This document shows, piece after piece, positions 1 through 64,000 of a stretch of DNA of 64,000 nucleotides (position 1 is the first letter of the stretch; every line of letters starts with the position of its first letter). Origin of the DNA: Agarophyton chilense (Eukaryota > Rhodophyta > Florideophyceae > Gracilariales > Gracilariaceae); NCBI GenBank assembly GCA_030374765.1, contig JARGXX010000002.1, forward strand, positions 248,001 through 312,000, read 5' to 3'. Position numbers and translations under genes: made by a program. The notes beneath the pieces are model-generated. The model made no database searches. It worked only from the letters and a program-made list of their open reading frames with translations, and was not told where the DNA came from.

Positions 1-579
1 CACTAGCGTGGTCAAGGTGATAACTTTTATTGTTCTCTGTATGTTAGGAGTCTCGAAGCCGCCATATAGGTACTCTCCCGTTTGACCAACATCTTTTCGC
101 TACACCGCCGTTTCAACAGCCCTCAGCGTCAGCAGTCGAATGTGCAATGCCTTTCGTCAAGCACGCAGCCGGCGAGCACACCAGCTCACCGGCAGATGTC
201 ACCGCCGCCAAAACGATTACGAGCTGCTGTCTACGAATCTACGAAACCATCGACGCTCATCGCAGTCAACCAATAACGATGCCGCCGTCTCAACGCCCTC
301 ACTGTCCAATCTAAGCCCACGATCCGCCTCAGAGCTCCAGGCCCAGGAAGGGTGCCCAATCAGATCGTTTCACCCGGTCCAGTCTTACAACGTTACGGTC
401 AGCTATCGAAACCAAGTCATGCCCAAGAACCTCCAGTCGCAAGTGAAATGGCACTGCGCTTTTCGTTTCGCGCACAACACTTCATCAACAAAGCACGTAA
501 CCTTTTGCAACAAATCAAACCACAAAATGATCTGCGTTGAGTTTTCCACCGCCAAGTAGTGCAACGTCTATCCAATCAC
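1..579. other. No recognisable gene at window start
   Basis: Overlapping short open frames on the plus strand (up to 139 codons at 140-559) are Ser/Arg/Gln/Pro-rich, show no motif I recognise and overlap each other in different frames. The stretch is next to a transposase relic and may be part of the same mobile element, but I see no terminal repeat. Treated as non-coding or decayed sequence. Confidence 0.4.
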
Positions 580-1819
580 CTAATTACATGTTGGCGCTGC
601 GTCGCGGCTCAGATGGGGCATAGACGTAGAAATTATTTGGTTGGTACCCACTAAACGAGTTCGTAGATTAAATAAATGCATCGTACATAACAACACCGGC
701 TGCCTCTTTCCATTTTCTTCGAAACCAATTGGTCTTTCATGCAGGATAAAGTTCTTTGAAACGCCCTCATGCCCCATTCAGGGGCCTGTCGGACTGCGGT
801 TGCTTGCCGTATCATAATTAGTTCTCTCCCATGTTTCGACTTTGTTTCATCTTGAGCCGATTTGATCAGGAAATGAGTATTGCCCTCTAGCAAAATCAGA
901 ATTTACCACACATCGATATCCATGCTTCCCATAATATTTATAAGAGCTTGTCATGCACTCCTCCCCATTCTGAAACAAATTTATCGTGCATTCTGACCTG
1001 GGCATTGAAAGCACAAGCAATAATGAGCCCATTGGGAGAAAACACCAGCATATTGGCAACGTAATGACTGTGGGTTCATTCATCGTAGAACCGGTTTTGA
1101 ATGATGAAGTCACCGCTTTGGTTAAATAGAAGCTTAAGGCCGTCTCCAACTGCATAAAAATCTTCAAGGGAATAGTATTTGTCCTGTATGGCTTGTTTAT
1201 ATTTTCCGAACTCTGTTTCGCTTAACATTCGAAAGACTGCATTGTAGTCAGTACTTTGTGCCTTCAGCACAAGACGAAGCCGAAAAAGTAAGAACAAACT
1301 GGCTAAAGAAGCCGTCAACCCGAAGAGCGTAAACAGCGTCATTGTAGAACCTATTTTACGGTGCCAAGCGAGAACCAAATTTAAGCATTGCATCGCGTTG
1401 GGGGCACGAGGTCTGCCAAGATGCCGTTGTCTCATAGGTAACAAACGTATAACACCATTTTCTGAATACGCAGTGTATCTCGAGCAATGTGACTCAAACA
1501 AAGAACAATGATATCGAAAAGAATGATGGCAAAACCGGTGAAGGTAATCAAGGACTGGTCGCCAGCAGAAAAAATAGAAACTAAAAGGACAGTTATTGGG
1601 CTGCTGTAAAACTTGACGTGTTAAACGACGAGCACGCTTCCTTAGTTCACCAGGGATAAGGTGTTTGCGTAAATCTATTTGTCTATAGCAACGCCGGCTA
1701 TCAAGGAGAAGAAGTGTCAAGAGGACGGAGATCAAGGGCATCGTTTGGAGAGCAGCAGTTATTTCTGAGTGCTGATTGTGTGTGGCAGCCAGCCTGATAG
1801 GTGGAGAAGTGCTTGACAA
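580..1819 (-). pseudogene. Broken PIF/Harbinger-like DDE transposase (copy A)
   Basis: Relic of a cut-and-paste transposase of the PIF/Harbinger (DDE_Tnp_4) type. Read on the minus strand, the pieces in order are: a frame ending in a DGLKLL...SGDFIIQNRFY block (about 1180-1080); then a TGA where the family normally has Trp; then the same frame goes on as THSHYV...FSPNGLIIACAFNA...MHD...EWGG (about 1075-950); then a shift into FLIKSAQDE...APEWGMRAF (about 870-760); and finally a C-terminal NLRTRLVG block in a third frame (about 620). The three acidic positions expected of the DDE triad (D of GDGLKL, D of MHD, E of EWGMRAF) are all still visible, but at least one nonsense codon and two frameshifts prevent expression. 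The N-terminal 247-codon frame (1076-1819) has no clear HTH. A perfect hairpin lies 42 bp upstream of its start. No terminal inverted repeats were identified. Confidence 0.75.
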
Positions 1820-1860
1820 TTTAATCGCACGACTAAAATAGTAAGTCGTACCAGCATGGT

Positions 1861-1885
1861 ATCACGCCGGATGATCCGGCGTGAT
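1861..1885. repeat. Perfect 11-bp stem hairpin followed by a T run
   Basis: ATCACGCCGGA, loop TGA, TCCGGCGTGAT, then TTTTTA. It is a perfect inverted repeat just upstream of the minus-strand transposase relic. It may be a remnant of a transposon end or a fold-back; its resemblance to a bacterial intrinsic terminator is probably chance in this eukaryotic setting. Confidence 0.6.
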
Positions 1886-3049
1886 TTTTATCTGCGTGTT
1901 TCAGAGACGATTCGGCCACCGCACTTTGATAGCACTCAAAGTAGTCCTAAATTTGGTAATGCCCAAATTTCAATTTCAGGTTAAATCCAGTGGTACACCT
2001 GTCTACTATATATTCACGACGTTTCCCGTTGCTTAAATCCTCTATGACGAAACGGTTTCGTTCTTGCGTTTCTATAGATATCTTCTATCGCCCTTTCAAA
2101 AAAACCTACGATTCATGGGATTTTTTCAGAGTTAAAGTAGAAAACTAAAGAAGCAAAGTAATATAGATTATATATTAACCTGATTAGCTAGTATAGAAGA
2201 CAGCCATTTTGGGGGACAAAAACAGTGGTTACACTCTAAAAAATCGTTCTGGAGCTGTGTAGGAAACAGAACAACCCCTCAAAGAATACTCAATTTCGAA
2301 CAGTTCCCGAGGTGGTATAGACATTAGTATTGTAGACGTACGGCTTTTAAGGGTAAAAAGAGTAAGTAATCCCAACGAGTTACTTTGGGACACATTTTGA
2401 ACCACCAAACCATGGCTTGTTGCAATCCAAATCACAGATTTCTTCTAACGCAAAAACGCACAATATGGCCAGTGGGTTTATTTTGGGCGCCGACGACTGA
2501 CGCCCGAACTCATCCGATCTGGCTCTAACGCATGGAGAGCAGGCGCTGAAGCGCCTTTGCTCTGCATTTCGCTCTCACACACCCAGCACCATCACTCAGC
2601 ATTAGCGAAACACTGCGACGTCGTCGCTGCAGCTATGCAGAGGAAAGGTCATCATCACCTTCCATTCATAAACTCCGACAACATTTGCCCTTAACTCCTC
2701 GATAGCATGCGTCTTTTTCACATGTCAAACGAACCGATTTGGACGGCCCAGATGCTCTGCCTTTCACAGGTACGTTTTCTTTGTTCGTCACGCAACAAAA
2801 AACGCTATTGACACTCTATGAGTTTATCAACCAAAGTGATGGAGTATCACCAAGTCTGTCCATTTTTTTCATAGTGCGTACTGGGTCACGCAAAGGCGCA
2901 GATTCCCGAAGGATTCTATTAGTGCTGCGATGTTTCAGTAAACCATTTTCAATTGATGTGAGAGCATCCGTGGGATCCGGGGAGTCCTTCGTAGCCTATT
3001 TACCCTTATTAAACACACAGTCATACGTGCTGTTAAGGCGTTTTGACCT
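1886..3049. other. Intergenic, no gene seen
   Basis: Contains only short frames (68 codons on minus at 2229-2435; the start of a 121-codon plus frame at 2739 that runs antisense into the pogo relic). No motif, promoter or RNA gene is apparent. Base composition shifts from AT-rich (1.9-2.4 kb) to more GC-rich (2.5-2.7 kb). Confidence 0.4.
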
Positions 3050-3823
3050 TCAAAAGATGTCACTTGCATGTTTCCTTTCGTCACACTCTCTAGAGCTGTT
3101 ATGATCGATTCTGCGCTTCAAGTTCGTAAGGAACTTGTAGTCCAAAGGCCACAAACTAAATCTATTAAAGCTAAATATAATGTTCTCAGGAGAAACGACG
3201 CGATATGCCGCCACAACAAGCTTACTCTTTGACATCATGTTCGCATTTGGGAACTCTCCCGTCAGCAGCAAGGCATCGTGAAGATCTCTGGTCTCTGTTT
3301 TGAACCATTTGCTTATCAGAGAGTCACAGGGTTGCAGAAAGTGAGATGTGTTAGCAGGGAGCTGTATAACCCGAACATTGAACGAGTTGCACACTTCGAG
3401 CCAACGGTGACCTTTTCGAGAACTGTGGTCATCAAAAAGCAACAAAATAGAATCCTCTTTTAGTACGAATCTTCTGACGTAAGAGGCAAAATCAAATACA
3501 AACGCCGACAGTGTTTCCCTACCTATTGAACCTTTCTTCGTGCAGCAAACGAAAGTGCCGTTCGGAATCCAGGTACCACTGCACAGCTATCTTTAATTTA
3601 GGGGAAGCAACATGGATGTGTTCTTATCAACTTGATTCATCCAAGATGGTACAGTTTTATTTCCAGTGGCAATAAAAAATGGTAAAGCTATTAGTCCCGC
3701 CGCAAAAGTGGCACTCTCCTCTTTCAATTCCTTACCGTTGTCCTTGATGTTTTGGCGTCGCCCTGAGAAGTGAGTTTTTTTTGGACTGAATTCTTTTCCT
3801 TGCTTACCATACCGGGCATATAC
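3050..3823 (-). pseudogene. Pogo/Tigger-like DDE transposase relic
   Basis: Minus-strand remnant of a pogo/Tigger-class transposase (DDE_1 domain). The best part (3050-3445) carries LLFDDHSSRKGH, where the second catalytic Asp is retained, followed about 20 residues later by QLPANTSHFLQPCD, the family's LPANTS.LQPxD block with the third Asp. A frame further upstream on the same strand (3593-3823) starts VYARYGKQGKEF, which resembles the segment before the DDE core, but the link between the two is broken by stops. The 5' end is cut by the solo LTR that begins at 3824, so the helix-turn-helix region is missing. The copy is not functional. A different pogo-like copy is present at 46.6-47.9 kb. 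Confidence 0.7.
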
Positions 3824-4456
3824 TGTCATACAATCACCTCTGGGGTATGCTACTGTCTTGTCTCGGGAGCGTAGTGACGCTCAACCGTAGGGGGCGTGTT
3901 GACGCTCAACCTTAGACGGTAGACCTAGTAAACCTCGATGGTAACAGGGCACCGTGAAAACCCGCAGGGGCAAACGGCGAGGCGACTAGCCTATACCGTG
4001 TAGGTAAACGATGGTAGGCGTCGACGCGCGGGAAGGCTTGTGTGGTAGTTGACAAACTTTAACCAAAAGGTATATTCGTGACCCAAGTGATGCCTGCCTT
4101 TATCAGATAAGGATGGGGGAGGTGCAGTTCCCCATATACAGTGGACTGCACTCTCCAGATCACCCGGAAGGTGCCAACAAGGCACGGTCTCTGACCTAGT
4201 GTCAGAGACCTGGCCAGCACTGGCTACAGTGCCAGGTGGCCACTCAACTACTGTACTAAAATACGCATAATTACAATTACTATCACTAACAATTAGTCAA
4301 CCAGAAGGTACATGTCAGCACCACACGTGGCTGACCACACCTTGATGGTAGCTCGCCCGGAGCTTCGTGGCCGATGATTCCTCGCATCCATCACCTACAG
4401 GGTCAGTGTAGTATATTGACAACCTCAAAGGTCAGACCTTCTGCCAATATACGAAA
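3824..4456 (+). mobile_element. Solo LTR, family S, copy 1
   Basis: A 633-bp copy of a repeat found inverted at 58670-59303 (634 bp). Copy 2 has TGTCGTA...TACGACA termini (TG...CA with matching inverted ends); here the ends read TGTCATA...TACGAAA. It contains strong hairpins, e.g. GGTCTCTGAC / GTCAGAGACC near 4170-4200. No gag or pol lies next to it, so I call it a solo LTR. Flanking 5-mers (TATAC / TTTGA) do not match, so the target duplication is lost or one edge is rearranged. It interrupts the 5' side of the pogo relic. Confidence 0.7.
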
Positions 4457-4498
4457 TTTGAACACATCATTCAACTCTACTGTTCTTGTGATTATCTA

Positions 4499-4849
4499 TT
4501 AATAAAAAAAGTTCTTCATTTTTTTGTACCTAAACAAAATTTGACGTTTGAATTCACGCTTTATTGAAGATCTTGATAAAGACAAATTTAGATTTTTTAC
4601 AATTTTTTCGCAAGATGAAGTATTTTGGCATAGTTCTGGCTTAATTCCGTGCTTATCGGCCGGAGATAGTGACGTAGAATAGCCGGTTGAATTTTTTGTT
4701 CCGTATGTAGCGGGGTTTTTGATGAAGTTGCTGATTGTTTTTGGGCTGCGCTTGAGTTTTCGGGCTATATCTGCTGGAATCATACCCTGACGTACTAATT
4801 TCATGATTTCCAGCTGTTCAGAACGTTTTAGAGGTGCGCCACGAGCCAT
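4499..4849 (-). pseudogene. N-terminal fragment of a Tc1-like transposase
   Basis: Starting at the ATG of MARGAPLKRSEQ, the frame encodes a homeodomain-like HTH pair as in Tc1 transposases: LEIMKLVRQGMIPADIARKL then SPKTISNFIKNPATYG. This parallels the start of the intact transposase at 11590 (MGRGKPL...IAQTIGRS...VQNFLKDP). The frame continues into NLSLSRSSIKRE...YKKM, equivalent to about residue 110 of the intact protein, and stops at 4499. The whole DDE catalytic domain is absent, so at most a DNA-binding fragment could be made. An in-frame upstream extension to 4948 exists but the ATG at 4849 fits the family start. Confidence 0.7.
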
Positions 4850-5228
4850 AATTGAGATAATGATTGTATAAAGGATATACTTTTGAAACAGTTTGACTTG
4901 GTGGTTTTTATTTGTTGTGAAATGTGCTCTACAGTACGTGAAATGCATTTTTGGCGCAGTTTTTGTAAGGAGATATGTTTTTTAAACGCACTGTCTTTCT
5001 TGATAAAACGAGAAGCTGCAAAGATCTCACGAAATTTGGGTCTCCGTAATCCCTTAAATGATAAGAATGAATGGTCTTTATTTCTGTCGTAGACTGGAAA
5101 GCTTCTTTTCCGCTCTAAATTTGAAATTTTAAACCTGTGTAAATTTGAGCTACTTTTTAAGAGAAATTGTGGCCTCATATGAGGTAAAGTTGGTTTCATG
5201 TGACTCCAAATCTTTGGATGCATAGACT
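4499..5228 (-). mobile_element. Truncated Tc1-like transposon (family M)
   Basis: The right end of a Tc1/mariner-type element. Its last about 125 bp (5105-5228, ending ...GCATAGAC before TAG) match the right end of the 422-bp MITE at 49570-49991, including the subterminal TTTTTAAG(A/G)GAAATT and GGCCTCATATGAGG blocks. It encodes on the minus strand the first about 116 codons of a transposase (4499-4849). The left end with its inverted repeat is not visible, so the element is truncated. It establishes that family M is a Tc1-like family with a coding parent. Confidence 0.65.
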
Positions 5229-7900
5229 AGTAGTAAACTTCAGACTTCAAATGAATGCAAAATGGTTTAGATGTTGTTTTTGTGTCGTAGAGATTGAAAC
5301 ACGATTGCAAAAAGAACTTAATACTTTAATTCAGTTTTATTGCCAACGAGACAAAATTTCATGAGATTGTTGACTGTAACAAATCTCTGAAACGGGACAG
5401 GGGATGGAAAGATTTTGTCCTTCCTAACGAAAAGAAGTTATCTCCAAAGATAAATTTCCTGGCACGTCGGAATCAGTCGTGTCAAAGAGTTAGGAAGAAA
5501 AAAAGAGGGGATAGAAGAGAAATTGAAATATCCAACGCCCTTAGATTGTTTCCATCCCTGATCTATAAGATAAATACAGCTCAGAGCGGATGTGCTTCTT
5601 TTCTTTCTTTACTGCGGCTAGAGTATTCCTCTCTTCCAAATATAGGAAGAATACAATTCCTTGGTCCGTTATGTGGGTTTATTGTTTCTAGACGCCATGA
5701 ATAGTTTAATACGATATGTAGATAGCAAGCAACCTCATCGAGGATGAAATATGTCCATTGGGAGCTTTACAGAATACTTGTAACATAACACTAGTCCTCA
5801 AAACGTAGGACACCCTAGAATGTGCCACTTTTAGCTAGTTCACCAATTCTAAAGCTTTAAACGGCCCTATTCGCTTCCCAATAAATTCTAGACACAGATT
5901 TACGGATTGTAGGCTACGTAATAGCTTTAAAACTGGGCCTGACAAGTAGTAGGTTAGAAAAAAAAGGGCTACTATTAAAGATCCGAAATCGCCTTGTTTA
6001 CCATCTTGGGTAGTTAGATACGACCCGCACGATCCCGAAAGTCAAAAGAACACCTTTTTGAAGAAACCGCTCATTTGCCGCCATTTTCGCTGCGTTTGTC
6101 GATAATTCTTACAACACTTTAATGAATTGCTCATATGAGATGAGTCATCTCTGCTACAGAGAATTCGTTTCCGCCGCAGATCCATTTGTAGGTTTCCGCT
6201 CGCTTCCGCGCAATTGTCGACACATCGCAACAGATATTGCACTCCATTTCTTGGCAACCGCAACTAAAAATAAGGATTTTAAAAATGGTATCTCACCTTA
6301 GTACTTCTTTATATAATTCACTTTTTCTGCGTGTTTGACGATGATTAGGCTATACCCTAAAGACGTCTCAGCCCTTATGAGGAGAGAAAACTATAGAACA
6401 TGAAAAAGTAATACCGCATGGTTTATGTAAGCTACGAAATCAAAGCTTTGTCAAATTCTTTTTCGAATGCATCTATTTAAGTATAGGTACCAATGAAAGT
6501 GGGAAGAAGTGTAGCTGTTAAAAAATGGTAAATTGTGTATCAAGAGCTTCGAGTTTGATCAAAGGGCTCTTAAAAGCTTAATAACCCCGAAAGAAAAAGT
6601 CTAACTAGAATTCTGATTCAATTCTTCCACGCGTCGTCGTTTGTGACTGCGTCTACAAGGCCACGTGTATCTACCTGGGATAGAACCTTTGTAGAAAACG
6701 AAGGGATGGGAGCTTCCCCATGCACACCTTGTCCGCCTGGCGGGCATCCCCATCGGCGGCGCCTGTGCAATTAATATGTTTCAGTGCAAACTACGGCACA
6801 CCGCGCAGTGCACACGTACTGATGCGTCTGCCGTGCTATGCCTTCGCCTTGCATGAGGCAACCTTCATGGCTGACCAGAGCGTCTGCACTACATTGCTGT
6901 ACTTCCTAAGCGTGGCATCGACGAAACGCGTCACGAGTAAACAACACTTACTGGTTAGCTGCGTTCCACAATTCTTGGAATGGATGCTGATCAGGGTGGT
7001 GTAGAATGATCGCAAATTTCTCAATGCGCAGTATTTGGGTTTTGTACCCTCTGATTTTCGTCAGTTTCGGAAACAGGCCGAATGTGTTCCCATTTTAGGA
7101 GGAAGACACCAATGTAGATGCTGTGCCACGTCTCCCGTACACAGACTCGATTCCTACAAATACCAATGGTGGTTTATTTCTCGCCATATTAGAGTCCACG
7201 ATGTGGGCCCAACAAAGAAGCTGTTCACCGAGAAATCTTCGTTCCTTATGTTCATTTATCTTTCAGGGACTTAATTGAACGCTTTCTCTTAAACCTCGAA
7301 CTTCGAGGAGCCAATCTGGGCCCAATTCTGGTATTTGCCCTGCAAAGATTGTGTAAACTTCTTAAATATGATACCTTTAGAAGCTGAGCGTTTACAGTCT
7401 TGAAGAATGCCGGTGTTTCCATTTTGATTTATGCCGAATGATTAACCCGATCGACGTCAGCGCACTGGATGTCGCGTATGTTTTTCCTTCCATGTCGACG
7501 TCTTCGGAAAGTCCACGAATATCATCGCATGTATTCAGAGTTCTTCAGAGAACGTACACATGCAGACCGTTCCGCTGGGCAGAAACTCCAACAGCAATGA
7601 TAGTCTGTAACCATTAGTCTGAACTTCGTGGCATGATAACAAAGGACCCACAGCTCTGGTAGTCCCTGATAATTGTCACGATTCCATGAAAACAAGAGCA
7701 TAGAGTGTCCCGGCTGTTCAATGTCTTTGCCGGTGGAACTAACCACTCCATGTGTAGGCCTTTGTCCTTTGGCCCACACGTCATTCCAAACTCAGAATGT
7801 ATCATCAAAAAGCCTATCATGGCTGGTTGCCTAATAGACAACGTCTACCGAACCGTATTGCTCACCGGGGAAAAAAGTTAAACGTCTCTGAAGACAAGTT
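5229..7900. other. Long intergenic stretch, no supported gene
   Basis: About 2.7 kb with only short frames (94 codons at 6720-7004, 79 at 7035-7274, 85 and 75 on minus at 7522-7841), none with a recognisable motif. It is AT-rich from 5.2 to 6.6 kb, more balanced after. The 7.5-7.85 kb minus frames look like fragments of a decayed coding sequence, possibly another transposase, but I could not place them in a family. Confidence 0.35.
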
Positions 7901-7911
7901 CATCTCACGCC

Positions 7912-7919
7912 TATAAAAG
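7912..7919 (+). promoter_or_regulatory. Putative TATA box of the vWA gene
   Basis: TATAAAAG lies 97 bp upstream of the vWA gene's ATG (8016), a spacing that would give a short 5' leader. The intervening sequence is pyrimidine-rich, and no other ATG-initiated frame of note precedes the gene. Confidence 0.5.
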
Positions 7920-8015
7920 AGACCGATTCCCATTCTGTTTCCTCCCTTCGATCGCCACACACTCTTCTGTTCCTTCCAAGGTCATCAATCCCCATTTAAG
8001 TCCTGTGCTCTCACA

Positions 8016-9635
8016 ATGCGAGGCTACCTTCTCGTTTTTTTCACCCTTTTGGGTTCTTGGGCTGTTTCCTTTGCAGTTCCGACCGTGATTCGCCAAATGG
8101 AAACCGTAGATACTTGTCCAGTGGACGGTGTTTGTTTTGCTTTGGACCAAAGTGGATCGATCTCCTTAAACTATCCGGACTTACAGGAGTTTGTGATAGC
8201 CGTCTCTCGCGAAATTGAGTCTAATTCGCCATCTACTCTCTTCTCTGCATTTGGGTTTGCGAATGATGTCAGTGTGATTCAGTCTTCTACTTCAGAACTA
8301 GAATCACAATTCGTACCTGCCATTAATGCCCCCGTGACGCCTTCAGGGACTACTAACATGTACGCGGGGTTGAATGCATGCTTTACTGAACTCACGGAGC
8401 TAACTGGTATCAAGGTCATTGTGCTCTTGACGGACGGCGTAGACAACGGTTCTCCTTTTGCAATCGAACTCGCCCCTACCATCAAGGAGCAAGGAATCGC
8501 AATTATTACTGTTGGCATTGGAAGTGGAGTATCTAGTCTATACCTCCAACAGCTTGCAACGAGTCCTGACTTTTTCGTTGCCTCAACATTCACCACATTA
8601 CCCATCGAAGTGTTTGGTCTTACTCAGATGCTGTGCGAACTCCCTATGGTTTCGCCTTTCCCGACCGAGACGGCGGAAGTGACCCCAACAGTGGAAGTTA
8701 GCCCAACCCTAGAGGTGACCGAGACGGTGGAAGTGACCCCAACTGTGGAAGTTAGCCCAACCCCAGAGGTGACCGAGACAGTGGAAGTGACCCAAACTCC
8801 GGAAGTAAGCGCAACTCCAGAGGTGACCGAGACAGTGGAAGTGACCCAAACTCCGGAAGTAAGCGCAACTCCAGAGGTGACCGAGACGGTGGAAGTGACC
8901 CCAACTGTGGAAGTTAGCCCAACCCCAGAGGTGACCGAGACGGTGGAAGTGACCCCAACTGTGGAAGTTAGCCCAACCCCAGAGGTGACCGAGACGGTGG
9001 AGGTGACCGCAACTCCAGAAGTAAGCGCAACTCCAGAGGTGACTGAGACGGTGGAAGTGACCCAAACTCCGGAAGTAAGCGCAACTCCAGAGGTGACGGA
9101 GACGGTGGAAGTGACCCCAACTCCGGAAGTTACTGTTACACCCGTCGTAACTGAAACGCCAACCGTAACAACAATCGTTGACGCGTGCGAAATGGCCTTC
9201 CAGGCTTGTGATTTCACATTTGCAGACACACAAACAGTGCCAACGCTCTTGCTCCCATCTGTTCCTGATCAGCCATTCACGTCAAGAATCGTATCAAGGA
9301 ATCAAAACATCAACATCGGCGTCGTGAATACTAATGGCATTGTGCCAGAATTCATTGAACCTGACGGCAGCGTTGTGCCAATCACGGACGAGACAGAGGC
9401 CTCCCAGCCGTTTTCTCCAACGCAGTTCAAACCATTCTCTACCCCTGATGACAATGGCTCGGCTATTGGCCACGAGACCTTCCAGGGCAATCAAGCATTT
9501 GTAATCCCTGACCGATGTGTGCGTGTGTTTATCACTTCCTTCCAAATTCTTTCAACTCAGGAACCGTTCTTTGTGGTGGGTAACGTGGATGCCACCATCG
9601 ATGATAATGCATGTGTTGTCTTCAGAACTGGGTAG
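8016..9635 (+). CDS. Secreted von Willebrand factor A-domain protein with repeat stalk
   Basis: A 539-residue protein probably exported to the surface or cell wall. Residues 1 to about 20 form a signal peptide (MRGYLLVFFTLLG...). A single vWA domain follows (about 36-212) with a complete metal-ion-dependent adhesion site: D44-x-S46-x-S48 in DQSGS, Thr in SGTT (about 112), and Asp140 in LLTDGVDNG. Such domains bind protein or polysaccharide ligands through Mg2+. Residues 220-381 are nine 18-residue Thr/Pro/Glu/Val repeats, likely an extended, possibly O-glycosylated stalk. The C-terminal about 150 residues contain several Cys and form an unrecognised domain. The start is supported by the signal peptide and an upstream TATA box. 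It has no visible intron and is convergent with glyoxalase II. The ligand is unknown; the domain call is firm. Confidence 0.9.
   Translation: MRGYLLVFFTLLGSWAVSFAVPTVIRQMETVDTCPVDGVCFALDQSGSISLNYPDLQEFVIAVSREIESNSPSTLFSAFGFANDVSVIQSSTSELESQFVPAINAPVTPSGTTNMYAGLNACFTELTELTGIKVIVLLTDGVDNGSPFAIELAPTIKEQGIAIITVGIGSGVSSLYLQQLATSPDFFVASTFTTLPIEVFGLTQMLCELPMVSPFPTETAEVTPTVEVSPTLEVTETVEVTPTVEVSPTPEVTETVEVTQTPEVSATPEVTETVEVTQTPEVSATPEVTETVEVTPTVEVSPTPEVTETVEVTPTVEVSPTPEVTETVEVTATPEVSATPEVTETVEVTQTPEVSATPEVTETVEVTPTPEVTVTPVVTETPTVTTIVDACEMAFQACDFTFADTQTVPTLLLPSVPDQPFTSRIVSRNQNINIGVVNTNGIVPEFIEPDGSVVPITDETEASQPFSPTQFKPFSTPDDNGSAIGHETFQGNQAFVIPDRCVRVFITSFQILSTQEPFFVVGNVDATIDDNACVVFRTG
8673..9158 (+). repeat. 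In-frame minisatellite, nine 54-bp units
   Basis: Encodes the consensus VEVTPTVEVSPTPEVTET nine times (first and last units diverged). Two unit types alternate: VEVTPTVEVSPTPEVTET and VEVTQTPEVSATPEVTET. Several neighbouring units are near-identical at DNA level, indicating recent expansion or homogenisation. Because the period is a multiple of three, all three frames on the minus strand also stay open here, creating false ORFs. Confidence 0.95.
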
Positions 9636-9987
9636 AACATCACAATCGCATATTATATAATTCATTTCATTTCCTCTCAAGTACAAACTGACTACTAGAT
9701 AGACTGATGGAAACCTTTGCATCGCTTATTCCGAGAACACTGTAAAGGCTTTTAACAAACTTGCGTTTACTCAAAAACTGTGTGAGAACATAGAAGGCAA
9801 GTACTGGGTTGACTGCAGAGAGCGTGATTGTTTGCAAAAAAGGAAGGTTGATAGAAGACCGATAGGGCGATCTGCAGCGGCGCTGAGACCAAATTTAGAG
9901 AAATTGTTGTCGCGAGCACTTCAGCGGATTTTAGACTGAACTGCTTTGAATTGAAAAGCACTCGGTTTCTGTATATGTCGTTGAACC
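9636..9987. other. Convergent intergenic region
   Basis: The 352 bp between the 3' ends of the vWA gene (+) and glyoxalase II (-). It would hold both 3' UTRs and polyadenylation sites. AT-rich stretches (ATATTATATAATTC near 9650) are compatible, but I see no classical AATAAA signal. Confidence 0.4.
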
Positions 9988-10926
9988 TCATTTAGGTGGC
10001 CGGAATGAGTTCTTTCTTTCCCGAAGGGCCTTCATCACCGCAATAGGATCTCCATCAGCTACACCAACGGTCTTAGCAAGCTCAGGGCAGTGTGTTCTCA
10101 TAAAGGGATTGAACTGTTTCTCGTCGCCAATAGTACTCGGGACAGTCGGAGTTTCATTGGCGACTTGATTTCTCGCCCAAACGAGCTTTTCTGCAGTTTT
10201 TTTATTGTGCGGCTCAACAGAGACAGCAAACAACAAATTGGAAACCGTATACTCATGGCCGCAAAAAACAAGAGTGTCGTCTTCCAAGGAGGCTAGAATT
10301 GAATTCAAAGAGTTTTGCATGTCATTCGCAGTACCTTCGAAAAACTTTCCACATCCACCAATAAACAGGGTATCGCCAGTGAAAACGGCTTTCTTATAGG
10401 TATCAGTGACGAAACACAGATGCCCTTGAGTATGACATGGAGTTTTCAACGCTGAGACAGTCAACAAGGAACCCTTGACTTGGTGACAACAACCAGTTTC
10501 GAGACGCTTTGTGACACCATCGGCAGATTCGTAAGCAGACCCGACAATTTCCACGTCCGGGACTAGCTTTGAGAGCTGTTCATTTCCACCTGCATGATCC
10601 CAATGGTGGTGCGTTGTGAGTGCAGTGGTCACAGTAGCATCAAGCTTTTCAGCGACTTGCAGAAGCTTTTCTGGCTCCGCAGGGTCGACTAGAGCGGCGG
10701 TTGAGGTGGCCTTGTCGTGGATGAGGTAGGAGAAGTTGTCCGACAAAATCGGAACAACGTGAACGTCAACTGAGGAGCTGAGCGGCACGACAGTGGCGCT
10801 CATGGTCGCAGGGCGGCGCGAGATTGCGGAGGAGTAGCGAGTCGATTCGAAGAACCGAATCGGAAGCGAGGAAAGAAACGCGAGCGACATATCGAGGACG
10901 AGCACTTGACGAGATATTCTATACAC
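9988..10926 (-). CDS. Glyoxalase II (hydroxyacylglutathione hydrolase), probably organelle-targeted
   Basis: A 312-residue metallo-beta-lactamase-fold thiolesterase that hydrolyses S-D-lactoylglutathione to D-lactate and glutathione, the second step of methylglyoxal detoxification. Metal ligands seen: H106, H108, D110, H111 region in THHHWDHAGGN (about 105-115), H165 in CHTQGH, D184 in FTGDTLFIGGCGKF, and H224 in CGHEYT. The C-terminal NPFMR segment is also typical of the family. The first about 42 residues are basic and Ser-rich with a hydrophobic stretch, like a mitochondrial or plastid transit peptide; a second Met at residue 42 (MSATVVPL) could start a cytosolic form. Family members without the extension are about 260 residues, which matches initiation at Met42. 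No intron is visible. It is convergent with the vWA gene, with no sign of co-regulation. Confidence 0.93.
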   Translation of the reverse strand: MYRISRQVLVLDMSLAFLSSLPIRFFESTRYSSAISRRPATMSATVVPLSSSVDVHVVPILSDNFSYLIHDKATSTAALVDPAEPEKLLQVAEKLDATVTTALTTHHHWDHAGGNEQLSKLVPDVEIVGSAYESADGVTKRLETGCCHQVKGSLLTVSALKTPCHTQGHLCFVTDTYKKAVFTGDTLFIGGCGKFFEGTANDMQNSLNSILASLEDDTLVFCGHEYTVSNLLFAVSVEPHNKKTAEKLVWARNQVANETPTVPSTIGDEKQFNPFMRTHCPELAKTVGVADGDPIAVMKALRERKNSFRPPK

Positions 10927-11276
10927 TCACCGAAATTTCATATATCATACAGAACGACAGTGTTTTTCCCGCTGCCAGGCTGCAGTGCAAGCCAGAACAG
11001 AACAGTCCCTGAAGTCAAGTTCTTAGCATAGACAAGTTATGGCCTTCGGCTACCAACGACGCTGCGCGCCGCGGCCGAATTTTTTCGACGTGAGCTGTGA
11101 AAGGAAGTGCTTTTGCAGCCTAACGCAAGATTAATATTGTGAAATTTCCTTCCAAATAAGCTAATAAAAAATACCATTATTCTTTTTAATTTGTTTTAGC
11201 TCACTTTCAAAGAATTTGTATGTGTGAGGTAGTTGTTAGAAGCTTAAGGGTCCGAGAGGTTAGAGGCAATTATATA
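10927..11276. other. Upstream region of glyoxalase II, then Tc1 insertion point
   Basis: This 350-bp stretch holds the presumed promoter of the minus-strand glyoxalase II gene and ends at the TA dinucleotide (11275-11276) into which the Tc1 element inserted. A GC-rich block near 11060-11090 and AT-rich sequence from 11130 are the only notable compositional features. Confidence 0.4.
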
Positions 11277-12814
11277 CAGTGCGCGAAATCCAATTAAAGC
11301 CACCCCCCTTTTTTGTTGATGCGCTCCATTTTGCTCATGTTCCTCTCAACCTTCTCTCTAGTAACGCTTAAAAAGAACAAATGAAACACTTTAGACGCCA
11401 TTAATAAAACTTTTCTACTTATCTACACTGTCAATAACACTATGTACAAAAAGCACCCCCGAAATCTAATTAAAGTCCACTACAGTATTTTTTCCTTTGA
11501 ACAAACGCGCGCGCATTTTGAATAAAACAAAAGCTCTAAAAACATTCTCCTCAACACTTTCTACAACTTCAAAGTCCAAGAACATAAAAATGGGCCGTGG
11601 AAAACCTTTAACGGATAAAGAAAAAGGTATGATACTTGCAGCTCCATTTCATTGCTGTTCTCAAAGAGAAATTGCTCAAACCATTGGACGCTCTTGCACT
11701 GTGGTCCAAAACTTCCTCAAAGATCCCGAAAACCACAACAAACGCTATAAAGGCTCTAACAACAACAAAATGAGTTTGACGGCTAAACGAGCTCTTCTTC
11801 GCTTGGCATCAAACTCATCTAGCTCCGCGAGAGAACTCCGTAAAAATCTTTCTCTCTCGGTTTCTGTAAGGCGCATACAACAAGTGTTACATAATGATCC
11901 AAATTTAATCTATAAGAAGATGAATAAAGTACCAATGATGACGAAAATACATAAAGCGAAAAGGTTTATTTGGGCTCGAGAGAAAAAGACTTTTTCTATG
12001 ACGAAATGGAAGAAACCCATTTTTTCCGATGAGAAGAAATTTAACCTAGATGGACCAGATGGATTTGCTTATTATTGGCATGATAAAAGGAAGAAAAAGA
12101 TTAATTTTTCTAAACGACAAAATGGAGGGGATTCTGTGATGCTTTGGGGTGGTTGTTCCTACTATGGTTTAAGTAATCTGGTTGTTTGCGTCGGTAAAAT
12201 GGATTCCATGAAGTACTGCAAGGTGTTGCAGAAAGAATTGCTTCCATTTGCGGCGGAAACAATCGGAGAAAGTTTTAATTTTCAGCAAGACGGGGCTTCT
12301 ATACATCGTTCAGTGTATACTACAAAGTGGTTGGCTGATCATAATGTTAATGTTTTACAGTGGCCAGCCAAGTCACCTGACTTGAACATTATGGAAAAAA
12401 TTTGGGGGGTTTTAGCACTCCGCGTTTATGCCAATCAGCGCCAATTTCAAGATGTTGGAACGCTTTTGGAATGTGTGACTGAATGTTGGAATAATTTGAG
12501 CGAAGAGTTTATTAAATCACTTTACAGCTCTATACAGGAGCGCTGTATTCAAGTGGTAGAGAAAAAGGGTGAAATGACTAAATATTGAATGAAATAAATG
12601 TGGTTCTTTGTTTTGGCCTTTATTTAGATTTCGCTATCTTGTTCAGGATTTTGTAAAGTTCAGAAAACTGTGGGCTAGGTCTGGTTCTGCAAAGCTCTGA
12701 ATCTAGTTTTTTAATGGTTTTCTAAGTACTGACTACGGTAAAAGTCCCAGTTGCCGACTGTGGATGGCAGTAAGGAGGAATAGGGTGGTGGCTTTATCCA
12801 GATTTCGCGCACTG
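11277..12814 (+). mobile_element. Complete Tc1-type transposon with IR/DR ends
   Basis: A 1,538-bp element flanked by TA on both sides (11275-11276 and 12815-12816). Termini are inverted: CAGTGCGCGAAATC on the left, GATTTCGCGCACTG on the right. A second inner copy of the core repeat lies on each side: GAAATCTAATTAAAG at 11461 and CTTTATTTAGATTTC ending at 12632, about 175 bp inside the outer copies. This two-repeat arrangement is the IR/DR organisation known from elements such as Sleeping Beauty. The single transposase gene is open. Everything needed for transposition appears to be present. Confidence 0.92.
11590..12588 (+). CDS. Tc1-type transposase (DD34E), intact
   Basis: A 332-residue cut-and-paste transposase. 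The N-terminal half has paired HTH motifs (about 10-45 and 60-105: IAQTIGRS...VVQNFLKD; ARELRKNLSLSVSVRRIQQVL) for binding the inverted repeats. Catalytic residues: D147 in FSDEKKF, D234 in FQQDGASIH and E269 in SPDLNIMEKIW, with exactly 34 residues between the last two, the Tc1 signature. The length is close to the usual 340. The frame is open upstream to 11497, but the ATG at 11590 aligns with the start of related proteins (GRGKPLT). No frameshift or stop is present, unlike every other transposase in the window, so this is the youngest or only potentially active DNA transposon here. Confidence 0.93.
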   Translation: MGRGKPLTDKEKGMILAAPFHCCSQREIAQTIGRSCTVVQNFLKDPENHNKRYKGSNNNKMSLTAKRALLRLASNSSSSARELRKNLSLSVSVRRIQQVLHNDPNLIYKKMNKVPMMTKIHKAKRFIWAREKKTFSMTKWKKPIFSDEKKFNLDGPDGFAYYWHDKRKKKINFSKRQNGGDSVMLWGGCSYYGLSNLVVCVGKMDSMKYCKVLQKELLPFAAETIGESFNFQQDGASIHRSVYTTKWLADHNVNVLQWPAKSPDLNIMEKIWGVLALRVYANQRQFQDVGTLLECVTECWNNLSEEFIKSLYSSIQERCIQVVEKKGEMTKY

Positions 12815-13243
12815 TATGAGCGTATCACTCGTACAAGCAAAAGAAATGGGCAGCTGTTGGGAGACTGGACAGCTGGATTTTGCCAAGCACGATCAAGATC
12901 GTGCAAACGATAAAGATCGTGCAAAGGGTAAAGATAGATTGAAAAAAAGCGGAAACCATGTCGGTGGATTCACCGTGAATCCACGCGTGAAGGACGGGTG
13001 GCATCATATCATTGGTGAAAGAAATCTTTTGACTTTTGCAGAAAAAGAGTGGTTTCTTTTCTTATATGCCCCTGACTGTAATGGGGATGCGCAGTTTTGG
13101 AGGCATGAAATCCCCGCAATAATGTGAAGTGGACCACCATCTACGCAGAGCATATTATCGAAACCTGCTTTGGTGCACAGGTCAACCAATTTTGGCGTAA
13201 CCTTGTACCGCACCTCGACCTATAACCAACCGGCTACTGCACA
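12815..13243. other. Short region with small repeats, no supported gene
   Basis: Contains 2.3 copies of an 18-nt tandem repeat (AAGATCGTGCAAACGATA type, about 12895-12936) and a perfect 9-bp hairpin at 12964-12984 (GTGGATTCA / TGAATCCAC). Frames of 103 codons on plus (12816-13127) and 69 on minus (13004-13213) overlap one another and have no known motif. Confidence 0.4.
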
Positions 13244-13282
13244 TTGCGTTCCCCCGCAACACCTCCATACTCTACCACAAAC

Positions 13283-14929
13283 ATGTGCCAAGAAAAAGAA
13301 CGTTCTGTTTCCAGAACGATCATTACCCCACCGCAGATTGAACGCATAAGCTCAAATATATTTTCTCATCCAAACTCTACAACATCGCTCTTACCGAAGT
13401 CACTTCAAATCATTACGCCTATACTCACGCATATAATAGAAGAAACAACATCTGAAATTGAATCTGACCCTCATATTTCAACAGTTTCTGCTGCAAGTCA
13501 CCCAATATTTCCTAGTCGCCAGAAGGATTTGCCACCAACAAATCAAAATGAAGGTAAAAACCACGCGTCACTCATTGTTCCTCCTCCTGTTGACTTTTGC
13601 AACAAAATAGAACACTTCAGTGCGTATAATTTTCAAGAACGCACTCGTGTGACGCGTCTATACACGTACCTGAATCTAAAAACAGTCAAAAAACTTCATC
13701 AGGTCAACCGAACTTGGAAGCTGAAAGTACATAACCGGAAAAAGTAAGAACTTATAGACCGCATTCTTATTCATTTGTATCTTGACAACCTTAGAGGTGT
13801 TTCCCTGATGGAGTTTGTCTCTCAAAATGAAGCGCTAGGAGAGTTTGAGAAGGGGAAAAGACATCGATAGGTACTTTCTACACTTGGGACATTCTCCCTA
13901 ACATGGTGACTGTTATCAAACAAATTGCGATATCCGAAAAAGAGCAACTGATTCGTGCTATTGAGCGAGCGAAGCGACAGGAGAAAATGATCGGTGGGAA
14001 CGTCAATGGAGAAACACTACAGCTCCAACAACCTAACTTTTCTGCTAATGAATTTGCCCGTCTTGCGGTGTTGCTGCGCACTGATCATCGTTGTAGATAT
14101 GCGCTACAGAAAGGTACCGGGACAGAGTTGAGTTGAATTGAACTGGATGCGCGTTTATCTCGGAATTCTTATTGGATGATCATTGAGAATCGTTTCAATG
14201 ATTCAACCGTCGACTCGAAAGAAAACTTTAGAAGTCATTTGGATGAAATTGCCTCTAATCAGCTCCCATTGTCCCATCGTAACGGAGCGCTTTTGAAAAT
14301 CATTTCTATCATGGCAAGAGATTGTTCACCAAGGTTTACAACAAATGGTCTGCTTCAGGCCAGAATGACCCATCGCGGATATCTGACTTTCTGGTTAACA
14401 CTGTTTCTGGGGATTATAGTATGGATTAGAAGCGAGTTCTGATTTTGTTCGTGGTTTATAAGATGTTCACCAAAAACCCGGAAACAGAGCTTTTGAAATT
14501 GACATCAAAGCTTATCGATGAAAAAGGACACACGGAGGGTGGAAATTGTAGCGGAGAAGATGTAGTCGAAGTTCCAAAATCAATCAGCAGGAAGCGAAAG
14601 AGTAGTGATCTGCAGCAGAGCTTCGACGACATTACAAAGAGAGTGGACAGATTTCAGGATATCATACAGGCTCGAGTAGACCTGCAGAAGGCCCAAAAGG
14701 TGACCACTGACAGGAAGATTTCAAGTTCTTAAGAGGAGAGCAAACTGCTTGATGACGTGCTGGATAGCTTGGATAGGTGCAAACGAGCGAGAGATGGGAA
14801 CGATGAAGAAGTCAAACATATGGCTAAGATGCTTCTGGAGCGAAAGAAGCAGCGCTTTAGACGTTTCATTGACGAAAATATAATGATGGTAAGGATGACT
14901 AAGATGCTTCGAAGAAGAATGGCTAATCT
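13283..14929 (+). pseudogene. Decayed member of an unrecognised SAP-like protein family (copy U1)
   Basis: I do not recognise the family, but it has a second copy at 59.3-61.1 kb on the other strand. U1 begins with a Ser/Thr/Pro-rich segment (13283-13620). A block RLYTYLNLKTVKKLHQVNRT...ELIDRIL follows (about 13655-13770), resembling a SAP DNA-binding helix pair and interrupted by a TAA at 13745-13747. Next comes a conserved NEFARL...LLRTDHRCRYAL core (14045-14110), then NRFNDSTVDSKENF...NQLPL (14185-14275), and a charged coiled-coil-like tail (14445-14929). Stops at 14134 and 14730 and frame changes break the gene. Equivalent blocks occur in the same order in U2. A DNA-binding or chromatin role is only an inference from the SAP-like part; a transposon-borne gene is also possible. 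Confidence 0.55.
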
Positions 14930-15347
14930 TTGAAATCGTTTTTTTGCTTATGTTTAACTGATTTTGAGTCTAGGGATAGTCAATCGATGTGATCGGGGTG
15001 GTGCTGCTCTTGCAATGCACCGGGTGGTGGAGTGAATGGTCACATTCCTTAAATACGGCAAATTCGACATCCACCGTCGTTAATCTTATTTATTGCTTCG
15101 TTTGTGTGCAGGATATCTCTTTTCCATCAGCCAGCTGATGAAAATTTGCTTTGAGTACATGTAGCGATGTCAGAGAAAGTTCTTCAGGTCCAACTGAAAT
15201 CGATTATACCCAACCATTCTCCCTTGTTATACGAAGGTAGATAACTCACATCCTTTTCAAGAAGATTTGCGAGTGCATAATTCTAACCTTGAACTCAAGG
15301 CCGTTCTTCGCGATCCATGCATCGCTCTGAAAATTTTCTCAAGCATC
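14930..15347. other. Intergenic, possible Pelota 5' region
   Basis: No recognisable gene. The Pelota frame is open back to about 15267, but the family's N-terminal methionine aligns with 15348, so this stretch probably held its promoter and leader. Confidence 0.4.
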
Positions 15348-15665
15348 ATGTGTCAGCTATCAAAAAATATAGATACAAAGACTTGGACAGCCAGTGTTCG
15401 ACTGGAGCCCATTGAGGCCGAAGATTTGTGGTATATATACAACTTGCTGAGCGAGGAAGACCAATTAAGATGCTCCATAATTCGGAAGGTGCAATCCGAG
15501 ACTTCCACCGGCAGTGTGTCTGCTCAACTAATGAGGCTGACTCTCACCGTTGCCATCCAATCTTTCGAATTTGACGCCGTGGTCTGCCAAATGCGTGTCA
15601 CCGGTCGCGTAGTTTCAGATAATCAACATGTTCCATCAGGATCGCATCACACGTTGGATCTGTAG
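15348..15665 (+). pseudogene. Pelota (Dom34) N-terminal fragment, cut by RE-1
   Basis: The frame encodes about 105 residues of the Pelota/Dom34 N-terminal (Sm-like) domain, the factor that with Hbs1 rescues stalled ribosomes in no-go and non-stop decay. Diagnostic blocks: LEPIEAEDLWYIYNLL, RCSIIRKVQSETSTGSV, LTLTVAIQSFEFD and HHTLDL, in the order and spacing of Pelota. The start at 15348 (MCQLSKNID) aligns with the family's MKLVSK-type start. The coding sequence ends exactly where the RE-1 LTR begins (15661), which supplies the stop codon. The central and C-terminal eRF1-like domains are missing, and the sequence after the other LTR (26356 onward) does not continue the protein. Since Pelota is normally a conserved single-copy gene, an intact copy probably exists elsewhere. 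Confidence 0.85.
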
Positions 15666-16582
15666 TGCAACGCCAAGGGCGGCGGAAACACACGAAGATG
15701 TCCGAGTCTTCCTCCAAGGAGGGTAGCACGGCGACGGAGCCTCTCCGGAGTGAACACGACTGAGTCGGGGAGTAAGGCCGAGGTTCACCGGCACGCCAAG
15801 CGGGGAGAGTGCGGGATGCTAGAAGGGAGCAGACCAGGTATGAGCTGTATTCCACGGGAGTGGGCAAGTCTCGAGATCGAGTAATGCACCCACAGGAGTG
15901 GCGGTAAACACGGTAAGCCGGCGCGCGGCACACGCGCGAGCGGCACGAATAACCAGCCACAAAGCAAAAGGGGGAGCTACCACGAGAGTGGGTAAGCGAT
16001 AAAGGGGGGACCACCCAGTGGGGGCGATCGGGGGCATGGGCCATGAGAGCCAAAAGAAATATGTAGCAAACCCAATACTGGGGCGAGAACACGGCAGTGG
16101 TATGAAAGATATACACGCTAACAGCGGTGAGTCTTCTGTTGACGCAGGGTGGATATGTCTACCGTTAGTAACGCGGCTTCACCTCCGTAGAGTGTGGAAG
16201 ACTCGCGAAAGCGGAAAAAGACTTAGAGCCAAGAACCCTGGTCGGGGAGGTTTACTGAGTGTCAGGGCGAGATCGCCTTGGCACTATATAGTGTAGAATA
16301 CTGTAAAGAGCTCGCTAACCTAGTGTAATAAAGCTAAATAAATAGAGAAATATCCAGCTATGCTGTGCCAACCTGTCCTGGGCCACCCGTGGTACACGTG
16401 GGTAAGTTACACCCGAATCGGGGCCACGGCGCACGGCCGCCGGTGCACTTCGCGTACAACGCGTATACACTTGGCTACGCCAGCCCGCTAGTAGCGGTAT
16501 TACTCATAGATCTCACAAGTATCGCCCGAGGCGGAAAAACAACCAAGTCCTGGAAAACGGCCCTCACGAGGGTTGCACTTCA
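15661..16582 (-). repeat. RE-1 3' LTR
   Basis: A 922-bp long terminal repeat, near-identical to 25428-26355 over its length. The ends are TGTAGTGCAAC and GTTGCACTTCA on the plus strand, forming the usual imperfect inverted termini. It truncates the Pelota gene at its left edge. Confidence 0.93.
16282..16293. promoter_or_regulatory. Palindromic TATA motif in the RE-1 3' LTR
   Basis: CACTATATAGTG is a perfect 12-nt palindrome, repeated in the 5' LTR at 26055-26066 and nearly kept in the RE-4 LTR (AACTATATAGTGT). In the sense direction it sits about 300 bp into the LTR, as expected for a U3 TATA box. On the plus strand it lies about 325 bp upstream of the antisense gene at 16618. Bidirectional use is an inference. 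Confidence 0.5.
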
Positions 16583-16592
16583 TATCCCCCTC
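16583..16592 (-). other. RE-1 polypurine tract
   Basis: GAGGGGGATA on the minus strand, directly adjacent to the 3' LTR, the expected plus-strand primer site. The same ten bases occur at the same place in RE-2 (45853-45862). Confidence 0.8.
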
Positions 16593-16617
16593 CTGAGGCG
16601 CGAGTACGACATCCGCG

Positions 16618-18555
16618 ATGGTGGGCGACGCGCCGAGACGAATGCATAAGAGTGCAACCAGCTCGCTGGGATCCACTTCATCCGATGCCAACAAACGCAG
16701 TGCGGCAAAACTCCAGTCTCCTGGCAACAACCGTTCTCAACGTTCCATCTCAACCGAATCCGCATCCTTGCGTGCCAGTCCTCCGATTCCTCGGCATCGT
16801 CTTTCGCTTCGCCGGTCTCCTCTTCCGGTCATCCGGCCTCTTCGCTCACCGATGAGCAACCAAAACAATCAACCCAACCGTCTCCCTGCGGGGTACTTTT
16901 CCGGTTTCCGGTCCGGTCCGCTTCCGCAAAGCGCGTCATTGGCTGCGCCGCAGATTCCTATCGCGAACGCGGCTGCTGCTCCGTACGGAATGTTCCCCCC
17001 GAGAGGGTGGCCGCCATACGACATGCTTGTCGGGCGCCATCCTGGGCATCATGCGTCCGTTCTCCGGCTTGCGCCGTGGTTCCACCCGATTGCGGTGTTA
17101 AACGAAGCGCTCATAGCGATGTACACCGATGGAAACGGGATGCTTCCGGGGGATATTCCGGCCGTGGCGACAACTTCGTTGGATTGGCGACGGCGCGTAG
17201 CGGTTCCGGTCCACGCTGTGGCGCGCCGGGGTAGTGAAACCTCGGCTTCCGCTCATGCGGCCTTCGTCCTTCTTGGCCATCAACGGCTTCGCCGGGCTCC
17301 TTTCGAATATCCCATCCCCGATGGTCTCGGCACCGACATTCGGCTTTACCGCACTCAAGGTGAGATTGGTTACGTCGACCGCCTGGCGGGTTTGGAAACA
17401 CTCTCGTGGAGAGGCATCCCGATAGCACGGCAAGAGGCCATGTGCTGGACGCGACCGATTATCCGGGCAGAATTCCGCTACATGCGTCGACTTGCGCGGG
17501 CCAACTTCCTCGCCCTGATCCGCTTCGAGCGTCGAGCACGATCCCGATTCGGGTATTTGGTCCCGTATCAGAACGTGGAGATCGAACGCCTTCGCGTGGC
17601 CGACCGACGGGGTCGCTATGTCCTCATTCCACCGTGGTGGTCGAACCTCGAGGCCTGCCGGGGCTGTTACATCGAGCTGCCACCCGTCATCACGTATTAC
17701 GGTTCGTACCTCATCGAGGATCCCGAGTCCGGACTGTGGTCCGTGGTGATTACCGAATGGGCAGTCCGCGCGGTGGTGTTCATCCTCTGGGAGGTGTATG
17801 ACCAGTACAGACTGTGGTTCCTCCCGTTCCGGTTGAGGTCCGCGATTCGCAGCCTAGACCTGAGCATCCCACTTGGTGGAGTAACCAACGCCGAAGAAGT
17901 GACGGGTCTTTTCGATTACATCGATCAGTTGGACTGGACCACCGTTCCGATTGAACAAAGCGGGCGCACCGTGGGTAGCCGGGGTCAGGACCTGTCACCA
18001 GGAAGGCGTACTCCCTTGGGAGGTGATTTCGTATACTTTGACCCTTGGGAAGGGCACGAAATCACCGCGGAGGAGTCGAACGAACTCCGGTTTGCACCAC
18101 GCCATATCCCCGAGGGGCATCCGATCGGTTTCGTGGATGCGGATGAATATTACCACGTCTACGACGGCGACGATCCAATGGTGGACAACGAACCCGACGA
18201 CGGGGAAGCGTACGCCGAGGCGGAGGTCGAGGGATCCGAAGCGGAAGGTCCCTATAACGCTGGGACGCCAGCCACGCCTTACGTGGATTTGAATAATCCC
18301 GCGGGGGCTGGGTCGGAGTACGCGGTTGCTGGACCACCTCCGGTTCCACCAATGAATCTCCCAAGTGGTGGGGCGTCCGCCCCAGGCGATGCGAGCTCCG
18401 CTCCGGCGGCTCAAGCGGCCGTGATCTCCCAGTTCCCGCGACAGGTGGGGCTGGGGACCAACGCAGCGAGTGGCGATGTTGCCGCAATGCGCGAGGCCTT
18501 GATCACCCGCCTCCAGGGAGGTAACCAACCCGGGGGCGGTGAGCCGAACCCGTGA
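16618..18555 (+). CDS. Antisense accessory protein of RE-1 (aORF), intact, unknown function
   Basis: A 645-codon open frame on the strand opposite to gag-pol, tail-to-tail with pol (240 bp gap) and starting 35 nt after the LTR edge. I recognise no known domain. The N-terminal about 90 residues are Ser/Arg/Pro-rich and basic, ending at a conserved PAGYFSGF motif. The centre (about 110-440) is a globular, Arg/Tyr/Trp-rich region with PYQNVEIERL, WWSNLEACRGCYIELPPV, GSYLIEDPESGLWSVV and a hydrophobic helix-like EWAVRAVVFILWEVYDQY. The C-terminal third is acidic and Pro/Ala/Gly-rich, with VISQFPRQVGLGTNAASGD near the end. The same protein is encoded by RE-2 and, more diverged, by RE-3, always in this position. 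That conservation, and an open frame in an element with a broken pol, argue that it is a real gene. It could be a nucleic-acid-binding or regulatory protein; no function is claimed. Confidence 0.8.
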   Translation: MVGDAPRRMHKSATSSLGSTSSDANKRSAAKLQSPGNNRSQRSISTESASLRASPPIPRHRLSLRRSPLPVIRPLRSPMSNQNNQPNRLPAGYFSGFRSGPLPQSASLAAPQIPIANAAAAPYGMFPPRGWPPYDMLVGRHPGHHASVLRLAPWFHPIAVLNEALIAMYTDGNGMLPGDIPAVATTSLDWRRRVAVPVHAVARRGSETSASAHAAFVLLGHQRLRRAPFEYPIPDGLGTDIRLYRTQGEIGYVDRLAGLETLSWRGIPIARQEAMCWTRPIIRAEFRYMRRLARANFLALIRFERRARSRFGYLVPYQNVEIERLRVADRRGRYVLIPPWWSNLEACRGCYIELPPVITYYGSYLIEDPESGLWSVVITEWAVRAVVFILWEVYDQYRLWFLPFRLRSAIRSLDLSIPLGGVTNAEEVTGLFDYIDQLDWTTVPIEQSGRTVGSRGQDLSPGRRTPLGGDFVYFDPWEGHEITAEESNELRFAPRHIPEGHPIGFVDADEYYHVYDGDDPMVDNEPDDGEAYAEAEVEGSEAEGPYNAGTPATPYVDLNNPAGAGSEYAVAGPPPVPPMNLPSGGASAPGDASSAPAAQAAVISQFPRQVGLGTNAASGDVAAMREALITRLQGGNQPGGGEPNP

Positions 18556-18794
18556 CGGGGCACGCGATCCTAATGGGGAGTTTTCCCTTGTGACTTAGAG
18601 TAGTATCCCAAGTGCTCGGTATTCCATCGATAGCTTCGAACAAAAACCAAGTGACTTGTGTAACCCAAAACCTTCCTTCACCAGCCTGTTCTCAAGCAAA
18701 CCTACTTCTCTTTTCTCTTCCACCGAGGTGGGTGTTATCCCACCTGGGCTTTAACAACCGATGCCGGGATTCCCGTCCGCATTCTGCGGTGATA

Positions 18795-21700
18795 TTACAC
18801 CACCTTCGAACGTGGGAGATGTTCCATCGGCTCATCTGAATCCCATTCGGGCCCTAAACCGTACCAACGGACGAGGTATTGAATATAACCATCCGGATGG
18901 TATGAGTGCTCCACTATGTGGTCGACCACGAACTCCTTCTCGTAGACTTCCCGCCCTTGCGGTGTACGCGTCACCGGACCAAACCGGGGTACGTCCGCAG
19001 GTGCGTGTGGGCTACTGTGCCCTTCCCCCGAGGGTTCCATGGGTTGGCGTTGCCTTTCCATGCCCTGGGTAGGGGAACGAACCGGGTTCCGGGTTGCCTT
19101 GGCCGCTTGGCGGGTTGCTTCCGCCAAGGCGTCATGACGAAGAGCGTCAGTTCGACGGCTTCGGCCGGAGGCCTTCCCGTGGGGCAATTCTCCCAGTTTT
19201 TGGGTCGGAATGCTTTCCGAGAGTTGTCGTGCAGAGGCCACCCTTCGGGGGAACGCGGACTCATCCCAAGGCTGGGTTTCGCGGTCGCGTTCCGCGAGTC
19301 GTCGGGGTGAAATCCGTCGCGACGGTGCTGGACTTGACGCGGGAGGCGGTTTCATCACGGGGCGTTGTGCTTGGCCTGGTGAGCCGCCTTGGGCGTTGAT
19401 TGGCGTATCTTCCGAGCCGGGTGTCGTCTGGTCACGTGACACGTCTGGCTGATGGCTGGGAGTACTCCGCGCCGTGCTGCGTTCCGCCTCCTCACGTGAG
19501 GGCGTGTGCAACGGCGCTGCCGGTATGTCTGCTCGCTAGGGCGACAAAGTACCGCGACGGGCGTGCAACTCCGGGTCAACCGTGCCTTCCTCACCAACGG
19601 GCGGCGAAGTTCGTGGCGAGGAACCCCTGCGGGGAGCGAGTTCGTCCTCAACTATCCCTTTCGAGGGTTCAACTTCACTCGACGACGAGGTGCTTCCGTC
19701 CTTGACGGGCACATTCTCCGGGGTGACCGGTGCGCCTTCGACAACGCTGTCGGGGTCAACCGAGACACTCGGAGTGCGTCCGCCACTGCGCGTGGGTTCT
19801 GAACCAGCATCAAGCGTGCTGGGTGTGAATCTCCCGTCTGCTACGGTGTGCTTGCCCGGCTTAGCCAGTGTGTCCTGCCGTACAGTACGAGGGACCACTT
19901 CCGATCGATTCGGCCTAGAGGGGCCTGCGAGGGCGTGCTCTAAGCTTTCCAGCGTAGCTGGTGTCGACGAACCGTGACCCACGGGCTGCGGGTCAACGCT
20001 GGACGGCATAGCCGGTCCAATTTCGCGAGGGCGAACAGCATCCTGCGACGATTTCGGTTTCGCTCCGGCGAGAGGGTTTCCACTACGTGGTGCGTCCTGT
20101 CGAGTAGAGTCCCCGTGGGGAGTGCGATCAGACGCAGATGCGGTGGCGCTTCCCATAGAGGGTTCAGCAACGGCTGTAGCGCACAAATTCGGAGATGGCA
20201 CGTCGGTAAACGGGACGTCCGGATCACCGTTGTTCTTGCTGGTGTGTCCAAGAGTCCGTGCACCACGGTTGTCATGACGCGACGAAGCGGTTTCCGTCTC
20301 TCGACGAGAGTTATGAGCCTCCTCCCCCTCCTGAGACGGAGCGGAATGGGGAGTCGTTGAAACGCCCAACGGGCGGGGGTAGACACCGCGCCGTGGCGTG
20401 AGAGAAGAGAGGCCATTCTGGCCTTGGTCCGATAAGATCGGCAAGTCAGAGAGTCCCCGGGTAGGGTGTGGTAACGAAGAAGGTCTGGAAACCACGGCAG
20501 TGGGCTGAGCCACTGTTGTGTGCCGAGCACCATCATCCTCAGAGAGGGATTGTTGACCCATTTCGGTTACTTCCAACGTCGGTGGCGGGGCGAGTACAAC
20601 GCGGTCGCGGGAGATCCGCTCATGAGCGTCGACAATTTCCACTACGATGGTGTCGTCTTTCACCAAAATGACCTTGTAAGGACCGTCCGCGACGAAAGAA
20701 AGCTTGTGCTTCTTTTCCTTTTCAGGGTTCCAGTACTCCTTACGGACGAAGAAGAAGTCACCGGCTTTGATTGGCGGGGCCTTACCGCATACGCGAGAGT
20801 CGAAATCACGCTTGTAAGCGGCTTGGGCACGAGCCATCGAGCTTCAGGCGACCGGGATCAGCTTCGTAAGCCACTCTTTCCACCTGTGGCGATAATCTTT
20901 CACGGAAGGGAACGCATCCAGCGTAGGCTGGGGTTCTAACGCGACAGCGGGCGGAGGGCGGGACAAGACCAGTTCGAATGGAGTCAAGCCCGTAGTACGG
21001 TGTACCTGCGTATTGTACGCGAACGTCAAGGCGTCGGTATATAAATCCCATGTCTTTGGGTGGTCGGCCCCGTAAGGACGGAGAGACGCTAATAGCGTTC
21101 GGTTAAACCGCTCCACTTGCCCATTACACTGGGGGTGATAGGTCGTTGTGAACAGGTTCTTGATGTCAAGAATCCTGCACACGTCCTCGAAGAATCGCCA
21201 TGCGAACTTTTTTCCGTTATCGGATAGAAGATTAACCGGCGGGCCGTAGACGAATACCCAATGGGTTACAAATGCTCGTGCAACCGTGAAAACGGATATC
21301 TTCCGTAGAGGTACGGTCCGAACCAGTTTTGAGAAACGATCCGTGATAACGAGTAAAAACTTATGTCCACGTCGTGTGGTGAGGAGCTTACCGAGGATGT
21401 CAATTGGCGACAAACTCGAGAGGAGCCCGTGCCGGGACTAGTTTCAACTTCGTTGAGTACTTGCGAAGTTTCACCCGATTCTTAGCACATTCGGTACAAA
21501 ACCGCACCGTTGCGTAGCAATCCACCGCCATGGCGGGCCAGTAGAAATTCCTTCGCAAAGTGAGGTAGAGCTTCCGTCCACCGGCGTGTCCACCAAGTTT
21601 CGCATAGTGCGATAGATGCAAAACTCTAAGACTGTAGAGTATGCGGCACCACGACTTGTGGGGATGACTGAACCGTCCTGACGAGGTATCCAAGATCGTT

Positions 21701-24093
21701 CACCTCGAAAGGGAGTTGTGCACTGCCATTAAGCCAGGCGCGAATCTTCGTACCGAAGGGGTCACCCTGCTGTTCTCTGACCATCTCCTCCGGGGGTATC
21801 GACACAAAATTACCTGGCGGGGGTTTCTCTGAATCGTCCGAGACGAGCAATGCGTCAATATCATCATCTGATTCCGGGCTTTCGTTCCATTTATCGTGTA
21901 ACCAATCCGGGTCCCCCGGTGTTCCATCGTCTACGACGAAGCAAGGTATATCCTCGTCATCGCCGGCTAGAGCTTTCCCATTCGTGGGTAAACGCGAGAG
22001 CGCGTCCGCTTGCGCGTCCTGAGTGCCCTTCTTGTAGATCACTTCAAACTCATATTCCGCGAGGCGGAGTCTCCAACGCCTTAAGCGGCCTGACGGCTCC
22101 GAGATGGTCATGAGCCATCGTAGGGACGAGTGATCCGTGTAAACGGTAAAGTGCACACCCATGACGTAGGGGCGGAGTGTAGAGAGGGCCCACACAACTG
22201 CGAGGCACTCCTTCTCTGACACGGAGTAGTTCCGCTCGTGGACATTGAGCGAGCGTGACCAGTACCCAATGGGTTTGCGTTCTCCTTCCGGAGTAGTTTG
22301 AAAGAGCGCACAGCCTACCTGGTAGTCGCTAGAGTCCGTGTCCACGGAAAACGGTAGTCCGGGTTTCGGTAACGATAAAATCGGTGCTGATGTGACAGCC
22401 TCCCTAAGGGAGTTAAAAGCATCCGTCTGGGAGGACTTAAAGGGGTCCAGTTTAGGTGGTTGACCTTTCCGCAGAAGCGCGTTCAAGGGGGCCGCGATGT
22501 CAGCGAAGTTAGGGATAAACCGTCGGTAGACGTTGACCAATCCTAGAAAGGAGCGCAGTTCCGTCTGGGTAGCGGGTTCTTTCGCCTTGCGAAGGGACCT
22601 CACTTGAGCTTCCTCGATCATTACACGTCCCGGACGGATAATGTGCCCGAGATACTTCACAGTATCGGTTAAGAACTCACATTTCCTCAGTTTGAGGGTT
22701 ATTCCAGCATCACGTAGCGTGGTCATTATGTCCCTGACATGGGTGAGATGGTCATCCAGATTGTCTGAGAATACAATGATATCGTCCAAATAGACGAGGC
22801 AAGTACGCCACTTAAAGCGGGCCAACAAAGTGTCGATAGCACGCTGAAAGGTAGCGGGAGCATTGGTTAGACCAAAAGGCATCCGTTTGAAACGGTAGAG
22901 TCCCGAGTGACAGACAAACGCAGTCTTATCTTGGTCCTCCTCCCTAACGGGAACCTGCCAGTATCCCCAATTGGCGTCCAAAGCCGTGAACACGGTAGCA
23001 GTGCCGAGAGAGTCGATGTACTCATCCATTCGTGGGATCGGATACACGTCCTTGACGGTAACATCATTCAAGCGACGGTAGTCGATGCAAAAGCGCCAGG
23101 ACCCATCGGGTTTAGGAGCCAGTACCACTGGGGATGCCCACGGCGACTGAGCCGGTTCGATCACTCCAGCTCGGAGCATTTTGTCCACTTGGAACTGTTC
23201 CTCTTCTCGAGCCTTGGGGCCTGCCCTGTAAGGGTGTTGAGCCACCGGTCTGGTGTTCGGCAATAAATCTATCCGGTGTTCCGTTGTATTTATCTCACCA
23301 AGAGAGCCATCCCACATTGTGGTAAACTCCCGTAACATCTCACGCAGACTTTCACGGTGTGACTCCGGTACATGACCGAGGTAGAGTTTCCCGAGTTCTT
23401 TCAAGGGGTCTACCCGGTCGTAACTCGTCGAAACGGGCTTCTTTTCTGTTTCGGCAGGTTGCGATTCCGAATCATTCGGTGATTGGACGGCAGCTTCCTC
23501 CCCCTCCTTAGAGTGAACGAGACCGAGGACTTCGGCAGCGGTCAGCCTAGTGGGGACCATCGCGGTGGGGTGAGGCATTACCGATCCAATAACTTGGTTT
23601 TTCACCAGTGACTGGGGGGTGGAGCCCAGATTCGCAACGAGCACGGTGGACGGCTTGTCTGGGACAATCTGCGCGACTCCATTCGCCACGGCCAGTTGAT
23701 ATCCATCTTACAGAGATGAGAGAGGCTGAATGACTCGTAAACCGTGTTGACGGGAAGTGACACGCACCCATACTTGGGACTCTGGCGGGATTCGGACAGA
23801 CGCAGCCATGCGAAGCTTGGTAGACTCCCGAGAAGCGGGTGGAGGTTCCTGCGCGGCAGGGAGCGGTACGTGCTTCTTGGAGGCACGCCGCAGCGGACGA
23901 CGGGGGCAGCCAATTTCAGGCATACAATAAAGTCGAGTTTCACCACGAAGGAGCCCAAGCGAACGACGAGAGCGACGGTTCCAACCGTTGAAAACGGGTT
24001 GTTATTCGCGTCCGCGACGTCGGGCGCCCCGCCAAGGCGGATCTGAGACCGCAAGGGCGGGGGCAGCAGCGACTCCACGATGAAATTCGGACC
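18795..24093 (-). pseudogene. RE-1 pol (PR remnant, RT, RNase H, integrase, chromodomain-like tail), broken
   Basis: Polyprotein of a Ty3/Gypsy element, in minus-strand order. A protease remnant without its DTG active site (24093-23602; a further in-frame loss around the region equivalent to CDFCDRF). Reverse transcriptase within 23689-21626, with an intact CLVYLDDIIVFSDN catalytic box. RNase H follows in the same frame (FSVDTDSSDYQVG...). An integrase zinc finger HYAKLGGHAGG...CTECAKN (21693-21400). The integrase core (21413-20844: SPIDILGKLL, LLSDNG, ERFNRT). A C-terminal RKEYWNPEKEKKHKLS block, and finally a chromodomain-like VVDHIVEHSYHPDGYIQYLVRW (18795-19511). Lesions: frameshifts near 21626 and at the first integrase Asp (about 21400), in-frame TGA near 20840 and TAG at 19536-19538. 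RT itself is complete; the element cannot make the full polyprotein. Confidence 0.9.
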
Positions 24094-25267
24094 TCAAGAG
24101 GTATTGTACTGCTTCTGGCCAGCAGGTTACCCCTCCTTCGGAGGCTCTAGACGAACCTCTTACAGAGTTGTATTGATCCTCGGCGAGGCCTTTCATAAAG
24201 TACGGGAGTGCAATAAACGCCTGTCCTTCGGTCATACTGAGAATATCCGCTTCGGCGACGAACCTCGCTTGGAAATCCAACACCAAAATGGGGTCTTCTC
24301 CAGAAAAGCTCTGGTTCCTGAGGGACAGTTGCATACGCTTTATGCAATCCTTCACTCTACCCGTGCCACGGGGCGTGCGATCCAAAGAGGAGTTCTCTAG
24401 CCGATAGTATCGGTAAGAAACCAACTTCTTGAACAGGGGGTTGGTGCATTCCAGCTCCTTCAACCCGGAGTGTTTCCTTCCCTTCTCGCGGGCGCGGATC
24501 ACACCTTGGGTGGCAGACGACCGTTTGGAACGGGATGAACGCCTGCTATGGCCATCGTCAGAAGACGAATCTGACGAGTCTGACCCATTTGAATGGTGAG
24601 AGCCACGCGACGACCGTGAGGAGTTCGACGAGTCAGAGTCATCGCTGTCACGCTTTCCACGCCGACGGCGGGTATCGTCCCTTTTCCTCTCGTGTTTCGC
24701 TTGGTGCGACACAGCAACCGGCTTCTCCGGGACGTCTTCCATCAAGATGGTTTGCTCTAACGTCTGGAGACGGGCGCTAACACGATTGAATCGGGTCTCG
24801 ACACCTTCCACGTAAGCGGCGGGACCACCAAAACATTCCAACAGGGTGTTGACGTCCACCCGCAACAAGCGGAGGTCGTCAACCACTTCCTTCATAGAAG
24901 AGCCATCACACCTGGAACGCAGGGCTTCGAACTCTTCCACGAAGGCATTGTGCGCTTCCCGCATTACGTGGATCTGCTGCCTCACACTTGAGTTGGTGTC
25001 GATGTGGAACTCGTTTTTCTGGGTTTTTTCGGCGGCAGGAGCCGGGTCATCCACGGCAGGGGCCGGTCCAGCACCAGAATTGGGTCCATTCTTCGACGCC
25101 TTAGGCGGTAGCTTGTTGTTCTTGGAGGAGTTCGACCCCTTACTCTTGCCTTTCGGAGCGGCTTGAGGTAACGGCGGGGGAACCCTTCCAGGGTCCGCAG
25201 GCACCACGTCATTGACGGAACGGCTCCGCGTGATCGAGGGTTCCGCTTCCGACGGTAGTCGTGACAT
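24002..25267 (-). pseudogene. RE-1 gag, C-terminus lost by internal deletion
   Basis: Gag structural protein, starting at the ATG for MSRLPSEAEPS, 140 nt after the PBS, the position matching the RE-2 gag start. The N-terminal half is Ser/Pro/Lys-rich and carries an acidic/Ser low-complexity stretch (DSDDSDSSNSSRSS...). The C-terminal part contains the conserved capsid-like block LFKKLVSYRYYRL...RVKDCIKRMQLSLRNQSFSG...QARFVAEAD...GLAEDQYNSVRGSSRASEG. The genuine gag ends at QYLLRS (about 24094). From there the frame runs through deleted-junction sequence into protease DNA until 24002. The zinc knuckle present in RE-2 is missing. Alone it could act only as a capsid fragment. Confidence 0.85.
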
Positions 25268-25406
25268 GGTTGTAGCGTTGACCACTAAGATTAGGACAAC
25301 AAAAGCTTCCACCAAGTGGGTCCAAACCAAGAAATTGAAAAGCAGATCTCGACGAGAGAAGACAGCACAGCAATGTGAAAAACAACCAAACCAGGTCCCC
25401 GTAGCC

Positions 25407-25424
25407 TTCTAAGTCGGGAGACCA
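25407..25424 (-). other. RE-1 primer binding site (tRNA-Tyr-like)
   Basis: TGGTCTCCCGACTTAGAA on the minus strand, three nt inside the 5' LTR. The same 18-mer occurs in RE-2 (36516-36533) and RE-6 (61684-61701). Its complement ends TCGGGAGACCA, i.e. CCA after discriminator A and G72, which with an implied C1 is characteristic of eukaryotic tRNA-Tyr. The tRNA identity is an inference. Confidence 0.75.
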
Positions 25425-25427
25425 GTT

Positions 25428-26355
25428 TGTAGAGCAACGCCAAGGGCGGTGGAAACACACGAAGATGTCCGAGTCTTTCTCCAAGGAGGGTAGCACGGCG
25501 ACGGAGCCTCTCCGGAGTGAACACGACTAAGTCGGGGTGTAAGGCCGAGGTTCACCGGCACGCCAAGCGGGGAGAGTGCGGGATGCTAGAAGGGAGCAGA
25601 CCAGGTATGAGTTGTATTCCACGGGAGTGGGCCAATCTCGAGATCGACTAATGCACCCACAGGAGTGGCGGTAAACCCGGTAAGCCGGCGCGCTGCACAC
25701 GCGCGAGCGGCATGAATAACCAACCACAAAGCAAAAGGGGGAGCTACCACGAGAGTGGGTAAGCGATAAAGGGGGGACCACCCAGTGGGGACGCTCGGGG
25801 GCATGGGCCACGAGAGCCAAAAGAAATATGTAGCAAACCCAATACTGGGGCGAGAACACGGCAGTGGTATGAAAGATATACACGCTAACAGCGGTGAGTC
25901 TCCTGTTGACGCAGGGTGGATAAGTCTACCGTTACCGTTTGTAACGCGGCTTCACCTCCGTAGAGTGTGGAAGACTCTCGAAAGCGGAAAAAGACTTAGA
26001 GCCAAGAACCCTGGTTGGGGAGGTTTACTGAGTTTCAGGGCGAGATCGCCCTGGCACTATATAGTGTAGAATACTGTAAAGAGCTCCCTAACCTAGTGTA
26101 ATAATGCTAATTAAATAGAGAAATATCCAGCTATGCTGTGCCAACCTGTCCTGGGCCACCCGTGGTACACGTGGGTAAGTCACACCCGAATCGGGGCCAC
26201 GGCGCACGGCCGCCGTGGCACTTCGCGTACAACGCGTATACACCTTGCTACGCCAGCCCGCTAGTAGCAGTATTACTCATAGATCTCACAAGTATCGCCC
26301 GAGGCGGAAAAACAACCAAGTCCTCGAAAACGGCCCTCACGAGGGTTGCACTTCA
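25428..26355 (-). repeat. RE-1 5' LTR
   Basis: A 928-bp copy of the 15661-16582 repeat, six bases longer mainly because of a short insertion near 25930-25940 (ACCGTTACCGTTTGTAACG against ACCGTTAGTAACG). It contains the palindromic TATA at 26055-26066. Confidence 0.93.
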
Positions 26356-27442
26356 TCAACTGCTTTAAAAGAGCATCTACAAGCAATACTAATAATCCAG
26401 CACGAGTCACAGCAGTCCCGTTAACGCCACACTGAGCAAAATTACCTTGCAGGAGCCTCTTTGAGTTCATCCGTAAGCTTGGTCTCCTTTGCATTTTCCT
26501 TGCGCTGTTCTGTACCCAACATCCAACCGTTTCTGGGATTGTGTCGCTGACAAACCTGTCCTCTGTGCGCACTAGACCGCCTGCCTCTCCATCTCTTCGA
26601 CGATCCACCCGAATTAGAACTGCGTTTTCGACCCCTTCCTATTTCCCGAGAACCACTAGTAAATGCGTCTTTTCGCGTTGTGCATGGGCGGCTTTGCTGT
26701 CCTCCAGAACGTTTCGGGGCTGGCGTCGGTGCTTGAGCATTTGATGGACATGGAGTGCATGGTGTCGTAAGACTTGCTCCAGATATTCGAAGCGGTGCTT
26801 CATTTGTCTCATTACCTCTTGTTGGGTTGAGAGAAGATGCTGCAACGACGGAAGGATTGTTGGTGCAAGTGCCTATGCTGTCACTGAAAACCAAATGTGC
26901 AGGAGAGCATGGGCTGTTTTGGAGGGTGCCTCTGGAAAAGCGCATATGCGTATCAGCCGGACCTCAACGTGAACTCGTGCTGTGATTGGCTACTGCAAAT
27001 ATGCACCTGCAATGTGGCGTGTACAAGTGGTATGGCACTATTGGGATTTTCTGGAGTACACGTGTGTATGTTGTCTACTTGTACTGTTGTGCACGCTGTT
27101 CAGGATGTTCAGTTGGTGTACTATGTACATGTCTCACAAGGTGTAACGAATGTAATTGGAGAAGAGCGTGTCATGTGTATTACAGAAGACTTGGTGTACT
27201 GTGCTGGAAGGTGAACGTGTATGGAGGCGGATTGCAAGTAGTGTGTGCTGGCATATTGAATTTGTGCACACGTCAGTGTAATTATGGGCTTTGCACTGTT
27301 ATATTGCCTTGTTGTGCCCTGCAATGAACATTGACTAGGGTTAATGTCATGCTTGAAAATGATTGGTAGTATTGGGTGTCCCTTCTTTGTAGTCCAGGGT
27401 TTACTCTGGGTTGGCGTCTAGTTGGCTGACGTTTTTGAGCTG
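26356..27442. other. Unassigned region right of RE-1
   Basis: No gene can be named. On minus, a frame with a stop at 26639-26641 reads through a coiled-coil-like stretch (MRQMKHRFEYLEQVLRHH, about 26700-26845) and into a hydrophobic LLVLLVDALLKQL end abutting the LTR; another minus frame (26442-26945) is basic and Ser-rich. They overlap, so at most one is real. From 26.9 to 27.35 kb the plus strand is TGT/TGC-rich and gives Cys-rich frames that look like compositional artefacts. Confidence 0.35.
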
Positions 27443-27450
27443 TATATAAG
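27443..27450 (+). promoter_or_regulatory. Putative TATA box
   Basis: TATATAAG lies 115 bp upstream of an ATG-initiated 105-codon frame (27565). The region between is rich in CTTTCC repeats, like a pyrimidine-rich leader. Candidate promoter only. Confidence 0.3.
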
Positions 27451-27564
27451 TGAGAGATTGAGCGCCTTCAAGTAAATCCGAGCCAGAGCTGGCGAACTTT
27501 CCTTTCATCCCTCAACCTTTCCTTCAGCCTTTCCCTTTCCATCAATACAGTCTATAACGGTTGC

Positions 27565-27882
27565 ATGAATGAGATATGGGAACTGTCAGTCTGCCATCGG
27601 CCCACCGATGAGCAACTAATTCACCAGAAAACCATGAAAGTTGTGCGTGTCGACTGGCAGTATGGATTATCTCTAGACAGAGTGACAGGGGTTCCATCAG
27701 TTCGTCTTGCACATGGGCCGTGGAGGGGATCAGTTCGTGATAATTGTCGGACGGTAGAAGATATTCACTGCATGAAACGTCTGATCGGATTATTTGACTA
27801 TGGAGGGCGGAGAAGCTTTTTGGGTCCCTGCAGAATAGATATGATGTGCAGTAGGGGAATGGAGCTTGGCGGTGTTCTCTGA
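27565..27882 (+). CDS. Hypothetical 105-residue protein
   Basis: An ATG-initiated frame downstream of a TATA-like motif and a pyrimidine-rich stretch. The product (MNEIWELSVCHRPTDEQLIH...) is soluble, has several Cys/Arg/Gly residues and matches no family I know. It has no repeat character and no sign of a transposon origin, but its shortness and lack of homology make it uncertain. It could equally be the first exon of a longer gene or a chance frame. Confidence 0.25.
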   Translation: MNEIWELSVCHRPTDEQLIHQKTMKVVRVDWQYGLSLDRVTGVPSVRLAHGPWRGSVRDNCRTVEDIHCMKRLIGLFDYGGRRSFLGPCRIDMMCSRGMELGGVL

Positions 27883-28869
27883 AATGGGGCCACCATGGAG
27901 GAGACAGAGCGGCAATAATATTATGAGGGGTAACAAGAGTGCCAACGAAGGCATTCCAAATCGCAACAGCTCCCGGATGGCATATCTTATCAACATTTTA
28001 GCATCAATTTGAGCGCCACATCGCCTGACACTTGTTTCCACGCAAATAGAGTTTAAATTTATATATTAGCCATTTATATGGTGCCATTTGGAAGGACTGA
28101 TTCACTTTGCACACACATCACACGGACATCAATTGGAACAGCATTGTTACAAATTTTGAACTACAATTGACTCGCTTTTATAAAAGCCCACAATTCTATT
28201 GGCCTGTGCTGTTTATGCGATGAACATCTGAAGTTGATATTGTGTACATCTTTGGGTACACTGTCACGCTCTGTCACGGGCATCTGAAGATTTTATTGCA
28301 TATCTGTCGTGCATTCAGTGAATATCCAAAGAACATCAAATGGATGTATTTAGTGCACAGCAGATGGATATCTCATGAAAGTCGAAGGTACATCAACTGA
28401 ACATCCAAATATCCATATAGTTCGGACCTTCTTTCGCAGGTCTACAGGATATCTAATGGGCATCTAAATGGCTCACTGGGAAGTAAGAAAGGCTGAAAGG
28501 AAATGTAAGTTTTACGACGAGCATAAAATATGAACTATTCGAATTAAGACAAGGCCTGCCAGAAAACAATCTTTGGAGGAGATGTCGTGCCTGTGAGTGT
28601 TTTCTGGTGAGCGGAAGAACTAAGAACGTGAGTTTCAAGAGAAACAACAGTGGCCATTTTCGTTGTGGTGGGACTGGACGTATCCATGCCAGGGATGGGG
28701 TGTACATGGGGTTTGGCCTTGCTGAGTGGGGTATGGTTAGGAAATGGAAGCACTCCCGCCAAAAGTTGTGCTGCTCTTCAGTTTTGTTCGTACGCAGCCC
28801 ATGTCAACTTGTTTTGGTGCAAGTCCGGATGACTAAGCGACAAGAAGACGTTTGGGATCTTACTCTCTA
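27883..28869. other. Intergenic with degenerate short repeats
   Basis: No supported gene. Between 28200 and 28465 many variants of a (G/A)(A/G)(C/T)ATC(T/C/A)-type word recur at irregular 15-40 nt spacing (ACATCTG, ATATCCAAA, GGATATCT, GCATCTAAATGG). Frames at 28453-28870 on both strands overlap and show no motif. Confidence 0.35.
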
Positions 28870-29531
28870 AATCTAGCACAGCAAAGGAGCCTCACCGAGA
28901 TAGCAGGACGATATAGGGGTGTAAGTCTGAGGCAAACCGGTACGAAGAGCGTGGATATGTAGCGGAGGAGGCTGGGTCGACGGGTAATGGTGCAAAAAGG
29001 GTACTAAGCCACGAAAGTGGGGGAAAGGAAAGGCATGTCACCCAGGGGGGTGAAAGAAGTGTAAAACACGGGAGCCAAATATAAATAAAAAAGCAATCCC
29101 TCACAGGGGCGGGAATACAACAAGTAATTAATAACAGACGCCAGCGGCGGTATTAGTTCTGTTGAATATGTCTGATGAGTAAGTCTATTGTTTGTAACGC
29201 GGCCTAACCTCCGAAGAGAGTAGTAGTACGCGAAAGGGAAAAAGTTTAGAGCCACCAAACCCGGTAAGGAAATATTTACTGCGCCACAAGGGGTGGTCGC
29301 CGAGCAACTATATAGTGTAGAATATTAAAGTAAGCTCGGTACTTGACTAGAAATAATTCAGATAATAAAGATAAAACAATGAATAATGCTAGGCGCTCTC
29401 ATGGACACCTCCGGCTCATTCCCATTACGTTTTTCAATGATTCTTTCAAGTAGGGGTAAAATACATAACAACGAGCAAATGGTAAAAATCTCAAAGTCGT
29501 TGTAAACTGCTTTCATGAAGGTTGCACTTCA
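28870..29531 (-). repeat. RE-4 LTR (diverged, outer end lost)
   Basis: Resembles the RE-1 LTR from its middle onward: GTTTGTAACGCGGC.TAACCTCCG.AGAG, TTTAGAGCCA..AACCC, ACTATATAGTGTAGAATA, and the end GGTTGCACTTCA. The outer portion left of 28870 is not alignable by eye. Confidence 0.7.
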
Positions 29532-29566
29532 TATCCTCTTTCTTCGCTGCGTCTACGGCCTCCACA

Positions 29567-29881
29567 ATGGCGTGAAAAGCAGCAGAAAAACTGCATATAA
29601 ACAAATCTGGGTCGCCAGTTTCGTTTTCCAGTCAAAGTATCAACCTTGCGAAAGCGAATATTGAGTTTTCTGGCATCCCACAATAGCAACATATGGATTT
29701 TACCACGTACGCGGCTTTCAAATCAACTTTTTTGATTTCTCGGCATTCGCAAGTGGTCCGCCGTGCAGCATTTTCCAATTTGCGGTCAAGATGCACTCCG
29801 CCTCACGACAGCAACAACAACCCCAGTCACAGTAAAAACACTCAACCGGGGTACTTCTCCGGTACAGATGTACTCAAATAA
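29567..29881 (+). pseudogene. N-terminal stub of the antisense gene in RE-4
   Basis: The ATG at 29567 lies exactly 35 nt from the LTR edge, as in RE-1 and RE-2. The frame has a TGA at codon 3 and a TAG just before 29693, then continues in frame to the conserved NTQPGYFSG motif, the counterpart of PAGYFSGF in RE-1 and HWGYFPGF in RE-2. It ends shortly after, where a deletion joins it to sequence that in RE-1 lies beyond the gene's 3' end (CAAGT(T/G)ACTTG(C/T)GTA). Confidence 0.65.
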
Positions 29882-30048
29882 ATACCAAGTTACTTGCGTA
29901 TTCTTCTTGCTTCCTATTCCAACTTCTAAAACACTCTTCTACCTTCCATATTCTTTTCCTTCTTTTCCATTACGGTGGTTCGACTATCCTACCTGGACAC
30001 AATCAATCCTTTCAGGGATCGTTGTAAGCGTTGGGCGGTTACATCAAT

Positions 30049-30566
30049 CTACTTTTGAACTTTGGAGATGCTCGATCGGTTTATTCTAGAAGACCTCGTG
30101 ACCATAGCCGCTCCAGCGGACAAGATACTGAATGTAACCATCAGGATAGTATGAATGTTCCACCATACGGTCGATAAAGTTTTTCTGCCCGTAGAACTTA
30201 CGGGGGGCCCGTGATTGTAACACTGACTCCTTCCCAAGATATAGTTCTGGTCCGCGCTTCACGAACTTGACGAGCTACTATCTGTCCTGACGGTGAGGAA
30301 ATTGACGACGGAGTCCGTGGTGCCAATAAACGCTGTGTAACGGGGAAATGGCCGTCATGTGCGTTGATTGGTATATCTCCCGAAGTGGGACTCGTGCTAT
30401 CACTTGGGCATTCCAACTGAAGGCTGGAAGCGACCCGCGCCGTGGCGCATTCACCTTCTTCATACGAGGGCTCCTGCGGCAGCGTTGTCGTTGAATTCGA
30501 ACGTTTCGTCGTTACGGTACGGTTTCCAACTTTTTCTTCCGAGTTCTCGGTATTGCTTTGGCCCAA
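30049..30566 (-). pseudogene. RE-4 pol C-terminal remnant with chromodomain-like segment
   Basis: The minus-strand reading contains a Ser/Thr/Pro-rich spacer (SGDIPINAHDG, matching EDTPINAQGG in RE-1) followed by a VEHSYYPDGYIQYLVRW-like segment (about 30180-30090). This matches the RE-1 tail, but several stops and frame changes intervene. It is the C-terminus of the integrase polyprotein, where chromodomains are thought to steer integration to particular chromatin. Confidence 0.6.
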
Positions 30567-30678
30567 GTGTCAGAAGGGTAGGTGGATTGTTTCTCCATAG
30601 GGAGAATTTGCGCTACGGCGTTGTAGTATTCTACTATGTCGGGGAATCCGATAGGTTGGTTTTTCGAAAAGTCGCGGT

Positions 30679-31336
30679 TGGAACTCATAAGTGACTGTTA
30701 TCATCAGCATTGTGATATGAAACGCCATCCCGCATAGGATGCCTAGAGGCAGAATGTCTTAGTGGAACACGTGGCGTCTTGGGTCGAGTGGCTTCCCACG
30801 GCGCGCGCATAGTTGCGACCCTTCCTAGGGGAATGCCATATTGGCAACGGCGCATGTAGTGGCGATCCATGTGGAGGGCTTTACTACCCTTTGTAGCTAG
30901 ACGTCCATTAGGGACCATACCCATACAGTGGTTTGGCTAAGTGGCTGACCACTGGGTGTTATTTACGTATTATTTGGGCACTCACCCTGGCACACAGTAT
31001 ATAGTGTACCAGAGGTGAGCGCCCACTCCAAGTAAAGGAGACAACATGGGCATCATGACTATTCTGTTCCTCGCTTAGGATTCCTTAACCGGAGATCCGG
31101 ACGAGCTATAATAGATAGTCAGCCCCCAACCACTTCAAGAGCCGTCTCGTACCTACATCCCATCAACGTTTTACAGTTGCACTGTTCACCCTCGCTGGCG
31201 AGTAGTGGCCTTACACCCCACTTCCAGCCCGCTGGTGTTGTAGCTCTACCACCCCTTTTCCTTCGCCGCAAGCGACCCATCGGCAGTCCAAACGCTGTCG
31301 CAGGTTTCTGCTCTCTCCGTTAGAGCGGATACTACA
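30679..31336 (+). repeat. RE-3 LTR (family 3)
   Basis: About 658 bp from TGGAACTCATAAGTGA to GCGGATACTACA. Shared blocks with RE-5 and RE-6 copies include GGCAACGGCRCATRT, AAAGGAGACAACA and TTCCTTAACCGGAGATCCGGAC. It contains a TATA-like CAGTATATAGTG. The start is set by the TGRAACTCATAAGTGA block it shares with RE-6. Confidence 0.7.
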
Positions 31337-32336
31337 ACGACACTATACGGAAAAGAACCAAACTGGATGGGATGAGCTGGTGCAACCGCTCACCTACTAC
31401 TATAACCTTGAAGTACACCGGTCAACGCAGACCACTCCCTTTGATTTGGTTTTTTCGCGACACCCCCCAGGTATTGTAGTGCAGGGAGATCATACCACCA
31501 GCACTGCAGCTGGCGTACTGACCCCTGCCCAAGTCAAGCGAAATACCCTTGTGAGGTTGGGGATGGCTCTCAAACATGCAGAGAGCCGCCTCACTGCAGC
31601 CCAGAAGCGGTACAAGGCCGACTACGACCGTAGGGTAACCAAAAGGGTCTCTGTATCTTCGGGACAATATGTCTACATAGATAACCCACCTTCAGGTAAA
31701 AGACCACGACCGGGTGATGGCACGGACGATGAAGCTATTGATAGAGATATCAATTCGAAGCTTCTACCCAAATCAATGGGACCTTATAAGGTATTGAACG
31801 TATCAGACCACACCGTTACGGTTGACCAAGATGGAATACCGAATACGATATCAATTGACCGTATTACGGTAGCACCGGAAACGGTTCAACATCGCATGGA
31901 GGCGGAAACCTCAGCCCAAGAGCCCAGAGCGGTAGCTCTGCGCACTCGACCCTCGGAGGACCACACCCCAATTTAGGTGAACGATGAACTTCAACGGGAG
32001 GATCCGGATTACAACCCTCTAACAGGGACGGTAATTGAACCTCAAACGGTAACAGCGGCAGCTCACGACCCGGCTCCCACACACGAAGCTCCCAACTCGG
32101 AACATATGAACCATCGAGGTAGCGTTCTCCCGAAAGATCAGGACCAAACCTCACAGGAACTTCCCGTTAACCGTCTGGTGGGCCACAAGCGAACCTACAA
32201 TGGTCTGAAGTACACCATAAGGTGGTACGGCTGCGGGCCAGAAAGGGACATCCTCGAACCCCCAGCCGCAATACCCCCAAACTTCCGTATCAGGTATTGG
32301 CGCCGTCGCAAGGAGCCGATGCCTGCAGACGGCTAA
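31337..32336 (+). pseudogene. RE-3 pol C-terminal fragment (integrase tail and chromodomain-like segment)
   Basis: Begins abruptly at RHYTEKNQTGWDELVQPLTYYYN, the end of an integrase catalytic domain, and continues through TTPFDLVFSRHPPG, RYKADYDRRV and a GPYKVLNVSDHTVTV...ISIDRITVAP block (the GPY/F-like integrase tail). An in-frame TAG at 31974-31976 precedes the last part, which holds NRLVGHKRTYNGLKYTIRWYGCGPERD, a diverged chromodomain-like sequence. The core DDE residues are absent, so it cannot integrate DNA. Confidence 0.75.
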
Positions 32337-32496
32337 CCCTAGACCTTCGTGGTACCCAGGCCTAAGGCAGTGGGAGAAAAGACGTCGTTTTCGGCAGAAG
32401 TTGGACGCATATGTGTGTCAGATTACCTACAAGAGAGGACACGAAAGAACAACCAAATCTAACAGTAGAGGAGACAAGAAGAGACAACAATTTACT

Positions 32497-34962
32497 TTAA
32501 GAAGGACCTGTCGATTTAGGAGCAATGGAATCAGGAGGAGCCGTGTTAGTGACTACCCACGGAGGAGAACCAGCGGAAATGCTAGGAGCCATCGACCTAA
32601 GCGGTAGCGAAGGAGCGGTAGCCCCGCTACTGGGGAGAGCAGTCGAAACCAAAAGAGGATGAACGAAAGGAACCGCCGGAGTGGGTTGCAAAACCGTAGG
32701 GTTCAAGTTAGCACCTAGAAGGGGATCCGTCAGAGGATCAGATGGCGCAGCAGCAGAGACGCTAAACAGATTGGCAACCTGACGGGTGGCCAGTTGGTAC
32801 ATGTCCAACTGGAACTGATTCCGGAACTCCCCAAGTTGGTTTAGCGCCTTCAGGTATTGCGCATGGCGCGGCAGCAAACCTTCAAGGAGCGTTAATGCAG
32901 CAACCACGGATGTAGGCCCAGCCCTCTGAAAGTTGGTGACGCAAGCCTGGCGAATTCGAGCCAGCAAACCGACCACGGCCGGAGAATCCATCATAGGTTG
33001 AGGCGGAGGACGAGAAATACCCGCCAACAGAGGTTGAACCGGACCAGCAACCCGCGAGGAGCTCGGTTGAGTAGGAGTCACACCTGTAGGGATATGCAAC
33101 TTACGATCTTGAGGTAACGGCTCGGGCGGAAAGGGACCAGCATAATGACCAACCGGTGTCTCCATAATACCGTGATAAGGTTTGGGGCTCGCAGGAGTTC
33201 CATAAACAGGAGGCTCCCCGGAATAATATCGGCCATGGGGAGGCACACTCTCCCAAGTTGCGGGATCGAAAGCCTCCCAACCTTGATGGAAATCCCAATG
33301 GGAACTCTTGCTCTGCCCGAGATACGAGTCCAAATCCTTCACGGTATCATCGGTTCCCTGAACGATGTTCTCGTAACCAAATAAAAAAATATCCTGGACA
33401 ACCCTCGGAGGTATGAAGAAGATGCGATCTACAGGTTGAACACCATCTCGTTATAAGTCAGAGTCAAGATTGCCACAATCCCAATCGATGTCGTAACGGG
33501 CAGCCTCCAGAGCCAGGATGGAAACCAACATGGTCCACTCCGAGAGGGCAATCGACCAAATGAGGTAATACCGCTCTAGGTTCCCGTAAATCTGACTCCC
33601 AAAGTACGCCATGACCGGCGGAGTGGGCACGCTCAGCGATAATGGAACCTCATAGGACTTCCACCACTCTGGTCGAAGCACGTACCAGTCGCTTCTACCC
33701 TTTGTAGGTTGTGAAAAGTACTTGACGTTATGAAACATATGCATAACGCGAGTGTAAGAGTTGCGAGTGCGAACGCGACTCTCGGTCGCTGCATCCTCGC
33801 CCCACCTACTACGGTCAGCCCAATTGATAGTGGTGAAAGGCCGATTCAGGGAAACCAAGTCAGGTGAAACTGGGAGGTAAGTTTCCGGAATAGACGGGTA
33901 CTGGCACACTTGCACCACCAATCGACGGTAATATTCCAGCTCCTGTTCGATGCTCACATACAGCAAGTCACTCGGATACATCGGCGGGATGAAATACCTC
34001 AAAGGTGTATGACCCTGCCCACCCTGGTAACATTCCATTCGACCCTGACGAGGTTGAGACTCTTGGTCCTTTTTCTTCAAGAGCAATGGAACGGAGCGAA
34101 GGCACTCGCAGTCCCAACGGGACAAACCCAACTACGTATCCAATTGTGGTCTAGTGAAAGCTGCCGGCAATGACGAATTCCCCACCGCCACAGGCCAATC
34201 GTGCTTCAACAGGTCACTATGCGTCACCTGGTCGAAGGTAATACCAAAAGGTCCATACTGACAGATCGTTCGGTTCGCCGCACCAAACGCGAGATTTTGA
34301 GCCCAATTGGTTTGTTTTGTCGCAGGAAATCCACCACTGCGTTGGTATGGGTCAGCCGGAGTCCCAGGAGAGAACTGTGTCGCAGGGACAGGCACGCTGA
34401 CAAAACCAATGTTGGTAGGCGTTCGAGAAGTCGAGCGAGTCACCCTCTTGGTAATATCACTGCGTCCACGGCCACGCGATGTGCAGCTACCTGACATGTT
34501 TGGGAAGGCCGTAGCTCGACCCGACGAACGAGGTAATGACTCGACCTCCACCGGCGCGGTGAAAACCAGCGAGTATTCATCCTTCTGAAGTGGCGCCTCC
34601 TCGGTCCGTTCTGAGGAGACGGTCAACGTATCCAACTTTTCTGGTAGTACCGACATCGACCTTTCAGGTGCAACAGTTGCCAGCGTACGATCGCGAGCGG
34701 TTCCAGACCTTTGAGGTATCGTGGAGCGGGACCAATCCGACCTTAAAGGCATAACTGCAGGGGTATCAATCCCCTCGGAATCGCCGACTTCTTTAACCTC
34801 AATGGTAACTGGCATCTCACGTCTCTCGAGCGCTGGTGCTGCTTGTGAGGACGACCCACCCGTTCGAGGTATCGGTGACGAATCTACGATGCGGCGCGAG
34901 GGGCATCGACGTGGCACCGAACGGATTCGAACGCGTTCGTGGAGATGGCGCGATCCTGTCAT
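32497..34962 (-). pseudogene. Antisense accessory gene of RE-3, two in-frame stops
   Basis: A single minus-strand frame of about 820 codons from ATG 34962 to 32497, broken only by TAG at 34132-34134 and TAA at 33451-33453, with no frameshift. It occupies the same tail-to-tail position after pol as in RE-1 and RE-2 (160 bp gap). The middle part, WWKSYEVPLSL...PPVMAYFGSQIYGNLERYYLIWSIALSEWTMLV, aligns with WWSNLEACRGCY...GLWSVVITEWAVRAVV of RE-1, showing a diverged homologue. The C-terminal part is Pro-rich and ends in a longer helical segment (VVAALTLLEGLLPRHAQYLKALNQL...) not seen in the other two. Function unknown. Confidence 0.7.
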
Positions 34963-35040
34963 CGCCTTGAGGGTAAACCGGAATACAAAACCGGAAAAAG
35001 GTCGCGCAATTACCGACGGGGCCGCTCAACACCAATAAGG

Positions 35041-35626
35041 TCTCACACCCGGAAGCTTCCACCACAGACCCAGGCCAACACCTCAATGGTTGTATCGACG
35101 CAGGCTCAGGCCCCACAGGCGCCACATGTCAATCCTTAAAAGGTAGACGAAACCTGAAAGGTCGAGAAGCCAGGAAACCTTCAGGGAAAGCCGGACAGCA
35201 AGATTACGGTCGCGACGCCGCCATTTAAGGGCAGCAATACCTGAAGGGTTGTCAAGCAGTGGGAATGACCAGATGGAACGGCGCGCGCAGGGACCTAGGA
35301 GGGAAATGAAGTTTGAGCAACTAGGAAATGTGCGATACCAACTTGATTAAACAGTGGGGTATGCGGAAGCAGAATCGCAAGCAAGCAGGGCCACTACCGA
35401 AAAAAGGTCCACCAGCGCGTTATTGACACTGCAACGCCCTTATGACAGTCCCTACCTGAATGTTTGTCGCTCAATTCGTGCGCCGCCGTCGTCGCTCGCC
35501 CTCCCCAACCGACACTGGCGCCGAGTTCTGAACCTCAAAGGATCGCATGCCGCGCACCGTGAGCAACCGCCGACAGACACCACTCCGATGCCCGCGCCGC
35601 TGTCGCTCGCTACACTTCTATGTTTT
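35041..35626. other. Unassigned flank between RE-3 and RE-2
   Basis: No recognisable gene; a 91-codon plus frame at 35354-35629 has no motif. The imperfect repeated word AAAGGT(A/C)GA.(A/G)A..C near 35135-35190 and several ACCTGAA(A/G)GG words (35150, 35250) are the only structure noticed. Confidence 0.35.
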
Positions 35627-36512
35627 TGAAGGACAATGCCCTTCAAGGGGGTTTCTTCGCAGGACTTAGACATTTCGCTGGCTTGAGGAATAGCTTGGGC
35701 TATGACAAGCTATACCGCTATTGCGTACTGACGGACGGTTATGACCGGAAGTTCACACTGGTGGAACACGTGTACTGCACGGATGCCGACGCTCGAGTGC
35801 GAGGCGTGCCACACATGGCCCGGATTCTACCTAATGGATAGTATTGTTTAGTAATTTTTAGTATTTATTTAGCTACGCTATCGCTATTTAGTGTCTATTT
35901 TTCGGGCGCGCGCCCACTGTCAGGGGCCGCGCGCCACACTACTTAGGAGGTTGAGCACTGCTCCCCAGTAAACACCCTCTTGGGAGACCAAAGAGGGAGT
36001 CTTGGCTCTGAACTTTTCGCCTTCGGCGCGTCTTCACCGCATACTGCGTGAGCGCCCGTCGCACGTTAGTTCATCCACCCCTCTGTCAATTAGAGTGCTA
36101 CCACTACCGTGGGTTCATATTTAATCGCCGACACTTGTCGTAGTCTCGCCTCTGTATAGGGTTTCGCCCCCGTTTTCCTCTTGTTCTCCCTTTCGGCTTT
36201 CGTGAGTGGCCGCACCACTCATCTCGCTCGTCCACCTCATACGAGTGTTTCCTCGCTTTTTTTCCGACAATCGCCGTGGTACCGCTCCGCATAGGATTGG
36301 TCACAACCCGGACTGTGCCGTGGTCCCCTAAAAAATCTAGGTATATCCCGCCGGATTGGCCTCGGTCTTACACTCGACTCCGTCGTGGCTTTCCAGAGTG
36401 GCTCTGTTTGTGTGCTCCGCTGAGACGCGTCTCCTCCGCCTGAGGCATGTCTTTCAAGAAAGGAAGATCCCGAACATCTTCGTGATGTCTCCGCTCCAAG
36501 CGTTGTCCTACA
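35627..36512 (+). repeat. RE-2 5' LTR
   Basis: 886 bp, TGAAGGACAAT to GTTGTCCTACA, highly similar to 45863-46748. The 5' tip can fold (TGAAGG / CCTTCA). It includes a TTCATATTTAATCGCC AT-rich core near 36114 that may serve as promoter, and GC-rich GGGCGCGCGCCC. Confidence 0.94.
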
Positions 36513-36515
36513 AAC

Positions 36516-36533
36516 TGGTCTCCCGACTTAGAA
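36516..36533 (+). other. RE-2 primer binding site (tRNA-Tyr-like)
   Basis: TGGTCTCCCGACTTAGAA, three nt after the 5' LTR; identical to the site in RE-1 and RE-6 although the LTRs of the three elements differ. Confidence 0.8.
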
Positions 36534-36677
36534 GTTTGAGTCGGGCACACTCAGTCAAGATTAATCGGAAAGAGGACTCACAAATTGAGGTTGATCTCAG
36601 TTGCCCTCTTTGAGGACGTTTCTTGGCCCCACTAGCCGATCGGGTTTGGATATTCACGTGTAACGGATTCTGATCTC

Positions 36678-38666
36678 ATGTCGTCCAAAGACAGTTCGAG
36701 GACGCAGAGTCAAACCGGTGCACCGGAACCATCGCAACCATCCCGTATCCCGGTCCGTTCACGGTCTCATACCGGTGGATCGACTGGCGTGCCAGGTGGA
36801 AAGATCTCGAGACCTCCTGTCTCTGATTCGACACCCCCAGCAAGTGGAGCAAGACCGGCGTCTGCCGCCGCCCAGGTACTCTCCCCTGCTAGGGATGTCA
36901 CTCTCCATCCCAGCTTTGCAGCTTTGGAAGAGCAACTCCGCTCTATGCGGGAAGCTAAAGCCATCCTTGCAGAGGAGTTCGATTCCCTTCGCAAGAAGGT
37001 AAATGACACTGCTACGCAGGGTTTTTCTGAGGACCTCTGTGTCCTCCGTGCGGATGTGAACTCGATTCTAAAGCCCCTTGGTGGACCCTCTGCCTTTGTC
37101 AGGGACGTCGCGGACAAGTTCTCGCGCGTCTGAAGCCGTCTCGAAACGTTGGAACAAACCCTTATGTCGGGGGATGATCCAGCCGAGCCGGTTGCAGTAT
37201 CCTACAAGGGAAGAAAGGAAGAGAACCGCCATGATCGAAAGAAGCGAAGGAACACGGATCCAGAACCGTCAAACTCCTCATCCTCGGAGTCCGACTCTTC
37301 CGATTCATCGGTGGAAGTAGCTCGCCGTGAGCGTTCCTCACGCTCTAAGCGGTCAACAGACACCCATGGTGTGATCCGCGCCCGCACGAAGGAAAGGAAG
37401 CACACAGGTTTGAAGGAGCTGAAACCGTCCAATTCGCTCTTTAAGAAGCTCTTATCATACCGGTACTACCGTTTGAAGGACTCCTCTTTGGATCGTACAC
37501 CCCGTGATACGGGAAGAGTGAAGGACTGCATTAAGCGAATGCAGCTCTCACTTCGCAACCAGTTGTTCTCTGGAAAAGACCCAATATTGGTGTTGGATTT
37601 CTTGGCACGCTTTGTCGCAGAAGCTGACATCCTTGCAATGAACGAGGGACAGGCCTACATTGCCTTACCGTACTTCTTACGTGGGCTTGCAGAAGACCAG
37701 TATCACTCTGTCAGAGGTTCATCACGCGCCTCCGAAGGAGGGGTCACATGCTGGCCTGAAGCAGTTCAATACCTCCTGAGGTCTTATGCTACTAATTCCG
37801 CCATTCAGCAGGCTATACTAGCCCTGCGGGACACTCGCCAACGTCCAGGCGAGTCGGAAACCGATTATTCGTCGCGCCTTGACAAGGCCTTCCACCGCTG
37901 TGGCAATGTTTACCCCGATGAAGAGCGTTGTACCATGTTTGTCGATGGTTGGGACCCGGCGATCCGGACTCTTATTGCTCGAAGTCGAGAAGATAGACCT
38001 AAAGCCACGTATTTGGAACTAGAGCAGTTCGCTCGCGCAGAAGGTGAAGCCCTGCACACACGCACTCCTGGATCCAGGGTTAGGTCCGCAAAAGCGTTGA
38101 TGTTACAACCGGTTACCCCGTCAGCTTCGATGATCGACGAACAGGCCTCTCGAAGGGATTATGATAACGTGCAGCTAGCCCATAGCGACGTTCATTCCAT
38201 CCCGACAACGGAGTTACCCTCAACCTTGGACGAATCACAATACGTGATTGAGGATGACACGCTACTCTATGCGGATAATGGTCGCGTCCGTGCGCCACGC
38301 GTCCCACACGAGAGTGGTAATGTCCGTTTTTCGCGTCCTGGTTGGAGAGATACCCGCCCTGCGGTGCAGTTCGCCGAGCCTCGACAACCAACGTCGGCTT
38401 CTGGTCTGATTTGTCATCTCTGCTACAAACCAGGCCATGCTTTTCCACAATGTGTGTTGTCTCTCCGAGAATGGGCACAACTCGTAGTCAATTACGAGGC
38501 CCTATCCCCAGAGGACAAAGCAGCTGTTCCGATTGCATCGTATATCCGTGCTCGAACGGATGTTCCACGTCACGTGTCGCTTCCCCGAGCTCGGATGGAC
38601 CCTGCACAGGAATCCCGTGTCACCGACGTGGTCGGTCACCCCACCACTTCTGCGGTATCTTCTTGA
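36678..38666 (+). pseudogene. RE-2 gag with zinc knuckle, one in-frame stop
   Basis: The nucleocapsid/capsid polyprotein of RE-2: 662 codons in one frame, broken by a TGA at 37131-37133 in DKFSRV*SRLETLEQ, where RE-1 has sense codons. It is Ser/Pro-rich at the start, has an acidic Ser stretch (SSSSESDSSDSSVE), then the conserved LFKKLLSYRYYRLKDSS...RVKDCIKRMQLSLRNQLFSG...LARFVAEAD...LRGLAEDQYHSVRGSSRASEGG capsid-like block. Near the C-terminus (about 38410-38455) is a CCHC knuckle, CHLCYKPGHAFPQC, for RNA binding. The pol frame opens 36 bp after the gag stop in the -1 phase relative to gag, without overlap, so a standard frameshift expression cannot be shown. Confidence 0.88.
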
Positions 38667-38701
38667 CCTGATGCCCAGGCGTTGCCCGCTCAACTTCCTG
38701 A

Positions 38702-41700
38702 GCAGCCGCCTCCGGCGGAGCAGGCCCAGAAAATCTAAATGTGGGAGTCTCCTCTCAAGGAGGGGCGCCCCCAGAGTCGAGGTCGACGGCGCCCGAGGCG
38801 TCCAAGCCTCGCTCCCCGGTCAAAATCCTTTCAAGGAAAGAGGCCGTCAATGACGTGAACTCGGAACAATTTAGTGTTCTGCGTCGTCCTTGGGAACGTG
38901 TTTCCCATAACCGGTTCCCGGATAGAGTTCTGGTGATGGCCAAGAGAAACTACAAGGTCTATGCTGACCTTTGCCTTTCACCCCAGTTTATGGTGCGACA
39001 CCTTACCGTCTTAGACACCGGTGCCGGTCCGAACTTTGTCGTGGAGGAAGTGTTACCGCCTGAATTGCAGTCTAGGATCCACCGCGACCACGTCCCGGAG
39101 GTCGCTGACGCAAACAACAAACCGTTGGATGCGGTGGGGTTCATAGAACTGGTACTCCGCGTTGGCGCTCGCGTGGTGAAACTCGACTTCGTCGTATGTC
39201 GGAAATTAGCCGCCCCAGTCATCTTGGGTTGCGACTTTTGCGACCGCTTCGTCGAAGCGATCTTCCCCCGCCAACGGCGTGTTGAGATGGAGGATGGATC
39301 GTCCACTCCGATCGTTCGTCGTCCGCTTAAGCGTGCCACGAAGAAGCATGTCCCGCTACCGGCAGCACAGGAACCTGGACCGGATAACCGTGAATCTAAT
39401 AAGCTCGGCGTCACAGCGTCGTTTTGCGCCCCGCCTGAGTCTCAAATGATGGTGAAAGTAACCTCCCGTCAACACGGACTCCGGGTCTTGCAACCATTGT
39501 CGTCACTGTATGACAGGCACAGCCTCGCAATTGCGAATGGAATCGTCCATGTGGAGCCAAACCAACGGTTTCACGTTCTGCTCGCTAATCTAGGCACTGT
39601 ACCCCAGTATCTGGTGAAGAACCAAGTGATAGGGTCCATCATGCCACACCCCATCGCTATGGTGCTGACAAAGCTGACCGCAGCTGACGTTCTCGGACTC
39701 GTTCACACTAAGGAGGGGGACAGCCCGGAAACCGTTTCATCACCTGTACCCGGGGTTCAACCTGTAACATCAGGAACGCAGCCCGTTTCAACGAGTGGTG
39801 ACCGCCCCGATCCAGTCCAAGAACTCGAGGACCTGGATCTCAGCCACGTCCCGGAGTCATACCGCCATCGATTGCGAGAACTTTTAAGGGACTTCACCAC
39901 TATTTGGGACGGCTCCCTTGGTGAGATTGCCACTACGGAACACCGGACTGATTTGCTACCGGACACCCGACCCGTCTCTCAGCACCCATACCGTGCCGGA
40001 CCCGCCGCACGCGCGGAGGAAAAGACACAAGTGGATAAAATGCTTCGAGCAGGAGTCATTGAACCGGCTCAGTCGCCGTGGGCTTCTCTAGTAGTACTGG
40101 CTCCAAAGCAGGATGGTTCCTGGAGGTTTTGCGTCGACTACCGTCGGTTGAATGCCGTTACCGTCAAGGACGTGTATCCAATCCCAAGAATGGACGAGTA
40201 CATTGACTCGCTGGGCACCGCCACCGTCTTACAACCCTGGACCCCAATTGGGGATACTGGCAAGTTCCGGTAAGGAAGCAAGACCAGGATAAAACCGCTT
40301 TCGCGTGTCACTCCGATCTTTACCGTTTCAAATGGATGCCTTTTGGTCTTACCAACGCCCCCGCTACTTTCCAGCGAGCCATCGACATCCTATTGGCCCA
40401 CTTCAAATGGCGTACCTGCCTGGTCTACCTGTATGACATAATCGTTTTATCAGATAATCTGGACAAACATCTCACTCATGTGAGGGATATCATGACCACG
40501 CTACGAAATGCGGGTGTCACTCTTAAGTTGAAGAAATGTGACTTCTTCACCGACAAAATGAAGTATCTCGGCCATGTTATCCGTCCAGGACTTGTTTCAA
40601 TCGAGGAGACTCGTGTTAAGTCACTCAAAGAGGCTAAAGAATCCCGAACGCAAACCGAGCTTCATTCCTTTCTGGAACTCGCGAACGTCTACCGAAGATT
40701 CATCCCGCACTTTGCAGACAAGGCTGCACCATTAAACGCGCTTTTGCGGAAAGGCCAACCACCAAAACTAGACCCCTTCACCCCCGTTCAAACGGAATCT
40801 TTCAACTCTCTTAAGGATTTTATCGTCTCCGCCCCGATCCTCTCGTTGCCCAAGCCTGGAAGGCCCTTCATCGTAGATACGGACGCCAGCGACTACCGAG
40901 TAGGTTGTGCACTGTTTCAAACTGCACCCAATGGGGAAAGACGCCCCGTAGCGTACTGGTCCCGATCGCTAAACGTCCACGAGAAAAAATACTCCGTCTC
41001 GGAGAAGGAATGCCTTGCAGTAGTGTGGGCATTACAAACGTTGCGCCCCTATCTCATGGGTAGTCATTACACCGTTTTTACGGATCACGCATCACTTCGA
41101 TGGCTACTCTCCATCTCGGAGCCTTCAGGCCGCTTGATGCGTTGGCGTCTCCGTCTAGCGGAATTTGACTTTGACGTGCAGTACCGAAAAGGATCGTGCA
41201 ACACCCAAGCCGATGCTCTCTTCCACCTAGTCACTACTGGCGAAGCACTACCCGTCAAAGACGATGAAATACCCTGCTTTGCAGTGAATGGCGACGACGC
41301 TACCATCGAGGACGAGGAACGAGACACGGACTCTTCAGATTCCGGTTCCAAATTGGACGACTTTCTTCTCTCGAAAGATTCCGAGAAACCCTTACCAGGG
41401 AACTTCGTGCCTATTACTCCAGAGGAGATGATACGAGAGCAATTCGCTGACCCGTTCTGCGCGAAGGTCCGCGCTCAACTCAATGGAGGAGGTACTCTCC
41501 CCTTTCAGGTGAATGACGCCGGATACCTTGCCCGGACCGTCGGATCGCACCCACAAATCGTGGTACCACAGAACCTCCAGTCGAGAGTCTTGCGGATGTC
41601 GCACTACTCCAAACTAAGTGGCCACGTCGGGGGACGGAAACTTTACCTCACCCTACGCCGTAACTTCTACTGGCCTGCCATGGCAGTGGACTGCTACACA

Positions 41701-43746
41701 ACGGTGCGGTTTTGTACCGATTGCGCTCGGAACCTTGTCAAACTCCGCCGTCATGCGACGAAGTGGAAGCTGTTTCCAGCTCGCGCTCCATTGGAGTTTG
41801 TGGCCATCGATATGCTCGGTCCCTTCCTTACCACTAAGCGGAATTACAAGTTCTTACTCGTAATTACGGATCGCTTCTCAAAGCTGGTCCGGACCGTACC
41901 GTTAAGGAAGATCTCCGCTATGAGCGTGGCTCAAGCCTTCGTCCTACACTGGGTCCTCGTCTACGGTCCACCGGTCAACCTCCTCTCCGATAACGGGAGA
42001 CAGTTCGCGTCTCGTTTCTTCGAGGAAGGGTGTCGCCTCTTGGACATTAAGAACCTGTTCACGACCCCTTACCACCCCCAAACTAATGGGCAGGCCGAAC
42101 GGTTCAACCGGACATTACTTGCGACACTCCGTTCATACGTTGCAGACCAAACCAAAGATTGGGACTTGTTCACTGATTCGCTCACCTTTGCGTACAATAC
42201 GGAGGTGCACAGGACAACTGGATTAACGCCCTTCGAGCTGGTAATGTCCCGTACCCCACCGCCCGTGGCGCTGGAACCACAGCCCACGCTGGATTCCTTT
42301 CCGTCACCGACTGCTTACCGCCAAGCGTGGAAAACTTGGCTCACGAAGCTCGTTCCCGCCGCACGGCGTTCAATGGGCCGAGCCCAGGCCGCTTACAAGC
42401 GTGAATTTGATACCAAAGCCCCTCGCTCGCCGCCACGTCTCGCCCCCGACGGTTATGTATTCATCCGCAAGGAGTATTGGAACCCAGAGAAGGAGAAACG
42501 CCACAAGCTGTCACCCGTTGCCGACGGCCCCTTTCGGGTTACTTCGGTGGCTCCCGACACTGTCGTTGTTGATCTCGCTGGTAATCACGAACGCATCTCC
42601 CGCGATCGCGTGGTATCGGCTCCTCCGCCGTTAACATCCCAACCTACAGGTGTGACTGCTCCCGTTGAAACGGATTCATCGACCCCCCTACCCCAGGTCC
42701 ACCCGCGTCCCTACGCGTTACCACACCCATCTCGGGGTTTGTCTGACCTTCCGCTACCCGCGGCGCCCAACCCGCAAGGAATCGTGTCGCGCATTCGTCG
42801 CTCCTCTCCAGTCCACCCGACGGACACCAACTCCTGTGCATCGTCTAAAGAGGGGAAGGCGCCCGACAGCCGCCGTAATCCGGTCGATACCGTCGCTGGA
42901 AACGCCGCACCGTCGCGTGTCATTCTTCGCCAAGCAGGGGTGCCTGATACCGACGTCCTGCACGACTCGACGCAGTCGCTATCCAAGCCTCAGAACGCAG
43001 CTATGGATAACGCCACCAACACTCGCCGAGGTGTCCCCACACGTGCAATACGGAATGCAAATGCGCTCGACGCACTGCAGCCTGATACAGTACGAGTGGA
43101 CGACGCACCGCCAAGTACCCCGCACAGGAAAGCGGATACATCCACGGCGCCGACGCCGGACAGCCAGCCATTGTAACGCTCATGTGACTACACGGAACCT
43201 CGCCTTGGGACAGAGAAGTGCGACAATGCGCCACCGCTCCAGCGAATCTCACCGCCGAAGCGAGCTTCACCACGCCGATTAGCGGAACGACCACCCGGGT
43301 TACCCGCTGGTGTGGGCCCTCCAACCAGAGTGGGAAGCGCCGAAACAAGCCCGGAACTTGGGGAAAATGAACCGCCGAACTCGGGTAGACATTCTACTCA
43401 GCCGAGGAATGCCTTGCGCGATACACGGTCCGACCGGAGCGAAGCCACCCAACGCGTGATCACTTCGGTACCCCCTGGCACAGGACGGGTACTACCCGTA
43501 AATAGCGACAACGCCATACGGGACGGCCGGGAAGTGTACCGACAAGAGTTCGTGGTCGGACGCATTCTGGAGCACTCCTACCACCCAAAGGGGTATCTCC
43601 AATACTTGGTCCGTGGGTACGGGTACGGCCCCGAATGGGATTCATACGAACCAATAGAGCACCTACCTCGGTCAAAGGTGGTACAGTATCATCGTCGTAC
43701 TGTCACGGCTTTGCCGGCTACCATAGACCAAGCCCAAGTGGGATAA
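38702..43746 (+). pseudogene. RE-2 pol (PR, RT, RNase H, integrase, chromodomain-like), broken
   Basis: Domains in order. An aspartic protease with active-site VLDTGAGPNFV (about 39010) and PVILGCDF. Reverse transcriptase from ...QVDKMLRAGVIEPAQSPWAS (about 40030), which suffers a one-base deletion near 40230 before the FTALD-type motif and resumes in another frame at 40336. RNase H (FIVDTDASDYRVG, 40870). The integrase zinc finger HYSKLSGHVGG...CTDCARN (41600-41730). The integrase core with D (VAIDMLGPF), D (LLSDNG) and E (GQAERFNR). The tail RKEYWNPEKEKRHKLS. An in-frame TAA at 43174-43176, then a chromodomain-like VVGRILEHSYHPKGYLQYLVRGYGYGPEWDSYEP (43550-43665). The RT catalytic box reads VYLYDIIVLSDN instead of YLDD, losing a catalytic Asp. 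Confidence 0.92.
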
Positions 43747-43958
43747 GAAGACACCCGATGGGGATAAAGGAACAGAAGATCTGGATAAAGACCCTTGGAA
43801 GAAGGAGAAAATGCACAGAAGACCTGGAGAAGGACACCCAGAAGAAGTGGAAGAGAAGAAAGAAAACAAATACGTCATAGACGGAAGCAGTTTACTATTT
43901 TCGAAGTTGCTGCACAAACTTCCGCACAGCGGGATATACTAACCAAGATCACAAGGGA

Positions 43959-45827
43959 TTAGTTGGAAGAACCCGGATTGCCGTGCGCGCCAACCGAATC
44001 GCTAGCGGAGTTACTCCCGCCGGTCAGGCGTGCCACGAGGGCGTCTCTCATCACACCGATGTCGCCGCTCGCCGCTTGCGCGTTCAGTCCAACACCCCGA
44101 AGGAACTGGGAGATCACGACCGCCTCTGGGCGTATGGGAACTTCGATAACTTCCGGTTCGCCCGGCAACGCCGCCGCCACTGGATCGATGACCGCACCTG
44201 CGTGAGTCGCTCCCTGCGCCGGCTGCGCCATCGTATCGGCACCATCGGGATCTCCAACGTCTTCCATGACCTCGTCGCCACGGTATTCGCCCGCCTCCTC
44301 CGGGAGATCATCACCGCCATAGGCGTTGTAGAAGTCATCCAAGTTGACAAACCCCACGGGGTGCCCGTATGGTATGCCTCGCGGAGCCATCCGGAGTGCC
44401 GACGCCTCCGCCTCGGAGATCTCTTGCTGCTCCCACGGGTAAAAGAAGATGAAATCTCCCGCCAACGGCGTGCGACCTCACGGAGACCGATCAGCCCCAC
44501 CGGCTTCGTGACCACGGCCGCTCTGCCGGACAGGCACGACAGCCCAGTCGACACGCCCAATGATGTCGATGAGCTCCTGAGCTTCATCAGCGTTATTGAC
44601 ACCTCCAAGAGGGAGTTGAAGGTCCAGCTGCCGGATGTTACCACGCACACGCGGGGGAAGAGACCACAGTCGATACTGGTCGTAGGCTTCCCACAAGATG
44701 TACGCCGCGGCGCGGACTGCCCATTCGGTTAGGACCACGGACCATAAGCCGGAGTTCGGATCCTCGATGAGGTACGAGCCCAGATGGGAGACGACTGGAG
44801 GCAACTCCACGTAACATCCCCGGCACGCCTCGACGGAGGACCACCACCCAGGCAGGGGAACGTATCGGCCGAACTGGTAGAAGGGACTAATCCGGTTTAT
44901 CTCCGTGTTCTGATAAGGCACAAGGAACCCAAAGCGGGATCTGCCCCGACGCTCCTCGCGGAGGAAGTTCTGTAACCACCGATATCGGGACTCACGACGA
45001 AGGTGACGGAACTCAGCACGAATGATCGGACGGACCCAGCAGATCGCTTCTTGACGCGCTCGCGGTTGACCGCGCCATGCCTAAGTTTCCAACGCCGCAA
45101 GGCGGTCACAATAGCCGATCTCACCCTGCGTCCGGTACATCCGTAGGTCGAAGCCGAATTCGTCGGGGATGGGGTATTGAAAGTTTGCCCGGTTGATCCG
45201 TGAGTAGCCGATGCGGACGAAGGCACAATGCGCCTCTTCCGCCGACTCGCGCCTTCGCCGCAGAATCGCGTGAACGGGAAGCGCCACACGGCGTCGCCAG
45301 TGCCTCGAAGTGGTGATCAAAGCCGGCAGCTCGCCCGGGAGACGCGCATTGCCATCAGCATACGCGGCCACGAGTTCTTCGTCGAAGACGGCTGTCGGAT
45401 GGAACCACGGAGCTCTCCGGAGAATCGCCGCATGTTGACGCGGGTTTAACCAGACGAGTTCGTCGTAACTGGGCCAGGTGCCCTCCGCAGGAGTGATGTG
45501 GCTTGAAGCTTCAACGGGACCCCGGGATCGGCTCGGCGCGGTTGAGGAGGCACTCCCACGCGGAAGGGGAGCCGAATGGAAACCGGGGAAGTAACCCCAG
45601 TGGGGATTGTTACCACCGTTCATCCGGAGTGCTGGTCGCCGAGGTATCGGGATGTGGTCGCTGGAAGTTGGCGTACGATGCGGAAGAGCGTTCGAAGTTC
45701 GAGGAGTGGTTACCGCGTTGGTGCGTTTGTCGTTCGGTTGTGCAGCTCTGCCTTCGACAGTCGAGTGGTCGCTGGGCGCGTTACGCGGTTCGCTCGTATG
45801 CCGGTTGGACCGTTGCCTCCCCGCCAT
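43959..45827 (-). pseudogene. Antisense accessory gene of RE-2, two in-frame stops
   Basis: One minus-strand frame of about 622 codons from ATG 45827 (35 nt from the 3' LTR edge, as in RE-1) to 43959, interrupted only by a TAG at 45081-45083 (Leu in RE-1) and a stop near 44475. It aligns with the intact RE-1 protein from end to end: GYFPGFHSAPLP, APWFHPTAVFDEELVAAYADGN, YPIPDEFGFDLRMYRTQGEIGY, WWSSVEACRGCYVELPPVV, GSYLIEDPNSGLWSVVLTEWAVRAAAYILWEAYDQY, GRTPLAGDFIFFYPW and a closing VISQFLRGVGLNAQAASGD. It is tail-to-tail with pol (213 bp gap). Retention of reading frame while RT next to it is frameshifted supports past selection on this protein. Confidence 0.78.
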
Positions 45828-45852
45828 TTCGACGGCGTGTTCGTCACCTAAT

Positions 45853-45862
45853 GAGGGGGATA
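45853..45862 (+). other. RE-2 polypurine tract
   Basis: GAGGGGGATA directly before the 3' LTR; identical to RE-1. It lies inside the presumed 5' leader of the antisense gene. Confidence 0.8.
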
Positions 45863-46748
45863 TGAAGGACAATGCCCTTCAAGGGGGTTTCTTCCCAGGA
45901 CTTAGAGAGTTCACTCGCTTGAGGAATAGCTTAGGCTATGACAAGCTATACCGCTATTGCGTGCTGACGGCCGGTTAGGACCGGAAGGGCACACTGGTGG
46001 AACACGTAAACTGCACCGATGCCAACGCTCGAGTACGAGGCGTGCCTTACGTGGCCCGGACTGTACCTAATGGTTAGTATTATTTAGTAATTTTTAGTAT
46101 TTATTCAGCTACGCTATCGCTATTTAGTGTCTATTTTTCGGGCGCGCGCCCACTGTCAGGGGCCGCGCGCCAAACTACTTAGGAGGTTGAGCACTTCTCC
46201 CCAGTAAACACCCTCTTGAGAGACCAAGGAGGGAGTCTTGGCTCTGAACTTTTCGCCTTCGGCGCGTCTTCACCGCATACTGCGTGAGCGCCCGTCGCAC
46301 GTTAGTTCATCCACCCCTCAGGCAATCAGAGTGCTACCACCACCGTGGGTTCATATTTAATCGCCGACACTTGTCGTAGTCTCGCCCCTGTACAGGGTTT
46401 CGCCCCCGTTTTCCTCTTGTTCCCCTTTTTGGCTCCCGTGAGTGGCCGTCTCACTCACCCCGCTCGCCCCCCTCATACCAGTTCTTCCTCGCTCCTTTTC
46501 CGACAATCGCCGTGATACCGCTCCGCCTAGGATTGGTCACACCCCGGACTGTGCCGTGCTCACCTAAACACTCTAGGTATATCCCGCCGGACTGGCCTCG
46601 GTCTTACACCCGACTCCGTCGTGCCTTTCCAGAGTGGCTCTGTTTCTGTGCTCCGCTGGGACGCGTCTCCTCCGCCTGAGGCGTGTCTCTCAATAGAGGA
46701 AGATCCCGAACATCTTCGTGGTGTCTCCGCTCCAAGCGTTGTCCTACA
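45863..46748 (+). repeat. RE-2 3' LTR
   Basis: 886 bp, the same length as the 5' LTR, with scattered substitutions. Its last 128 bp are in frame with the pogo-like transposase that follows. Confidence 0.93.
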
Positions 46749-47925
46749 CAACCGTTTTCAGAAAAGGCACAGCATCACATTTCGTCGTGTTCATGGGGAG
46801 GCCATGAGCGCGGATGAATCGGGGCTCATCAACGTTTTGCCAGAAATCAAAGCAAAGGTTGCTGAATTTGGGCCGAGGGATGTATGGAATGCTGATGAAT
46901 TCGGTCTGTTCTTCCGACAACCGCCGGGCTGGTCCCTATCACAAAAACCTCTGTCGGGTTTTAAGAAGGACAAAACCCGTATCACTGTCCTGGCATGCTG
47001 TAATTCCGATGGTTCTGAGAAGTTCCCGTTGATGATGATCGGAAACGCTGTTCGTCCGCGTCCATTTCGCGGCAAGTACGGACATGAGCTTGGATTGGAT
47101 TATCATGCCAACAAGAAGGCATGGATGAGGCAGGACCTCTTCTTTGCTTGGCTGGGCCGTCTGGACGCCTACGCGCGTCGCACACCAAATCGTAAAATTG
47201 TGTTGTTCATTGAAAACCGTTCGGCACACGGGTCGCATGGCATGCTCCCTGAACTCTCAAATGTTGAAGTTTATTTTCTTCCTCCGAACACTACAAGTCG
47301 ATTGCAGCCTCTTGACGCGGAGATAATATCGGCAGTGAAGGCAAAGTACCGTCGTCGACTACTCTTTCGTGTGTTTGACAACATAGACGCGGGGAAGAAG
47401 TCAATTTACAACATCGATATACTTACAGCAATGCGTTGGATAACTGAAGAATGGGAAGGTTTGGCGGTGTCTTCAATTTTGAACTGTTTTAGGCATTGCT
47501 TTGAAGAAAATGTTCTGGATGATGGAGAGCACAACAATGATGTACAGAGTAGTCTGCGCGAGCAAATCGTCAGAGATCTCAATGAACATGGTGTACGATA
47601 TACTAAGGTGGGCATAGAAAACTTGCTGAATCCGGTGGAGGAGGATGAAGTTACTGAGGCTGTTTCTTTGGAGCATCAGGCAGCTTTTGTGGCAGGCATT
47701 GATTGCTCCAATGAAGATGTGACAGAGGATGAGGAAGAAGAGGAGCTTTATAGTACAAGTGATGAGCTGAAAGCTATTGCGATAGCAATATCTACAATGG
47801 AGCGCTTGGGCACAATGAATAAAGGCATAGAAAGGGCACTGCGCGTTTGCCAGAGGGCATTAAGGTTAGAAAACGACGCCTCGCTTCGTCAGACGACAGT
47901 TTTAGACCACTTCAGTAGGCCGTAA
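46621..47925 (+). pseudogene. Pogo/Tigger-like transposase, 5' end replaced by LTR sequence
   Basis: A 434-codon frame whose first about 43 codons come from the RE-2 LTR; transposase similarity starts at RFQKRHSITFRRVHGEAMSADESG (about 46750). The DDE_1 catalytic domain shows the first Asp in DVWNADEFGLFF, the expected ITVLACCNSDGSEKFPLMMIG and DYHANKKAWM blocks, and the third Asp in PPNTTSRLQPLDAE. At the second catalytic position the sequence is VLFIENRSAHG, with Glu where the family has Asp (DN.SAH). The N-terminal HTH/CENPB-type DNA-binding region was lost to the LTR insertion. The C-terminal tail is acidic (TEDEEEEELYS), as is common. Loss of DNA binding and the D-to-E change make activity unlikely, though the frame is still open. 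Confidence 0.85.
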
Positions 47926-47969
47926 ACAATTCCCCCACTGCGAGCATACCCCCGTTGTCAGCATACGGA

Positions 47970-48640
47970 ATAAGTTGACCACGTGGTATGCTATGTGCGG
48001 GGAAACACTGTATTATGATATGAAGCGGCGTCCCGCACAGGATACCGGGAGGTAGGGTATGTAGGTGGAACACGTGGTGTCACGAGTAGAGTGGAAGGCC
48101 ACGGAACACACGCATTTGCGACCCTTCTCCAAGGGATTTCATATTGGCAACGGCACATGTAGTGGCGATCCACATGTCGGGTTTTACTACCCTTCATAGC
48201 TCGAAGTCAATGAGAAACCATACCCATACAGTGGTCTGGTTAAATGGCTGACCACTGGGTAATATTTATTTCTTATATGGGCCCTCACCCTGATACCCAG
48301 TATATAAGGTACCAAAGTTGAGCCCTGACTCCAATTCAAGAAGGCAAAATGTGTATAATGACTCTTCTGTTCCTCGCTGAGGATCCCTTAACAGATATAT
48401 AGATGAGATATAGTAGCGAGTCAGCCCATAACTACTTTTGGAGCCGTCTTGAACACTACGTTCCATCCTCGTGCTATACTTGCACTGTTCACCCTCGCTT
48501 GCAATTAGCGGCCTTAGAACCCACTTCAAGCTCACTGGTGTGGTAGCTATACCAATCTTTCTCTCTTAGCCAAAAGAACCACATCGGCAGTCCGAACTCT
48601 AGCTCAGGTATCTGCTCTTACTGAAAGAGCGAATAATGCA
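47970..48640 (+). repeat. RE-5 LTR (family 3)
   Basis: Resembles the RE-3 LTR along its length (GATATGAAGCGGCGTCCCGCA, GGCAACGGCACATGTAGTGGCGATCCA, ACCATACCCATACAGTGGT, TTCCTCGCTGAGGATCCCTTAAC). The 3' end corresponds to GAATAATGCA. The left boundary is uncertain by about 40 bp. Confidence 0.7.
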
Positions 48641-48860
48641 TGCAGTCTTTCGACTTAAAACCACTGTGATCAGTGACACAGAACATTTCGTTCCTGGAAC
48701 GTGGAATCGATTTCGATACTTGGAATATGTAACATCGCACTTTTGTAAATAGATGTCGAACCACTCCGGGCCTTTTTAGAATTCATCGTAATTGAACACG
48801 TGTTCGATAAGTCAAACACACACTATTTTGGTTCTAACCTAATCGCAAGTTTGGTCTAGG

Positions 48861-50330
48861 ATGTCGAAAATCCGAAGCAAGTCGAGTACTGATCGCTCGG
48901 GTCCTGCGGAACAACCCCCGAAACTGAGGCTCGCCTCATCTGTTGAAGCCGGTGAGACGCTGTATCATCAAGCAATGTCACGCTTCCGCTGGGCGAATGA
49001 TTTGTAAGATTTCTCTGATGTACCGGGCCTTGTAGTATTGACAGTCGAGCCCACCATAGAAACCGTAGTTAACCCTGAGCTCCTCGCATCCCAATAATAG
49101 GATAAGTTGCGCATGAAAGTGCTTCGTCTCATATGTGAGTCAAATATTCTGCGTGTGCGCTTATGTAGTTGAGTTGAAATCGCAGATTATTTCTCTTGTC
49201 GCAGATTTTGAACAGTCACGCCGTGTTTCATGAGCACTTATTCGTCAAGACGATGTGTAGCAAATCTTTGCATCAGTCAGAATCCTACATGAGTATGTAA
49301 AACATTAATTGGAACGGTATGGTAATAGTCCCAAGGCACTACCTAGCATAACCGTAGACGTAGAAGAATTCCTACTCGAGGTAATCATTTTTCGGAAAAC
49401 CTGGAGGCAGCAGTTCATTCGCAGACTGCTGCTAAACCAGTCGCGCTGGAAGAGGATGGAGCTTTCTTTGCGGAAGCTCGTTCGAAGGAGTCGAAGTCGC
49501 AAGGTAATAAGCGAAATTTTGCTCGTGATTCGTGTGATGAATCTTAAAGTACAGAAAATTAAATTCCTAGTGTCTATACGACGGATGGCCTCATTTGAGG
49601 TTAATTGGCCTCATATGAGACCATTTTTTCCCTTTGTAATTAAACAATAAATAAAATCTACGAGCTCTGCATAACTGGAACATATTGCTGAAGACTTCCT
49701 TTGATGGCCTTAAGATTTGAAGTATACATTACTAGATGATTGAAAGAGATATTTCCTTTCGACATGTTTTTTGGATAGTTTGAGGCCAAAAATTTTTGGA
49801 TGTTGTTTTTTTGCGACTGCTGAAGTTTGTTACACCAAAAGTATGGTTTTTATTTTTTTTTTCTTCCTTTCTGCTCTAAATTTGAAAATTCATATCTTGA
49901 ATGATTTTCAGTTACTTTTTAAGGGAAATTTTGGCCTCATATGAGGCCAAGCTGGCCTCAGGTGAGGCCAATCCTCCGGGCGTGTAGACACTAGTATTGA
50001 TGATTCTGATAATAGAGTTACGTCAGGTCACGACGACAGCAATGATGGTCATCAAAGGTCTCGAACTCGGAAGAAAAACACGTCTTCGTGGTTACAGTGA
50101 AAGAAAAGCTCATCTTAGAAAGGATTGTAGGTACTCCCGTGCAAAGATCCGCTGTATCGGAAGTTCTTGAGTTACAGGTACTACCGTCTGACCGTGAAGT
50201 GAAAAAAGAGTTAAGGGCGCCAAAAAGAGTAGTTGAAGGACAACAATAAGCGAATGAAGATCGGCCTTAATGATTTGACCTTTGATGGAAAAATCCCATT
50301 CTCGTTATAGATTTGACTCGTAGATGAACT
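48861..50330 (+). pseudogene. RE-5 gag relic
   Basis: Aligns with the RE-6 gag: the ATG at 48861 opens 48 codons ending at TAA (49005-49007) in ANDL*D, which coincides with the TAG in RRDL*D of RE-6. Beyond that, fragments such as TVEPTIET, the KNTSSWL block (about 50070) and the end ...DGKIPILVID match RE-6, with many stops and shifts. A MITE at 49570-49991 sits inside it. No product is possible beyond the short leader peptide. Confidence 0.7.
49570..49991. mobile_element. 422-bp MITE of family M with tandem palindromes
   Basis: Flanked by TA on both sides (49568-49569, 49992-49993). Termini GTGTCTATACG and CGTGTAGACAC are inverted. Just inside each end are two tandem palindromes: GGCCTCATTTGAGG and GGCCTCATATGAGACC on the left; GGCCTCATATGAGGCC (perfect, 16 nt) and GGCCTCAGGTGAGGCC on the right. 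It has no coding capacity. The right about 125 bp match the end of the Tc1-like fragment at 4499-5228, so this is a deletion derivative of that family, nested in the RE-5 gag. Confidence 0.88.
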
Positions 50331-50334
50331 ATTC

Positions 50335-50510
50335 TTGGATACCGCAGCTACTTCGAACTTTATACGGGAATCGGAGCCTGCTCATGTTGACTTGGAACGT
50401 ATGCGATATGATCAGTTACCGGATATTCGTAATGCCAACAAAAATGCTATGAAGATACTGGGAACAGTTTCACTCTTGCTGCGATTAGGACGCCTTGGGA
50501 GCTCGCAAGG
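50335..50510 (+). pseudogene. RE-5 protease relic
   Basis: The frame reads LDTAATSNFIRESEPAHVDLERMRYDQLPDIRNANKN, aligning with the RE-2 protease VLDTGAGPNFVVEEVLPPELQSRI...VADANNK. The catalytic DTG is altered to DTA. The similarity ends at about 50500, where the glycosyltransferase sequence takes over. Confidence 0.7.
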
Positions 50511-50522
50511 AGTGAGAAAGAG

Positions 50523-52112
50523 GTGCATTCGAACGGTGCGATGGTAATGAGAAGGAGTGCGTTTTGGAATGTCGGAGGCTATGACGAGCGAATCCAAACA
50601 TATGGATGGGATGATGAAGACTTATACACCCGTTTGCAGGCTAGCAAGATGGAAAAACTTAACGTCAGCTACGATCACGTGAACCATGTGTCGCATGATG
50701 ATGGTAAGAGAGCACAACGAGGGGTCAAGTTTGCTCAAGTGCAAATAGACCTAAACCAGCTCCTGCTGGAAAAGCTACCACAGTGGTCTTCTGCCTTTGT
50801 CAATAATAATAATTCTTCGAAGTACGAGACCGTATCGGAGGATAGCTCAGGATACCATGAACTGGAAGCCATCTTTGTTCCCAACCCTTTACAAAAACTT
50901 GTCGATTCTGATGTGTATGAAGAAGCATGGGCTATGGCCCTTGGCCGTCGTCTGGCTGACGATTATCAAGTACCATGGGACGTATTAGAAAGTATGGATT
51001 GTGATAACAAGGAAAAACTGTTGCGAAAGATAATGTCTCTGCAGGAGGAGCTCGATGGTGAACGAACAGAGTCCCGGTTGACCGAAAACGAAACGAAACC
51101 CATTATTCCTTTGAGGGCTCGCCTTCTTTTTGTGCACTGCATGCACGGTCTTGGAAACAGATTACGAGCCATTGGGAGTGCTTTGGCTTTTGCCCGGAAC
51201 ACCAGAAGAGTTCCAGTTATTATTTGGGAAAGTGATGCTCATATAGCTGCAGAATTCGATGCCCTGTTCAACACATCCGATATTGTCCTTTTGAATCGGT
51301 TCATTCCTAAATGGCCTTTCAAGGACTTGCACCAGTATGACAAGTCTTGGACTGAGTTCAAGTTCTACAATTATATGGAAATGGAAGATGGTGCTAGCAA
51401 GGGTGAATTGATAAAAAACGATCCAAGTAAGCATTTGTATTACAAGGGGGCTTATGTATTGGAAGCTCCGGAATATTCTTGGTGGGAAGTGGACAATGAA
51501 GAGCTTAGGAATCTCGAACCGGTCGAAATGGTACGGAATCATTTGAAAGACCTGGAGAGCCAAGATTTAAAAAACTCAATTGGGGTTCACATACGGAACC
51601 GAACACTCGAAAAAGACATCAAAAACGTAAACTTCAACGAAGAGTATGGATCGGAAGCAGCTTCTACCATGGAACATTGGCGCACCATGAGCTCCTACAA
51701 GACTTTTATTGCAGAAATGGAACGGATTCTAGACGAAGAGGATAATGACGTGAAATTTTACGTGGCCACCGATACGTTTAAGATTCTTGCGATCATGAAT
51801 GAAAAGTTCCCGGGGAAGATTCTTCGAACAGAACGGAATTGTGATGACAGGGATTCTGAATGTGTAAAATATGCCGTCATTGACATGTACGCATTGAGTA
51901 GGACTAAGCGGCTGCTTGGTTCGAATTGGAGTAGCTACACCGAGATGGCAGAAAGGTTGGGAGGTCTAAAAGCTAGTTTGGCAGGTCAGGATTTCGGGGC
52001 TCCGTTGAACTCTAAAAAGATGGCAGTTCCAGAAGAAGTCGAAAAAAGCAAATCAGAAGAAGAACTGGTAGCTGAAGAACAAGATAGATTACGAGACTCA
52101 GGACGAGAATAA
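50523..52112 (+). pseudogene. Glycosyltransferase (galactosyltransferase-type end plus fucosyltransferase-like domain), 5' truncated
   Basis: The frame encodes two carbohydrate-related segments. The first about 50 residues, GAMVMRRSAFWNVGGYDERIQTYGWDDEDLYTRL, are the C-terminal part of a GT-A galactosyltransferase-type domain (Glyco_transf_7C), with the GW-x-x-ED motif. After a linker with a helical segment comes a second domain (about 190-490) opening with LLFVHCMHGLGNRLRAIGSALAFARNTRRVPVIIW, the loop typical of GDP-fucose-type GT-B glycosyltransferases, and containing VGVHIRNRTLEKD-like (IGVHIRNRTLEKD) and LLGSNWSSYTEMAERLGG blocks. Such a two-domain protein probably acts in the Golgi on wall or extracellular polysaccharides. 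The frame has no ATG before 50541 and lacks the GT-A N-terminal half and any membrane anchor, because retroelement RE-5 borders it directly. Whether the remaining part is expressed is unknown. It could also be a partial duplicate. Confidence 0.75.
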
Positions 52113-52656
52113 CAGATCCTCCCACGGTAGCGTAAACATAGTATAACCCTGTAGATTATCTAGAATTCGTCTCGAACAAACACTTGGTGTTTCCATTGCT
52201 AACCCTTACCGCGCACCGAAATCCTTTTAAGGTCTATTGCTTCTTTTCACTTTCTCAACCATCGGCTCTCTTTCCTTCTCGAGAGCGTCACCAACCTGGT
52301 CGGAACTCTAATCTCGGCTCTCTCTCTCTCGCTCTCTCTCTAGAGCCAAAGCCAGGTATGAAGGTAGATAGAGATGGCTAGAGAGATAGATTTCTGCTAC
52401 TGTGGATATCTACTTGCGGAACGGTGAAGATAGATGCGTTTGGTCACAAAAAAATTTCCTGGGGGTTTCAGCTCAGCTGATCTAATTCATATCAAAACCA
52501 TTCAGAACTCAACGTCTGAGCCCGTTTACGTGATACCTTTCGTAATGCGAAATTCGTGTACTTGCTTGCAGCCCTCTTTCACCCTGGGCTCACAATTCTT
52601 CATCGCTGACCACGACACTAATACCCAGAGATATATTCGTCGGAATCTCTTTTCAC
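52113..52656. other. Intergenic, with CT microsatellite
   Basis: Separates the glycosyltransferase from NAXE. A (CT)n tract runs at about 52317-52341, followed by a GATAGAGATGGCTAGAGAGATAGAT stretch in 52366-52392 (purine-rich GATA-like words). No gene is seen; it probably holds the NAXE promoter. Confidence 0.5.
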
Positions 52657-53532
52657 ATGGCCCTGTGTGGAGAGTGGCCGCAACAAGAAACATATGCGGC
52701 GTTTCTTCTAAGTCCTCACTATCTTTCTGGGCGACGGAAAATCTTTCACTCTTTCGCTCATGGCCCTGTAACACGGAAGCAGAGATTCTCAATTCATGGC
52801 GGAACTTGTAACAGGGCTGCTGCTGCTCGTATGGCGGCGGATCCTCCTCGGAAAGGATCTGGACCTCGACAAGAATCTGGATCAGATGACATGAAGCAGA
52901 AAGACGTGCAACCATATGTCACTCCAGAGTTGGCTATTCAAGCGCAGTTGGATGCATTTTCCATGGCTGAAAATGATGTATTGGCTGTGGCTGACATGTG
53001 TGCCGTTGGTTTTGTGGAAGCGTTTATGCAGTGTTACACACCGCAAGATTCTCTTTCTGTTTTTGTTGTCTGTGGTTCTGGTTTTAATGGGCTTGTTGGT
53101 GTTTTCTCAGCGAAAAAGCTGAAGGAGAAAGGCTACGATCCTGTGGTGCACTTCAGCCATCCGTCGAAGTATGTCGATATGCCCTCAATTTGCAGCAAGT
53201 TTGATATTCCTCTCTATGAGTTTGTTCCGACCACAATTGAGTTTTATTTTCAGGTGATCGTTGATGCAATGCTTGGAGTAGGCTTTGATGGTGGAGATAT
53301 TCATCCCCCATATTGGCAAGTGTTTGAAATGTTGGTTTCTACACGAAGACCGATTGCAAGCATAGATGCACCATCTGGATGGGATCTCACCATCGGACCA
53401 CGCGCAATCGACCGTACGGCGGACACATTCGTCAAGCCAGACCTTCTTGTTTCTCTTGGAGCTCCCAAGTTGTGTTCGAAGGCGTTTGCAGGAGCCTACC
53501 ATTTCGTAGCTGGCCGTCACCTTCCCCAATAG
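52657..53532 (+). CDS. NAD(P)H-hydrate epimerase-like protein (YjeF_N family), altered active-site loop
   Basis: A 291-residue protein of the YjeF N-terminal/AI-BP (NAXE) family, whose members epimerise damaged R-NAD(P)HX so that the dehydratase can repair it. Family blocks: YVTPELAIQAQLDAF (about 87-101), VFVVCGSGFNGLVGVFSAKKL (135-155), VDAMLGVGFDG (about 203-213), IASIDAPSGWDL (about 230-241) and the C-terminal PDLLVSLGAPKLCSKAFAGAYHFVAGRHLP. The first about 58 residues are basic and could be a transit peptide; Met59 is an alternative start. Oddly, the GPGNNGGDG loop that binds substrate phosphate and K+ is GSGFNGLVG here, losing one Asn and the Asp. The protein may therefore be a non-catalytic member. 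No kinase/dehydratase domain is fused. Convergent with POLD2, 375 bp apart; no intron visible. Confidence 0.87.
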   Translation: MALCGEWPQQETYAAFLLSPHYLSGRRKIFHSFAHGPVTRKQRFSIHGGTCNRAAAARMAADPPRKGSGPRQESGSDDMKQKDVQPYVTPELAIQAQLDAFSMAENDVLAVADMCAVGFVEAFMQCYTPQDSLSVFVVCGSGFNGLVGVFSAKKLKEKGYDPVVHFSHPSKYVDMPSICSKFDIPLYEFVPTTIEFYFQVIVDAMLGVGFDGGDIHPPYWQVFEMLVSTRRPIASIDAPSGWDLTIGPRAIDRTADTFVKPDLLVSLGAPKLCSKAFAGAYHFVAGRHLPQ

Positions 53533-53907
53533 TATTTCGCAGAAAAAGGAATATCTGTACCGTCATTCCCCGGTGATTCCAGCTCATTCTTGGAAAGGGG
53601 GAAGGATAGAGAAAGTGGAGAAGAACGAACATGAATCATCTCGCCCTTCTTGACAAAGGATATCAATACTCGACGGTCTCGGGGACATTTCGTTTCGAAC
53701 TCAAGCACCACTCTTTTTCACCTTTTCCAGAGCAGTTCGAAAGTCAATATTTTCAATTTCATGCCGTCCACGTATATTCTCCAGCCCGGGGTTACGTCAC
53801 GTTTGTTAGTCTACTCTGTTCGAAGACCGTGTCATGTTTAGCATGTGGCCACAACTTCGCTTTCGTGTTCAATGAGAACTCCGACCAATCGACGGCAGCA
53901 AAGAATA
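53533..53907. other. Convergent intergenic region NAXE / POLD2
   Basis: 375 bp between the two 3' ends. A plus frame here continues into antisense POLD2 and has no motif. An AT-rich TCAATATTTTCAATTTC segment (53740) may be part of a 3' UTR. Confidence 0.4.
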
Positions 53908-55401
53908 TTACATTGCCACACCAAACTCTCTTACTGTGCAGTCCATGTTTCTCAAGTTTACAAAAACAGCCTGACCCGTAGTGTCGAAGCGGGGTACAGA
54001 AACCAATCTTACTAAGCCATCTACATCCCCATCAACTTGAATCTGTTCATCACTTTCCTGCGAAGCTTCCTTGAGAACATGTATAGTTCTTGTTCCGAAT
54101 TCCTTCTGGTTTCCTGCCACGAATATATGCGGTGTGCTATCGACAACGAACGGATCGTTTTCGTGAAATGGATACGACCCAAGTGTATCGGGACATGTAG
54201 GGGCAACATGTCTGTTGTTCAACATGCTCTCAAGAATGTCAGTTACCCTCTCCGCACATGGTTCCCACATGTTTTCACTTTTCTTCGAGTCAATTTTCTC
54301 CTCCATATTTTCCTCCGCGTGTTGTGCCTGGTAGAGGGCAAAATCATTCACATTCTGACCAGAGGTGGCCAACAACAACCTTCCGCCGAAATCACATGCA
54401 AAAGGATTAGGAACACGCTTGAAATTAGAATTGCGGGTCGAACTAGGTAGCAGGCAACGATGCAGAGGTTGTTGCGGAAGCAAGTAGTTTGTGGCATCGT
54501 GTTCGCCAGGCATATGAAATACAGGTACCGTGCTGGCAAGCCCGGACAAAAATCTGTCCGCATCAACCATCGAGGACGCAATTCTTTCTTTGTCTCCGAC
54601 TACTAATGGTTTGTGCATAGGGGTGGCATCTACATGTGGAATAAGGTTCCCGGCAATGACCACTGACACTATACTCTTTTGGAATTCTTCATCTTCTTCC
54701 ACAGTGTTTCCCTTGAGAAATTCCAACAAGAGCTCCGCTGCAAATGAAGGAGTCGACAGAGAAAGCGATGACAAAAAACATACATGTGCATCTTCCTGAA
54801 AATGTTTTAAAGGTTTCTGCGGCGCAGGCATGACTGAGGAAAAGCCAGATACTTTGAAAGTACCAGTGGCATGATCCTCCGTGCCCTTAACAGCAATGAC
54901 AAAGCCTGTCACAAACGAGTCCGGCACCGGGTCCAGCGCAGATATATCTAAAGTACACCGTCCATTCTCATCTTCGAGATAGACGGAATCATCCGAACCA
55001 GGATAAGGAGTTGTTGAACGAGGCGGTGGGGCGGGAATGAGTTCGTGACTAGGCTGGTCGTAAAGGGCGAGAATACTTGGCTTGTTCATTTCACGAAATA
55101 CAACACCGATGATGACAGTTTCCACATCTTTTGGAGTGTCGTTTGAAACGTTTACGATTCTTTTCGCATAGATAAGCTTCTCTGACGGGGATCCGAAACT
55201 GTCTTGTGCGGTATTCTGGAGCGCCGGGCGAAGAGCCGTTAATCGGCAAAAGTATATGTGTGCGTACTGAGGTTCATACTTCTTCTTCGGTGGGAGCAAG
55301 AAGCGCTTGGACGGCGAGGTGTCAATTATCACCGATCTCCTCGGAACTGGATGAACGCCATTGCTGGGCACATACAATACGGGTGTTTCTTTCGAAATCA
55401 T
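53908..55401 (-). CDS. POLD2: DNA polymerase delta small (B) subunit
   Basis: A 497-residue regulatory subunit of replicative DNA polymerase delta, nuclear, bridging the catalytic and third subunits. The N-terminal part has YEPQYAHIYFCRLTALRPAL, the family's entry segment, then an OB fold (YLEDENGRCTLDIS). The C-terminal calcineurin-like fold has SVVIAGNLI, DADRFLSGLASTVPVFHMPGEHDATNYLLPQQPLHRCLLPSS and NPFACDFGGRLLLATSGQNVNDF, which are the best-conserved blocks of eukaryotic POLD2. As in all eukaryotic B subunits, the fold is present but the metal-binding phosphoesterase residues are not. Length is slightly above the usual 430-470, mostly in the Pro-rich linker. The ATG at 55401 begins the longest frame and fits the family's N-terminus reasonably. 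No intron is apparent, and the frame is intact. Confidence 0.93.
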   Translation of the reverse strand: MISKETPVLYVPSNGVHPVPRRSVIIDTSPSKRFLLPPKKKYEPQYAHIYFCRLTALRPALQNTAQDSFGSPSEKLIYAKRIVNVSNDTPKDVETVIIGVVFREMNKPSILALYDQPSHELIPAPPPRSTTPYPGSDDSVYLEDENGRCTLDISALDPVPDSFVTGFVIAVKGTEDHATGTFKVSGFSSVMPAPQKPLKHFQEDAHVCFLSSLSLSTPSFAAELLLEFLKGNTVEEDEEFQKSIVSVVIAGNLIPHVDATPMHKPLVVGDKERIASSMVDADRFLSGLASTVPVFHMPGEHDATNYLLPQQPLHRCLLPSSTRNSNFKRVPNPFACDFGGRLLLATSGQNVNDFALYQAQHAEENMEEKIDSKKSENMWEPCAERVTDILESMLNNRHVAPTCPDTLGSYPFHENDPFVVDSTPHIFVAGNQKEFGTRTIHVLKEASQESDEQIQVDGDVDGLVRLVSVPRFDTTGQAVFVNLRNMDCTVREFGVAM

Positions 55402-57092
55402 GGAGACAGAAGCCCGGGCTATTGATGCGACAATGGATTCTGAGACTAGTGGGTGGTTGGCCGTTCCTGACGTCCAGCTTGGCTTGGCGTACCAATATGG
55501 ATCATGAAGTGGTAGTTTAGTTGCGAGATGCGAATCCCTCTCTAGACGGTGTAGAGCAGCGCTTCTAACAACAATTTCCCGGGAAAATCGCCTTTTTGGT
55601 TGAGGGAAGGTTGCTCGATGGACAAGTGACAGCTGTGCACGTGGAAGTGTATCTAGTCAGTGTCAGCAAACTTGCTTGTCAAAGATGAAGACTTAGAACT
55701 CAGGTTTTACTGAAGCAATTGTAGGATATCGACTAGGACAAGATACACTACAGCGAAAGAAGAACCGCAGATTCTCAAGAAATGAGAACAGACATGATCA
55801 CAAAACAAACACAAGTGTAAGGGTGCGAAGCGGGTACGGAGGGAAGAGAAACAGACATAAGAGGAACCGAAACTGGCGACATAGCGGCCGCCGCCTCATC
55901 ATATGGGGCTCATGTGCAGAGCGGCGCCGCCGTGCAGCCGCACGCACGGCAGGCTGACAGTGCATTACAGCCGCTCGCTACTTCCCGGGCTGTCTTCACA
56001 ACTATACACGAGTGTACAAAAAACGAAAACCAAACGGACACGGAGATACGCACTTACGCTGTTGAACGTAGGTGTGCAAAAAACCATGCCTAATGGTCGG
56101 TGACAACGATACGAGTGTCAATGTAGACGCTAAACATAAGATTGGAAGACCAGCCCAGACGTCTAAGCATCCACTGAAGAGAAAAAAACAAAACGAAGAG
56201 CTCATTAAAACTTCCAATGCGAGGACTGTGAGATTCATAGTAGCAACCCTGCAGCGCCACCTCGCCAGCCAAAACCAGAACACGGCGCATGTCATTAGCC
56301 AGATCGGCCGTCCCCAACGTCGCAGAAGCAGCTAAGTCAAAGAAACCTGTAATGTTCCGTCTGTAAGTGTCCTAATTTTAAAAAACAACCAGCTTGTTAC
56401 ACTCTTCTTAGGCGGAGGAGACATCGGAGCCCCATAAGCCCGGAACCCCTCCCCAATAGGACCTGCGCTGTCGTGGTCTCTTCGCATTGTGAGCACAGAT
56501 AGGAAAAGAGCTAATTGTGTGCGTTTGATCCACTTCCTGGACTTCTAGAGCCCAAGCCGGTACCGAAAGCACGTACCTCCCGTTTTGCGCCGGTAAGCGG
56601 ATCTAGGCACTTTTCTTTTCCATTTCTGCATCGGTCGGCGGATCTACTTGGTGTCAGAAGTAGTCACTATCAAAATGGCTATAAACAATGCGGTGTATAT
56701 CATTTCCATGGTTCCTACGGTACTTAATCTGAATTTTTTCTTCTCTAACGCGTCTAAATCTGCTTTTCTCCGATCGCCAAAATTTTGCGTTCTACTTTCT
56801 TACGGAGAATTACATCACAACCTGAAATAAACAAAACTCAAGATATTTGTGAATATTTCTTCCCAAACAACTAACATTCTTATTTCCTCTTGTATCATTG
56901 TAGATCTTTACCGATGCGCTCTTGATACAGCCACAAAGTCCCTCAACGTCGTGAAACCCCTTTGGTCGCCGTCACCATCCAAAGCCTCTGCGTTGCGTTT
57001 CTTTTGATCTTTTTTGCTCTCGGCTAAATGACAGAGCATTTAAAAGGGCTTTTCGAGTAAGAAGGGAAGAATCCAAGCTGCTTTCCGAAAAA
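55402..57092. other. Intergenic, no supported gene
   Basis: 1.7 kb upstream of POLD2. Frames up to 97 codons (plus 56072-56335, basic, MCKKPCLMVGDNDTSV...; minus 56002-56295) overlap each other and lack motifs. A GC-rich palindrome-like patch (GCGGCCGCCGCC...GGCGCCGCC) is seen at 55882-55932. The right part may include the unrecognised end of the Harbinger copy. Confidence 0.4.
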
Positions 57093-58119
57093 ATGTCACA
57101 TTTGCTTCAAAAGAAGAAATTTATGGCTGCAAAGTTTAGGCGGACGGTAACAGGAACCGCAGATAGTTTCTTAATTATATTAAAAACGTTGGTGGGGGCT
57201 TCGTATCTTGATATTTTAATAGGGTTACAGATAGAAATATCTACCGCATACGAGATCTTTCATGATTCAATAAAGTCTGTGTCTAGCGTACTATCTTTAC
57301 CAGGAATACCTACATCAGTGGAAGATGTAACGGAATTGGCATTGGGTTTCAAGCACTCTCGACGGAATATGAGTCGTTTGACAAGGTGTGTTGGCGCATT
57401 GAATGGAATTGCGGTACGTATTCGAAAGCCATCAAATGCACAAGCTGCGATTTTTTTCTCTCGTAAATACTACTATTCATTTCCTGTTAACGCTTTTGTT
57501 GATTCTCAATATCGGTTCTTGGACGTGTCAATTCAGTGTGTGGGCTAAACGCACGATGCTCTCGCTCACGCAGTTTCTGAGCTGGAGAAGTATCTGGCTC
57601 AAGGAGAGCTTTTATTTCGGTTCTGTATCGCCGGTGGATGAGCATTACATTTGCACGGAAACACTCATCGTTCCGATACCACAGTCGCAGGTAAGGTACT
57701 GGTACCAAGATGGCTTTAATTACTACCTTTCTTCACTACGAGTCCACGTCGAACAAGCCTTCGACATGTTGATGGCGCGATGGCGCATTCTGAGTAAGCT
57801 GGAATACAAGGTAGATGTCTGTGCTGAAATTTTCTGCGTTTGTATGAGGCTTCATAATTTTTGCATTGATAATCGGAATGTGATTCTTGAAGAGCTGACA
57901 GAAGATGAAGTATTCCAGAGAAAGGAAGATGTTCGTGCGTGGTATTCTACATGCAAGGACAGAACCTGGTGCGTTTCTGGTACTGTCGATGTTTCAAAAG
58001 CTAAAACTCTTTCCCTGAAAAGAGACTATCTTGTGGAAATAGCTAGAATCGATGAGCTGAGAAGACCAACCGGTTCCCGGGTACTGGATCGTTTCTATGA
58101 GTGGAACGGAGAGAAGTAG
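57093..58119 (+). pseudogene. Broken PIF/Harbinger-like DDE transposase (copy B)
   Basis: Two overlapping frames together give a PIF/Harbinger transposase. Frame 1 (57093-57548) carries LTRCVGALNGIAVRIRKPS and YYSFPVNAFVDSQYRFLDVSIQCVG; the first catalytic Asp (normally GALDG) is Asn. An in-frame TAA follows at 57546-57548. The same phase continues as THDALAHAVSELEKYLAQGE to about 57635, where a frameshift leads into frame 2, beginning at VDEHYICTETLIVP and continuing DGFNYYLSSLRVHVEQAFDMLMARWRIL, with the E of the triad, and LHNFCIDNRN. The gene is thus inactivated three ways. It is unrelated at sequence level to copy A at 0.6-1.8 kb apart from the superfamily. No terminal repeats were located. 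Confidence 0.8.
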
Positions 58120-58669
58120 TCTACAAATCTCTTCGGGACAACTCATGAAGCAGACCTGAATCTCTTCATGCAAGCATGAAGTGTTCCATTGCGTTTTACG
58201 TATACAATGCTTCAAACAAGAATCAAGGGGTAGATGGTGAGTGGAATGTAGGGCAAGATGGTGAGAGTGGAAGAGAGGCTGGCGCCGCGCTCGCTCAACG
58301 GCTGGGAGGTCGCACCCACGCGCAGCTTGCTCATTCGCTTTGCATGGGCGTTGGATTGTGGAACGTTGCAAGACAACAGTTTCAGCGAGCGGAAACACGG
58401 CTGTTGTGAACGGTATACTGCGAGAAGGAATTCGGAAGACGATGGAGGAGTATCATTAGAAACATGGAGCTCAACGAGCGCATGGTTTCTGTCCCAATAT
58501 TGACAGACTCGTGATGGAGACTTTAAACGCTAAAAGGAAAAAGAAAATATAGAAATAAAGTGGTGACCGCTCCAACCTGCACCTGATGACTGGTCTCTGA
58601 AGACCTCTGTAGTCATCACGATCACATTTAAAATAAGATAGGAGAAAAGAAAACATAAACGTGCAGTTT
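58120..58669. other. Intergenic, no gene seen
   Basis: Short overlapping frames only (134 codons on minus at 57994-58398 is antisense to the Harbinger relic; 77 and 81 on plus). No motif. Ends at the solo LTR target site CAGTT. Confidence 0.4.
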
Positions 58670-59303
58670 GTCGTATAGTGGCAGAAAGTTTGACCTTTGA
58701 GGTTGTCGATATACTATACTGACTTTGTAGGTGGTGGGCGCGAGGGTTCATTGGCCATGCAGCTCCGGGCGAGCTACCATCTAGGTGCTGTCAGCCACGT
58801 GTAGTGTTGACATGTACCTTCTGGTTGAGTAATTGTTAGTAATTGTAATTTGTAATTATATTTATTTTAGTACAGTATTGGAGTGGCCACCTGGCACTGT
58901 AGCCAGCGCTGGACAGGTTCCTGACACTAGGTCAGAGACCGTGCCTTGCTGGCACCTCCCGGGTGATCTGGAGAGTGCAGTCCATTGCATATAGGGAACC
59001 GCACCTTCTCCACCCTAGTCTGATGAAGAGAGGCACCACTTGGGTCACAACTATACCTTTTGGTTCATTGTTTCTCAACTACCACATTGGTTTTACCGCG
59101 CGTCAACGTCTACCATCGTTCACCTACACGGTAAAGGCTAGTTGCCCCGACGTTTGCCCCTGCGGGTTTTCACGGTGCCCTGTTACCATCGAGGTTTCTC
59201 ACGTCTACCTTCTAAGGTTGAGCTTCACCACGCTCCCTACGGTTGAGCGTCACCACGCTCCCGAGACAAGACAGTAGCAGACCCCAAAGGTGATTGTACG
59301 ACA
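58670..59303 (-). mobile_element. Solo LTR, family S, copy 2
   Basis: A 634-bp LTR with TGTCGTA...TACGACA termini and an imperfect 5-bp target duplication (CAGTT / CAGTA), as left after LTR-LTR recombination. It is the inverted counterpart of 3824-4456. No coding sequence of the parent element occurs in the window. Confidence 0.82.
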
Positions 59304-59339
59304 CAGTACTAATTCCTAAACGCAGAAGGTAAGAGAGAG

Positions 59340-61110
59340 AGATCACAACGGAAGTCAGACATTATTCTCTGTATCGCTTTCGCATCGATACTTCTCGCAA
59401 TGAAGCTTGTAGCGCTTCTTGTTTCTGGCGTAGGTCTTTTTCAGAATCTCCTTTAAGTCTTCGTCATCCAATTCCACAGCCCTCTTGTACCGTTCCGCGC
59501 TCGTTATGATTTCAAAGATCAGTTCGTTTTCCTCCTTTGCTCGAACTGCGCTATTGCCATCCATTTGTTGTGTAGTCACACTCCTAATCTATATCTCGAT
59601 TTGCTTCCCAACAATGTCATGGATCTTGTCAATGCTCTTTTCAAAGCTTCGGTGAATGTCCTCACTGAGCCTCTTCGGTAAGAACTTTTGTTCCTGCAAT
59701 ACCTATCCGTCAGTAGTTCTCACTCCTTCATCACGACCTCCAAGAGGTGAATCGATCAGTTTGGTTTCAGTTTGCAACAGATTGGTGTCTTGCTCACTTG
59801 TTCCGACCCTGCACACAATGAAAAGGATAAGAGAGCGCTTCGATTCCACGGTCAATTCCCCATTAGTTGCATAGGTAAGAAAGTGCAGAATGCGATCGGG
59901 ATCATTCTGGCCAGAAGCAGACTAGTTATAGAAAACCTTCGTAAAGCTCTTCTTGGCCCCAAAAAACTGACTCTTCAGAGTCGTCTCACTTCGTTCGCGC
60001 AACGGACGTTGGTTTGAATCTACATCATCCAGAAAAGACGATAGGACATCCCTCGAGTCTACAGCATGATTATTAAACCGAACAGCAATTCCGGCCTACA
60101 ATGATTCCCTCGTCACCTTTGCATCCAATTGCACCCTCGATAGCTCAAGTCCTGTGACTCTCAATAGACATTTGCATCCCTCGTCATCTGGGAGAAGCAT
60201 CATAAGCCGTGCAAATTCGTTGATGCAGAAGTTCGGTTTCCCCGCGGTGTCTACGACGCTGTTTTTGGCCTTCAGAACTTTGTTGATCGCACGAGTGACT
60301 TGGGCATGCTCGGAAGGATGCACATTACCAAGTCAATTCCGCACTTCTGGAAGAACATCCCATGTCCAAAATTCCTGAATCGCTTCTTCTTCCTAAAACA
60401 AGAAACTCTTCAGCTCTTCATTCTGCTTCAGCAATATGGAAAGAAGAACACCGTTAGCATTTTCAAGGTAAATGTGCAATAAAATACGAAAAATAAGTTC
60501 CTGCTTTGACCTGTTTCTCTGTTTCAGCTTCCAATGTTTGCTGACTTGTTGCAGATCTTTGGCTTTTTGTGACTCAAGATAGGTATACAGACGACTTAGA
60601 CGATCCGATTCTTCAAAAAAAAAAACATTTGGGAAGTTGACTACGATCATTAGGAGACTGTGTAGCCTTGGGAGTGGATATTTGCTATGAAAGTGACTCA
60701 CAAGGGCCATCGTTTGTCGATGGATGATGCATCGAATGTGATTGTACGATAACTGGTTCATCTCGAGGAATTTCGAGACGCATTTGTTGCTTTTACGGAC
60801 TCTCATGCGATGAAAACGGAACGGGAGACACAAAAGGCGGGAGGAGAGTTATTATAGAGGTGTTCAGGTACTTATCGGATTTCCCAGGTGATCTGGGACT
60901 GTTCGTCGTGGTAGTGTCGATTATGTTCGTGTTGGCATTTCTTTGGGGGTGGAGAACGCTGGGTTGCGGGGAGGACGCTGTGAGCGGAATTGAGAAAGAT
61001 TTGGGCTGTTGTTGAGCGCTTGGGGTGTTTGAAATGTGTTTGTTGTCCATGAGAGGCTCGTGGAGTAGTATTCTGCACTGTCGGAATGCCGATGGAAGGT
61101 TTTTCTGACT
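59340..61110 (-). pseudogene. Decayed member of an unrecognised SAP-like protein family (copy U2)
   Basis: Minus-strand counterpart of U1 (13.3-14.9 kb), with matching blocks in the same order. First a Ser/Thr/Pro/Asn-rich N-terminal segment (60793-61110). Then RLSRLYTYLESQKAKDLQQVSKHWKLKQRNRSKQELIFRILLHIYLEN (about 60600-60465), where the SAP-like helix pair is uninterrupted, unlike U1. Then INEFARLMMLLPDDEGCKCLL and ELSRVQLDAKVTRES (60215-60100), AVRFNNHAVDSRDVLSSFLDDVDSNQRPL (about 60090-60005), and a charged C-terminal helix (59355-59579: ELDDEDLKEILKKTYARNKKR). Stops separate these blocks. The gene is therefore probably dead, but its larger intact stretches help define the family. Function unknown; the SAP-like assignment is tentative. 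Confidence 0.55.
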
Positions 61111-61118
61111 AAGTATAA

Positions 61119-61681
61119 TGAAACTCATAAGTGAGTGCAACGGCTAGGATGAAGTCATGAAGCTGCACCCCGCAGATGGTCCGTGAGGTGGTATATTACA
61201 CGTGGGACATCGGTCTGCCACGGCGCATCCGATTCGACCCTTTGTAGGGAAATACCGGATTGGCAACGGCGCATATGCTGTAGTGAGTAGCCACGTGGCA
61301 ACCATTATCCCGTACTGTAGAAGGTTCAATCGGCTAACCAAGTTTATATCTAGATACTATTATGTGCGGCGCTCACCCCTGTGCACTGTACTTAAGGCAC
61401 CGAGAGGAGCGCCGACTCCAAAGTAAAGGAGACAACAAACGGGTTCACAACTCCCTTGTTCCTTGTTCAGGATTCCTTAACCGGAGATCCGGACAAGCTA
61501 CAACAAGTAGTTGTCCATTCAATAGTACCAACCACCCACATTGGCGAGTGGGGCCTTACAACCCCCATTCTAGCTCGCTAGTGTTGTGCTCTACCACACC
61601 TTCCCCTTAGCCGCAAGCACCCATTCAGCAGTCCCGAACACTGTCGCAGGTGTCTGTTCTCTCCGCAGAGCGGATACTACA
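61119..61681 (+). repeat. RE-6 5' LTR (family 3)
   Basis: About 563 bp, TGAAACTCATAAGTGA to GCGGATACTACA. Shorter than the RE-3 and RE-5 copies because of internal deletions, but with the same blocks (GGCAACGGCGCATAT, AAAGTAAAGGAGACAACA, TTCCTTAACCGGAGATCCGGAC). Confidence 0.8.
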
Positions 61682-61683
61682 AG

Positions 61684-61701
61684 TGGTCTCCCGACTTAGA
61701 A
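61684..61701 (+). other. RE-6 primer binding site (tRNA-Tyr-like)
   Basis: TGGTCTCCCGACTTAGAA, two nt after the LTR; identical to RE-1 and RE-2. Confidence 0.8.
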
Positions 61702-61896
61702 ACACTGTGGTTGGCTACTCCAAATATTTCGCACCTGGAACGTGGAAGCGATACCGATCTTTAATTAGAATGGAATACGATCTCGGGAGCGGTTTCCGAA
61801 CACGTCCAGCTATTACGGAGTTCCGTAGTTAACTACGCTGTCGTATTCAATTGAAGACCGCAATTACTTCGTCGCCGAACATTGCAATTGTTCGGA

Positions 61897-64000
61897 ATGC
61901 GGAAAAAGAAGATGCAGTCTAGTTCTGGTGCCCCGGGTCCTTCAGACCCACGCCCACAATCGAGGCTCGCCTCATCTACAAAAGACAGAGAGCGACTATA
62001 CCGTCAGGCGATGACTCGCTCTCGTTCTGTGACCGATAGACGAGATCTCTAGGATGTACTCATGCCCGTGGAATTGGCTATTGAACCAACCACGGAGGCT
62101 GATTGTTCCCATAATGTGCTTAGAAACCAACAGGTCGTAACCCCTGTTGGAGAAAATGATTTACGCGCTCAGGTGCTTAGTCTCAAGTTTGAGTCAAACG
62201 CTTATCGTGAGCGAATCATTGGATTGGAATCGCAGATGGCGATCATTACCAAAGAAGTCGGGTGCTTGCGCCGAGAACAAGGCGTACTCGCTTGTCGAGA
62301 AGAAAGGTACCCGATGCCAGCTGTTGTGAGAACCCTGCGAGAGGATTTGAACCAAGTAATGGAAAGGCATGGTAATGCTCCAGAGGCTTTATCGGGCCTG
62401 ACCGTTGACGTGGAAGAAATCCTCACTCGAGTTAACCCTCGTCTGGAATTCCTGGAGGCAGTAGTGAATGCACAGACTACTGCTACCCAAGTCGTTAAAC
62501 ACGAACTTGAAGTCCCCTTGAGGGAAGAGCGATCGAGGAGATCGAAGTCAATACGCCGCAAGAAGCGAAGGTCCAAGCCGGACACGTGTGATGATTCATC
62601 AGGATCGGAGGATGAGGACTCCAGTCCTGACGAATCTGACTCGTCGAAGACGTCCACTGACAATGCCAGTGATGATGGTCATTGTAGTTTCCGTTCTAGG
62701 AAGAGGAACAAGTCTTCTTGGCTATTAACGAAGAAAGGTCCTAAGTACAAGCGACTCAGGCCACCTCCTTGTACGAATTCGTTGTATCGGAAAGTCCTGG
62801 ACTACAGATACTATCGCTTAAAGAAAGGAGGAAAGAAGCGATTGGGTCGCGAAACCGCAAAGGTTAAGGACCACATTAGGTGGTTGAAGATTGGACTGAA
62901 TGATCTAGTCTTTGATGGAAAAAACCCCATTCTCGTTATCTAGTTCCTTACTCGTTTTGTTGCAGAGGCGGACACCATAGAAATGAGTGAACCTCAAACT
63001 TGGGTTTCATTACCACATTTCTTGACGGGTTTTGCGTCCGAGCAATATCGTTCCGTTTGCGGATCCCTGACTGCTGACGAAGGAGGTGTGACCTCCTGGC
63101 CGGAGGCATTACAGTACTTACTGCCCAGCTATGCGACATCGAACGCAATCCGAAAGGCTATCCTGGATCTTCGTGATGTGACCCAGAAACCTGGTGAGGG
63201 AGAAGCAGAGTACAGCTCGAGGCTTAACCGAATGGCCAAGCGCTGTGGAAACGTTCTCCCAATGGAGCACAAGATTACTTTGTTCATTGATGGACTCGAC
63301 CACAACATCAAATCTCTGGTGGGACAGTTTCGAGAAAAGCATAAAAGAACCCCATTTCTGGAGTTGGTTCAGTTCGCGCAAGCTGAAGGTGACGCGGTAA
63401 GAGCTCGCGGAGTGACGCGGAACACCACAACGCTTGGCGCATCCAAAGCAGAGGAGACACACAAACAAGCCGCGAAGTTTACTGGAAAATTGTTCCACCT
63501 GGAATTTCCAGTTGAGTCTCGAGAGTCGTCGTTCGCTAGACACGAGAACAAATCGCAACACGATGCTACTCACTTTATGGATTATTGGAACTCATCGGTG
63601 CCCACAGAGGATCTACCTCACTCAGAATCCCAAGAGGAAGAAGCTCTAATGGCTATAGAGAGCCCACGCCCAGTACCCCGTGCATACATGAAACCCCCGG
63701 AAGAAGGATTCAAGAATGGAAAACCTGGATGGGTGGACCAGTGAATAGCGTCTCGATCACACCCGAGGTCGGCAGCACGCCGTGAAGCGTTAACATGCTA
63801 TCTGTGATATGGCCGTCATCATCTCTCTTCAGAATGTACCCTTCCTGCGAAGGATTTAGTTCGCGTCCTCACGAATTACGAGACCCTCTCAGAGGAGGAA
63901 AGAATCCGAGGGCCGGCTGGTACCTACTGGAAGGTCAAAGGATGGCTTACCTACCATCCTGGATTTCATTCTGGAGCTCCAGTGATTCACAACACTGAAG
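61897..64000 (+). pseudogene. RE-6 gag, with in-frame stops
   Basis: The gag frame starts at ATG 61897 (MRKKKMQSSSGAPGPSD), stops at TAG 62050-62052 after 51 codons, and continues in the same frame from 62062 through an alpha-helical region (LRAQVLSLKFESNAYRERI...), a Lys/Arg then acidic Ser stretch, and the capsid-like LYRKVLDYRYYRLKKGG...KVKDHIRWLKIGLNDLVFDG, to TAG 62941-62943 (Asp in RE-1 and RE-2). After this it goes on in frame with FLTRFVAEADTIEM...LTGFASEQYRSVCGSLTADEGG...LPSYATSNAIRKAILDLRD to 63744. A CYLC zinc-knuckle start (about 63800) and NYETLSEEER (63875) show that the gag C-terminus continues degenerately to the window edge. Confidence 0.82.

What the first reader, a model, noticed from the sequence alone, without database searches (positions are those of the whole stretch)
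16618..18555. Conserved antisense gene tail-to-tail with pol in Gypsy-type elements
Seen: RE-1 (16618-18555), RE-2 (43959-45827) and RE-3 (32497-34962) each have a long frame on the strand opposite gag-pol, between the chromodomain-like end of pol and the 3' LTR side, separated from pol by 160-240 bp. RE-1 and RE-2 proteins align end to end (EACRGCY, GSYLIEDP.SGLWSVV.TEWAVR); RE-3 is diverged but keeps WW...PPV..Y.GS and WS...SEW. Established: antisense ORFs downstream of pol are known in some plant Gypsy lineages (Tat-type), but I recognise no relationship and no domain. Inference: a lineage-specific accessory gene, which may act in regulation, packaging or host interaction. It may be an undescribed retrotransposon system.
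Basis: partly seen in the sequence, partly recalled or inferred. Interest (0 to 1): 0.88.

Follow-up and report, generated by a model that had tools for sequence, protein, structure and literature searches.

The report
Conserved backwards gene in algal retrotransposons
Several families of jumping elements in a red seaweed genome carry an extra protein gene, written backwards beside one end of the element and kept by natural selection; we found no characterised protein that resembles it, so it looks like a new example of the poorly understood backwards genes already known from some plant retrotransposons.

Summary
RE-1 has an uninterrupted 645-codon frame opposite gag-pol, between the chromodomain end of pol and the 3' LTR; the RE-2 and RE-3 window copies carry the same gene with two in-frame stops each. 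All three proteins are homologous (RE-1/RE-3: hhalign 96.6%, E 5.6e-10). The gene sits in the same place in two further families, RE-5 and RE-6. Capped own-genome searches list about 520 matches. 54 of 69 RE-1 integrase copies have it nearby on the opposite strand. Between families it evolves as a protein gene (RE-1 v RE-2 dN 0.45, dS about 2.1, saturated; this frame only), about as constrained as gag. Within the recent RE-1 burst it decays almost neutrally. No Pfam match, solved relative or usable fold. Database relatives found: Gracilariopsis chorda, Agarophyton chilense (very probably the host) and one unnamed contig. [quoted passage not shown] this is a new, apparently unrelated protein family of that kind in chromodomain-bearing elements. 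In three families the start codon lies 24-35 bp from the 3' LTR, so transcription probably starts inside the LTR. Function is inferred: an HBZ-like or Grande-gene23-like accessory protein.

The parts
16618..18555 (+). RE-1 antisense gene (aORF), 645 aa, uninterrupted
15661..16583 (-). RE-1 3' LTR (element on - strand); antisense promoter inferred to lie here
   Evidence: LTR pair; TG..CA ends, purine tract beside it
25428..26356 (-). RE-1 5' LTR
18795..25330 (-). RE-1 gag-pol region as it stands, frames broken: gag-like, RT-RNase H, integrase, chromodomain about 18798-18956
43959..45827 (-). RE-2 antisense gene, two in-frame stops
45863..46748 (+). RE-2 3' LTR
35627..36512 (+). RE-2 5' LTR
36729..43743 (+). 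RE-2 gag-pol region, frames broken; chromodomain 43525-43683
32497..34962 (-). RE-3 antisense gene, two in-frame stops, diverged but homologous
31206..32276 (+). RE-3 integrase tail and chromodomain; no further RE-3 pol match upstream in the window
35307..35626 (+). probable start of the RE-3 3' LTR (TGAAG after a purine tract, read by eye), cut by the RE-2 insertion; no LTR pair was found, so inferred
62053..63741 (+). RE-5 gag (one stop between two open pieces); pol and antisense gene follow beyond the window (L064:6575-8332, -, broken by stops)

Best explanation
This is an accessory gene that belongs to a group of chromodomain-bearing Ty3/Gypsy elements in gracilarioid red algae. Shown: one homologous protein gene, antisense and tail-to-tail to pol, lies beside the 3' LTR in five element families, and selection has kept its protein sequence between families about as strongly as gag. 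Inferred: the 3' LTR carries an antisense promoter (start codons lie only 24-35 bp from the LTR edge in RE-1, RE-2 and RE-5), so a new copy can make a separate antisense mRNA. Inferred further: the protein (basic Ser/Pro-rich N-terminus, Trp-rich middle, acidic Pro/Ala-rich tail, short conserved C-terminal stretch) works in the host cell as a regulatory or helper factor of the element, as HBZ does for HTLV-1 or as is proposed for the nuclear protein of maize Grande, tuning transcription, silencing or nuclear steps, rather than as an enzyme or envelope.
For: Frame-specific purifying selection between families (codon-position pattern also in RE-1 v RE-6). dN/dS about 0.21 as in gag (0.21); pol pieces 0.06-0.17. 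RE-1/RE-3 homology. Same place and strand after the chromodomain in RE-5 and RE-6. Identity to RE-1 falls in the same order for antisense-gene core and integrase core: RE-2 68/77, RE-5 45/62, RE-3 31/50 %, as expected if inherited together; no tree was built. 54 of 69 RE-1 integrase hits have the gene on the opposite strand within 6 kb, median offset 4217. Start codon to LTR edge, counted by eye: 35, 35 and 24 bp in RE-1, RE-2, RE-5, about 100 in RE-6, about 345 in RE-3. An AT-rich TATTTATTTA-like block at a broadly similar depth of U3 in RE-1, RE-2 and RE-6 could be read as TATA-like both ways: a lead only. No convincing membrane helix in P0001-P0003. Precedents: PMC7264820 (passages), PMC3185765 (abstract).
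Against: No transcript or protein data. The AlphaFold model is poor (mean pLDDT 40.7), so the domain picture is from composition only. No DNA-binding or any other Pfam domain. The RE-3 start is about 345 bp from the presumed LTR edge and the RE-5, RE-6 and RE-3 edges rest on TG plus purine tract, not on an LTR pair. P0004 (RE-3) has one hydrophobic stretch (19-residue mean 2.47). dS between families is saturated, so the ratio is rough. Within RE-1, variants shared by four or more copies are only 9 of 24 synonymous, little above the neutral 28%.
Confidence: 0.6

Rival explanations
1. The protein is a second structural or packaging component (partner of Gag or integrase), made from an antisense mRNA.
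For: It evolves at gag's rate; basic and acidic low-complexity ends around a middle domain are compatible with a scaffold; the gene goes with pol in five families.
Against: The element has its own gag-like gene, with a CCHC-like motif in RE-2 (seen; the motif is recalled). A structural gene expressed from the strand opposite the genomic RNA would be unusual.
Confidence: 0.22
2. The protein counters host silencing or another host defence and is selected for that.
For: High copy numbers; faster change than pol.
Against: No direct evidence; dN/dS is constrained, not raised, in each 100-codon window in which dS could be computed.
Confidence: 0.15
3. The antisense RNA is the functional product (dsRNA feedback) and the frame is incidental.
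For: Antisense noncoding transcripts exist in other LTR elements (PMC7264820, passages).
Against: Codon-position pattern and low dN/dS in this frame across families.
Confidence: 0.04
4. Chance or composition-driven open frames that were copied recently.
For: Within the RE-1 burst variation is nearly neutral: singleton variants 185 of 587 synonymous (31.5%) against 28.6% expected; 24 of 68 RE-1 loci uninterrupted (my count), about what my rough estimate of neutral decay would leave.
Against: Homologous protein across five families and two genera, frame-specific constraint.
Confidence: 0.02

Closest known systems
[quoted passage not shown]
   Same: Place, strand, presence in most copies, conservation like other element proteins, unknown function (PMC7264820: passages and section 5 seen)
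   Different: No Pfam domain in the proteins here and no database hit outside red algae and one unnamed contig; they were not aligned directly with the Grande, RIRE2, PvRetro13 or Boty proteins. Red alga; chromodomain elements; start codon at the LTR edge, whereas Grande gene23 is reported to use a promoter in its upstream region
Retand TRP28 antisense ORFs
   Same: Antisense, pol-3' LTR region, kept in recently active copies (PMC11963269: abstract, background, discussion seen)
   Different: Retand is a non-chromovirus lineage with a transposase_28 domain; none of the 6 members scanned here has any Pfam match at E <= 1
HTLV-1 HBZ and the APH proteins
   Same: Antisense protein whose mRNA starts in the 3' LTR (PMC3185765, abstract); a functional analogy
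   Different: No bZIP or other Pfam domain found; retrovirus of animals; LTR initiation is only inferred here
Env-like extra ORFs of plant elements
   Same: Extra gene between pol and 3' LTR
   Different: Sense strand in those (PMC7264820); no clear membrane features here in P0001-P0003

Membership tests
Antisense aORF between pol and 3' LTR (aORF-3R) | Lies between pol and the 3' LTR | tested here: met
   RE-1 and RE-2 with LTR pairs; RE-3, RE-5 and RE-6 with the LTR edge inferred
Antisense aORF between pol and 3' LTR (aORF-3R) | Antisense to gag-pol | tested here: met
Antisense aORF between pol and 3' LTR (aORF-3R) | Present in most copies of the family | tested here: met
   RE-1 only: 54 of 69 integrase hits; at least 2 of the 15 others have it too; the rest not examined
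Antisense aORF between pol and 3' LTR (aORF-3R) | Conservation similar to other element proteins | tested here: met
   RE-1 v RE-2: like gag, less than pol
Antisense aORF between pol and 3' LTR (aORF-3R) | Antisense transcript | not testable with these tools
   no RNA data available
Retand TRP28 antisense proteins | Transposase_28 domain (PF04195) | tested here: not met
   no Pfam family at E <= 1 in any of 6 members
Retand TRP28 antisense proteins | Non-chromovirus element | tested here: not met
   chromodomain at the pol end (23.8 bits, just under the 25.1 cut-off)
Chromovirus (Ty3/Gypsy with chromodomain) | RT, RNase H, integrase core, then a C-terminal chromodomain, between LTRs | tested here: met
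   RT and RNase H above cut-off; integrase core 30.8 bits (cut-off 32.6) and chromodomain 23.8 (cut-off 25.1) slightly below, in broken RE-1 pieces
HBZ-type antisense regulator | mRNA starting in the 3' LTR | not testable with these tools
   only the position of the start codon supports it
HBZ-type antisense regulator | bZIP domain | tested here: not met
Env-like protein | Sense strand and transmembrane segment | tested here: not met
   antisense; highest 19-residue hydropathy 1.70, 1.45, 1.41 in P0001-P0003, but 2.47 in P0004

The most novel reading that the evidence does not exclude
An ancient antisense gene, driven by a two-way LTR promoter and older than the split of Gracilariopsis and Agarophyton, encodes an unknown class of retroelement regulatory or anti-silencing protein in red algae: an independent counterpart of HBZ in a chromodomain retrotransposon lineage.
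Probability: 0.25. Interest if true: 0.75.

Novelty: new variant of a known kind. Interest (0 to 1): 0.52.

Why it matters
In the two papers seen on this kind (PMC7264820, PMC11963269) antisense accessory genes of LTR elements come mainly from flowering plants, with one fungal case, and their function is called unknown. A large, multi-family red-algal set that shows selection on the protein would give a deep alignment for finding what such proteins do, and suggests that antisense genes beside the LTR arose more than once in eukaryotes. It also names a repeated protein family whose few annotated members (P0002, P0007, P0008) are listed as hypothetical or unnamed proteins.

Tried and rejected
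Fold: AlphaFold2 with 8 sequences gave mean pLDDT 40.7; Foldseek against PDB gave 6 matches, the best at E 4.5; nothing can be read from it. The viral-library search did not run and was not repeated. The second structure job and VIA-align were not used.

Pfam, PHROGs (3 proteins; one hit at E 0.088 in P0004, taken as chance), PDB sequences (none; one at E 0.88, taken as chance): no relative. NCBIfam and PADLOC were not run. Viral contigs: 9 pattern matches, none confirmed.

Loss of the gene in RE-6 was considered when L065 showed only the C-terminal tail. Rejected: 7 other copies keep 1451-1593 bp between the two parts, and L066 carries the gene, with one in-frame stop. L065 has a private deletion.

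Papers: eight searches, each showing only the top 1 to 20 rows. No row shown described a red-algal antisense retrotransposon gene; two Gracilariopsis lemaneiformis genome papers listed (PMC5970526, PMC3713064) were not opened. Seen beyond listings: PMC7264820 (passages and section 5), PMC11963269 (abstract, background, discussion), PMC3185765 (abstract and outline).

Rows dropped: one search used 28 of 30 RE-1 loci (two of other length); one search used 23 of 30 RE-3 loci (length other than 678). Only 30 of 68 RE-1 loci had sequence for these counts. One search ran with loci in mixed orientation and its figures were discarded; one search replaced it.

Full report
What is there. The window lies in a 79.8 Mb genome of 135 contigs. 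One database protein annotated as Agarophyton chilense (P0008) is 100% identical to one locus of this genome and 91% or less to the other loci listed, so the host is very probably Agarophyton chilense (Rhodophyta, Gracilariales). RE-1 (15661-26356, - strand) and RE-2 (35627-46748, + strand) are LTR elements with TG..CA ends, the same primer-binding stretch after the 5' LTR and a purine tract before the 3' LTR. Their gag-pol is broken in the window. RE-1's pieces match RT and RNase H above Pfam cut-offs and the integrase core and chromodomain just below them; RE-2 matches RE-1 in the same order. Among other RE-1-family copies open frames reach 1926 codons.

The antisense gene. RE-1's frame at 16618-18555 has 645 codons. 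RE-2 and RE-3 carry the gene with two in-frame stops each. The RE-1 and RE-2 proteins align over their length. RE-1 and RE-3 proteins are homologous in their middle part, about 220 aligned columns (BLASTP 5e-11; hhalign probability 96.6%, E 5.6e-10). Two further families show the same arrangement. RE-5: gag begins at window 62053 and the antisense gene lies in L064:6575-8332, broken by stops (39% to RE-1). RE-6: L065 shows chromodomain, gene remnant and LTR edge, and L066 shows the gene with one stop (54% to RE-1 over residues 129-632). One search lists further 640-650-codon frames at 42-44% identity to P0003 that look like another family; I did not examine their surroundings.

Copy number. 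Own-genome searches with the gene or pieces of it gave 69 matches at 68 loci (RE-1), 152 (RE-3), 150 (RE-2) and 150 (RE-5). The tool scores only the best candidates, so these are lower bounds for each query. The families differ more from each other (68% or less in the core) than the listed matches do from their own query (78% or more, save a few RE-3 rows at 45-77%), so the lists should be nearly distinct, but I did not compare coordinates between them. Of 69 RE-1 integrase hits at 92% or more, 54 have an RE-1 antisense gene on the opposite strand within 6 kb (median offset 4217). Of the 15 others at least two, at C71:1333184 and C4:139171, do have one's list; the remaining 13 were not examined and may be truncated, unscored or without the gene.

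Selection. In RE-1 against an uninterrupted RE-2 copy (L062), 612 codons, differences at codon positions 1/2/3 are 220/191/376, dN 0.445 and dS 2.1; with L061 they are 231/196/380, 0.478 and 2.1. The strand of pol has 7-22 stops per frame there (L062 comparison). Gag gives 0.38/1.80, the integrase core 0.16/2.74, RT-RNase H parts 0.19-0.20/1.15-1.73, so the antisense gene is held about as tightly as gag and less tightly than pol. RE-1 against RE-6 agrees in codon positions: 107/86/196 over 322 codons and 61/47/108 over 175; RE-1 against RE-5 gives 64/63/109 over 161. dS near or above 2 is saturated and could not be computed in some comparisons, so ratios are rough. Within families the picture is different and must be told. 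Among 28 of 30 RE-1 loci mean dN/dS is 0.65; singleton variants are 31.5% synonymous (185 of 587) against 28.6% expected under the observed spectrum, and 17 singletons are stops. 24 of 68 RE-1 loci have no stop over at least 640 codons (my count; one of them, L026, lacks the ATG). By a rough hand estimate (about 30 changes per copy, 3.7% of them stops) neutral decay would leave about a third. RE-1 variants shared by two or more copies are 39 of 97 synonymous, those shared by four or more 9 of 24. In RE-3 (23 of 30 loci, 226 codons) dN/dS is 0.45 and variants shared by four or more copies are 10 of 14 synonymous against 28% expected. The whole is what one expects of a gene selected in the active lineage and drifting once a copy is inserted, though the within-RE-1 signal alone would not prove it.

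Inheritance. Identity to RE-1 falls in the same order in the antisense-gene core and in the integrase core (RE-2 68/77, RE-5 45/62, RE-3 31/50 %; the RE-3 integrase piece has two stops and the RE-3 gene match covers 102 residues). This fits descent with the element from a common ancestor; no tree test was done. Relatives in the protein database are Gracilariopsis chorda P0002 (44%), Agarophyton chilense P0007 and P0008 and one unnamed contig, P0003. In each search only the 8000 or so candidates sharing most words were scored, so more distant relatives may be missed.

How it may work. In RE-1, RE-2 and RE-5 the start codon lies 35, 35 and 24 bp inside the 3' LTR edge (counted by eye), in RE-6 about 100 bp, in RE-3 about 345 bp if the LTR edge is read correctly. 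In the first three the promoter can hardly lie anywhere but in the LTR (inference). A TATTTATTTA-like block roughly 190-250 bp into U3 in RE-1, RE-2 and RE-6 (counted by eye) could serve both directions; this is a lead, not a result. The protein is basic and Ser/Pro-rich at the N-terminus, Trp-rich in the middle and acidic, Pro/Ala-rich near the C-terminus (P0001 and P0002), with a short conserved C-terminal stretch. No family, solved structure or usable model identifies it. I therefore commit to an accessory regulatory or helper protein made from an LTR-driven antisense mRNA: gene and selection are shown, the promoter is inferred from anatomy, the function is inferred from analogy with HBZ (PMC3185765, abstract) and with nuclear Grande gene23 (PMC7264820, passages).

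Known or new. [quoted passage not shown] PMC11963269). This family meets the positional, orientation, frequency and conservation features of that kind, as far as tested. It fails the tests for Retand TRP28 (no domain, chromodomain present) and for env-like genes. None of the rows shown by the eight literature searches described a red-algal example. I rate it a new variant of a known kind.

Noticed in passing
window 18960-20600 (RE-1, -): Long Ser/Pro/Thr-rich stretch of several hundred residues between the integrase C-terminal part and the chromodomain, also present but shorter in RE-2; it seems unusual for a chromovirus pol (recalled, not searched).
   Followed up: no
window 15641-15660, 26357-26376, 35607-35626, 46749-46768: Neither RE-1 nor RE-2 shows an obvious target-site duplication next to its LTR ends (read by eye).
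   Followed up: no
window 8663-9158: Repeats at offsets of multiples of 54 bp inside the 539-aa frame at 8016-9635.
   Followed up: no
window 46702-47922 (+): 407-residue frame that resembles a DDE transposase of the pogo/Tigger type (recalled resemblance), starting at the end of the RE-2 3' LTR.
   Followed up: no
window 29180-30470 (-): Fragment of another element with chromodomain (57% to RE-1) and an RE-1-like LTR piece.
   Followed up: partly
L063:3754-6280: RE-5-type antisense gene and 3' part (93% to L064) abutting or inside an RE-3 pol region: a nested insertion or rearrangement.
   Followed up: partly
window 61358-61758, 48012-48717, 30709-31331: Related LTR-like pieces, the first ahead of RE-5 gag and partly matching L064 after its antisense gene.
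   Followed up: partly
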